From Rhodospirillales bacterium (lineage in GTDB: Bacteria > Pseudomonadota > Alphaproteobacteria > ATCC43930 > CGMCC-115725): DNA of 44,756 bases. Below are positions 1-44,756 of this stretch, one piece after another. The stretch is from contig JAQGID010000161.1 of the NCBI GenBank assembly GCA_028291405.1, positions 1-44,756 on the forward strand. The letters are read 5' to 3'. The notes beneath the pieces are model-generated. The model made no database searches and was not told where the DNA came from. It saw only the letters and a program-made list of their open reading frames with translations. Each line of letters opens with the position of its first letter. The stretch's first letter is position 1. The translations under genes were made by a program, and so were the position numbers.

Positions 1-246
1 GCCGACCACGGCAATGTCATCACCGACTTCCATGCCGGCAGCGATATGCTCGATCTCCGTGCGATGATGAAGGATGCCGGCTACGCCGGTGCCGATCCAA
101 TTGCCGACCACACGCTGCAGATCTCGCAGCACGGCGCGGACGCGGCGATCGATCTCTCGGTGAACGGCGCCTTGCATACCGTCGTCACGCTGCAGAACGT
201 CCTCATGTCCTCGCTGCACGCCGGGCAGGACTACATCTGGCACTGA
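1..246 (+). CDS. RTX-like type I secreted protein, C-terminal end (partial)
   Basis: The frame is open from base 1 to the TGA at 244-246, so only the last 81 residues of a longer protein are in the window. They resemble the C-terminal target domain of RTX/VCBS proteins exported by type I secretion: an ITDF-x-x-GSDMLDL segment, a GYAGADPIADHTLQI segment, then a hydrophobic VTLQNVLMSSL stretch and a short tail ending in aromatic residues. In this family the tail is the uncleaved secretion signal read by an ABC/HlyD/TolC exporter. What the passenger does cannot be seen. The family resemblance is recognised from pattern, not from a search. Confidence 0.8.
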   Translation, partial: ADHGNVITDFHAGSDMLDLRAMMKDAGYAGADPIADHTLQISQHGADAAIDLSVNGALHTVVTLQNVLMSSLHAGQDYIWH

Positions 247-279
247 CGACTTCCCGTTGCGGCGGTGGTGGTGCCTCCT

Positions 280-690
280 GGCGACGGCGATCCCGCCGCC
301 CCAGCTCCGCATGATGCGGTAGACCACCGACAGGCCGAGTCCGGTCCCCTGGCCGATCGGCTTGGTGTTGCTGCGCCGAACATCGAACCGTCGGTCGGCA
401 TGTCGCCGGTCTATGATCGACGTTGCGGGCGCTGCGTCAGCTGCTCTTGGCAGCAACCGGTGGACGGCCCCGACGAGATCGGCCTTGTCGAATGGCTTCT
501 CGAGAAAGCCATCGGCAATGATGGCGGCGCTGCCCAGCGCCATTTCCGCCGAGACGCCGGCGCCGCCGGCCGAGATCGCGATCTCCCGCGGCCGGTTCGC
601 CATGGTGTTCAGCATGGAACTGAGCGCGCGCTGCGCGCCGACCATGTCGTCGATCAACAAGATTTCTGCCGTGTTCGTTGCTCCTGGTGC
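280..690 (-). pseudogene. Remnants of a CheY-like receiver and a histidine kinase C-terminus
   Basis: On the minus strand, 672-451 reads AEILLIDD, a receiver beta-1 with its acidic pair, then helix 1, then a beta-4-like segment and GFLEKPFDKADL, the conserved Lys-Pro of beta-5. The stretch holding the phosphoacceptor aspartate is missing, so the domain is internally deleted. A GGAG lies 8 bases before codon 670-672, which reads ACG where ATG would be expected, so the start also seems lost. In the same frame 370-280 reads TKPIGQGTGLGLSVVYRIM, the G2 box of a HATPase_c histidine kinase with nothing else of the kinase. No usable gene remains. The two pieces look like residues of neighbouring two-component genes fused by deletion. 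Confidence 0.65.
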
Positions 691-715
691 CGGATTGCGC
701 TCGAGATGGTCGGGC

Positions 716-2825
716 CTAGGCAGCCGCCGCTTGGCTCAAGCGGTTCATGACTTGCGCCATGTGGGTCAGATGCGCGTGATTGAGCGGCAGCTGCAGATAG
801 ACCCCGCCGTTGGCAGACTCGACGAAGCGCACGTGCAGAACTTGATCGATCCCGTCGATCCGCAGCTCCAGCAGCGAGCCCGGCGTCATCGTCAGCGGCC
901 CGGCGAACAATGCGAATCCGGGCGACAGCTTGAGGACGCGTCCGGGGACGTTGCGGCCGCCGACGACCGCCGTCGCCGGGACGTTGACGTCGATGCCGCG
1001 CAATTGCTGCCCTTCGCCAAGATCCTTCAGTGACCCCAGAAAGTCCTTGACCTCGCCGCTCAGTGTCGGCTTCCGCCGACAGTCCTTGGGCGGTCGATTT
1101 GATCTCGCCGGCGCGCTCGCTGTTGTTGCTGACCGCGCCGTGGACCTGCTCCATGCTTCTGGTGACGTTGGCGGTATTGACCGACACGAGCTCGACGCTG
1201 CGTGCGATTTCCTGGGTGGCGGCGCTCTGCTCGACGACGGCCGAGGCGATCGTCGCGGCGATAGAGCTGACCTCGCGGATGGTGCCGACGATGCCCTGAA
1301 TGGCGTTGGCGACCCCGACCGTCACGGCCTGGATCGACGCGATCTGCCCGCCCATTTCCTCGGTGGCTCTGGCGGTCTGGGTGGCCAGCGACTTGACCTC
1401 CGAGGCGACCACGGCGAAGCCCTTGCCGGCGTCGCCGGCGCGCGCCGCCTCGATCGTGGCTTTGAGCGCGAGGAGGTTGGTCTGGCCGGCGATGTTGTTG
1501 ATGAGCTCGACCACGGTGCCGATCTGCTGTGCCACGGTGCGCAGCTCTTCGACCTTGGTCGTGACCTCTTCCGATTGGGTCAGCGCCGCCGTCGAGATCC
1601 GCGAGGATTCGCCGGCCTGGCGACCGATCTCGTCGATCGAGGCCGTCAGCTCCTGCGACGCCGCGGCGACCGTCTGCGCCGCCGCAGCGGTCTGCTCGAT
1701 CTCGGTCAGCACGAGCCGTGCCTGGCCGCCGGTCTCGCCTGCCGAGCTCTGGAGCGACGAGGAGGTCGTCGACATCGCCGAGGTCGCGGTGGCGACCGTA
1801 TTGAAGACGCCGCCGATGCTGCGCCCGAAGAAGCCGACGAGCTGGTCGATCTCCTCCTGGCGGCGCGCCCGTCCGACCTGCTCCTCGATCTCGCGTGCCT
1901 CGAGCTTGTACTTCTCGATCGCGTTCTGCTTGAAGACCTCGACTGCCGTGGCCATTGCGCCGATCTCGCCGCCCTGATCATGGCCCGGTATCTCGACCGC
2001 GGTGTCGCCGGTCGCCAGCGTCCTCATCGCGGCCGTCATTCCGGAGACCGGGCGAACGATGCTGCGGCCGATGAAGATCGCGAAGCCCATCCCGAGCAGC
2101 GCGCCAAAGATCGCGAGAGCCGCCTGCGATAATGTCGTATTGCCGATGATGCCGTTCGTGTCGTTGGTGACACCGGCTTGGACCTGAATCAGGCCTTTCG
2201 AGGCACCGTCGAGCTGCTTTTGCATCTCCGCAGCTTGCTTGATCATCGCCAGGGTGATCTCGTTCGCTTCGACCGAAAGCGCAGCCGTTTTTTTGAATGC
2301 GGCGCTATAGGTGTTGATCGCGGCGGTCATCGAGGCAGTGAGCGGCCGGATCGCTTCCGGCACCATCTTCTCGAGGGCGCTGGTGGCAGCGTTAACGCTA
2401 TCGACCGCAGCGTCGAAGTCCGCGGCATCCTCGGCGTCATGCGTCGCAAGATAGTGCCAGTTCGCAAGGCCGACGCGCATGACGGTGCGCTCGAGATTGG
2501 CCGCCGGTTCGGTTAGAGCAGCATCCTGCGTCTCTCGCACGGCCTGCAAGAGCTTGGTCCTCGCGCCTCCGAGTATCTCGCCACCGTTGAGCAGTGTCTT
2601 GCGCTCGACGGCCTGCTGGTGGACGAGGTCCACGTACTGGTCGAATTTCGCGCCATGGTCGGTGAAAACGCCCTGTACCTCGGCATAGAGGCGCCGGCGC
2701 TCTTCCGAGGGCGTCGTCTTGACAAGCGCCGTTAGAAGCTCGGTTCCTTGCGCGACGCTATCCTTGAACTCGCCGACATGCTCTTCCTTGCCGTCGACGA
2801 TGTAGAGAAGTCGGAGCGATGTTAT
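716..2825 (-). pseudogene. Methyl-accepting chemotaxis protein with PilZ-like tail, 5' truncated and frameshifted
   Basis: The minus strand encodes a transmembrane chemoreceptor: a four-helix-bundle ligand domain ([15 protein letters not shown] onward), one membrane helix ([18 protein letters not shown]), a HAMP domain, and a methyl-accepting domain with the [21 protein letters not shown] tip split around residue Lys. Reading upstream in frame from the first GTG (2633) the homology continues to a TAA at 2826-2828, with no start codon and no first membrane helix, so the 5' end is gone. Near 1064 the frame breaks by a net one base. The following frame ([15 protein letters not shown], then RGIDV to the TAG at 716-718) supplies the expected PilZ-like C-terminal module. 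The tip also carries Lys where the family has a nearly invariant Asn. All three defects fit a decayed gene. A sequencing error could explain the frameshift but not the missing 5' end. Confidence 0.85.
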
Positions 2826-3083
2826 TTATCAATCAATAAAGGCCGTTTTATTTTAGCTTTTTTTGTCTAGACTTGCGGCGTGATTAGTAGCCGATGCCAG
2901 CTGCAAGAGTTCCCAGTCGAGATTCCCGCGAAGCCTCGCGGCCGAGGACAAGCGATGTGTGCGAACACCGTCGCGCGATCCATGCATCTATGGTACTTCC
3001 GGGTGAGAAAATGGCGCTTCGCGAATTGCGTCGGCACGGGCGTGCGCGACGCACGGAACGTCGGCAAACGGGAGGGTCGAAGG

Positions 3084-4784
3084 ATGCAGAATCATCGTGA
3101 CGGCGGCGAGGCGATTCTCGACGGGTTCCGTAAGCTCGGCATCGATTACATCATGTCGTCGCCGGGATCGGAGTGGTCGCCGGTCTGGGAAGCTCTGGCG
3201 CGCCAGAGCCTGAGCAATACCCCGGGCCCGACTTTCATCGAAACGTGGCACGAGACCCTCGCGGCCGACATGGCGATTGGCTACACCTACGTCACCGGGC
3301 GGCCGCAGGCCGTCCTGCTGCATGCCGGCGTCGGCCTGCTGCACGGCAGCATGGGCGTCTTCGGCGCGCTGCAGGGCGAGATCCCGATGATCGTCATGTC
3401 CGGTGAATCGCTCAGCCTCGGCGAGGATCCCAACGTCGAGATCGAGCCGCAATGGTACGGCGGTGTCAGCGTCGTCGGCGGGGCGCAGCGGCTGGCACAG
3501 CCCTTCGTCAAATGGGCGAGCCAGGTCACCAGCCCCTATACGCTGCATGAGAGCGTCATCCGCGCCGGCGAGATGGCAGAGCGCATCCCGCAGGGTCCGG
3601 TCTATCTCGACGTCCCGCTCGAGCACATGGTGCACGAGTGGACGCCGTCACTCGATCGGCGCGAAATCCCGCGGCCGCCGCGCGTCCAGGCGCATCCCGA
3701 CGAGGTCGCCAAGATCGCGGCGCTGCTGCTCGAGGCGAAGAACCCGGTCATCGTCACCGAGACCTCCGGCCGCGATCCCGAAGCGGTCGCAGCGATGATT
3801 GAGCTGGCCGAGCTGCTCGCCGTGCCGGTGATCGACGGGCGAACCAGCGTCTATGCCAATTTTCCGAAGAACCATCCGCTGTTCCTCGGCGTCTCGACCT
3901 ATCAGCATCTCAAGGACGCCGATCTCGTCCTGCTGGTGAGCGGAAGATCGCCGTGGTACCCGCCGCACAAGCGCCCGACCAAGGCGACGATCGTCTCGAT
4001 CAGCGACAATCCGGTGAAGGCCCATCTGGGCTATCAGAACATCAACGCCGAGCATTACCTCGAAGGCGAGGTCGCGTCGTCGCTCTCGCTCCTCGCCGAG
4101 GCGGCGCATAACGCCAAGCTCGATGATGCCGCGATCATCGAGCGCCGTTCGCGCTGGACCCGCGAGCACGACAGTTTCACTGCAGGTCTCCGCGCCGCTG
4201 AGGAGAAGGCGCGCGGCGAGCAGGGGATCGATCCCATTGTGCTGCTGAGCGCGCTCTCGGAGATCCTGCCGGAAGATGCGGTCTTCGTCGACGAGACGAT
4301 CACTCACGGACTCGCCGTGCGCCAGCATCTCCGCTGGACGCAGCCGCAGAGCTTTTTCCGCATCCCGAACGGTGGGCTGGGCCAGGGGCTCGGCCTCGCG
4401 CTCGGCGTCAAGCTTGCCAGCAAGAAGCGGCCGGTGGTGCTGCTCGTCGGCGACGGCGGGTTCCTCTACAACCCGATCATCCAGGCGCTCGCCGCGTCAA
4501 AGCGCTACGAGCTGCCGCTCCTCATCGTCGTCGTCAACAACGGCAAGTACGAGGCGATGAAGCACGGTCACGTGCTGTACTATCCGGAGGGCGCCGCCAA
4601 GACCGAGGACAAGTTCCACGGCGTTAAGATCGACGCGCCGGATTTCGCCCAGTTCGGCGTCCACTTCGGCTTCCCCGGCCAGCGGGTCGAGCGGACGGCG
4701 GAGCTCGACGCCGCCATCCGCACGGCCATGGAATCGGTGCAGGGCGGCTCGACGGCGATCCTCAACGTCATCGTCAGCAGTTAG
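3084..4784 (+). CDS. Thiamine diphosphate-dependent enzyme, acetolactate synthase-like
   Basis: A 566-residue protein with the three-domain layout of the acetolactate synthase/benzoylformate decarboxylase family: an N-terminal pyrimidine-binding domain with the activating glutamate in WHETLAADMAIGY (about residue 57), a central domain, and a C-terminal diphosphate-binding domain with GDGG at 456-459 followed about 30 residues later by NNGKY, the Mg/ThDP motif. The frame is open upstream to 2880, but those 68 codons show no family similarity. ATG 3084 follows GGGAGGG and begins the conserved region. No regulatory subunit (ilvH) or partner enzyme is adjacent, so biosynthetic acetolactate synthase is unlikely, and the substrate cannot be named. 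The 255 bases upstream include an AT-rich stretch at 2822-2875 that could hold the promoter. Confidence 0.85.
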   Translation: MQNHRDGGEAILDGFRKLGIDYIMSSPGSEWSPVWEALARQSLSNTPGPTFIETWHETLAADMAIGYTYVTGRPQAVLLHAGVGLLHGSMGVFGALQGEIPMIVMSGESLSLGEDPNVEIEPQWYGGVSVVGGAQRLAQPFVKWASQVTSPYTLHESVIRAGEMAERIPQGPVYLDVPLEHMVHEWTPSLDRREIPRPPRVQAHPDEVAKIAALLLEAKNPVIVTETSGRDPEAVAAMIELAELLAVPVIDGRTSVYANFPKNHPLFLGVSTYQHLKDADLVLLVSGRSPWYPPHKRPTKATIVSISDNPVKAHLGYQNINAEHYLEGEVASSLSLLAEAAHNAKLDDAAIIERRSRWTREHDSFTAGLRAAEEKARGEQGIDPIVLLSALSEILPEDAVFVDETITHGLAVRQHLRWTQPQSFFRIPNGGLGQGLGLALGVKLASKKRPVVLLVGDGGFLYNPIIQALAASKRYELPLLIVVVNNGKYEAMKHGHVLYYPEGAAKTEDKFHGVKIDAPDFAQFGVHFGFPGQRVERTAELDAAIRTAMESVQGGSTAILNVIVSS

Positions 4785-4832
4785 CGAGGACGTCCCGTCT
4801 GAGCGCGGCTGGCGCGAAGCGCCTCGCGGCGC

Positions 4833-5210
4833 TTACGCGAAGCGCGCGCTGCTGGTTCGGAAGACGATCACCGCGAACAACAGTGCCGCCACGAAGACCA
4901 CCAGGGAGCCGACGATCGCCAGCACCTCGTACTGCGGGCCGAGGCCGACCGCCGCCGCGATCCCGATCGGGAACAGGATGCCTCCGATGATCGCCAGCCA
5001 CGCCTGGGTGGTCGCGAGCGCGCCCCGGCCACCCTCCGGCACGGCGCGGTAGTAGAGCCCGGCGAGGAAGGGGAGCACGAAGCCGACGAGATTGAGATGG
5101 GCGTGGGCCGGCGCCAGAATGAAATTCTGCGTCATTCCCATGCCGATGCCGAGGCACATGCCGAGCACCAGGAGCGCGACGCTGACGCGCAAAAGCAGAG
5201 ACGAGTTCAT
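4833..5210 (-). CDS. Small four-helix membrane protein with HAHLN motif
   Basis: A 125-residue, almost wholly hydrophobic protein with about four predicted membrane helices. The second helix begins with PAHAHLNLVGFVLPF and is followed by LYYRAVP. That histidine pattern resembles the haem-ligand helix of haem-copper oxidase subunit I, and small proteins of this type are often labelled cytochrome c oxidase-like. At this length it cannot be a complete oxidase subunit. ATG 5210 follows GGGGGTATGG. A longer upstream frame runs antisense into the LacI gene and is rejected. It converges with the thiamine-diphosphate enzyme gene (gap 48 bases) and lies downstream of the lacI-like gene with a 92-base AT-rich gap, so it is probably transcribed on its own. 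Function unknown. Confidence 0.7.
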   Translation of the reverse strand: MNSSLLLRVSVALLVLGMCLGIGMGMTQNFILAPAHAHLNLVGFVLPFLAGLYYRAVPEGGRGALATTQAWLAIIGGILFPIGIAAAVGLGPQYEVLAIVGSLVVFVAALLFAVIVFRTSSARFA

Positions 5211-5302
5211 CCATACCCCCAGGCAAAGCTGAAACCAAGGAAATTCTCTTATTGTATTATTGGTTTCCGAACAAGCGCGCGCGCTCGTCTTGCGCGAACC
5301 CG

Positions 5303-6376
5303 TTACGAGGCGAGAAGCGAAGCGCCGCGCCGGCGCGGCTGGACCGAGTGCCGGACCAGCAGCTCGCAGGGCAGGAGCGTCAGCGCGCCGACGCTGCCAC
5401 CCGCGATCAGCGAGAGAAGGTTGCTCGCGGCCATTCCCCCCATCTCGGCGACCGGCATGCGCACCGTCGTCAGCGGCGGATCGACGTATTGGCCCATCTC
5501 GGTATTGCCGCAACCGATGATCGAGATATCCGCCGGCACTGCAAGCCCGTGCGCGCGGCATTCGGCGACGAGCCCGAGGCTGAGAATGTCGCCGGTGCAG
5601 GCGACGGCCTTCGGCGCTTCGACGCTGCGCAGCAGGGCGCCCGCCGCGGCGCGTACGCTCGGGCCGTCGTAGTCCTCGGTCACGACCAGCCACCGGTCGG
5701 GCAGGCCGAGCCCGTGGTGGCGGATGCGCGCCGCCGCCGCGGCGAAGCGCTCGGCAATCGGCGGCGTGTTGTGGACTGGGCCCGTCATCACGGCGATCTC
5801 ACGATGCCCTTGCTCTACCAGATGGTCGATCGCGAGTTCCATCGCGCCGACATTGTCGAGCGCAATGCTGGGGCCGAGCGGCAGCAGACGGGAGACGTCC
5901 TGCGAGACGAAGGGAAGCTTGTTGCGGGCGAGGAGATTGCCGAGCTCGGGAGCATGCTCCGACCCGGTGATGATCAGCCCGTCGATGCCGCGCTCGATCA
6001 GCGCGCGGATCTGCTTCAGCTCGCGCGCCGGGTCGCGCTCGCAGCAATGGATGAGCAGGGCATAGCCGGCCTGATCGGCGATGCGTTCGATCGCCGCCAT
6101 GTTGGGGGCGAAGATCGGGTTGCCGATCGTCGGCACCACGAGCCCGATCGCCTTCGAGCGCCGCGAGATGAGCGCGCGCGCCAGCCGGTTCGGCATATAG
6201 TCGAGCGTCTCGAGCGCGCGATAGACCGCGTCGCGCTTTTCCGCGACGACCATCGACGGGTTGTTGATGACACGCGACACGGTGGCAACGGAGACGCCGG
6301 CGGCCTGCGCGACGTCGCGGACGGTCGCCTTGCCGGCGCCGTCCGCCACGTCCCGGGGTCGCTTCCGCGCCGCCAT
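5303..6376 (-). CDS. LacI-family transcriptional regulator
   Basis: A 357-residue repressor of the LacI/GalR family. Residues 17-65 form the helix-turn-helix and hinge (VRDVAQAAGVSVATVSRVIN, then YMPNRLARAL), and the rest is the periplasmic-binding-protein-like ligand domain, ending with the usual TTVRMP segment. It is the last gene of the minus-strand run SBP-ATPase-permease-oxygenase-lacI, 10 bases after the oxygenase gene, so it is probably cotranscribed with the genes it controls. The likely operator is the perfect palindrome at 10180-10195 upstream of the binding-protein gene. It has the central CG and TGAAAACGTTTTCA core typical of this family. The effector is unknown. A purine is a guess from the adenine deaminase next to the operator. 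Confidence 0.93.
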   Translation of the reverse strand: MAARKRPRDVADGAGKATVRDVAQAAGVSVATVSRVINNPSMVVAEKRDAVYRALETLDYMPNRLARALISRRSKAIGLVVPTIGNPIFAPNMAAIERIADQAGYALLIHCCERDPARELKQIRALIERGIDGLIITGSEHAPELGNLLARNKLPFVSQDVSRLLPLGPSIALDNVGAMELAIDHLVEQGHREIAVMTGPVHNTPPIAERFAAAAARIRHHGLGLPDRWLVVTEDYDGPSVRAAAGALLRSVEAPKAVACTGDILSLGLVAECRAHGLAVPADISIIGCGNTEMGQYVDPPLTTVRMPVAEMGGMAASNLLSLIAGGSVGALTLLPCELLVRHSVQPRRRGASLLAS

Positions 6377-6386
6377 GTCGGAATCC

Positions 6387-7364
6387 TCAGGCCGCCTCGC
6401 CCTTGTATTTCTGCACGTCGCGGAAGCGGCTCAGCAGATAGTCGCCGGACTTGATCGGCTGATATTTCGCCGGCGCCTCCGGCGACTGGCAGGTCGGCAG
6501 GCAGGACACCATCGCATCGTAATCGAGGTTGAAGAAGGTCGGGATCGAATACCGCTCCTTGCCGGTGCGGTTGATGACGCGGTGCAAATTCGAGCGGTAG
6601 ATGTCGTTGGTCCAGCGCTGGAACAGATCGCCGATATTGACGACCAGCGTGCCCCGGATGAAGGGCGCAGCAACCCATTCGCCGTCGCGCTTGAGCAGCT
6701 CCAGCCCGCCGATCGGATCCTGCGACAGCAGCGTGATCATGCCGTAGTCGCTGTGCGGCGCGACGCCGAAGGCCTTGTCTTCGGGGATCGGCGCTTCCGG
6801 TGGGTAATGGAACAGCCGCATCTGCACCATCGGTTTGGTGCAGTATTGCAGGAAATAATCCGGCGCCATGCCGAGGCTGACGGCGAAGACCCGCAGCAGG
6901 CGCTTGCCCAGCTCGGTGGTCTCGGCGAAATAGGCCTCGGCCGCCGGCTGCAGCCAGGGACAATCCGCCGGCCAGCGATTGGGCCCGTGCAGCGGCAGCC
7001 CCGCCTTGACGTCGGGATCGTCGAGCGGCAGGTCGACGCCGATCTCGTAGCTCTCCTTGATGTCGGGCGCGTAGCCGGGGTGCTGGTTGATGCCTTGCGG
7101 CATGAAGCCGCGGCGGAAGCGCTCGTCCATCAAATGCGGCATGCGTTGGTCGAGCCGCAGGTCGAAGTAGCGGCGCGTCGCATTGAAGATCCCGTCGCAG
7201 ACCGGCGCCGGGATGCCATGGTTGGTGACGTAGAAGAAGCCGATCGTCTCGCAGGCGTGCCGCAGCTTCTTTGCGATCGGCTCCAGCGCGCCGCCGTCGA
7301 GCAGCGGCGCGAGGTCGAGAATGGGGACCTCGTCGGCCGAGGCCGGGCGAACCCTGTGATCCAT
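6387..7364 (-). CDS. 2-oxoglutarate/Fe(II)-dependent oxygenase (isopenicillin N synthase-like)
   Basis: A 325-residue non-haem iron oxygenase. The N-terminal DIOX_N-type segment (VPILDLAPLL, then GFFYVTNHGI) is followed by the double-stranded beta-helix with the facial triad His204-x-Asp206 (APHSDYGMITLL) and His261 (NLHRVINR), and the 2-oxoglutarate-binding Arg271-x-Ser273 (ERYSIPTFF). The length is normal for the family. ATG 7364 follows AGGAAGGAGAG at good spacing. The gene lies 29 bases after the permease gene and 10 before lacI, so it belongs to the importer operon. It should hydroxylate, dealkylate or otherwise oxidise the imported compound using O2 and 2-oxoglutarate. The substrate cannot be read from sequence. 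Confidence 0.9.
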   Translation of the reverse strand: MDHRVRPASADEVPILDLAPLLDGGALEPIAKKLRHACETIGFFYVTNHGIPAPVCDGIFNATRRYFDLRLDQRMPHLMDERFRRGFMPQGINQHPGYAPDIKESYEIGVDLPLDDPDVKAGLPLHGPNRWPADCPWLQPAAEAYFAETTELGKRLLRVFAVSLGMAPDYFLQYCTKPMVQMRLFHYPPEAPIPEDKAFGVAPHSDYGMITLLSQDPIGGLELLKRDGEWVAAPFIRGTLVVNIGDLFQRWTNDIYRSNLHRVINRTGKERYSIPTFFNLDYDAMVSCLPTCQSPEAPAKYQPIKSGDYLLSRFRDVQKYKGEAA

Positions 7365-7393
7365 GATGCTCTCCTTCCTGTTGTCGACGGCGC

Positions 7394-8203
7394 TCAGGCG
7401 CCCATCACGCGATTGCCCGACATGTCGAGCCAGAATACGATCCGCCGCTGTGCCAATCCGATCAGCCAATGCAGCCCGACGCCGACGACCGACAGCAGGA
7501 TCAGGATCGCGAAGGTGCCGGCCATGTCGAAATTGAAGTTCTTCTGCAGGATCAGATAGCCGAGCCCGGCCTTGGCGCCGACGAACTCGCCGACGATCGC
7601 GCCGATCACCGAGAGCACGATCGCGACGTCGAGCCCGACGAAGATATAGGGCAGCGCCTGCGGCAGCCGGACCATGCGGAAGACCTGGGCGCGCGAGGCG
7701 GTATAGGTCACCAGCATCTCGATCTGGTCGTGCGGCGCCGAGCGCAGCCCGACGATCGTGTTGGCGAGGACCGGGAAGAAGGCGATCGTCGCGGTGATGA
7801 CCACCTTCGAGGCGACGCCGTAGCCGAACCAGATCACGACGATCGGAGCCACCGCGACCTTCGGGATCGTCTGGAAGGCGACGACATAGGGATAGAAGAT
7901 CCGCTCCAGCAGCGGCGACAAGGCGATGACGAAGCCGAGTAGCAGGCCGCTCGCGGCGCCGGCCACGAAGCCGGCGACGATTTCGTACATCGTCACCGCA
8001 AGATGCCATTGCAGATTGTCGTCGTCGAAACCGTGCCAGAACGACCAGGCGATGGCGGATGGCGTCGGCAGGACGATCTTCGGTACTTCGAAGAATCGCA
8101 CGGCGCCTTCCCAGCCGGCGATGAACAGGCAGAACACCAGGATCGATAGCAGCGGGCTGTCGATCAGCCTCTTGCCGAGAGTCTTGTCGCTAAGGCCGCT
8201 CAT
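7394..8203 (-). CDS. ABC transporter permease (SsuC/TauC type)
   Basis: A 269-residue inner-membrane permease of the nitrate/sulfonate/taurine/thiamine-precursor type, with about six membrane helices and the BPD_transp_1 coupling loop (the EMLVTYTASRAQVFRMVRLP region), which contacts the ATPase. The start ATG at 8203 overlaps the ATPase stop by four bases (ATGA), which implies translational coupling. A much longer frame upstream is the shadow of the ATPase gene. With the ATPase and binding protein it forms a complete single-permease importer. This family usually works as a homodimer, which fits there being only one permease gene. Confidence 0.92.
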   Translation of the reverse strand: MSGLSDKTLGKRLIDSPLLSILVFCLFIAGWEGAVRFFEVPKIVLPTPSAIAWSFWHGFDDDNLQWHLAVTMYEIVAGFVAGAASGLLLGFVIALSPLLERIFYPYVVAFQTIPKVAVAPIVVIWFGYGVASKVVITATIAFFPVLANTIVGLRSAPHDQIEMLVTYTASRAQVFRMVRLPQALPYIFVGLDVAIVLSVIGAIVGEFVGAKAGLGYLILQKNFNFDMAGTFAILILLSVVGVGLHWLIGLAQRRIVFWLDMSGNRVMGA

Positions 8204-9027
8204 GCGTCCAATACGCCTTCCGAGCTGAAATGGCGGCGGATCGCCGCGACGAAGCGGCCGAACTCCGGCGTGTTCTGCATCGCGAGCCGGCGCGGCCGCG
8301 GCAGGTCGATCGCGATGACGTCGACGATGCGCCCCGGCCGCGGCGTCATCACCACGACGCGGTCGGCGAGGTAGACCGCCTCGGGAATGCTGTGAGTCAC
8401 CAGCATGATGGTCTTGCGGCTCTCGCTCCAGATCCGCTGCAGCTCGCCGTTCATCGTCTCGCGCGTCATCGCGTCGAGCGCGCCGAACGGCTCGTCCATC
8501 AGCAGGAACGACGGGTCGTGCACCAGCGCGCGGCAGATGCCGACCCGCTGCTGCATGCCGCCCGACAGCTCGTTCGGGTATTTGCTCTCGAAGCCGCCGA
8601 GCCCGACCATCGCCAGCAGCTCCTTTGCCTTCGCCGTGGAACGGGCGCGGTCGTGCTTCTGTACCTCGATCGGGACCATGACGTTCTGCAGCACCGTCCG
8701 CCACGGCAGCAGGACCGGCGCCTGGAAGACGACGCCGAGCTCGCGGCTGGGGCCGTTGAGGCTCTGGCCGCGCATCGCGACGGTGCCGGACGAGCGCTCC
8801 AGCGTGCCGGCGAGGATCTTCAGCAGCGTGCTCTTGCCGCAGCCGCTGGGCCCGACGATGCTGACGAACTCGCCGTCGGCGATGTCGAGATTGATGTCCT
8901 GCAGCGCCTGGACGTCGATGCCGTCCTTCGCCTTGTAGATCTTCTCGAGACCGGCAATCCGCAGCAGCGTCGCAGCGCTGTTCGGGGGGATCATCGGGAC
9001 GATCTTCTGCGAGGCTCCCTGGCTCAT
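8200..9027 (-). CDS. ABC transporter ATP-binding protein (SsuB/TauB type)
   Basis: A 275-residue nucleotide-binding subunit. The Walker A motif GPSGCGKST is at about 59-67, the Q-loop is in VVFQAPVLLPWRTV, the signature is LSGGMQQRV, Walker B is FLLMDEPFGALD, and the switch histidine is in LVTHSIPEAV. The start ATG at 9027 overlaps the stop of the binding-protein gene (ATGA), and its own stop overlaps the permease start, so the three importer genes are tightly coupled. The LPWRTV segment after the Q-loop is typical of the sulfonate/nitrate/taurine subfamily. It energises uptake of the ligand captured by the 9024-10130 product. Confidence 0.95.
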   Translation of the reverse strand: MSQGASQKIVPMIPPNSAATLLRIAGLEKIYKAKDGIDVQALQDINLDIADGEFVSIVGPSGCGKSTLLKILAGTLERSSGTVAMRGQSLNGPSRELGVVFQAPVLLPWRTVLQNVMVPIEVQKHDRARSTAKAKELLAMVGLGGFESKYPNELSGGMQQRVGICRALVHDPSFLLMDEPFGALDAMTRETMNGELQRIWSESRKTIMLVTHSIPEAVYLADRVVVMTPRPGRIVDVIAIDLPRPRRLAMQNTPEFGRFVAAIRRHFSSEGVLDA

Positions 9028-10130
9028 GACATTGTGCAGGCCTTGGCGCTGTCCTGCACCGCCTTGATGTCGAAATCGTTGATCTTGGCGAAGAAGCCGG
9101 GCGTCTTGATGATCAGCTTCTCGGCCGGGATCGTCTTGTCGATCTGCTTGGCCTCGAGCATGAACTTCTCCAGCCGATCGAACCCGGCGGGATCGATGTT
9201 GCCCCACAGCTTGCCGCCGTTCAGTTTGAAGGCGTCGTGCAGCGATTCGAGCTGCGCCTGCTGGGTGTTGAGATCCCATTTGATCAGCGTCGCCTCGTCG
9301 GCGCCCGAGGGCTTCGTCGAAGGATAATGTGACCACTGCAGCTTGCGGGCGCACTCGGGATTGGCGAGGGCGAAAACGGTCGCCATCGCCGAGCCGCGGG
9401 CGATCGCCGCGACGAGCTCGGGATCCTTGTCTATCGTAGCCTGCATCGTCGAGAGCGTGAAATCGGGATAGCTGCGCCAATCCTCGCCGATCAGCTGGCG
9501 CAGCTTCAGCCCGGCGTTCTCCAGCGATGCGGTCGCCGAGGCCCAGTAGAGCAGCGCCTGGACCTTGCCGGTGCGCAGCGCATCGACCGGCGGGGCGCCG
9601 AGCCCGACCGGCACGAGCTCGACGTCGCGCTTCGGGTCGATCCCGTTGGCGCGCAGGTAGTTGTTCATGAAGGCGATGCCGCCGGTCGCCAGGCTGAAGA
9701 CGCCGATCGTCTTGCCCTTCAGATCCTTCACCGACTTGATCGGCCCGTCGGCATCGACCGAGATCGACCAGTCGATGACGCCGTTCGACATGATCGCCCG
9801 CACCGGCAGGTCGTTCTGGGTGTTCGCCTGGACGATGACGCTGGAGTTCACCTGCGCGAAATCGGCATTGCCGCCGACCATCTGCTGCACCGCCTGGAGC
9901 GAGGCCCCGACCGGCATGATCTCGACGTCGTAGCCCGCGTCCTTCCAATAGCCCAGCGTCACCGGCAGGGTCAGCATCGGGTAGCCGATGTTGAGGATCG
10001 TCGTGCCGACCGCGATATGGACCTTTTTCAGCGGCTTGTCGTCGGCCGACGCCGGCGTTGCGGCGAGGAGAACGGCGGCGATGGCGGCGAGGGCCGGCCC
10101 GGCGAGTCGGGAATGTGTGCTGAATTTCAT
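9024..10130 (-). CDS. ABC transporter substrate-binding protein (NMT1/SsuA-like)
   Basis: A 368-residue periplasmic protein. The start ATG 10130 follows AGGAGATCGAG and opens a clear Sec signal peptide (MKFSTHSRLAGPALAAIAAV, cut near ATPASA-DD). A frame extending 40 codons upstream is not a plausible leader. The mature part has the NMT1/THI5-like binding fold, for example the AQVNSSVIVQA and LKGKTIGVFSLATGG segments. It is the first gene of the operon leading through ATPase, permease and oxygenase to lacI, and the LacI-type palindrome sits 50 bases upstream of its ATG. This subfamily binds small ligands such as sulfonates, pyrimidines or nitrate. The ligand here is unknown. Confidence 0.92.
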   Translation of the reverse strand: MKFSTHSRLAGPALAAIAAVLLAATPASADDKPLKKVHIAVGTTILNIGYPMLTLPVTLGYWKDAGYDVEIMPVGASLQAVQQMVGGNADFAQVNSSVIVQANTQNDLPVRAIMSNGVIDWSISVDADGPIKSVKDLKGKTIGVFSLATGGIAFMNNYLRANGIDPKRDVELVPVGLGAPPVDALRTGKVQALLYWASATASLENAGLKLRQLIGEDWRSYPDFTLSTMQATIDKDPELVAAIARGSAMATVFALANPECARKLQWSHYPSTKPSGADEATLIKWDLNTQQAQLESLHDAFKLNGGKLWGNIDPAGFDRLEKFMLEAKQIDKTIPAEKLIIKTPGFFAKINDFDIKAVQDSAKACTMS

Positions 10131-10179
10131 CTCGATCTCCTCTGCCGGGCCGGTGACGCGACCCGAAAAACGCGCTATC

Positions 10180-10195
10180 CTGAAAACGTTTTCAG
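10180..10195. promoter_or_regulatory. Perfect 16-bp LacI-family operator
   Basis: CTGAAAACGTTTTCAG is an exact palindrome with a central CG, the shape of PurR/CcpA/LacI-type operators. It stands out as AT-rich in GC-rich sequence. It lies in the 226-base divergent region between the binding-protein gene (start 10130, 50 bases away) and the adenine deaminase gene (start 10357). The only LacI-family gene in the window ends the same minus-strand operon. Binding by that repressor is inference, but strongly suggested. One site could control both directions. Confidence 0.85.
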
Positions 10196-10356
10196 CAAGG
10201 CGCGTGCCAAACTCCGGCGGGCTTCCTTTTTCGCCAAAATCCGTCCTCACGTCTCGATGAACGACAGGTTACCCGGCGGCCGGCGCTCCTGTCGAGCCCA
10301 GCCGCCGCCCAATACCTGGGCATCTGCTCAATTTCTGACCTCCGGGGGCTTCCGAC

Positions 10357-11370
10357 ATGACGAACGCGGTTTCGAAATTCATCGCTGCCATGCCCAAAGC
10401 CGAGCTGCACATGCATCTCGAAGGCTCGCTGGAGCCGGCGACGCTGATGGAATTGGCGGCGCGGAACGGCGTGCGCCTGCCCTATGCCGACGCCGCCGAA
10501 CTGCAGCGCGCCTACAGCTTCGATGATCTGAAATCCTTCCTCGACCTCTATTACCTCGGCCTGACGGTGCTCCAGACGAGCGACGATTTCTACCGGATGA
10601 CCTACGCCTATCTCGAGCGCTCGGCCCGCGACAACGTCCGCCATGCCGAGGTCTTTCTGGCGCCGCAGGCGCATCTCCGCCGCGGCCTCGCGATGTCGTT
10701 GTTCATCGATCCCGTCCTGGCGGCCTTCGCCGATGCGCGGGACGCTTTCGGCATCACCGGCGGGCTGATCCCGGTGATCCAGCGGCAGTTCGACGAATCC
10801 GACGCGCTGGCGATGGTCGCCGGTCTCGCCCCGTGGCGCGACCGTATCCTCGGCCTCGGCCTCGGCGGCCCGGAGGTCGGCAACCCGCCGAGCAAGTTCC
10901 GGCAGGTCTTCGCCAAGGCGCGGAACGACTACGGCTGGCGCATCACCGCCCATGCCGGCGAGGAGGGCGGACCCGATTACGTCCGCGAGGCCGTCGAGAT
11001 CCTCGCCGTCGACCGCATCGACCACGGCGTGCGCTGCTCCGAGGATCCGGCGCTGATGGCGCTGATCGCCGAGCGCGGCCTGCCGCTGACCGTCTGCCCG
11101 CTGTCGAACGTCATGCTGCGCGTCTTTCCCGACATGCCGGCGCACAATATCCGGGCGCTCTACGACGCCGGGCTGCAGGTCACGATCAACTCGGACGACC
11201 CGCCCTATTTCGGCGGCTACGTGAACGAGAACTACGCGGCGATCCAGGCGGCGCACGGCTTCAGCGACGACGCGCTGCGGCACATGGCGCGCAACAGCTT
11301 CACCGCAGCGTTTCTCTCGGAGGATGTGCGCGGGCAGTACGTGTCGGAACTCGAGGCATTCGCGGGCTGA
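10357..11370 (+). CDS. Adenine deaminase / adenosine deaminase family protein
   Basis: A 337-residue metallo-hydrolase of the adenosine/adenine deaminase family. Zinc ligands are seen in ELHMHLEGS (His18, His20), in the HAGEEGG segment and in NSDDPPYFGGY. The HAGEEGG and NSDDPxYFGGY forms, with CPLSNVMLRV, fit the short bacterial and fungal adenine deaminases (adenine to hypoxanthine plus ammonia) better than adenosine deaminase, which usually has a TDDP motif. The ATG follows a GGGGG stretch. It is divergent from the importer operon and shares its intergenic region with the LacI-type operator, so coregulation is likely. Deamination of a related aminopurine or a modified adenine is also possible. 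Confidence 0.88.
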   Translation: MTNAVSKFIAAMPKAELHMHLEGSLEPATLMELAARNGVRLPYADAAELQRAYSFDDLKSFLDLYYLGLTVLQTSDDFYRMTYAYLERSARDNVRHAEVFLAPQAHLRRGLAMSLFIDPVLAAFADARDAFGITGGLIPVIQRQFDESDALAMVAGLAPWRDRILGLGLGGPEVGNPPSKFRQVFAKARNDYGWRITAHAGEEGGPDYVREAVEILAVDRIDHGVRCSEDPALMALIAERGLPLTVCPLSNVMLRVFPDMPAHNIRALYDAGLQVTINSDDPPYFGGYVNENYAAIQAAHGFSDDALRHMARNSFTAAFLSEDVRGQYVSELEAFAG

Positions 11371-11385
11371 TCGCCAGCCCAACCT

Positions 11386-11470
11386 CGTCATTGCGAGGAG
11401 CGCAGCGACGCGGCAATCCAGTGTCGCTGCAGCTGCCGTTGGATTGCTTCGCCTGCGGCTCGCAATGACG
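11386..11470. repeat. Palindromic intergenic repeat, CGTCATTGCGAG family
   Basis: The left arm (11386-11420) starts CGTCATTGCGAGGAGCG. The right arm (11439-11470) is its imperfect reverse complement ending CGCAATGACG, so the pair can fold into a long hairpin. Elements that begin with this sequence are common between genes of alphaproteobacteria. It lies between the convergent ends of the adenine deaminase gene and the second ATPase gene and could also stop transcription there. One arm of the same family recurs at 17847-17882. Confidence 0.8.
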
Positions 11471-11490
11471 GCTGAATAAGGAAATCCGGG

Positions 11491-12219
11491 TCAGACCAGT
11501 CCGGCGATGATCTCGCGGTGGATCTCGAACAGCGCCGGATCTTCCGGCGAGCGCGGCCGTGCCTCGCCGACCTCGATGATCTTCTCGATCCGCGCCGGCC
11601 GGCAGCCGAGCACCACGATTCGGTCGGCGAGGAAGGCGGCCTCCAGCGTGTTGTGGGTGACGAGGAGCCCGGTCGGCGCATGCTTCAGCCAGAGATCCTG
11701 GAGCAACCCGCGCAGCCGCCGCGCGGTCAGCTCGTCGAGCGCGCTGAACGGCTCGTCGAGCAGCACGACGTCGGGTTCGATCGCGAAGGCGCGGGCGAGG
11801 GCGACGCGCTGCCGCTGGCCGCCGGAGAGCGCCAGCGGATAGGCCTCGGCGTAACTGGCGAGCTCGACCGACGCCAGCATCCGTGCGCCCTGCGCGCGCC
11901 CGACCCCGGCGGCGTCGGTCGCGATCGCGACGTTCTCGGCGACCTTCAGCCAATCGAGCAGGCGCGGCTGCTGGAAGACCATGCCGATCCGCGGCTCCCG
12001 CGCGCCGTCGCCGACGCGGATCGTGCCGCGGTCCGGCGCATCGAGCCCGGCAGCAAGGTGGAGCAGCGTCGTCTTGCCGATCCCCGACGGGCCGACGACC
12101 GCGACGAGCTCGCCCGGCAGCACCTCGAGCGAGAAGTCGCGCAGGATGGTCTCCGCTTCGCCGGTATGCGGCCGGTGATGCGTCTTGTCGACGCGAGCGA
12201 AATTTATGCCGCCGCTCAT
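11491..12219 (-). CDS. ABC transporter ATP-binding protein (nitrate/sulfonate type)
   Basis: A 242-residue ATPase subunit with Walker A GPSGIGKTT, Q-loop MVFQQPRLLDWLKV, signature LSGGQRQRVALARAF, Walker B VVLLDEPFSALD and switch histidine in LLVTHNTLEAA. It is the last gene of a second minus-strand importer set (binding protein, permease, ATPase), with its start 4 bases after the permease stop. The subfamily is that of nitrate/sulfonate/taurine importers, but it differs clearly in sequence from the ATPase at 8200-9027, so the two importers are separate systems and not a recent duplication. Confidence 0.94.
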   Translation of the reverse strand: MSGGINFARVDKTHHRPHTGEAETILRDFSLEVLPGELVAVVGPSGIGKTTLLHLAAGLDAPDRGTIRVGDGAREPRIGMVFQQPRLLDWLKVAENVAIATDAAGVGRAQGARMLASVELASYAEAYPLALSGGQRQRVALARAFAIEPDVVLLDEPFSALDELTARRLRGLLQDLWLKHAPTGLLVTHNTLEAAFLADRIVVLGCRPARIEKIIEVGEARPRSPEDPALFEIHREIIAGLV

Positions 12220-12223
12220 TGCG

Positions 12224-13042
12224 TCAGACCCGCGAGACGCGGCGCCAGCGCGTCAGCCGCCGCTCGAGCGTCTGCAGCATGCCGTATTCGATGATCGCCA
12301 TGACGACGCCGAAGGCGATCGTCCAGGCGAGGACGCCGGCGACGTTCTGCGAGCTGAATTCCGAGTTGAGCTGATAGCCGACGCCGCTCGACAGTCCGAA
12401 GATCTCGACCAGCACGATGACCTTCCAGGCGAGGGAGAATCCCAGCCGCGCCCCGCTTAGCAGGAACGGCACCATCGCCGGCAGCCAGAGGCGCCGCAGC
12501 TGCGCCGAGCGCGGAATGCGGAAGACATGCGCCATCTCGATGAGGTCGGGGTCGATCGCGCGAACCCCCTGCACGACGCTGACGGTCAGCGCCGGCGCGA
12601 CGCCGAGTCCGATCGCCACCACCGGCGTCTTCCAGCTGACGCCGAACCAAATGACGCAAAGCAGCGCCCAGACGAGGCCGGGAACGGTGAGGCCGAGGAT
12701 GATGCCGGGCTCGAAGAAGGCGGCGAGCAGCCTGTTGCGGGCAATCGCGATGCCGAGCCCGACCGCGACGGCGAAGGCGAGCACCGAGCCCGAGAGGATC
12801 CGCCCGAGCGTCACGCCGATCTGCTGCAGCGCCGCGCCGGTCGGCACGATGCGGAGAAGCTCGCCGTAGACCTCGGCAACGTCGGGCACCAGCGGGCTCG
12901 CCAGCACCCGCGCCATCACCTCCCAGGCGACGATTACGACGAGGCAGAAGGCGAGGGGCGGCAGCACCGCGCGGACGGCGCGCGCCAGCGGCATTTGCCT
13001 GCGACGCGGAGTCGCTGCCCGCATCATTGGAACGTCGGTCAT
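12224..13042 (-). CDS. ABC transporter permease (SsuC/TauC type)
   Basis: A 272-residue inner-membrane permease with about six helices and the coupling loop around DPDLIEMAHVFRIPRSAQLR. The chosen ATG 13042 starts MTDVPMM. The frame is open 12 codons further upstream, but those codons do not resemble the family. It lies 4 bases before the ATPase gene and about 150 bases after the binding-protein gene. A palindromic repeat (13083-13164) sits in that gap and may reduce or process the message between them. It acts with the ATPase at 11491-12219 and probably the binding protein at 13191-14198. Confidence 0.92.
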   Translation of the reverse strand: MTDVPMMRAATPRRRQMPLARAVRAVLPPLAFCLVVIVAWEVMARVLASPLVPDVAEVYGELLRIVPTGAALQQIGVTLGRILSGSVLAFAVAVGLGIAIARNRLLAAFFEPGIILGLTVPGLVWALLCVIWFGVSWKTPVVAIGLGVAPALTVSVVQGVRAIDPDLIEMAHVFRIPRSAQLRRLWLPAMVPFLLSGARLGFSLAWKVIVLVEIFGLSSGVGYQLNSEFSSQNVAGVLAWTIAFGVVMAIIEYGMLQTLERRLTRWRRVSRV

Positions 13043-13082
13043 GGCGCGAGAGTCCCCAGGCAATGAACCCCGCGCCAAAGAT

Positions 13083-13164
13083 CGTCATCCCGGCGAAAGC
13101 CGGGATCCATCCGTCCGAGAGCTCGACGGCGGATGAATGGATCCCGGCTTTCGCCGGGATGACG
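13083..13164. repeat. Palindromic repeat with nested GAAA-loop hairpins, copy 1
   Basis: About 82 bases. The left arm (13083-13110) contains CCCGGCGAAAGCCGGG, itself a 6-bp hairpin with a GAAA tetraloop. The right arm (13133-13164) is the reverse complement, so the element can fold as one long hairpin or as two small ones. It is nearly identical to the copy at 16658-16741, including the asymmetric part GGCGGATGAATGG of the middle, so both are in the same orientation. It lies inside the importer operon between binding protein and permease. Such elements are widespread in alphaproteobacterial genomes. Confidence 0.9.
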
Positions 13165-13190
13165 GTTCGGGTTGTACATTGCCTCGATCC

Positions 13191-14198
13191 TCAGCCCGGC
13201 AGATAGACCGACTTCGCCGGCAATTTGGCGAGGATGCCGGCCTTCACCGCCCTGTCGAGCTCGTCGTCGATGACCGCGAAGACGCCTGCGTCCCATTGAT
13301 AGGCGTAGGTTTCGGCGAGGCGCTTCGGCAGCAGTTCGATGGCGTCGCGCTCGCTCGCCGGAATGCCCATCTCGTCGTGCAGCTCGGCGAGGATCTGCGG
13401 CCGCGCGTGGATCTCCTCGTTGACGGAGGCGTAGAGCTTTGCCAGCTGCTTCACCAGCGCCGGGTTCTCGGTCGCCCAGCCGCGCCGCGTCGACTGGCCG
13501 CCGAGGAACATGGTGCGCTGGTCGCCGGTCGCCTCGCGCCACATGTCGGCGACGCGGGCGATCTCGCGGGCGCCGCGTGCGATCAGCCGCGTCGAGGTCG
13601 GTTCCAGTGAGATGACGGCCTCGACGTCGCCGCGCTCGAACAGCGCGAGGTTGGCGGTCGGCGGCCCGAAGATGACCTCGACGTCATGCTTGAGATCGAT
13701 GCCGTGCAGCGCCGCGGCGAGCCGCGCCTGTCGGTATGTTTCGGTCGTCTCGGGCTGCGAGGCGATGCGCCTGCCGCGCAATTCCTTCGGCGAGCGAAAA
13801 GAGCTGTCGCCGCGCACGATCCACGAGCCGTGATTGTTGAGGCCGGGCGCGAAGATCACGATGTCGTTGCCGCGCGCCAGGCTCTCGGCGGCGCCGATCG
13901 GGCCGAAGATGCTGACGTCGAGCGCCCCGGCGAGGAGCTGCACTGCCTCCTGGCCTGGATCGCCGCCGAGGAACTGGATGTCGAGCCCGTCCTTGAGGTC
14001 CGGTGCGGCACGTTCGATCAGCGGCCGCCAGACCGAGCCGGCGCTGCCGCGGCCCGGCTGCGACAGATGCACGGCGCGGCCGGCAGCGGCGGCGATCCCT
14101 ATCGGGAGCGCCGTCGCCGCGACCAGCGACAATGCGGAGCGGACGAGCAAGGTCCGCCGCGTCAGCCGTGCGATGTCAGCTGACGATGAGCGTCGCAT
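13191..14198 (-). CDS. ABC transporter substrate-binding protein (NMT1/SsuA-like)
   Basis: A 335-residue exported binding protein. The N-terminus has TRRTLL followed by a hydrophobic stretch ending ATALPIGIAAAAG, so it is a Sec or twin-arginine type signal. The mature part has the NMT1-like fold (VSIFGPIGAAESLA and LRGRRIASQPETTETY segments). ATG 14198 overlaps the end of the upstream gene by 23 bases, which suggests coupled translation. With the permease and ATPase downstream it completes the second importer. The ligand is unknown, but the Rieske oxygenase gene in the same module suggests an aromatic or heterocyclic compound. That link is inference from position only. Confidence 0.88.
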   Translation of the reverse strand: MRRSSSADIARLTRRTLLVRSALSLVAATALPIGIAAAAGRAVHLSQPGRGSAGSVWRPLIERAAPDLKDGLDIQFLGGDPGQEAVQLLAGALDVSIFGPIGAAESLARGNDIVIFAPGLNNHGSWIVRGDSSFRSPKELRGRRIASQPETTETYRQARLAAALHGIDLKHDVEVIFGPPTANLALFERGDVEAVISLEPTSTRLIARGAREIARVADMWREATGDQRTMFLGGQSTRRGWATENPALVKQLAKLYASVNEEIHARPQILAELHDEMGIPASERDAIELLPKRLAETYAYQWDAGVFAVIDDELDRAVKAGILAKLPAKSVYLPG

Positions 14199-15042
14199 GC
14201 TCGCTCTGGCCCTCGGTCATGCCGTGCGACTTCATCCAGTCGTAGGTGCGCCCGAACAGTGTCGTGTCATAGGTGTCGACGTGCTTGTAGCGCACGAAGG
14301 CGCGCAGCAGCTCGTGCGGCTCGAGTGCGCCCTTCGCCGATTTCGCGATGTGGTGGGCGTATTTGTAGAAATCGGCATTGATCAGATCGACCGCCGCATT
14401 CTCGGCGTCGTAATAGGCTTTGCGCTGCTCCGCCGTCAGCTCGGGCGAGACGACCTCGCCGCCGCGATAGAACTGCGCCGCGACGATATGGGCGCCTTCC
14501 TTGAGCGCCAGGCTGATGAAGGGCTCCATCACCGTGACGGCGCGGAACGTCCCGTCCTTCAGCCCCTGCCAGCGCGTCAGCGGCAGGCCGCCGGGCTGGA
14601 TCTTGACGTGGCTGGCGCCGACCGCGCTCTCCAGCATCTGCACCGTCGTGTAATGCGAGCCGGTCAGCTCCTGCACCACGACCGGCACGTCGGCGAGATC
14701 GCGCGGCACCTGCAGCGCCTCATCGAAAGTCACGATCGCCTGCGCCGCCACCGCCGAGCGCAGTGCCGCGATGTTGCCGCCGCGCTTGCCGCGCTCCAGC
14801 CGGTCGATGCTGGCCCATTCGCAGACGTTATAGCTGTCGGCACCGCCGCAATCGAACATCTGCTCCTTGAGCCGCGTCATGATCGGCGCCGCGGCGCTGT
14901 CCTTCTCGCGCGCCTCGTACGGGGCCGACATCGAGACGTCGAGTCCCGCCTTGGCGAATAATCCTTTCTCGATGCCGACCAGCACCGGCAGATCGAAGAC
15001 CGGATTGTTCGGCGCGATCTTCACGACGGGTCTTTCGCTCAT
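14176..15042 (-). CDS. Binding-protein-like (NMT1/THI5 fold) polypeptide without signal peptide
   Basis: A 288-residue protein that resembles periplasmic binding proteins of the NMT1/THI5 type (KIAPNNPVFDLPVLVGIEKG, then LFAKAGLDVSM). It starts directly with the first beta strand, with no signal or membrane segment, so it should be cytoplasmic. GAGGAG precedes three clustered ATGs. 15042 (MSERP) has the best spacing (7), with 15045 also possible. It is the first gene of the second importer run and is divergent from the Rieske oxygenase gene (283 bases). It lacks the CCCFC signature of true THI5 pyrimidine synthases. It could be a cytosolic ligand sensor, a carrier or an enzyme. None of these can be shown from sequence. 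Confidence 0.82.
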   Translation of the reverse strand: MSERPVVKIAPNNPVFDLPVLVGIEKGLFAKAGLDVSMSAPYEAREKDSAAAPIMTRLKEQMFDCGGADSYNVCEWASIDRLERGKRGGNIAALRSAVAAQAIVTFDEALQVPRDLADVPVVVQELTGSHYTTVQMLESAVGASHVKIQPGGLPLTRWQGLKDGTFRAVTVMEPFISLALKEGAHIVAAQFYRGGEVVSPELTAEQRKAYYDAENAAVDLINADFYKYAHHIAKSAKGALEPHELLRAFVRYKHVDTYDTTLFGRTYDWMKSHGMTEGQSEHATLIVS

Positions 15043-15215
15043 CATGATGCTCCTCATGTCTCCAGAAACAACGGATCAATTTTGTGTTTTAGAAATTTAA
15101 CCGATTCATTCACGTAATATGGTCCAACGGCGGCGCGGTCGAAAGCGAAAAATGCCGCGGCGTCCCATCGCTTTTGCGCCGCTGGTATGACGGCGAACGA
15201 GGCCGAGCCATTCTG

Positions 15216-15261
15216 CGGCTGATCGCAGCCGTTTTCAAACCGCTGAATTGCGCGCTACAAT
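15216..15261 (+). promoter_or_regulatory. Candidate promoter and palindromic site for the Rieske oxygenase gene
   Basis: CGGCTG-ATCG-CAGCCG (15216-15231) is an exact inverted repeat. Just after it come TTTCAA (15233-15238), a 17-base spacer and TACAAT (15256-15261), a weak -35 and good -10 match. A palindrome abutting the -35 would suit an activator. No regulator gene lies beside it. The start point would be about 55 bases before the ATG at 15325. Confidence 0.4.
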
Positions 15262-15279
15262 CCACCAAAGATTGCGTCG

Positions 15280-15301
15280 GCCGGCAGATGCGGCTGCCGG
15301 C
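15280..15301 (+). other. Leader stem-loop before the Rieske oxygenase gene
   Basis: GCCGGCAG, a 6-base loop and CTGCCGGC form a perfect 8-bp stem in the predicted 5' leader, ending about 10 bases before the AGGAGGAG ribosome-binding site. It could stabilise the message or affect initiation. Its role is unproven. Confidence 0.4.
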
Positions 15302-15324
15302 GAACAAGACAGGAGGAGACGACC

Positions 15325-16614
15325 ATGGCGATCGCCGAGGATAACGAAATTCTCACCCGCGTCGGTCCCGGCACTCCGATGGGGGATCTGATGCGCGAGT
15401 ATTGGGTCCCCGCGGCGATGTCGTCGGAGCTCGCCGCCGACGGTCCGCCGCTGCGCCTCAAGCTGCTCGGCGAAAAGCTGATCGCCTTCCGCGACACCGC
15501 CGGCCGCATCGGCGTCATGGATCACCGCTGCCCGCACCGCTGCGCCTCGCTGTTCTTCGGGCGCAACGAGGAGAACGGCATCCGCTGCGTCTATCACGGC
15601 TGGAAATTCGACGTCGACGGCAAGTGCCTCGAGCAGCCGAACGTGCCGCCGCACCAGGCCTTCGCCGACAAGGTCGCGGCCAAGGCCTACAAGACGGCGG
15701 AGCGCAACGGGCTGATCTACGTCTACATGGGCAAGCGCGAGACCGCCCCGCCGCTGCCCTTCGTCGAGGCGACGCTGGTCCCCGAGGACCAGGTCGAGAT
15801 GGAGTTCGTGCAGCGCGAATGCAGCTGGCTGCAGGGCGTCGAGGGCGAGCTCGACACCTCGCATGTCGGCTTCTTGCATTTCGGCATGGTCAAGCCGGAC
15901 GCCTTCAAGAATACCGGTTTCGAGCGGCCGGTCGTCGTCAACCGCGCGCCGGAATATGTCGCCAAGGAGACGCCCTACGGCGCCGTCTACGCCGCGCATC
16001 GCCCGAACGACGAGAGCACGACCTATTGGCGCTTCGGCCATCTGCTGATGCCGTTCTGGACGATGCCGCCGATCAACGGCATGGAGGACAATGTCCTGAC
16101 GCGCGCCTATGTGCCGCTCGACGACGAGCACACGATGATCATCGAGATCTCGCGCAAAGGCGCCTACGACCGGCTGCGCGAGCGCGAGCCGATCCCCGGC
16201 GCGACGCAGCTCAACACCTATTTGCCGCAGACCTCGGACTGGCTCGGCCGCTTCCGCCTCGCCGCCAATATCACCAATGATTTCCTGATCGATCGCGAGG
16301 TGCAGCGGACGCAGAGCTACACCGGCATCCAGGGCGTCCAGCTGCAGGACCAGGCGATGCAGGAGAGCATGGGGCAGATCGTCGACCGCTCCCACGAGCA
16401 TTTGGCGCCCAGCGACATGATGGTCGGTCGCGCCCGCCGCCTGCTGCTGCGCGCCGCCCGCGCCCATGCCGAGACCGGCGCCATGCCGGGCGACGCCGCC
16501 GACCCGTCCTGCCAGCAGGGCGCCCGCGGCGGCTTCTTCGTCGCTGCGAAGGGGCTCGACTGGATGCAGGCCTATGCGAGCCAGCTGTCCGGCGAGCGGC
16601 AGGCGGCGGAGTAG
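15325..16614 (+). CDS. Rieske non-haem iron oxygenase, alpha subunit
   Basis: A 429-residue oxygenase of the phthalate 4,5-dioxygenase / aromatic ring-hydroxylating type. The Rieske [2Fe-2S] ligands are Cys69-x-His71 (CPHRC) and Cys88-x2-His91 (CVYHGW). The mononuclear iron site has bridging Asp177 and ligands His180 and His185 in ELDTSHVGFLHFG. A strong AGGAGGAG precedes the ATG. No ferredoxin reductase or beta subunit gene is in the window, so electrons must come from a partner encoded elsewhere, as often happens in this subgroup. It is divergent from the importer genes and probably acts on the imported compound. The substrate is unknown. Confidence 0.92.
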   Translation: MAIAEDNEILTRVGPGTPMGDLMREYWVPAAMSSELAADGPPLRLKLLGEKLIAFRDTAGRIGVMDHRCPHRCASLFFGRNEENGIRCVYHGWKFDVDGKCLEQPNVPPHQAFADKVAAKAYKTAERNGLIYVYMGKRETAPPLPFVEATLVPEDQVEMEFVQRECSWLQGVEGELDTSHVGFLHFGMVKPDAFKNTGFERPVVVNRAPEYVAKETPYGAVYAAHRPNDESTTYWRFGHLLMPFWTMPPINGMEDNVLTRAYVPLDDEHTMIIEISRKGAYDRLREREPIPGATQLNTYLPQTSDWLGRFRLAANITNDFLIDREVQRTQSYTGIQGVQLQDQAMQESMGQIVDRSHEHLAPSDMMVGRARRLLLRAARAHAETGAMPGDAADPSCQQGARGGFFVAAKGLDWMQAYASQLSGERQAAE

Positions 16615-16657
16615 GGGCGGGTATTCCGCAAGGCGGCTTCTTGACTCGAACCTTAAG

Positions 16658-16741
16658 CCGTCATCCCGGCGAAAGCCGGGATCCATCTGTCCACAAGCGC
16701 GAGGGCGGATGAATGGATCCCGGCTTTCGCCGGGATGACGG
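16658..16741. repeat. Palindromic repeat with nested GAAA-loop hairpins, copy 2
   Basis: The same element as 13083-13164, in the same orientation. Left arm 16658-16686 and right arm 16709-16741 are reverse complements, each holding the CCCGGCGAAAGCCGGG hairpin or its complement. The central GGCGGATGAATGG part is shared exactly with copy 1, while the rest of the centre differs. It lies between the Rieske gene and the next binding-protein gene and overlaps the first possible start of the latter. Confidence 0.9.
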
Positions 16742-17811
16742 TTAGGGTGGGGCGATTGTTGATTAATTACGTTTCCTGGCACAAACGTACGGCCACGGCG
16801 ATATGCGCCCTGGCCTTCATCCTGGCGCTCGCGGTGGGCACCACGACCGCCGCGGCCGACGACTGGAACGCCGTCGCCGCCGCCGCGCGCAACGAAGGCA
16901 AGGTCGTCATCTATACCGCCGACGGCGTCTCGAAATGCGCCGACGAGAACGCCAAGGTCTTCCAGCAGCGTTACGGCATCGAGGTCTCGGTCCTCGCGGC
17001 GCGCGGCAGCGAGATCATGGAACGGGTGCGCTCCGAGCAGATCGCCGGCCGCTATCTCGGCGACGTCGAGATCAACGGCGGCCCGCCGCTCGCGACGCAT
17101 GCGCGGGCCGGCAGCTTGGACAAGCTCGGCGACATCCCGAACGCCGCGAACCTGTCGCCCGAGAGCAAGGCGGCGTCGAGCGCGTATTCGGTGCCGATCA
17201 TGAACCCGCAGCTCTCGATCCTGGTGAATTCGCGCCAGGTCAAGCCGGAGACCGAGCTGAAGAGCTGGTGGGATCTGCTGGACCCGAAATGGAAGGGCAA
17301 GATCCTCTCCGACGATTTCCGCGTGCCGGGCGGCGGCAGCGTCCTCTTCGCGGTGACCTACGACGCCTTCGGGGAGAAATTCCACCAGGGGCTCGCCGCC
17401 AACGACATCGTCATCAGCCGCAATTTCGTCAACGACGCGCGGCGCATCGCGCAGGGCGAGTTCCTTATCTACATCCCGCAGCACGCCCGCTACATGGAGG
17501 GGCTCAAGGGCCTGCCGGTGCGCTATTGGGTGCCCCAGGAGGGCGTCGCCTGGTACACGCTGCAAGCCGGCGTCCTCAAGAACGCGCCGCATCCCAACGC
17601 GGCACGGCTGATGGTGAACCATCAGCTTGATTTCGCCTCGCAGAAGACCTGCGCCGACCTCGGCTCGCCGCCGTCGGTCGCCGGCGTCGTCGAGAAGACC
17701 GACGACGATTATCGCGAGATGCTCGGCGCCAAGCTGCTCGGCACCAGCGGCACCGACCCCGACCAGACCGACGCCTATATCGCCAAGGCGAAGGCGATCT
17801 ATACGAAGTAG
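16735..17811 (+). CDS. AfuA/FutA-type extracellular solute-binding protein (orphan)
   Basis: A periplasmic binding protein of the iron/thiamine/putrescine-like family 1 type (up to 358 residues). After a signal peptide (TATAICALAFILALAVG, cut near TTAAA-DDW) come GKVVIYTADG, the family's SWWDLLDPKWKGKI segment and a conserved C-terminal half. The start is uncertain. ATG 16735 lies inside the right arm of the palindromic repeat and has no ribosome-binding site, whereas TTG 16759 follows AGGGTGGGG by 6 bases and still leaves the whole signal peptide. No permease or ATPase gene of this family is nearby, so it is an orphan component or a sensor-type binding protein. Two cysteines (in KCADE and KTCADL) may pair. 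Confidence 0.85.
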   Translation: MTVRVGRLLINYVSWHKRTATAICALAFILALAVGTTTAAADDWNAVAAAARNEGKVVIYTADGVSKCADENAKVFQQRYGIEVSVLAARGSEIMERVRSEQIAGRYLGDVEINGGPPLATHARAGSLDKLGDIPNAANLSPESKAASSAYSVPIMNPQLSILVNSRQVKPETELKSWWDLLDPKWKGKILSDDFRVPGGGSVLFAVTYDAFGEKFHQGLAANDIVISRNFVNDARRIAQGEFLIYIPQHARYMEGLKGLPVRYWVPQEGVAWYTLQAGVLKNAPHPNAARLMVNHQLDFASQKTCADLGSPPSVAGVVEKTDDDYREMLGAKLLGTSGTDPDQTDAYIAKAKAIYTK

Positions 17812-18265
17812 CGCCGGACGCGCCGCCGCTTGGGCACCCCGGCACTCGTCATTGCGACGAGCGAAGCGAGGAAGCAATCCATGGTTGGAGGCTTGCAAAT
17901 CGCGATCGAGGGGCCACATTGTACCTGATTTGTTCTTACGTTGAGGAGGCCGAGTCGTGCTGATGGGATGTGAGGATGGCGGATCGGAGGCGATCGTTCA
18001 AAGTGTGCAGTCGCGGCTCGTTGCGGATTCTGGTCGCCGGATCAGCGGGTTACATCGCGCTGCCTGTTCCTGCCGGGAACTCGGTGTGGTCTTCGAGAAG
18101 AATATTCAACAATTTCAATATTTTGTGGAGAATGGGCCGGGCTCGCCGCCTGTAAATCGCCTGTTCTTTCAGGCCGGCCGTGACCCTGCCTCTTTCTTGA
18201 GCTAGGGTCCGGGAAGATTTCCCGCCGGCTGGCCGCCGCCTCATTCTTCGCAAGGATCACTGCCT
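17812..18265. other. Intergenic stretch before dnaE (454 bases)
   Basis: It holds one arm of a palindromic repeat (17847-17882) and no recognisable gene. An 82-codon frame from GTG 17957 follows GAGGAGG at 7 bases, but its product resembles nothing known and its composition is unlike the neighbouring genes, so it is left uncalled. An AT-rich patch near 18101-18125 interrupts otherwise GC-rich sequence. The promoter of dnaE should lie here, but no convincing -35/-10 pair was found. Confidence 0.6.
17847..17882. repeat. Single arm of the CGTCATTGCGA repeat family
   Basis: The sequence beginning CGTCATTGCGACGAGCG and ending GCAATCCATGG matches the left arm of the element at 11386-11470. The expected complementary right arm is not present, so this is a half or decayed copy. 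It follows the stop of the orphan binding-protein gene by about 35 bases. Confidence 0.65.
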
Positions 18266-21742
<3,477 letters not shown>

Positions 21743-21765
21743 TCGCGCCGTCCTGGCCAATCCCC

Positions 21766-21794
21766 TTGCCAAAACCCGGCGGCAAGACTATGTA
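21766..21794 (+). promoter_or_regulatory. Sigma-70-type promoter for rpsB-tsf
   Basis: TTGCCA (21766-21771), a 17-base spacer and TATGTA (21789-21794) make a good housekeeping promoter with four matches in each hexamer. The predicted start near 21801 leaves a leader of about 120 bases before rpsB, as expected for an S2 operon. Confidence 0.6.
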
Positions 21795-21800
21795 ACCCGC

Positions 21801-21919
21801 CCATTGCAACCCTCACACGGGGTCGCGGCCGCTTCCGGTGGAAGCATGCCGCTCCGGTGTCGACCCTGTCCGGTCGATTCTCCCCCGTGGCGGCTCAACC
21901 GGAAAAGGAATGAATTCGC
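21801..21919 (+). other. Structured 5' leader of rpsB
   Basis: Two small perfect hairpins are visible: GCTTCC/GGAAGC (21831-21845, 3-base loop) and CGACC/GGTCG (21861-21876, 6-base loop). In other bacteria the S2 leader is the site where free S2 represses its own message. The same role here is inference, and this leader could not be matched to a known RNA family by eye. Confidence 0.4.
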
Positions 21920-22732
<813 letters not shown>

Positions 22733-22748
22733 CAGCCGCTTTCATAAC

Positions 22749-22768
22749 GCCGGGCCGCGAGGCCCGGC
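22749..22768 (+). other. Stem-loop between rpsB and tsf
   Basis: GCCGGGCC, loop GCGA and GGCCCGGC form a perfect 8-bp stem closed by a GNRA tetraloop. There is no U-run after it, so it is not a classical terminator. It may be a processing or partial attenuation site that sets the S2 to EF-Ts ratio. Confidence 0.6.
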
Positions 22769-22792
22769 CCTATCTGATCCGAGGTTAAGATC

Positions 22793-23719
22793 ATGGCCGA
22801 AATTACTGCCGGTCTCGTCAAGGAACTGCGCGAGAAGACGGGCGCCGGCATGATGGATTGCAAGCGGGCGCTCGGCGAGACCGCGGGCGACATCGAGACG
22901 GCGATCGACTGGCTGCGCAAGAAGGGCCTCGCGGCGGCCGCGAAGAAGGCCGGCCGCGTCGCCGCCGAGGGACTCGTCGGTGTCGCCACCGGCGGCGTCG
23001 CCGGCGCCGCCGTCGAGGTCAATTCCGAGACCGACTTCGTCGCCCGCAACGAGGCGTTCCAGGACTTCGTCCGCAATCTCGCCGTGCTCGCGCTCACCGA
23101 CGGCGACGATCTCGAGACGCTCAAGGCTGCAGCATACCCCGGCGAGCAACGCACCGTCGCCGAGCAGCTGACGCATCTCGTCGCGACGATCGGCGAGAAC
23201 ATGAACCTGCGGCGCGCCAAGCGCCTCACGGTCGACGATGGCGCCGTCGTCTCCTACGTCCACAACGCGCTGACCTCCGGTCTCGGCAAGATCGGCGTGC
23301 TGGTCGCGCTTGAGTCGACGGGTGATGCCGCCCGGCTGACCGCGCTGGGCAAGCAGCTCGCGATGCATATCGCGGCCGCCAATCCGCAGTTCCTCGACAT
23401 CGCCTCGGTCGATGCCGCCTCGCTCGACCGCGAGCGCGACGTGCTGCGCGAGCAGGCGCGGGCGAGCGGCAAGCCCGATGCGATCATCGACAAGATGGTC
23501 GAGGGGCGCATCCGCAAGTACTACGAAGAGGTCGTCCTCCTCGAGCAGATTTTCGTGGTCGACGGCGAGAGCCGCATCGCCAAGGTCGTCGAAGCAGCCG
23601 CCAAGGAGATCGGCGCGCCGATCGCGATCACCGGGTTCCTGCGCTATGCGCTGGGCGAGGGGATCGAGAAGGAACAGGCCGATTTCGCCGCCGAGGTGGC
23701 GGCCCAGCTCGGACGCTAA
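22793..23719 (+). CDS. tsf: Translation elongation factor Ts
   Basis: A 308-residue nucleotide exchange factor for EF-Tu. The N-terminal domain has [19 protein letters not shown], the core has [13 protein letters not shown], and the dimerisation module has the usual lengths. The ATG at 22793 follows a GAGG motif about 8 bases upstream. It is cotranscribed with rpsB through a 60-base gap containing a hairpin, and followed by another hairpin before pyrH. Confidence 0.98.
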
Positions 23720-23723
23720 GCGC

Positions 23724-23751
23724 GACGCTCGCGCGATTGAAGGCGAGCGTC
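23724..23751 (+). other. Stem-loop after tsf
   Basis: GACGCTCGC and GCGAGCGTC form a perfect 9-bp stem with a 10-base loop, starting 5 bases after the tsf stop. No U-run follows, so it would be a weak or factor-dependent terminator, or an end-protecting structure. Confidence 0.5.
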
Positions 23752-23848
23752 AGCGGTCCGAGTGATGTATGATGGACCGTGCGGTCGTGCGCCGCGATCG
23801 CTCGCCGGCGCGTTGCGAGTGCACCCGCCGACAGAGGATTAGGAGTTG

Positions 23849-24574
23849 ATGTCCTTGGCCGCCCCGTACCGCCGCGTCTTACTGAAGATCTCCGGCGAAG
23901 CGCTGATGGGCGATCGGGAATACGGGCTCGACCCCGAGATGGTGACGCGCATCGCCTCGGAGGTGAAATCCGTCCACGAGCGTGGCGTCGAGGTCTGCCT
24001 CGTGATCGGCGGCGGCAATATCTTCCGCGGCGTCGCCGGCGCGGCGGCCGGCATGGAGCGGGCCTCCGGCGATTTCATGGGCATGCTGGCGACGGTGATC
24101 AACGCCCTCGCCATGCAGAATGCGCTCGAGCGCTGCGGCGTCCCGACCCGCGTCCAGTCGGCGATCACCATGCAGGCGGTCTGCGAGCCCTATATCCGCC
24201 GGCGCGCCATGCGCCACATGGAGAAGGGCCGCGTCGTGATCTTCGCCGCCGGCACCGGCAATCCGTTCTTCACGACCGATACCGCGGCGGCGCTACGCGC
24301 TTCCGAGATGGGCTGCGACGCGCTCCTCAAGGCGACCAAGGTCGACGGCGTCTACAGCGCCGATCCCAAAAAGGTGCCGGAGGCGACGCGCTTCGAGCGC
24401 CTGACCTACCACGACGTCCTCTCGAAGGACCTCCAGGTGATGGACGCCTCGGCGATCTCGCTCGCCCGCGAGAGCAACATCCCGATCCTCGTTTTCTCGA
24501 TCCACAAGCCGGGCGGCTTCGCCGATGTCGTCGCAGGCAATGGGCTTTTCACCATCATCTCGGAGGAGAGCTGA
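23849..24574 (+). CDS. pyrH: UMP kinase
   Basis: A 241-residue amino-acid-kinase-fold enzyme that converts UMP to UDP with ATP. The motifs [37 protein letters not shown] and [15 protein letters not shown] are diagnostic of bacterial PyrH. ATG 23849 begins [13 protein letters not shown] one codon earlier directly abuts AGGAG and is less likely. It lies between tsf and frr in the conserved order, and its stop is one base before the frr start. Confidence 0.97.
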
Positions 24575-24575
24575 C

Positions 24576-25136
24576 ATGGCCGAAGATGCCGTGGTCAAGG
24601 ATCTCAGGCGCCGCATGGATGGCGGCCTCGACGTGCTGCGCAAGGAGCTGGTGGGGCTTCGCACCGGCCGAGCCTCGGCAAATCTGCTCGATCCCGTGCA
24701 GGTCGAGGCCTATGGCAGCATGATGCCGCTGAACCAGGTCGCCAACGTCAGCGTCCCGGAGCCGCGCATGCTGGTCGTCCAGGTCTGGGACCGCTCGATG
24801 TCGAAGGCGGTCGACAAGGCGATTCGCGAGGCCGGGCTCGGTCTCAATCCGCAGACCGAAGGCCAGACGATCCGCGTCCCGATCCCCGACCTGAACGAGG
24901 AGCGCCGCCGCGAGCTCACTAGGGTTGCCGCGAAATACGCCGAGGCGGCGCGCGTCGTCGTTCGCAACGTCCGCCGCGACGGCATCGATCAGGTGAAGAA
25001 GCAGGAGAAGGACGGCGACATCTCGCAGGACGAGCAGCGCAAGCTGCAGCACGACATCCAGGGCCTGACCGACGAGTTCATCCAGAAGATCGATGAGCTC
25101 TTGGCGCAAAAGGACAGAGAGATCCTGCAGGTCTGA
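24576..25136 (+). CDS. frr: Ribosome recycling factor
   Basis: A 186-residue protein of normal length that splits post-termination ribosomes with [23 protein letters not shown], the [16 protein letters not shown] segment and the coiled three-helix bundle ending [17 protein letters not shown] are characteristic. The ATG at 24576 follows GGAGGAG inside the end of pyrH, one base after its stop, so translation is coupled. It is followed by uppS after 4 bases. Confidence 0.98.
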
Positions 25137-25140
25137 ACGG

Positions 25141-25875
25141 ATGGATACGACATCGCACGCCTCGCCCGCGCCACCCGTCCACGTTGCCATCATCATGGAT
25201 GGCAACGGGCGCTGGGCGGCCTCGCGCGGCCTGCCGCGCATCGCCGGGCATCGCCGCGGCGCCGAGGCGGTGCGGCGGACGGTGCAGGCGGCGTCGGAGA
25301 TCGGGATCTCGTACCTGACGCTGTTCGGATTTTCCTCGGAGAACTGGAAGCGGCCGCTGCTCGAGATCGACGATCTGATGGGTCTGCTACGACATTACCT
25401 GCGCGGCGAGATCGCCGATCTGCACCGTAACGGCGTGCGGCTCCGCGTCATCGGCCAGCGCGACCGCTTGGCGCCGGATATCGTGACCCTGATCAGGAAC
25501 GGCGAGACGCTGACCCAGGACAATACCGGCCTGACGCTGACGCTGGCGCTGTCGTACGGCGGGCGCAGCGAGATCGCCCTCGCGGCGCGCGAGGTCGCGC
25601 GACGGGCGGCGGCCGGCGAGCTCGATCCCGAGACGATCGACGAGGCTTGTGTCGCCGGCCATCTCATGACTGCCGACATCCCCGATCCCGACCTGCTGAT
25701 CCGCACCAGCGGCGAGCAGCGGATCAGCAATTTCCTGCTGTGGCAGACCGCCTACGCCGAGTTCATCTTCACCGAGACGTTATGGCCCGATTTTGCCAAG
25801 AGCGATCTCGAGCAGGCGGTGCGGGATTTTCATGGCCGAGACCGTCGATTCGGCGCATCCGTTGGTTCGCGATAA
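25141..25875 (+). CDS. uppS: Undecaprenyl diphosphate synthase
   Basis: A 244-residue cis-prenyltransferase that makes the C55 lipid carrier for peptidoglycan and LPS. HVAIIMDGNGRWA carries the catalytic Asp20, GHRRGAEAVR and FGFSSENWKRP follow, and DLLIRTSGEQRISNFLLWQ with YAEFIFTETLWPDF closes the active site. ATG 25141 is 4 bases after frr. The next gene, cdsA, overlaps its 3' end by 44 bases, so uppS and cdsA are tightly coupled. Confidence 0.97.
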   Translation: MDTTSHASPAPPVHVAIIMDGNGRWAASRGLPRIAGHRRGAEAVRRTVQAASEIGISYLTLFGFSSENWKRPLLEIDDLMGLLRHYLRGEIADLHRNGVRLRVIGQRDRLAPDIVTLIRNGETLTQDNTGLTLTLALSYGGRSEIALAAREVARRAAAGELDPETIDEACVAGHLMTADIPDPDLLIRTSGEQRISNFLLWQTAYAEFIFTETLWPDFAKSDLEQAVRDFHGRDRRFGASVGSR

Positions 25876-26686
25876 CACCCCGGCACGCGGCAAATCCGGA
25901 TCGCTGCGCCTGCGCGTCGCGTCCGCCGTCGTTCTGGCGCCGGTGGCGCTGGCGGCAGCCTGGCTCGGACCGCCGCTGCTGTCGCTGCTGGTCGTCTGCG
26001 CCGCGGCCGGGATGGCCTGGGAGTGGACCCGGCTCTGCCGCGGCGGCCGCAGCCACAAGAGCGACTGGCTGGTCATATTCCTCGTCGTTGCGAGCGTCGT
26101 GACGGCGGCATTCGGGGCCCCTGCGGCGGGCGTCGCCGTGGGCGTGCTCGGCAGCGCCGTCGCGGCGACGCTCAACCGTGACGTGGCGATGCTGGCCGCC
26201 GGCGGCGTCCTGTGGATCAGCCTGCCGTGCATTGCCCTGTTGTGGCTCGCCGCCGATCCCGGCGTCGGTCGTCCGACCGTGCTGTGGATCCTTGGCCTGG
26301 TCTGGGCGACCGACATCGGTGCCTATGCCGTCGGTCGCGCCCTCGGCGGCCCGCGTCTGGCGCCGCGCTTCAGCCCGAACAAGACCTGGGCCGGTCTCGC
26401 CGGCGGCGTCGTGTGTGCCGCAGCGGCCGGGGCGGTGACGGCACTGCTGCTCGGCAACTCGGCGATGGGGGCGGTGGTGCTGTTGAGCGGCGCGCTGGCC
26501 GTGGTAGCGCAGGCTGGCGACCTCGTCGAATCGGTCGCCAAGCGGCGCTTCGGCGTCAAGGATTCGAGCGGCCTCATTCCCGGCCACGGCGGCCTCCTCG
26601 ACCGCCTCGACGGGATGCTCGCGGTCGTCCCGGCGGTTGCCCTCCTGAGCATTTTAGGCGGAAGCGGTGTGCTGACATGGCAATGA
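25832..26686 (+). CDS. cdsA: Phosphatidate cytidylyltransferase
   Basis: A 284-residue polytopic membrane enzyme (about eight helices) that makes CDP-diacylglycerol from phosphatidic acid and CTP. The C-terminal signature KRRFGVKDSSGLIPGHGG with LDRLDGM is intact, as is FSPNKTWAG upstream of it. The start is placed at ATG 25832 (MAETVDSAHP), 44 bases inside uppS. A longer frame from 25793 lies deeper in uppS, and a shorter start near 25865 cannot be excluded. Its stop overlaps the start of dxr. Confidence 0.94.
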   Translation: MAETVDSAHPLVRDNTPARGKSGSLRLRVASAVVLAPVALAAAWLGPPLLSLLVVCAAAGMAWEWTRLCRGGRSHKSDWLVIFLVVASVVTAAFGAPAAGVAVGVLGSAVAATLNRDVAMLAAGGVLWISLPCIALLWLAADPGVGRPTVLWILGLVWATDIGAYAVGRALGGPRLAPRFSPNKTWAGLAGGVVCAAAAGAVTALLLGNSAMGAVVLLSGALAVVAQAGDLVESVAKRRFGVKDSSGLIPGHGGLLDRLDGMLAVVPAVALLSILGGSGVLTWQ

Positions 26687-27873
26687 CGACATCATCCGAG
26701 CGGCCGCGCAGCGTCACCGTCCTCGGCAGCACCGGCTCGGTCGGCTGCAACACGATCGATCTGATCGAGCGCCAGCCCGATGACTTCGTGGTCGAGGCGC
26801 TGACCGCCCATCGCAACGTCGACCTGCTTGCCGAGCAGGCCCGCCGGCTCGGCGCGAAGCTCGCCGTGATTGCGGATCCCAGCTGCTATGGCGCTTTGCA
26901 GGCGGCGCTCGCCGGCAGCGGCGTCGAGGCCGCCGCCGGGCCCGAGGCCGTGATCGAGGCGGCCGCCCGGCCGGCCGATTGGGTGATGGCGGCGATCGTC
27001 GGCGCCGCCGGTCTCGCGCCGACGCTGGCGGCGATTCGCCGCGGCGCCATGGTCGCCCTCGCCAACAAGGAGGTCCTTGTCTGCGCCGGGGCCCTGGTGA
27101 TGGAGGAGGCGGCGCGGCACGGCGCCAAGCTTCTGCCGGTCGACAGCGAGCACAACGCCATCTATCAGGTGTTCGATGCGGCACAGCCCGACGCGATCGA
27201 CCGCATCGTCCTGACGGCGAGCGGAGGCCCGTTCCGCGAGCTCTCCTACGATGCCATGGGCCATGTGACGCCGGAGCAGGCGGTCAAGCATCCGAATTGG
27301 CTGATGGGCGCCAAGATCTCGATCGATTCGGCGACGATGATGAACAAGGGGCTCGAGCTGATCGAAGCCTATCACCTGTTTCAGCTCGCCGACGACCGTA
27401 TCGATATCGTCGTGCATCCCCAGTCGATCGTGCATGGCTTGGTCGTCTACCGCGACGGCTCCGTCCTGGCCCAGCTCGGCTCGCCCGACATGCGCACGCC
27501 GATCGCCTATACCCTCGCCTGGCCGAAGCGGATGGCGGCTCCGACGAAGCGGCTCGACCTCGCCGCGCTCGCCCAGCTCACCTTCCAGGCGCCTGATGAC
27601 CGGCGATTCCCGGCACTTCGCCTGGCGCGCGCCGCCTTGCAACAGGGCGGCGGCGCCCCAACTATCTTGAATGCCGCCAACGAGATCGCCGTCCATGCCT
27701 TCCTCGAACGGGAGATTGGCTTTCTCGACATCGCGCGGATCGTCGAGCGGACCTTGGAGGCGCTCGGCGCGACCGTGCTATCGACGCTCGAGGACGTCCA
27801 TCAGTATGATCGCGAGGCCCGCCGCCTCGCCAGCGGCTACGTCGGCAGCGGCGGCCGGGCGCGTGCGATCTAG
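26677..27873 (+). CDS. dxr: 1-deoxy-D-xylulose 5-phosphate reductoisomerase
   Basis: A 398-residue enzyme of the MEP isoprenoid route that converts DXP to MEP with NADPH. GSTGSVG (residues 17-23) is the nucleotide-binding loop, ANKEVLVCAG follows, PVDSEHNAIYQ and SIDSATMMNKGLELIEA hold the metal ligands, and HPQSIVHG is present. ATG 26677 overlaps cdsA by 10 bases. ATG 26683 overlaps its stop as ATGA and is equally plausible. The next gene is rseP after 12 bases. Confidence 0.97.
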   Translation: MAMTTSSERPRSVTVLGSTGSVGCNTIDLIERQPDDFVVEALTAHRNVDLLAEQARRLGAKLAVIADPSCYGALQAALAGSGVEAAAGPEAVIEAAARPADWVMAAIVGAAGLAPTLAAIRRGAMVALANKEVLVCAGALVMEEAARHGAKLLPVDSEHNAIYQVFDAAQPDAIDRIVLTASGGPFRELSYDAMGHVTPEQAVKHPNWLMGAKISIDSATMMNKGLELIEAYHLFQLADDRIDIVVHPQSIVHGLVVYRDGSVLAQLGSPDMRTPIAYTLAWPKRMAAPTKRLDLAALAQLTFQAPDDRRFPALRLARAALQQGGGAPTILNAANEIAVHAFLEREIGFLDIARIVERTLEALGATVLSTLEDVHQYDREARRLASGYVGSGGRARAI

Positions 27874-27885
27874 GAGAGCGAGACG

Positions 27886-29022
27886 ATGATGAGTTTTGCC
27901 AGCAGCTGGCCGGGCACGGTCGTTGTTTTCCTGATCGTCCTCACCGTGCTCGTCTTCGTGCACGAGCTGGGTCACTACCTAGTGGCGCGGCGCAACGGCG
28001 TCCGCATCGAAGTCTTCTCGATCGGCTTCGGTCCGGAGATCTTCGGTTGGTTCGATCGTGCCGGCACCCGCTGGAAGCTGAGCGCCATACCGCTCGGCGG
28101 CTACGTCAAGATGTATGGCGACGCCGACGCCAGCTCGATGCCCTCGGGCGAGATCAAGATGATGACCGAGGACGAGAAGGCGGTCTCCTTCCATCACAAG
28201 CGGCTCGGCCAGCGTATCGCCGTCGTCGCGGCTGGGCCGATCGCCAATTTCCTCTTCGCCATCGTGCTGCTCGCCGGACTCTTCATGACCGTCGGGCAGC
28301 AATTCACCCCGCCGGAGGTCGGCCAGATCGAGCCCAACAGCGCCGCCGAGCGCGGTGGGCTGAAGCCGGGGGACACGATCCTGAAGATCGACGGCGGCGC
28401 GGTCGAAAGCTTCGCGGACATCCAGCGCGAGGTCTACGGCAACCCGGGCGTCGCGATGCAACTCGTCATCCGGCGCGACGGTGCCGAGCAGACGCTCTCG
28501 GTCACCCCGCAGATGACCGAGATGACGGATCGATTCGGCAACACCTATCGAGTAGGTCTGCTCGGCATCCGGCGCAGCGGCGTCGATTATATCCAGCGCG
28601 GTCCGGTCTCCGCCGTCTCGCGCGCCGTCGGAGAGATCTGGAACCTCTCGGTCGGCACGCTCAAGGCGAGCTGGCAAATGATCATCGGGCAGCGCTCGAC
28701 CGACGAGCTCGGCGGCCCGCTGCGCATCGCCCAGATGTCCGGCGAGGTAGCGCAAGGCGGCATCGCGGCGTTGCTCTATTTCATGGCCGTGCTGTCGGTC
28801 AATCTCGGCCTGATCAATCTCTTCCCGATACCCGTTCTTGACGGGGGACATCTCCTGTTCTATGTCGCGGAGGCCCTTCGGGGTAAGCCGCTTGGGCAAC
28901 GGGCGCAGGAATACGGCTTTCGGGTCGGCCTTGCCCTGGTGCTGTCGCTGATGGTCCTGGTCACGTGGAATGACCTCAGTCATCTCGGCATCGTCGCGTT
29001 CTTCAGGGGTCTGATCAGCTGA
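27886..29022 (+). CDS. rseP: Site-2 intramembrane metalloprotease RseP
   Basis: A 378-residue zinc protease of the inner membrane. The first helix carries HELGH (residues 26-30), the C-terminal helix carries the third zinc ligand in PVLDGGHLLFY, and one PDZ domain (VGQIEPNSAAERGGLKPGD) lies between. GGAGAGCGAG precedes ATG 27886. It cleaves anti-sigma factors and cleared signal peptides. E. coli RseP has two PDZ domains, but here only one is plainly visible. Its place before bamA is conserved. Confidence 0.96.
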   Translation: MMSFASSWPGTVVVFLIVLTVLVFVHELGHYLVARRNGVRIEVFSIGFGPEIFGWFDRAGTRWKLSAIPLGGYVKMYGDADASSMPSGEIKMMTEDEKAVSFHHKRLGQRIAVVAAGPIANFLFAIVLLAGLFMTVGQQFTPPEVGQIEPNSAAERGGLKPGDTILKIDGGAVESFADIQREVYGNPGVAMQLVIRRDGAEQTLSVTPQMTEMTDRFGNTYRVGLLGIRRSGVDYIQRGPVSAVSRAVGEIWNLSVGTLKASWQMIIGQRSTDELGGPLRIAQMSGEVAQGGIAALLYFMAVLSVNLGLINLFPIPVLDGGHLLFYVAEALRGKPLGQRAQEYGFRVGLALVLSLMVLVTWNDLSHLGIVAFFRGLIS

Positions 29023-29045
29023 TCAGACGGGAATCGGGGGGCTGA

Positions 29046-31364
29046 GTGGGGTTTTCGATCGCAAGGCTGGTACGCCGGCTTGTTCTGGCGGCGGCCGTCG
29101 TTGTGCCGGGATGGTGCCTGCCGGTTTTCGCGCAGGTCGAGGGCGGCGGCATTGTCCGCGAAGTCCGTATCGAGGGGACTCAGCGAATCGAGCCGGAGAC
29201 GGTACGATCCTATCTGCTCGAGCAGCCCGGCGACCCTTTCGACCCCGACCGGCTCGACGCCTCGCTGAAGGCATTATTCGCGACCGGGTACTTCGCGGAC
29301 GTCAATCTGCGCCGCGAGGGCGATACGCTAATCGTCAAGGTCGTCGAAAATCCGATCATCAATCGGATCGCCTTTGAAGGTAACAAGAAGTTCGACGACA
29401 AGGCGCTGAACGACGAGATGCAGCTGCGGCCGCGCGTCGTCTACACGCGCGCCAAGGTCCAGGCGGACGTCAAGCGGATCGTCGAGCTCTACCGCCGCAG
29501 CGGACGCTTCGCGGCGACCGTCGAGCCCAAGGTCATTCCGCTCGATCAGAACCGGGTCGATCTCGTCTACGAGATCAACGAGGGCGCCCTGACCGAGATC
29601 TCGAGCATCAATTTCGTCGGGGCCCACCAATTCACCGCGGCCCAGCTGCAAGATGTGATCTCGACCAAGGAGAGCCGCTGGTACCGTCTGCTCAGCACCA
29701 GCGATACCTACGATCCCGACCGCATCACTTATGACCGCGAGCTGCTGCGGAAATTCTATCTCAGCCAGGGCTATGCCGATTTCCGGGTGATCTCGGCGGT
29801 CGCCGAGCTCAACCAGCAACGCGACGGCTTCTACATCACCTTCACCATCGATGAGGGCGATCGTTATCGCTTCGGCAAGGTCGACATCGACAGCCAGATG
29901 AAGGATGTCGCTGGCAGCGAGTTGACGCCGCTTATCACGACGGCGCAAGGCGACTGGTACGACGCCGACGCGGTCGAGAAGACCGTCAATGCGCTCACCG
30001 ACGCGCTCGGTACCAAGGGATTCGCCTTCGTCGACATCCGGCCGCGCGCGACGCGCAACCGAGACAACCATACGATCGACGTCACCTACGTCATCCAGGA
30101 GGGCCCACGGGTCTTCGTCGAGCGCATCGACATTGTCGGCAACTTGCGGACGCTCGACAAGGTCGTGCGGCGCGAGTTCCGTCTGGCCGAGGGCGACGCC
30201 TTCAATACCGCGAAGCTGCGGCGTTCCGAGGAGCGGATCAAGAACCTCAATTTCTTCAAGAAGGTCGAAGTCACCAACGCGCCCGGCAGCGCGCCTGATC
30301 GGACGGTCATTACCGCCCAGGTCGAGGAGCAGTCGACCGGTGAGCTGTCGCTCGGCGGCGGCTTCTCGACCACCGACGGGCCGATCGGAAACGTTTCGGT
30401 CAGCGAGCACAATCTCCTCGGGCGCGGTCAGGATCTGCGCGTCGGACTGACGCTCTCCGGCCGTGCCCAGCAGGTCGACCTCAGCTTTACCGAGCCCTAT
30501 TTCATGGGCCACAACATCGCTGCCGGTTTCGATCTCTACCAGATCGACCAGTCGAATCAGCTCAACGCGACCTACGACCAGTTCACCCTCGGCATGGCGC
30601 TGCGGGCCGGCTACCAGGTTAGCGAATATCTGCGGAACACCTGGCGTTATACGTTGCGGACGGACAGCATCCAGAACATCCAGACCGGTGCTTCGCTGTT
30701 CATCATCGACGCCGCGGGGAGCCGCCTGACGTCGTCGATCGGCCAGGTGCTGTCCTATGATCGGCGGGACAATATCCAGGATCCGTCGCGCGGCTACCTC
30801 CTGTCTCTCGGCACCGATCTCGCCGGCTTCGGAGGCGACGTGCGGTATATTCGCACCAAGGCGAACGCCGGCTGGTTCTATACGGTCGCGCCGAAATATG
30901 TCGTTAGCCTGACCGGCGAGGCCGGCCAGATCGCCGGCTTGGGCCAGCCGGTCAATATCCAGGACCGCTGGTTCGTCGGCGGCGACAATCTGCACGGTTT
31001 TGCGACGGCCGGTATCGGCCCGCGGGACAACACGACCGGCGATGCCCTCGGCGGAAATCTCTACTACGTCGGCTCGGCGTCTCTGGGCTTCCCGCTTGGC
31101 CTGCCGCAAGAGTTTGGCGTCTCGGGACGCGTCTTCACCGATATCGGCGATTTGTGGTCGTTCGATCTGCTGCCGAACGATATCGCGAACGGTCGGACGA
31201 AGGCGTCTGCGCAGGACATCAACTCGGTGCGCATGTCCGCCGGTGCCGGCGTCGCGTGGAAATCTCCCTTCGGTCCGATTCGTCTCGATCTGGCGGTGCC
31301 GGTGTTAAGGCAGCCCTTCGATAAATCGGAATTCTTCCGTATCAGTTTTGGCACGAGGTTCTAG
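29046..31364 (+). CDS. bamA: Outer membrane protein assembly factor BamA
   Basis: A 772-residue outer-membrane insertase. The GTG start at 29046 opens a signal peptide (VRRLVLAAAVVVPGWCLPVFAQ), followed by five POTRA repeats in the periplasm (first VREVRIEGTQRIEPETVRSY) and a 16-strand barrel that ends in FRISFGTRF, with the terminal aromatic signal of barrel proteins. The length is typical of alphaproteobacteria. The skp-like gene begins at the next base after the stop. Confidence 0.97.
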   Translation: MGFSIARLVRRLVLAAAVVVPGWCLPVFAQVEGGGIVREVRIEGTQRIEPETVRSYLLEQPGDPFDPDRLDASLKALFATGYFADVNLRREGDTLIVKVVENPIINRIAFEGNKKFDDKALNDEMQLRPRVVYTRAKVQADVKRIVELYRRSGRFAATVEPKVIPLDQNRVDLVYEINEGALTEISSINFVGAHQFTAAQLQDVISTKESRWYRLLSTSDTYDPDRITYDRELLRKFYLSQGYADFRVISAVAELNQQRDGFYITFTIDEGDRYRFGKVDIDSQMKDVAGSELTPLITTAQGDWYDADAVEKTVNALTDALGTKGFAFVDIRPRATRNRDNHTIDVTYVIQEGPRVFVERIDIVGNLRTLDKVVRREFRLAEGDAFNTAKLRRSEERIKNLNFFKKVEVTNAPGSAPDRTVITAQVEEQSTGELSLGGGFSTTDGPIGNVSVSEHNLLGRGQDLRVGLTLSGRAQQVDLSFTEPYFMGHNIAAGFDLYQIDQSNQLNATYDQFTLGMALRAGYQVSEYLRNTWRYTLRTDSIQNIQTGASLFIIDAAGSRLTSSIGQVLSYDRRDNIQDPSRGYLLSLGTDLAGFGGDVRYIRTKANAGWFYTVAPKYVVSLTGEAGQIAGLGQPVNIQDRWFVGGDNLHGFATAGIGPRDNTTGDALGGNLYYVGSASLGFPLGLPQEFGVSGRVFTDIGDLWSFDLLPNDIANGRTKASAQDINSVRMSAGAGVAWKSPFGPIRLDLAVPVLRQPFDKSEFFRISFGTRF

Positions 31365-32036
31365 ATGTTGACGAAATTTGGCGGGCTCGCCGGGATGCTG
31401 GCGCTTGCGGTCATGACTGCCGCTCCGGCCTCCTATGCTGCGGACGCTCCGGCTACCCCGCCCGCCGCGGCGGTGCAGGCGCCGCCGGCTCCGACCCTCA
31501 TCGTTCTTGACTTCGAGCGCATCCTGCAGGATTCGAAGGCCGGGAAGTCGCTCGCTCAACAGCTGCAGCAGCGCGCCGCGACGTTCCAGAAGAGTTTCCA
31601 GCAGCTGGAGGCGGAACTCAATACGGATCAGCAGACGCTTGCCCGTCAGCAGTCCATTCTGGCGCAGGACGCCTTCTCCGCGAAGGTGCGCGATCTGCAG
31701 CGCCGCGCCGACGAGGTGCATGAGAAGGAGGCGCAGGCCAATGCCGCCCTGAACCAGGGACGCAACGACGGCATCTTGCAAATTCAGCAGAAGATCAAGC
31801 CGATCCTCGACGACATCATGAAGGAGCGCGGCGCCAACGTCGTCCTCACCCGCAGTGCTGTGATGGTGATCGCCGACGATCGTTTCGACGTGACCGAAGA
31901 GGCGCTCAAGCGGCTTGACGAAAGGCTGCCGATCCTGAACGTCAACGTCGCCGAACCCGCGGCGTCGTCTGCAGCCGCGCCGAAGTCGGCCGCCCCGGCG
32001 CCGGCTCCCGCCGCGGCCCCCGCGAAGAAGAAATAG
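31365..32036 (+). CDS. OmpH/Skp-family periplasmic chaperone
   Basis: A 223-residue exported protein. The signal peptide (MLALAVMTAAPASYA) is followed by an Ala/Pro linker, then VLDFERILQDSKAGKSLAQQ and a long coiled-coil rich in Gln, Arg and Glu, the tentacle region of Skp. The tail is a low-complexity Ala/Pro/Lys stretch ending AKKK. The ATG directly abuts the bamA stop, so it is coupled to bamA. Skp holds unfolded outer-membrane proteins for BamA. Sequence conservation in this family is low, but position and structure agree. Confidence 0.88.
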   Translation: MLTKFGGLAGMLALAVMTAAPASYAADAPATPPAAAVQAPPAPTLIVLDFERILQDSKAGKSLAQQLQQRAATFQKSFQQLEAELNTDQQTLARQQSILAQDAFSAKVRDLQRRADEVHEKEAQANAALNQGRNDGILQIQQKIKPILDDIMKERGANVVLTRSAVMVIADDRFDVTEEALKRLDERLPILNVNVAEPAASSAAAPKSAAPAPAPAAAPAKKK

Positions 32037-32218
32037 CCGGTCGTCGAAAGGCGCCCGCGCTCGGTGCGGCCGACATGGCGCGATGATTGATAATCCGCCT
32101 CAGATCGGGCACAACGTCGTGACGCGGCATGGCGCCGCGTGTGGCCCTGCCGTATCGCGAAGGAAATCCGGCCGGGTCGCGGCGATGCGACGCCCTGCGG
32201 GCAAGAGGGAAGATTAGG

Positions 32219-32686
32219 ATGGACACGGCCGGCCAAGAGGGCCGAGTACCCGATCTCGACATCCTGCGGATTCAGGAGATGATCCCGCATCGCTACCCGT
32301 TCCTCATGATCGATCGGGTGGTCGAGATCATTCCGAACGAGAGCGCCGTCGGAATCAAGAATGTCTCGATCAACGAGCCGCATTTTGCCGGGCATTTTCC
32401 GCAGCGGCCCGTCATGCCCGGCGTCCTGATTATAGAGGCGATGGCGCAGACCGCCGCCGTCCTGGTGGTGCAGACCCTCGGCCCGCAGGCCGAGGGCAAG
32501 CTCGTGTATTTCATGAGCGTCGATGATGCGCGCTTTCGCCGCCCCGTCGTACCGGGCGACACCTTGCACGTCCACGTCGCGAAGCAGCGCAATCGCGGCA
32601 GCGTCTGGAAATTCGTCGGCCAGGCCAAGGTCGAAGGCAAATTGGTAGCCGAGGCGACCTATTCCGCGATGTTGATGGACGCGTGA
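32219..32686 (+). CDS. fabZ: 3-hydroxyacyl-ACP dehydratase FabZ
   Basis: A 155-residue hot-dog-fold dehydratase of fatty acid synthesis. Catalytic His55 and Glu73 are in [10 protein letters not shown] and [10 protein letters not shown], and [13 protein letters not shown] is the usual opening. ATG 32219 follows AAGAGGGAAGATTAGG. The frame is open upstream to 32129 without family similarity. It follows skp after 182 bases that hold no gene, and lpxD, which normally lies here, is missing. The next gene is lpxA after 13 bases. Confidence 0.97.
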
Positions 32687-32699
32687 GGCCAATCTCCGA

Positions 32700-33497
32700 A
32701 TGACGCAAATCCATCCGACGGCGATCGTAGAGCCGGGTGCCGCGCTGGCGGAGACGGTGAAGATCGGGCCGTTCTGCATCGTCGGCGGCGATGTCGAGCT
32801 CGGCGACGGCGTCGTGCTCCATTCGCATGTCGTCGTCACCGGCAGGACCCGCATCGGCGCCAACACCAGCGTCTTCCCCTTCGCCTCGATCGGGCATGCG
32901 CCGCAGGACCTGAAATACGCCGGGGAGGAATCGCGGCTCGAGATCGGCCACGACAACGTTATCCGCGAGCAGGTCACGATGAACCCCGGGACGCGCGGCG
33001 GCGGCATGCTGACGCGCGTTGGCAACCATTGTCTCTTCATGGTCGGCGTGCACGTCGCGCACGACTGCGTGATCGGCGACCACGTCATCATGGCGAACAA
33101 CGCGACGCTCGGCGGCCATGTCGTGGTCTCCGACAACGCCGTGCTCGGTGGGCTCTCGGCGGTGCATCAGTTCGTCCGCATCGGCCAGCACGCGATGATC
33201 GGCGGCATGTCCGGGGTCGAGCGCGACGTCATCCCGTTCGGCTCGGTGATGGGTGATCGCGCCCGCCTCTCCGGGATCAATCTCATCGGGATGCAGCGCC
33301 GCGGCTTCTCGCGCGACGAGATCCAGTCGCTGCGCTCCGCCTTCCAGCTCCTCTTTGCCGACGCCGGGACGCTGAGCGAGCGGGTCGCCGAGATCGCCGA
33401 GAAATTCGGCGACGTCGCGCCGGTCCGCGACATCGTCGACTTCATCCGCGCCGATTCCAGCCGGGCGATCTGCCAGCCCAAAGGAAATGGCGGGTAA
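32700..33497 (+). CDS. lpxA: UDP-N-acetylglucosamine acyltransferase
   Basis: A 265-residue enzyme that starts lipid A synthesis by adding a 3-hydroxyacyl chain to UDP-GlcNAc. The left-handed beta-helix of hexapeptide repeats (IHPTAIVEPGAALAETVKIG and on) leads to VAHDCVIGDHV with the catalytic His121, then NNATLGGHV and a C-terminal helical domain. It acts in the cytosol. Its last 11 bases overlap the lpxI start. Confidence 0.97.
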   Translation: MTQIHPTAIVEPGAALAETVKIGPFCIVGGDVELGDGVVLHSHVVVTGRTRIGANTSVFPFASIGHAPQDLKYAGEESRLEIGHDNVIREQVTMNPGTRGGGMLTRVGNHCLFMVGVHVAHDCVIGDHVIMANNATLGGHVVVSDNAVLGGLSAVHQFVRIGQHAMIGGMSGVERDVIPFGSVMGDRARLSGINLIGMQRRGFSRDEIQSLRSAFQLLFADAGTLSERVAEIAEKFGDVAPVRDIVDFIRADSSRAICQPKGNGG

Positions 33498-34329
33498 GCT
33501 CGGGATCCTCGCCGGCGGGGGCGAGCTGCCGCGCCGGATCATCGCCGCTTGCCGCGCCGCCGACCGGCCGTTCTTCGTCCTCGCTTTCAAGGACGAGGCA
33601 GATCCCGCGATCCTCGTCGACGCGCCGCATGCGGTGATCCGCATGGGCGCCGCCGGCGAGGGCTTCCGCATCCTGCACGAGGCCGGCGTCGAGGAGATCG
33701 TCTTCGCCGGCGGCGTCCGTCGCCCCACCGTCGCTTCGTTGCGACCGGATTGGCGCACCGCCAAGTTCTTTGCCCGCATCGGCTACCGCGCGCTCGGCGA
33801 CAATGGCCTGCTGTCGGCGGTGATCAAGGAACTCGAGGACGAAGGCTTCCGCGTCGTCGGCGCCGACGCGATCCTCGGCGGCGATCTCGCGCCGCGCGGC
33901 GTCTTTGGGCGCATCGCACCGGACGAGCAGGCGAACGCCGATATTGCCTATGGCGTCAAAGTGGCGCGCGCCATCGGCAGCCTCGACATCGGCCAGGCGG
34001 TCGTCGTGCAGCAGGGGATGGTGATCGGCGTCGAGGCGATCGAGGGGACGGACGCGCTGCTGCAGCGTTGCGCCGGCCTGCGTCGCGAGGGGCTCGGCGG
34101 CATCCTGATAAAGATCGCCAAGCCGGGGCAGGAGCGGCGCGCCGATCTGCCGACGATCGGCGTGCGGACAGTCGAGGGGGCCCTCGCCGCCGGGTTGCGC
34201 GGCATCGCCGTCGAGGCCAACGCTACGATCGTCATCGATCGCCGCGGCGTCGCCGCCGCGGCCGATGCCGCCGGTCTCTTCGTCGTCGGCCTGACGACCG
34301 GCGAGGTCCAGGTCGGGCGGAATGGCTGA
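33487..34329 (+). CDS. lpxI: UDP-2,3-diacylglucosamine diphosphatase LpxI
   Basis: A 280-residue protein of the LpxI (DUF1009) family, which hydrolyses UDP-2,3-diacylglucosamine to lipid X and replaces LpxH in most alphaproteobacteria. LGILAGGGELPRRII opens the N-terminal domain. The catalytic domain contains DNGLLSAVIKELEDEGF, VVVQQGMVIGVEAIEGTD and LIKIAKPGQERRADLPTIG. ATG 33487 follows AAAGGA and overlaps lpxA by 11 bases. It overlaps lpxB by 8 bases, so the three genes are coupled. Confidence 0.96.
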   Translation: MAGKLGILAGGGELPRRIIAACRAADRPFFVLAFKDEADPAILVDAPHAVIRMGAAGEGFRILHEAGVEEIVFAGGVRRPTVASLRPDWRTAKFFARIGYRALGDNGLLSAVIKELEDEGFRVVGADAILGGDLAPRGVFGRIAPDEQANADIAYGVKVARAIGSLDIGQAVVVQQGMVIGVEAIEGTDALLQRCAGLRREGLGGILIKIAKPGQERRADLPTIGVRTVEGALAAGLRGIAVEANATIVIDRRGVAAAADAAGLFVVGLTTGEVQVGRNG

Positions 34330-35527
34330 GGCAGCGCCCGACGGAATGCTGATCTTCGTCATTGCCGGCGAGCCCTCGGGCGATGTGCTCGGCGGCGCCT
34401 TGATGGCGGCGCTGTCGCGGCGCAGCGGCGGCGCCATCCGGTTCGCCGGGATCGGCGGCCCGCGCATGGCGGAGCAGGGGTTGCGCTCGCTGATGCCGCT
34501 TCACGAGCTCGCGATCATGGGGATGGTCGAGGTCCTGCCGCGGGCGCGACGGCTGCTCCGCCGGATCCGGGAAACCGCCGACGCGATCGTCGCAATGCAG
34601 CCGGCCGCGGTGGTCACGATCGACAGCTCGGGCTTCACCTGGCGCGTCGCGAAACGCTTGCGCGAGCGAGGCGTCACGATGCCGCTGATCCATTACGTCG
34701 CGCCCATGGTCTGGGTGTGGCGGCCGGAGAACGCCGCCAAGATTGCCGCGCTTTACGATCATCTGATGACGCTGCTGCCCTTCGAGCCGCCGTATTTTAC
34801 CGCCGTCGGCCTCGCCTGTACCCATGTCGGCCATCCGATCATCGAAAGTGCCGCCGGCTCCGGCGACGGAGTCGGTTTCCGCGCGCGTCACGGCATCGCG
34901 CCGGACGCGCGCCTCCTGTGCCTGCTGCCCGGCAGCCGCCGCGGCGAGGTCAAGCACCTCGTGCCGGTGTTTCGCGCCACGGTCGAACGGTTGCGGCGCA
35001 GCCTCGGCGAGTTTCGCGTCGTCGTGCCGACGCTCGATCTTGTCGCGCCCATGATTGGACGCGCCATGCACGACTGGCCAGTGCCGCTCACCATTGTTGG
35101 CGGCGATGCGAAATACGATGCTTTCGCGGCGAGCGATGTCGCGCTGGCGGCCTCCGGCACCGTCGCGCTCGAGCTCGCGATGGCGAGCCTGCCGGCGGTC
35201 ATCACCTATCGCACCAACCTGATCACGGCATGGCTCGCGCGGCGCTACGTCAAGGCGCCCTATGCCAATCTTATTAACGTTGTGCTCGACCGCATGCTGG
35301 TGCCGGAATTGCTGCTGGAGGATGCGACGCCCGATCGGCTAAGCTCGGCCGTCGCGCATTTGTTCGACGATGCCGCCGCGCGGGCGGCGCAGGTTGCCGG
35401 CTATCGCGAGGGATTGGCGCGTCTCGGCCAGGGCGGGATGTCGCCGAGCCTGCGCGCCGCCGACCAGGTTCTGGCAGTCATCGCCGCGCGGCGCGACGCC
35501 ACGGTCAAGCAAGGAGACAATCGATGA
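34322..35527 (+). CDS. lpxB: Lipid-A-disaccharide synthase
   Basis: A 401-residue GT19 glycosyltransferase that joins lipid X to UDP-2,3-diacylglucosamine at the inner-membrane surface. [47 protein letters not shown] and the nucleotide-binding [13 protein letters not shown], then [17 protein letters not shown], are diagnostic. It starts 8 bases inside lpxI and ends with an ATGA overlap to the glyoxalase gene. Confidence 0.97.
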
Positions 35528-35964
35528 CGACAGCGACCACTGCGGCGGGCACGACGGGCCAGGCGATCGTCGCCGCGGCGCGTCTGCTCCACACGATGAT
35601 CCGCGTCCGCGACCTCGACAAGTCGATCGACTTCTACACCCGGCTCCTGGGCATGAAGCTGCTGCGCAAGACCGACAACGAGGGCGGCCGCTATTCGCTC
35701 GCCTTCGTCGGCTATGGCGCCGAAAGCGAGCAGGCGGTGATCGAGCTGACCTATAACTGGGATCAGGCCGAGCCCTATGCGCTCGGCACCGGCTTCGGCC
35801 ATCTCGCGATCGGTCTGCCGGATATCTACGCTGCCTGCGAGCGCCTCGCCGCCGAGGGCGTCAAGATTCCCCGTGCGCCGGGCCCGCTGAAATTCGGCAC
35901 GACGGTGATCGCCTTTATCGAGGATCCCGACGGCTATCGCATCGAGCTGATCGAGCGCAGCTAG
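35524..35964 (+). CDS. gloA: Lactoylglutathione lyase (glyoxalase I)
   Basis: A 146-residue vicinal-oxygen-chelate enzyme that isomerises the methylglyoxal-glutathione adduct. Metal ligands are visible as His23 (HTMIRV), Glu74 (VIELTYNW), His93 (FGHLAIGL) and Glu141 (YRIELIE). [19 protein letters not shown] is the family signature. About 20 N-terminal residues are extra compared with E. coli GloA. The ATG overlaps the lpxB stop (ATGA), so it rides on the lipid A transcript. No terminator is obvious before the convergent minus-strand gene. Confidence 0.95.
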
Positions 35965-35970
35965 CAGGCG

Positions 35971-36186
35971 TCAGCGCAGAAAACCGACCCAGAAGAGCCA
36001 CGCGACGGCGAGAGCCGCCGTCACGGCGAACAAGCCGCGCTGCAGCCGTCGCAGCAGCGGTGCGGCATTGTCGTTCGCCGTCGCCGGCCGGCGAGGATCC
36101 GCGCGCGTGATGAAGGCGCGGATCCCGCGCTCGCCTTGCGGCGAGCGACCGGCCAGGTCGGGGTTGGGCAGGCGTGTGTTAGCCAC
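35971..36186 (-). CDS. Small membrane-anchored protein overlapping the gltA end
   Basis: A 71-residue frame starting at GTG 36186, inside the last codons of gltA (8-base overlap), as in coupled translation. The first 45 residues are polar and rich in Arg, Asn and Pro. The end is one clear membrane helix ([19 protein letters not shown]) followed by Leu-Arg. No family is recognised. The membrane helix and the coupled position argue for a real gene, the short length and GTG start against it. Confidence 0.5.
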
Positions 36187-37510
36187 GCTTGTCGATCGGG
36201 ACGTAATGCCGCTGCGTGTGGCCGATATAAAGCTGGCGCGGCCGGCCGATCTTCTGCTGCGGATCCTCGATCATCTCGTTCCACTGCGCGACCCAGCCGA
36301 CGGTGCGCGCGATGGCGAAGAGCACGGTGAACATCGAGACCGGAATCCCCATCGCCCGCAGGATGATGCCGGAATAGAAATCGACGTTCGGATAGAGCTT
36401 CTTCTCGATGAAATACTCGTCCTCGAGAGCGATCCGCTCGAGCTCCATCGCGAGGTCGAGCAACGGCTCGTCACGCACGCCGAGCTCGTCGAGCACCTCA
36501 TGGCACGCCTTGCGGAGGACGCGGGCTCGCGGGTCATGGTTGCGATAGACGCGATGGCCGAAACCCATCAGCAGGAAGTTGTCGTTCTTGTCCTTGGCGC
36601 GCGCGATGAACTCGGGAATCCGCGAGCGGTCGCCGATCTCCTGGAGCATCTTGAGGACGGCCTCGTTGGCGCCGCCATGCGCCGGTCCCCACAGCGAGGC
36701 GATGCCGGCCGCGATGCAGGCGAAGGGGTTGGCGCCGGACGAGCCTGCCATGCGCACCGTCGAGGTCGAAGCATTCTGCTCATGATCGGCGTGCAGGATG
36801 AAGATCTTGTCCATCGCATTGGCGAGGATCGGATTGACCTTGTATTCCTCGCAAGGGACCGCGAACATCATGTGCAGGAAGTTCTCGGCATAGCCGAGCG
36901 AGTTCTTCGGATACATGAAGGGCTGGCCGACCGAATACTTGTACGCCATGGCGGCGATCGTCGGCATCTTGGCGATCAGCCGGTATGAGGCGACCATCCG
37001 CTGACGCGGGTCCTGGATGTCGGTCGAGTCGTGATAGAACGCCGAGAGAGCGCCGACGACGCCGCAGAGGACCGCCATCGGATGCGCGTCGCGGCGGAAG
37101 CCGCGGAAGAAGGCGCTGAGCTGCTCGTGCACCATCGTGTGGTGGTTGATGTCCCATTCGAACTGCTTCTTCTCGGCGGCCGTCGGCAGCTCGCCCTTAA
37201 GCAGGAGATAGCTGACCTCGGTGAAGTCGCTGCGTTCGGCGAGCTCCTCGATCGGATAACCGCGGTAGGACAGCTCGCCCTTGTCGCCGTCGATGTAGGT
37301 GATCGCGGACTGGCAGCTGCCCGTCGAGGTGTAGCCGGGGTCGAAGGTGAAATATCCGGTGTCGCCGTAGAGGCGGCGAACGTCGATCACGTCAGGTCCG
37401 ACCGTGCCGGTCAGAACTGGGAATTCCCAGGTCTTCCCCGCGGCGTTGTCGGTCACGGTAACGGTGCGGTTTGTCGAACTGGACTTCGCCGGGGCCATTT
37501 TTCCATCCAT
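36179..37510 (-). CDS. gltA: Citrate synthase
   Basis: A 443-residue type II (hexameric) citrate synthase, the entry step of the TCA cycle. Active-site segments are [27 protein letters not shown] and [14 protein letters not shown], and [19 protein letters not shown] is the usual N-terminal strand region. ATG 37510 has TAGGA upstream, and an internal ATG at 37498 is also possible. It is transcribed on the minus strand after gltX, with its own promoter at 37564-37592. Confidence 0.97.
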
Positions 37511-37563
37511 GGGTGTATGTCCTAGGGCTGGCGTTTGCTGCGCTGCAAAAGAAATAGTGTCGG

Positions 37564-37592
37564 AGAATAGGACGGCTCGAATTAATTATCAA
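37564..37592 (-). promoter_or_regulatory. Sigma-70-type promoter for gltA
   Basis: On the minus strand TTGATA (37592-37587), a 17-base spacer and TATTCT (37569-37564) make a good promoter with five and four consensus matches. It lies in the 101-base, locally AT-rich gap between gltX and gltA, about 55 bases from the gltA start. Confidence 0.6.
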
Positions 37593-37611
37593 ACAAAGCC
37601 GTCGAATCCGC

Positions 37612-39015
37612 TCAATTCGCCGCCGCGACGGCGTCGGCCAGCCGCCTGAGGGTTTCGTCGCGTCCGAGCGTCACCATCACGTCGAAAATCGGCGGCGACA
37701 CGGTCGAGCCGCTGAGCGCGGCGCGAAGCGGTTGGGCGGCGGCGCCCAGCTTGAGGCCCTTTGCCTCGGCAAAGCGCCGCACCGTCTCTTCGAGCGCTGG
37801 AGGCGCCCATTCCGATGCGGCGAGCACCCGCGACAGCTCGTCCAGCGTGGTGCGCGAATCGGCGACGAGACGATGCGCCTTCTCGTCGAGAGCGAGCGGC
37901 CGTGGCGCGACGTAGAATCGTGCGCCGTCGGCGAGCTCGGCGAGGGTCTTTGCCCGCGTCTTCAGCCCAGCCATGCCGGCGATGAGCCGATTGTGCGCTG
38001 CGGCATCGAGGGGCCGGCCGATCGCCTGCTCGAGGCGCGGCGCCACCAGCTCGGCAAGTCGCGCGTCGTCGGTCTGGCGGATGTAATGGCCGTTGACGCT
38101 GTCGAGCTTGGTGAAGTCGAAGCGCGCCGGCGCGCGCCCGACGGCGCCGATGTCGAACCATGCCACCGCCTGCTCGGTCGAGATGATCTCATCGTCGCCG
38201 TGACCCCAGCCCAGCCGCAGCAGGTAGTTGCGCAGGGCCTCGGGAAGATAGCCCATATCGCGATAGGCCTCGACGCCGAGGGCCCCGTGCCGCTTCGACA
38301 GCTTGGCGCCGTCGGCGCCGTGGATCAGCGGCACATGGGCGAAGTCCGGGACGTCCCAGTCGAGGGCGCGGTAGATCTGTGCCTGGCGGAACGCGTTGTT
38401 GAGGTGATCGTCGCCTCGGATGACATGGCTGATTGCCATGTCATGATCGTCGACGACGACCGAGAGATTATAGGTCGGCGTCCCGTCGGCACGCAGGATG
38501 ATGAGGTCGTCGAGCTGCGAATTGGCGACGCGCACCTCGCCCTGGACATGATCACGGATCACCGTCTCGCCGCTCTGCGGCGCCTTGAGGCGGATCGTCG
38601 GCGCGACGCCGGGCGGTGCCTCGCTCGGATCGCGGTCGCGCCAGGTCCCGTCATAGCCGACCGAGATGCCGGCGGCGCGCTGGCGCTCGCGCATCGCCGT
38701 CAGCTCCTCCGGCGTGCAATAGCAGCGATAGGCGCGTCCGGCGGCGAGCAGCGCATTCGCCATCTCGGCATGACGCGAGGCCCGCTCGGATTGCAGGACG
38801 ATCTCGCCGTCCCAGTCGAGGCCGAGCCAGGTCAATCCTTCGACGATCGCCGCGATCGCCGCCTCGGTGGAGCGCGCCCGGTCGGTATCCTCGATGCGCA
38901 GCCGCATCGTGCCGCCGTGGTGCCGCGCATAGAGCCAGTTGAACAGCGCCGTGCGGGCGCCGCCGATGTGGAGAAAGCCGGTGGGCGAGGGGGCGAAGCG
39001 GACGACGGGACTCAT
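37612..39015 (-). CDS. gltX: Glutamyl-tRNA synthetase
   Basis: A 467-residue class I synthetase. [18 protein letters not shown] has the HIGH-type motif (16-19), KLSKR (238-242) is the KMSKS-type loop, and RIEDTDRAR follows the first. The C-terminal helical anticodon domain is complete. The start is ATG 39015 (MSPVVRF). A frame 15 codons longer adds residues that do not fit the family. It is divergent from comEC (187 bases). Alphaproteobacteria often have two GltX copies, one charging tRNA-Gln. Which type this is cannot be told here. Confidence 0.96.
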
Positions 39016-39202
39016 GGCGGCAACCGGGGCGAGACAAGGGCGGGAGGGGGTGTACCACATCGGCGCCGGGTAGAGAGAGGGCGCAAATTCCTTCCCTCGC
39101 CCGCGAGCAGTCGAGGAGGCTCCCGCCGCGCTGGCGAGCGAGCATCACACGGCACTATAGTGGCTTTCCATGCAACCCCCGCGGCGGCCGCGGAGCTCGG
39201 CG

Positions 39203-41434
39203 ATGAGCCATGCCGGAGAGTTCGACGACGATCGCGACGGCGCCGTGCCGTGGCGGCTGCGTCGCGTGCTGACCTCGGCCACGGGCGGGCTGGCGCGCCA
39301 GGCGCTGGCGGAGCGCGAGCGCTGGCCGTTGTGGATCCCGGCCCTGCTCGGCTGCGGCATCGGGCTCTATTTCATGCTTCTCGCCGAGCCGCCGTGGTGG
39401 ACGGCGATCGTCGCCGTCGCAGTTGCTGCGGTTCTGCTCGTCGTGGGGCGCGGGCGCGACGCGGTCCTCCTTCCCGCCGTCGGCATCCTGCTCGTCGCCC
39501 TCGGCTTCGCCGCCGCGCAATTGCAGACCTGGCGCGTCGCGGCGCCGGTCCTCGCGACCCAGATCGGCCCGGTTTTTGTCGACGGTCGCGTCGTCGAGGT
39601 CGATCCGCTGCCCGACGGCAAGCGCGTCGTCGTCGCGCCGCAGCGCGTGCAACACCTCGCCGCCGCCAAGCTGCCAGCGCTGCTGCGCATCAAGGTGACG
39701 CGCGGCGGCGACGAGGTGCTGCCCGGCGACCGCATCGCGGTGCGCGCCATCCTCTACCCGCCGCCCGAGCCGGCGATGCCCGGCGCCTATGATTTCCAGC
39801 GCCGCGCCTATTTCGACCGGATCGGCGGCGTCGGCTTCGCGGTGGCCCCGGTGCAGCGCCGGCCACCGCGCGACGGCGATGGTCCGGCGCGCTGGCAGAC
39901 CGCGGTTGCGGCGCTGCGCATCGCCATGACCGAGCGCATCGTTGCCGTGCTGCCCGGCCGCACCGGCGGCGTCGCCGCGGCGATCATCACGGGCCAGACG
40001 CACGCGATCCCGGAGGTCGACGCGGCGGCGTTCCGCGACGCGGGGCTGGCGCATATTCTCGTCATCGCCGGGTTGCACATGGGCCTCGTCGCCGGCCTCG
40101 CCTTCGTCGGGCTGCGCGCCTTCTTCGCCCTCATCCCGGCGATCGCGCTGCGCTATCCGACGAAGAAATGGGCCGCCGGCCTCGCCCTGCTGGTCACCTT
40201 CGCCTACATGCTGCTGTCGGGAGCGACCGTGTCGTCGCGGCGCTCCTTCGTGATGACCGGACTCGTCATGCTGGCGGTGCTGGTCGACCGTCTGCAGCTT
40301 TCGGCCCGCGGCCTCGCCTATGCGGCGACGGCGATCCTGCTGCTGGCGCCGATGAGCCTGACCGGTCCCAGCTTCCAGATGTCCTTCGCCGCGGTCGGCG
40401 CGCTGATCGCTTTCTACGAGACCTATCGCAGCCGGTTGGGGGCGTGGCGTCGCGATGCCGGCCCGGTCGGTCGCGCCGCGCTCTACGCCCTCGGGATCGC
40501 CTTGACCACGGTGATCTGCACGGTCGCGACGGCGCCCTATACCGTCTTTCATTTCAACCGGTTCGCCGTCTATTCGGTTGCCGCCAACATCATCGCCGTG
40601 CCGATCACCGGCTTCTGGGTGATGCCCTGGGCGATGGTGTCCTGCGCCCTGATGCCGCTGGGTCTCGAGCGGCTCGGCCTCATCCCGATGGGCTGGGGGA
40701 TCGACGCGATCACCGCGGTCGCGCACGGCGTGACCTCCTGGCCGGGTTCCGTCGTCGTCTTGCCGGCGATGCCGCTCGCCGGGCTGCTGGCGGTGACGGT
40801 CGGCGGCCTCTGGCTCTGCATCTGGCAGCGCCGCTGGCGGCTGCTCGGCGTGCCGCCGATCGTCGCCGGCATTGCCGCGATCCTCATCGTGCGGACGCCG
40901 GATCTCGTCGTCGACGGCGGCGGCAAGCAGATCGCCGTGCTGGCTCCCGACGGGCGTTACCTGATCGCGGGAAAGCAGGCCGGAATGACGGTCGATACCT
41001 GGACGCGACGCGGCGCCGTCGAGATCGGCGCGGCGTTTCCGAAAGAGGGCGCGACGCCGGACGGCGCGCTGGCCTGCGACCGGACCTCCTGCATCTACCA
41101 GGCGCATGGCCGCAGCGTCGCGCTGCTGCGCGCCGGATCGGTCCCGGCCGATGCCTGCACCAACGACCTGGTCGTCGGCGGTCCGGTGGCGCCGCCCTGC
41201 GATACGCCGGCGCGGGTCATCGCCGCCGCCGAATTACGGCGCCGCGGCACGCACGTCGTCTGGCTCGACCGCGACGCGATCACCATCGAGACCGTCGCGG
41301 ACTGGCGCGGCGCACGACCCTGGATCCCGCCGCCGGTCGCCGAGGCAACCGCCCCGCGGCCGCCGCCGCCGCGCGCTCGACGACCGGCTGCGCCGCGGGG
41401 CGACGAGCCGCGCCTCAGCAGCGCCCAGCCTTAG
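39203..41434 (+). CDS. comEC: ComEC/Rec2-family DNA uptake membrane protein
   Basis: A 743-residue polytopic inner-membrane protein. An N-terminal DUF4131-like region (hydrophobic helices, then an OB-like part with GDRIAVRAILYPPPEP) is followed by the Competence domain (HILVIAGLHMGLVAG, then LLSGATVSSRRSFVM), the channel for single-stranded DNA in transformation. The C-terminal part (residues about 560-720) resembles the metallo-beta-lactamase-like end of ComEC but shows no HxHxDH motif. ATG 39203 has GGAG at 7 bases. ATG 39170, 11 codons upstream, has no ribosome-binding site. It converges with lexA. Confidence 0.9.
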   Translation: MSHAGEFDDDRDGAVPWRLRRVLTSATGGLARQALAERERWPLWIPALLGCGIGLYFMLLAEPPWWTAIVAVAVAAVLLVVGRGRDAVLLPAVGILLVALGFAAAQLQTWRVAAPVLATQIGPVFVDGRVVEVDPLPDGKRVVVAPQRVQHLAAAKLPALLRIKVTRGGDEVLPGDRIAVRAILYPPPEPAMPGAYDFQRRAYFDRIGGVGFAVAPVQRRPPRDGDGPARWQTAVAALRIAMTERIVAVLPGRTGGVAAAIITGQTHAIPEVDAAAFRDAGLAHILVIAGLHMGLVAGLAFVGLRAFFALIPAIALRYPTKKWAAGLALLVTFAYMLLSGATVSSRRSFVMTGLVMLAVLVDRLQLSARGLAYAATAILLLAPMSLTGPSFQMSFAAVGALIAFYETYRSRLGAWRRDAGPVGRAALYALGIALTTVICTVATAPYTVFHFNRFAVYSVAANIIAVPITGFWVMPWAMVSCALMPLGLERLGLIPMGWGIDAITAVAHGVTSWPGSVVVLPAMPLAGLLAVTVGGLWLCIWQRRWRLLGVPPIVAGIAAILIVRTPDLVVDGGGKQIAVLAPDGRYLIAGKQAGMTVDTWTRRGAVEIGAAFPKEGATPDGALACDRTSCIYQAHGRSVALLRAGSVPADACTNDLVVGGPVAPPCDTPARVIAAAELRRRGTHVVWLDRDAITIETVADWRGARPWIPPPVAEATAPRPPPPRARRPAAPRGDEPRLSSAQP

Positions 41435-41445
41435 TCGCGCCGACC

Positions 41446-42159
41446 TCAATAGCGGCGGAGGAGCCCGACCAGCTTGCCCTGCACCTTGACCCGGTCGGGA
41501 CCGAAGATGCGGGTTTCGTAGGTCTTGTTGGCCGGTTCCAGCGCGATCGAGGCGCCCCGGCGCCGCAGTCGCTTCAGCGTCGCCTCGGCATTGTCGATCA
41601 GCGCGACGACGATCGTGCCGTTCTCGGCCGTCTCGCAGCGCTGGATCACCACCGTGTCGCCGTCGAGGATGCCGGCGTCGACCATGCTGTCGCCGGAGAC
41701 CTCGAGCGCGTAATGCTCTCCCTTCGCCAACATGCTGCCGGGCACCCCGACCGTCGTCGCCTGGTCGCGCAACGCCTCGATCGGCGTCCCCGCGGCGATG
41801 CGGCCATAGAGCGGCAGTTGCACGGCATCGGCCTCGACCGGCGCCGGCGTGCCCGGGAGCGCCGCCTTGAAGTCGCCGCGGATCACGGTCGGCGAGAAGC
41901 GACCGCGCTCGCCGGAGGGCTCCGGCATGCCGCCGAGCGCCATCTCCTCGGGCCGCTTGAGCACCTCGAGAGCCCGCGCGCGGTGCGCCAGCCGGCGGAT
42001 GAAGCCGCGCTCCTCCAGGCCGGTGATCAACCGGTGGATGCCGGATTTGGACTTGAGGCCGAGGGCCTCCTTCATCTCCTCGAACGACGGCGAGACGCCT
42101 TCGTCGGCAAGCCGACGGTTGATGAACAGGAGGAGTTCATATTGCTTCTTCGTGAGCAT
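41446..42159 (-). CDS. lexA: SOS response repressor LexA
   Basis: A 237-residue LexA. The N-terminal winged helix ([20 protein letters not shown]) binds DNA. The self-cleavage site is Ala123-Gly124 (RIAAGTP), with catalytic Ser158 (SGDSMVDAG) and Lys196 (ATLKRL). The length is usual for alphaproteobacteria, which have a longer linker than E. coli. The promoter overlaps a perfect GTTC-N7-GTTC box (42219-42233), so the gene represses itself. It converges with comEC, 11 bases apart, and is divergent from panC. Confidence 0.98.
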
Positions 42160-42193
42160 GTTTGTCTCCGGCGAAAGCCGCGGAAGGCCTTAA

Positions 42194-42208
42194 GAACAAA
42201 ACCTAAAC
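42194..42208 (-). promoter_or_regulatory. Second, imperfect SOS box
   Basis: The minus strand reads GTTTAGGTTTTGTTC, that is GTTT-N7-GTTC, one base off the LexA consensus. It lies just downstream of the expected lexA start point and in the opposite orientation to the perfect box. It may be a weak second operator. Confidence 0.5.
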
Positions 42209-42218
42209 AGTCGACAGT

Positions 42219-42247
42219 GTTCTAGTTTGGTTCGCGGGCGACGTCAA
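42219..42247 (-). promoter_or_regulatory. lexA promoter with overlapping SOS box
   Basis: On the minus strand TTGACG (42247-42242), 17 bases, then TAGAAC (42224-42219). The plus strand of 42219-42233 reads GTTCTAGTTTGGTTC, the direct-repeat GTTC-N7-GTTC operator of alphaproteobacterial LexA, exact in both halves and covering the -10 and part of the spacer. Repressor binding would block polymerase directly. Confidence 0.85.
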
Positions 42248-42427
42248 GCAGGTTTGCGGCGAAAATTTCGGGAAAATGCTCGCCACGAGGAAATTTTCAG
42301 CGGTTCGGCTTGCCCGCCGTCGGCCGTCGCGCTACGCAATGCGCCGCACAATTGATATTGCAGTCAGCGCATCCCAGCTGACTCGACAGATAAAGACATG
42401 CGATTGGGGCGGGGCCCACGGCATTCC

Positions 42428-43294
42428 ATGACGCAGCCAGCACCGGAAATTGTGCGCAGCATCATTGCGCTGCGCCGGAATCTCGCCGTCTGGCGCGCTT
42501 CCGGCGAGGGGATCGGCCTGGTTCCGACAATGGGGGCGTTGCATGACGGGCATCTCGCGCTGATCCGCGCCGCCGCGGCGCGCCACCGCCGCGTCGCGGT
42601 GACGATTTTCGTCAACCCGACGCAGTTCGGGCCGCGCGAGGATTTCAGCGCCTATCCGCGCAACGAGGCCGACGATGTCGCGAAAGCGGCGGCGGCCGGC
42701 GCCGCGCTGATCTTCGCCCCGGCGGTGGAGGAGATGTACCGTCCCGGCTTCGAGACCGCGGTCAACGTCGGTGGCCTCGCCACCGTCCTCGAGGGGGCGA
42801 GCCGTCCCGGGCATTTCGACGGGGTCGCGACGATCGTCACCAAGCTGCTGCTGCAGGCCCTGCCGGACAGCGCCTATTTCGGCGAGAAGGACTACCAGCA
42901 GCTGCTGGTGATCCGCCGCCTCGTGCGCGACCTCGATATCCCGGTCGCGATCGCCGCCGTGCCGACGGTGCGCGAGGCCGACGGTCTCGCGCTGTCGTCG
43001 CGCAACGTCTATCTCTCGCCCGAGCAGCGGCGGATCGCACCGGCCCTGTCGCGCGTCCTGGCGACCGTCGCCGATCGCGTTGCCGGGGGTGCGGCCGTCG
43101 ACGAGCAGCTCGCCTGGGGCGAGGCGCAGCTTCGCATGGCGGGGTTCGACGCGATCGACTATTTTACGGTGCGGGACGCCGAATCGCTGGAGCCGGTCGA
43201 GACAACCGTGCGCTCGGCGCGAATCCTCGCCGCGGTGCGGCTGGGCACGACGCGTCTTATCGACAATGTTGCGGTCGGAGGAGGTCAGGGATGA
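42428..43294 (+). CDS. panC: Pantothenate synthetase
   Basis: A 288-residue ligase that joins pantoate and beta-alanine with [19 protein letters not shown] holds the HIGH-like motif, and [34 protein letters not shown] and [11 protein letters not shown] are diagnostic. The start is placed at ATG 42428 (MTQPAPEIV). ATG 42398, 10 codons upstream, adds an unrelated leader. The stop overlaps the panB start (ATGA). The 268 bases to lexA hold the two SOS boxes but no clear panC promoter. Confidence 0.95.
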
Positions 43295-44166
43295 GCGTCA
43301 CGCAGACGATCAGGCGGAAGAGCGTGCGGGACATCCGCAAGGGCAGCGAGCCGATCGTCTTCCTCACCGCCTATACCGCGCCGATGGCGCGCTTCCTGGA
43401 TCCGCATGTCGATGTCCTGCTGGTCGGCGATTCGCTGGGTATGGTGCTCTACGGGCTCGACAGCACGCTGGCGGTGACGCTCGACATGATGATCGCGCAC
43501 GGCGCCGCCGTCGTGCGCGGCTCGGAGCACGCTTGCGTCATCGTCGACATGCCGTTCGGCAGCTATCAGGAATCGCCGGCGCAGGCCTTCCGCAATGCGG
43601 CGCGCATCCTCGCCGAGACCGGCTGCGCCGGCGTCAAGCTCGAGGGCGGCGCCGAGCTCGCCGAGACGATCGCCTTCCTGGTCGGCCGCGGCATCCCGGT
43701 CTGCGGCCATATCGGCCTGCTGCCGCAATCGGTCAATGCCGCCGGCGGCTACCGCACGCACGGTCGCGACGAGAGCGAGGCCGCCGGGATCGCCGCCGAT
43801 GCCCGCGCCGTCGCCGATGCCGGCGCCTTCGCGATCGTCATCGAAGGGACGCTGGAACCGGTCGCCCGCGCCATTACCGAGGAGATCGCCGTGCCGACGA
43901 TCGGCATCGGCGCCTCGCCGGCCTGCGACGGCCAGGTCCTCGTCAGCGAGGACCTCCTCGGCCTCTTCGCCGATTTCACGCCGCGCTTCGTCCGCCGCTA
44001 CGCCGATCTCGGCCCAGAGATCTCCGCCGCAGCGGCCGCCTATGCCGCCGACGTGCGGGCGCGCCGCTTCCCCGGGCCGGAGCATACGGTCGGCGCCGCG
44101 CCGAAGGCCAAGAACGTCGCCGGCGCCTCGCCCGGCGCTTCACGTCCGGGGCGACGCGTCTCGTAG
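43291..44166 (+). CDS. panB: 3-methyl-2-oxobutanoate hydroxymethyltransferase
   Basis: A 291-residue enzyme that makes ketopantoate from 2-oxoisovalerate and methylene-tetrahydrofolate. [18 protein letters not shown] and [14 protein letters not shown] hold the metal and substrate residues. VKLEGG and [17 protein letters not shown] follow. GGAGGAGG precedes the ATG, which overlaps panC by four bases. The C-terminal 35 residues are a low-complexity Ala/Pro/Arg-rich tail. ketopantoate reductase (panE) is not adjacent. Confidence 0.97.
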
Positions 44167-44198
44167 CCGACAGGGTTTCGGGCAAGGAGACGATCGCG

Positions 44199-44756
44199 AT
44201 GGACCAGGCCGTCGCAGACGTCCTCGCCACCTACGAGGCGCGCGAGAAGACCGAGATCAAGATGATGCGCGAGGTCGGGATCGAGACCGCGCTGAAGAAC
44301 CAGGACGATCTGTTGCTCGCCATCGGCAGCCGCACGGGCCGGCTGCTCAACGTCCTGATCAAGGACATGAAGGCGCAGACGATCGTCGAATGCGGCACTT
44401 CCTACGGCTATTCGACGATCTGGCTGGCCGAGGCGGCGCGCGCCACCGGCGGCAAGGTCTTCAGCCTCGAGATCCATCCGAAGAAGCACGAATACGCCCG
44501 CGCCGAGCTGACGAAGGCAGGACTCGTGGACTACGTCGAGCTCATCCTCGGCAACGCGCCCGACAGTCTCGCCGCCTTGCCGGGTCCTTTCGATTTCGTC
44601 CTGATCGATCTGTGGAAGGACCTCTACATCCCCTGTCTCGATCTGGCATATCCCAAGCTCAGCCCGGGGGCGGTGATCGCGGCGGACAACATGGTCCGGA
44701 CGCCGAGCCCGCCCGACGCGCTGGCATACCGCCGCCACGTCCGCGCCAAGAAGGAC
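44199..44756 (+). CDS. SAM-dependent O-methyltransferase (5' part)
   Basis: An open frame of 186 codons with no stop before the window ends. ATG 44199 follows AAGGAGA. It resembles class I O-methyltransferases of the caffeoyl-CoA/catechol type: TIVECGTSYGYSTIWLAEA is motif I, VFSLEIHPKKHEYARAEL carries the SAM ribose-binding acid, and FDFVLIDLWKDLYIPCLDL with GAVIAADNM are the later strand motifs. It follows panB after 32 bases and may share its transcript. The methyl acceptor is unknown. Confidence 0.85.
   Translation, partial: MDQAVADVLATYEAREKTEIKMMREVGIETALKNQDDLLLAIGSRTGRLLNVLIKDMKAQTIVECGTSYGYSTIWLAEAARATGGKVFSLEIHPKKHEYARAELTKAGLVDYVELILGNAPDSLAALPGPFDFVLIDLWKDLYIPCLDLAYPKLSPGAVIAADNMVRTPSPPDALAYRRHVRAKKD

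Follow-up and report, generated by a model that had tools for sequence, protein, structure and literature searches.

A conserved importer, oxygenase and deaminase cassette as a candidate catabolic route for an adenine-like purine

Modified purines arise from the turnover of RNA and DNA and from plants and fungi, and their recycling by bacteria is poorly known; for E. coli, one abstract calls the recycling of N6-methylated adenines not established (PMC13296781). A stretch of 44,756 nucleotides from a Rhodospirillales bacterium (assembly GCA_028291405.1, contig JAQGID010000161.1; hereafter the window) raises the question of what compound an ABC importer, a 2-oxoglutarate oxygenase and a divergent adenine-deaminase-type enzyme could handle together. 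A sequence-only reading had proposed the uptake of a modified purine, oxidative removal of the modifying group, and deamination to hypoxanthine. In our analysis purine catabolism is supported as the best theme, and we consider it about an even call that these genes form a catabolic cassette, spread horizontally as we infer, for an adenine-like purine other than plain adenine.

Gene order, conservation and regulation

All the genes that had been named before (importer set, oxygenase, LacI regulator, deaminase) were located among the open reading frames of the window with Pfam and NCBIfam models (Table 1), and they are indeed grouped, as a tight leftward operon running from the binding protein through the ATPase, permease and oxygenase to the LacI gene, with the deaminase gene divergent. 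The binding protein, ATPase and permease together make up a complete NMT1/SsuA-type ABC importer. Adjacent genes of the importer overlap by 4 bases at both junctions, and the gaps are 29 bases between permease and oxygenase and 10 bases between oxygenase and LacI, the last of these genes falling just beyond the interval previously described (6387-11370). A second NMT1-type ABC set (11491-14198) and a TPP enzyme (2880-4784) were considered as further members and rejected, as neither was ever the best match of any gene across 27 loci.

Table 1. Features of the cassette, with positions in the window
Feature	Position	Strand	Evidence
LacI-family regulator; last gene of the operon	5303..6376	-	Pfam LacI and Peripla_BP_3
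Fe(II)/2-oxoglutarate oxygenase, isopenicillin N synthase-like	6387..7364	-	Pfam DIOX_N (E 3e-27) and 2OG-FeII_Oxy (E 4e-26)
ABC transporter permease	7394..8203	-	Pfam BPD_transp_1 (E 2e-30)
ABC transporter ATPase	8200..9027	-	Pfam ABC_tran (E 2e-34)
NMT1/THI5-type periplasmic binding protein; first gene of the operon	9024..10130	-	Pfam NMT1 (E 1e-24)
LacI-type palindromic operator CCTGAAAACGTTTTCAGC, predicted; between binding-protein and deaminase genes	10179..10196		1 mismatch to GCTGAAAACGTTTTCAGC
Adenine-deaminase-type enzyme (A_deaminase family), altered pocket Q142/G170/G171	10357..11370	+	Pfam A_deaminase (E 3e-91); NCBIfam PRK09358.1-6 above cut-off

Our comparison set consists of 20 other loci carrying an oxygenase ortholog (59-79% identity), 18 of which have enough flanking sequence to be tested. 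The linkage of deaminase and oxygenase in these sequences exceeds chance, because the two stand side by side in 17 of the 18 testable loci from other genomes; the co-occurrence survey that had been proposed thus turned out in favour of a real grouping, and the outcome that would have spoken against it, a deaminase mostly unlinked to the other genes, was not seen. In five loci (L012, L015, L016, L027 and L042) the deaminase gene even lies on the strand of the operon. The importer is retained to a similar extent, with a binding-protein ortholog in 19/20 loci (two of these cut by a contig end), the ATPase in 18/20 (59-82% identity) and the permease in 18/20 (60-78% identity). A LacI gene adjoins in 11/20 loci, and control by either LacI or LysR is found in 12/20. 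Judging from record titles and tree labels, the linked carriers belong to Xanthobacteraceae, Acetobacteraceae/Roseomonadaceae, Rhodospirillaceae, Paracoccaceae and Burkholderiales. One locus (L026) has the oxygenase without the deaminase, and one member of the deaminase branch (L047/G224) occurs without the oxygenase. Other neighbours are not general: a GST adjoins the deaminase in three loci (L023-L025), and a GMC oxidoreductase/TRAP set is found in two (L014 and L017, annotated for L014).

The oxygenase has intact ligands, as the sequence-only reading had stated, with the HxD...H triad (H204, D206, H261) and the RxS 2-oxoglutarate motif (R271-x-S273) invariant in 30 aligned homologs. The 21 cassette oxygenases, together with that of L026, share one branch (support 100/98). 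This enzyme is of the same superfamily as thymine 7-hydroxylase and other isopenicillin-N-synthase-like 2-oxoglutarate oxygenases, and these shared motifs give no nucleobase specificity; its best match is 9OVH, and the match to a thymine dioxygenase (5C3P, E 9e-37) is some thirty orders of magnitude weaker. Neighbours of its distant relatives (11 of 15 plasmid matches) are mixed, including a cytosine deaminase, a nucleoside hydrolase, hut genes or an adenosine kinase, or are uninformative.

The predicted operator sits between the two divergent transcripts and is the only match within 2 mismatches of the palindrome in the 6.48 Mb genome; in the window, 0.02 matches at up to 3 mismatches would be expected. 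An operator of this kind lies upstream of the binding-protein gene in 8 of the 10 testable loci that bear a LacI gene, versus none of the 8 testable loci without one. The nearest solved structure to the regulator is PurR (E 1.5e-42), and of the E. coli PurR residues F74 and F221 it has F and Y. At R190, T192 and D275, which we take to be the purine-contact residues of PurR, it has N, P and G instead (from an alignment read by hand, with a gap near T192), and in this it differs from what a PurR orthologue would show. Sensing of hypoxanthine or guanine in the manner of PurR was therefore rejected for a regulator that lacks these contacts.

The deaminase and its altered pocket

Among solved structures the deaminase is closest to Pa0148 (3OU8, E 6e-94) and 3RYS (by its PDB title, adenine deaminase AAur1117), with which it shares 44-47% identity, the fold, the catalytic residues and the HLEG/HIEG motif; its AlphaFold model (pLDDT 94.0) likewise has adenine deaminases as closest folds. 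Residues H18, H20, H199, E202, H223, D280 and D281, whose roles we assume to be those of their adenosine deaminase counterparts, are invariant among 25 aligned deaminases. The pocket is different. All 18 cassette deaminases have Q142, G170 and G171, whereas all 30 ordinary adenine deaminases have L, D and S (L140, D168 and S169 in Pa0148), so that the ordinary substrate-edge residues are not retained; the count leaves aside two more distant A_deaminases, L082a (L, D, S) and L024_para (I, D, S). In a tree that drops the own-genome paralog L082b, the 18 fall on one branch together with one unlinked member, with a support of 93/98 that is slightly below the tree tool's mark for firm support. In the alignment, G171 falls opposite the glycine in the AGDE motif of adenosine deaminases, and in passages of PMC12388660 Gly184 of adenosine deaminase touches purine N3; by alignment, the altered positions would sit by this contact.

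The cassette-specific clade and its shared pocket changes point to a deaminase that is dedicated to the cassette and probably not meant for plain adenine, though the changes could offset one another and leave the specificity unaltered. The host's general purine cluster also encodes two further A_deaminases as well as guanine and 8-oxoguanine deaminases, and one more deaminase for plain adenine would for this reason be redundant. These observations bear on the order of steps first proposed, in which an N-alkylated adenine is imported, dealkylated by the oxygenase to adenine and only then deaminated to hypoxanthine. It would employ the identical gene set, AlkB-group 2-oxoglutarate oxygenases demethylate N-methyl bases in nucleic acids, and the deaminase is indeed closest to adenine deaminases. 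However, plain adenine would not need the replacement, in every cassette member, of residues invariant in the ordinary enzymes, a change that better fits a deaminase handling a non-standard base directly, the host has its two other A_deaminases, and no isopenicillin-N-synthase-like dealkylase of free purines was found in the literature searched. We do not favour this order, and regard it as unlikely.

Kinship with xanthine-riboswitch operons and the importer ligand

The combination of genes had been thought undescribed, and this claim does not stand. Passages of PMC7373994, the only published account with this combination found in the literature searched, already place NMT1 importers together with isopenicillin-N-synthase-like dioxygenases and with deaminases in operons under xanthine riboswitches, and suggest that the riboswitch-linked dioxygenases oxidise purines. 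What remains of the earlier proposal is its purine theme, now attached to a co-inherited unit. Operons under the xanthine riboswitch (NMT1-motif, RF03054) resemble the cassette in holding an NMT1/THI5-type importer, an isopenicillin-N-synthase-like oxygenase and a base deaminase, and one of them (L133: binding protein, ATPase, permease, oxygenase, LysR, cytosine-deaminase-like gene) matches its gene order. They differ in the deaminase, as L121, L123, L131, L132 and L133 carry amidohydrolases resembling 8-oxoguanine or cytosine deaminase in place of the adenosine-deaminase family of the cassette, and no A_deaminase was seen within 7 kb in any of the 17 riboswitch loci. The riboswitch-linked oxygenases also form two branches, both apart from the cassette branch, and the tree does not support orthology with the cassette oxygenase. 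No RF03054 was found at the gathering score in the window, in 19 genome loci (L010-L028) or in L042, nor in the window's own genome under stricter filters, and an E-value search of 4800-17900 gave just three matches, far below gathering scores. With no RF03054 near any cassette, direct control by the xanthine riboswitch was rejected. The cassette is thus a separate, riboswitch-free branch, of a gene combination already partly described.

This resemblance in architecture, and the suggestion made in PMC7373994, would suit a molybdenum-free ring oxidation, where plain adenine or hypoxanthine is imported and deaminated and the oxygenase hydroxylates the ring to give xanthine or urate. The separate branching of the cassette oxygenases argues against it, as do the deaminase pocket, which departs from the ordinary adenine deaminase type, and the host's xanthine dehydrogenase fragment, truncated at a contig end next to its purine cluster. 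We find this reading improbable.

The importer offers further clues. The binding-protein model (AlphaFold, pLDDT 88.9) has thiamin- and FAMP-binding proteins as closest folds, its fold relatives bind thiamin, formylaminopyrimidine and PQQ, and a putative SsuA appears at rank 7; the modelled fold thus seems closest to binders of heteroaromatic rings. Such ligands, the changed deaminase pocket and the loss in LacI of the presumed PurR contacts could all be accommodated by a non-purine heteroaromatic amine, whose amino group would be hydrolysed by a recruited deaminase-type enzyme. We hold this to be doubtful, given that the deaminase keeps all its catalytic residues and its closeness to two solved adenine deaminases, and that riboswitches over similar operons respond to xanthine or urate in the passages of PMC7373994. 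Import of a sulfonate, the other outcome that would have spoken against the earlier proposal, was disfavoured by the fold ranking, led by thiamin and pyrimidine binders, and by the conserved deaminase. An accidental or nitrogen-scavenging grouping of a sulfonate- or taurine-type importer, an unrelated oxygenase and a bystander deaminase, to which that SsuA rank and the weak family-level matches to SsuA, SsuC, TauC and SaoP among the transporter proteins (none reaching the curated cut-off) might lend some colour, is very improbable in view of the conserved linkage, the deaminase genes on the operon strand and an operator common to divergent loci.

A proposed route and its significance

On our reading of the genes as a cassette for an adenine-like purine, the NMT1-type importer would bring the base in, and the dedicated deaminase would hydrolyse its 6-amino group while tolerating a base whose N3/N9 edge is unlike that of adenine. 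The oxygenase would oxidise the base, most likely by a hydroxylation after which a substituent is lost, or else by oxidation of the ring, and the product would enter the ordinary purine pathway of the host. The LacI regulator would repress both divergent transcripts from the one operator until the substrate or product arrives. Counting against this reading are L026 and L047/G224, where one enzyme occurs without the other, the mixed neighbours of more distant oxygenase relatives, the lack of a xanthine riboswitch near the cassettes, and the departure of the LacI protein from the presumed PurR contacts. A narrower form, which we put forward tentatively, is that the cassette may handle an adenine substituted at the N3 or N9 edge, such as 3-methyladenine or a natural adenine with a 9-substituent, with the deaminase acting first and the oxygenase then shedding the substituent from the modified hypoxanthine. 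That the deaminase would come first follows from the loss, in every member, of the acidic side chain and the serine expected to face N3/N9-H of plain adenine. We know of no earlier bacterial catabolic route for an N3- or N9-substituted adenine.

The cassette would most likely let a cell take up an unusual purine base and degrade it, and among the oxygenases proposed to oxidise purines it represents an additional branch, one without a riboswitch. Being compact, regulated and transferable, with a pocket change common to the whole group, it also narrows the search for such a pathway to a few proteins and a well-defined panel of assays. If the reading of an N3- or N9-substituted adenine is true, it would be, to our knowledge, the first such route in bacteria, in which an isopenicillin-N-synthase-like enzyme would serve as a dealkylase of free purines.

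Gene set and conservation as a unit

The sequence-only reading had grouped an importer, an oxygenase with intact ligands, a LacI regulator and a divergent deaminase, and all of these are present at 5303-11370; the catalytic residues of the oxygenase, and likewise those of the deaminase, are intact and invariant across the aligned homologs.

Genes of the cassette in the window
Gene	Coordinates	Strand	Arrangement
LacI regulator	5303-6376	leftward (-)	operon
Isopenicillin-N-synthase-like Fe(II)/2-oxoglutarate oxygenase	6387-7364	leftward (-)	operon
Permease	7394-8203	leftward (-)	operon
ATPase	8200-9027	leftward (-)	operon
NMT1-type binding protein	9024-10130	leftward (-)	operon
Deaminase gene	10357-11370	rightward (+)	divergent, facing operon

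Searching genome contigs with the oxygenase returned 27 loci, 19 of them (L010-L028) at 59-79% identity and the remaining eight at 34-43%; a twentieth ortholog locus (L042, oxygenase 61% identity) came from the plasmid of a leaf-isolated member of the Comamonadaceae. The deaminase was found in 17 of these 20. In L010 and L022 the contig stops within the binding-protein gene, and L026 lacks it despite approximately 10 kb of sequence on either side; the linkage on which the sequence-only reading depended therefore holds in 17 of the 18 testable loci. The deaminase gene is codirectional with the operon in L012, L015, L016, L027 and L042, and runs opposite to it in the other twelve. ATPase and permease orthologs occur in 18/20 loci; they were not seen in L017, and L026 has a more distant ATPase (54%) and permease (47%) adjoining a second oxygenase. 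A binding-protein ortholog is found in 19/20 loci (two of these cut), a LacI gene adjoins in 11/20, and L042 carries a LysR gene within the operon.

Some loci hold additional genes. In L024 (Komagataeibacter, 12192-15868), the surroundings are purine-rich: after the cassette come a further NMT1 protein, an additional A_deaminase (41%) and a permease of the xanthine/uracil type. A glutathione S-transferase gene lies directly 3' of the deaminase in L023 (3641-4243), L024 (4221-4838) and L025 (1123-1698), and could have a role against an aldehyde set free by dealkylation. In L025 (Phycocomes zhengii, 5791-8949), the oxygenase and the binding protein are each present twice within the cassette, which may serve two related substrates. 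At 11491-16614, the window has another NMT1/SsuA-type ABC set, made up of ATPase, permease and binding protein, and beyond it a LigXa_C-like Rieske oxygenase (15325-16614); in L029, a Rieske oxygenase of the same family is found next to a 43% oxygenase relative and an NMT1 importer. Near the LacI end lies a thiamine-diphosphate enzyme of the acetolactate synthase/benzoylformate decarboxylase group (2880-4784), which was seen beside the cassette in none of the other loci examined.

The deaminase pocket and the importer fold

The cassette deaminases are of a dedicated type: all 18 fall on a single branch (93/98) of a 51-sequence tree and stay together in 94% of 200 bootstrap trees. The only unlinked member of this branch is L047 of genome G224 (surroundings L076), which adjoins a CaiB-type CoA-transferase without an oxygenase. 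Three positions are invariant in 30 other sequences (28 of the 29 from the class search, L047 left out, plus the solved adenine deaminases Pa0148, 3OU8, and AAur1117, 3RYS) and changed in 18/18 cassette deaminases: from Pa0148 to window numbering, L140 becomes Q142 and D168-S169 becomes G170-G171. L047 has the intermediate residues N, E and G. The glutamate of the HLEG motif of adenine deaminases is retained, and G170-G171 align to the A-G of the AGDE motif of bacterial adenosine deaminases.

In mammalian adenosine deaminase numbering, we take G171 to be Gly184 and Q142 to be Met155. In passages of the respective papers, the contacts named are purine N3 for Gly184 and the ribose hydroxyls for Asp19 (PMC12388660), and Met155 is listed as an inhibitor-contact residue (PMC6239307). 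As far as can be judged from sequence, these correspondences would place the changes along the base's N3/N9 edge; either the substrate is unlike adenine at this edge, or the changes compensate one another. The host does not need the cassette deaminase for adenine, because L082, on another contig of the same genome, holds two further A_deaminases (40%, 38%), a PnrA-like importer, guanine deaminase, 8-oxoguanine deaminase and a xanthine dehydrogenase fragment (cut by the contig end; 547 bits, under the family's whole-protein cut-off).

The binding protein model (pLDDT 88.9) has thiamin- and formylaminopyrimidine-binding proteins at fold ranks 1 and 2 (18-22% identity), which points to a flat heteroaromatic ligand; lower ranks include Thi5 (from 5), a putative SsuA (7), TauA (16) and PqqT (18).

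Regulation and spread

The spacer between the binding-protein and deaminase genes contains CCTGAAAACGTTTTCAGC at 10179-10196, one mismatch from GCTGAAAACGTTTTCAGC. The expected chance count of such a site in the window is 0.02, and the 6.48 Mb genome has only two others within three mismatches, each with three. At this threshold, the operator is found upstream of the binding-protein gene in 8/10 LacI-bearing loci keeping the region (L011-L017, L025); the sole match in L023 falls within the oxygenase gene, L024 gives no match, and the spacers of both show only degenerate forms. LacI-less loci gave 0/9, or 0/8 testable, as L022 is without the region. We infer that the LacI protein binds this predicted operator.

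The cassette is rare. At E 1e-40, the binding protein has no match in the 36 other genomes searched, which come from the same genus and family as the window and are in many cases incomplete, and the cassette was therefore probably acquired horizontally. Across the class, deaminase relatives are much more widespread than the oxygenase: A_deaminase has 62 matches at E 1e-60, in 53/385 genomes (36-58% identity, the window's own aside), and oxygenase matches at E 1e-95 are confined to the window's genome, G318 (50%) and G012 (48%). Since these two genomes have no deaminase near the oxygenase and fall outside the 53, both genes occur together in no other sampled genome at these thresholds. No oxygenase was found near deaminase relatives in the four surroundings examined (L076, L079, L080, L081).

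Relation to riboswitch-linked purine operons

According to passages of PMC7373994, xanthine and uric acid are ligands of the NMT1-motif riboswitch, which is found upstream of genes of the NMT1/THI5-like, tauA-like and isopenicillin-N-synthase-like types, some with deaminases or amidohydrolases; the test case there combines pcbC with two NMT1 genes and a gene named tadA. We found this riboswitch in 16/398 genomes of the phylum, and read the genes within 7 kb of it at 17 loci. An oxygenase 29-39% like the window's is present in 11 of the 17 (13 oxygenases in total). L133 has the order riboswitch, NMT1 binding protein, ATPase, permease, riboswitch, oxygenase, LysR and cytosine-deaminase-like gene (PRK07583), and a PRK12393 amidohydrolase occurs in L121, L123, L131 and L132, adjoined by importer ATPase and permease genes in all except L123. 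These operons thus share with the cassette an NMT1 importer, an isopenicillin-N-synthase-like oxygenase and a deaminase. However, the cassette differs in that no riboswitch lies near any copy, its deaminase is an A_deaminase (0/17 riboswitch loci within 7 kb) instead of the PRK07583 or PRK12393 types, and its oxygenases (21 rows), joined by L026, make up a branch of their own (100/98) that is distinct from two riboswitch-linked branches. A further parallel is found in Shinella, where PnrA-type importers and a cytosine deaminase surround a 44% oxygenase relative; the neighbours of other distant relatives are mixed (11/15 plasmid matches read; H2, H6 and H14 without annotation).

The cassette is a conserved, regulated unit, predicted to import, deaminate and oxidise a purine-like base. 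The sequence-only reading had not recognised the combination as a described pathway; it is a variant of the riboswitch-linked purine-oxidation operons described in those passages of PMC7373994, and the kind itself is already known.
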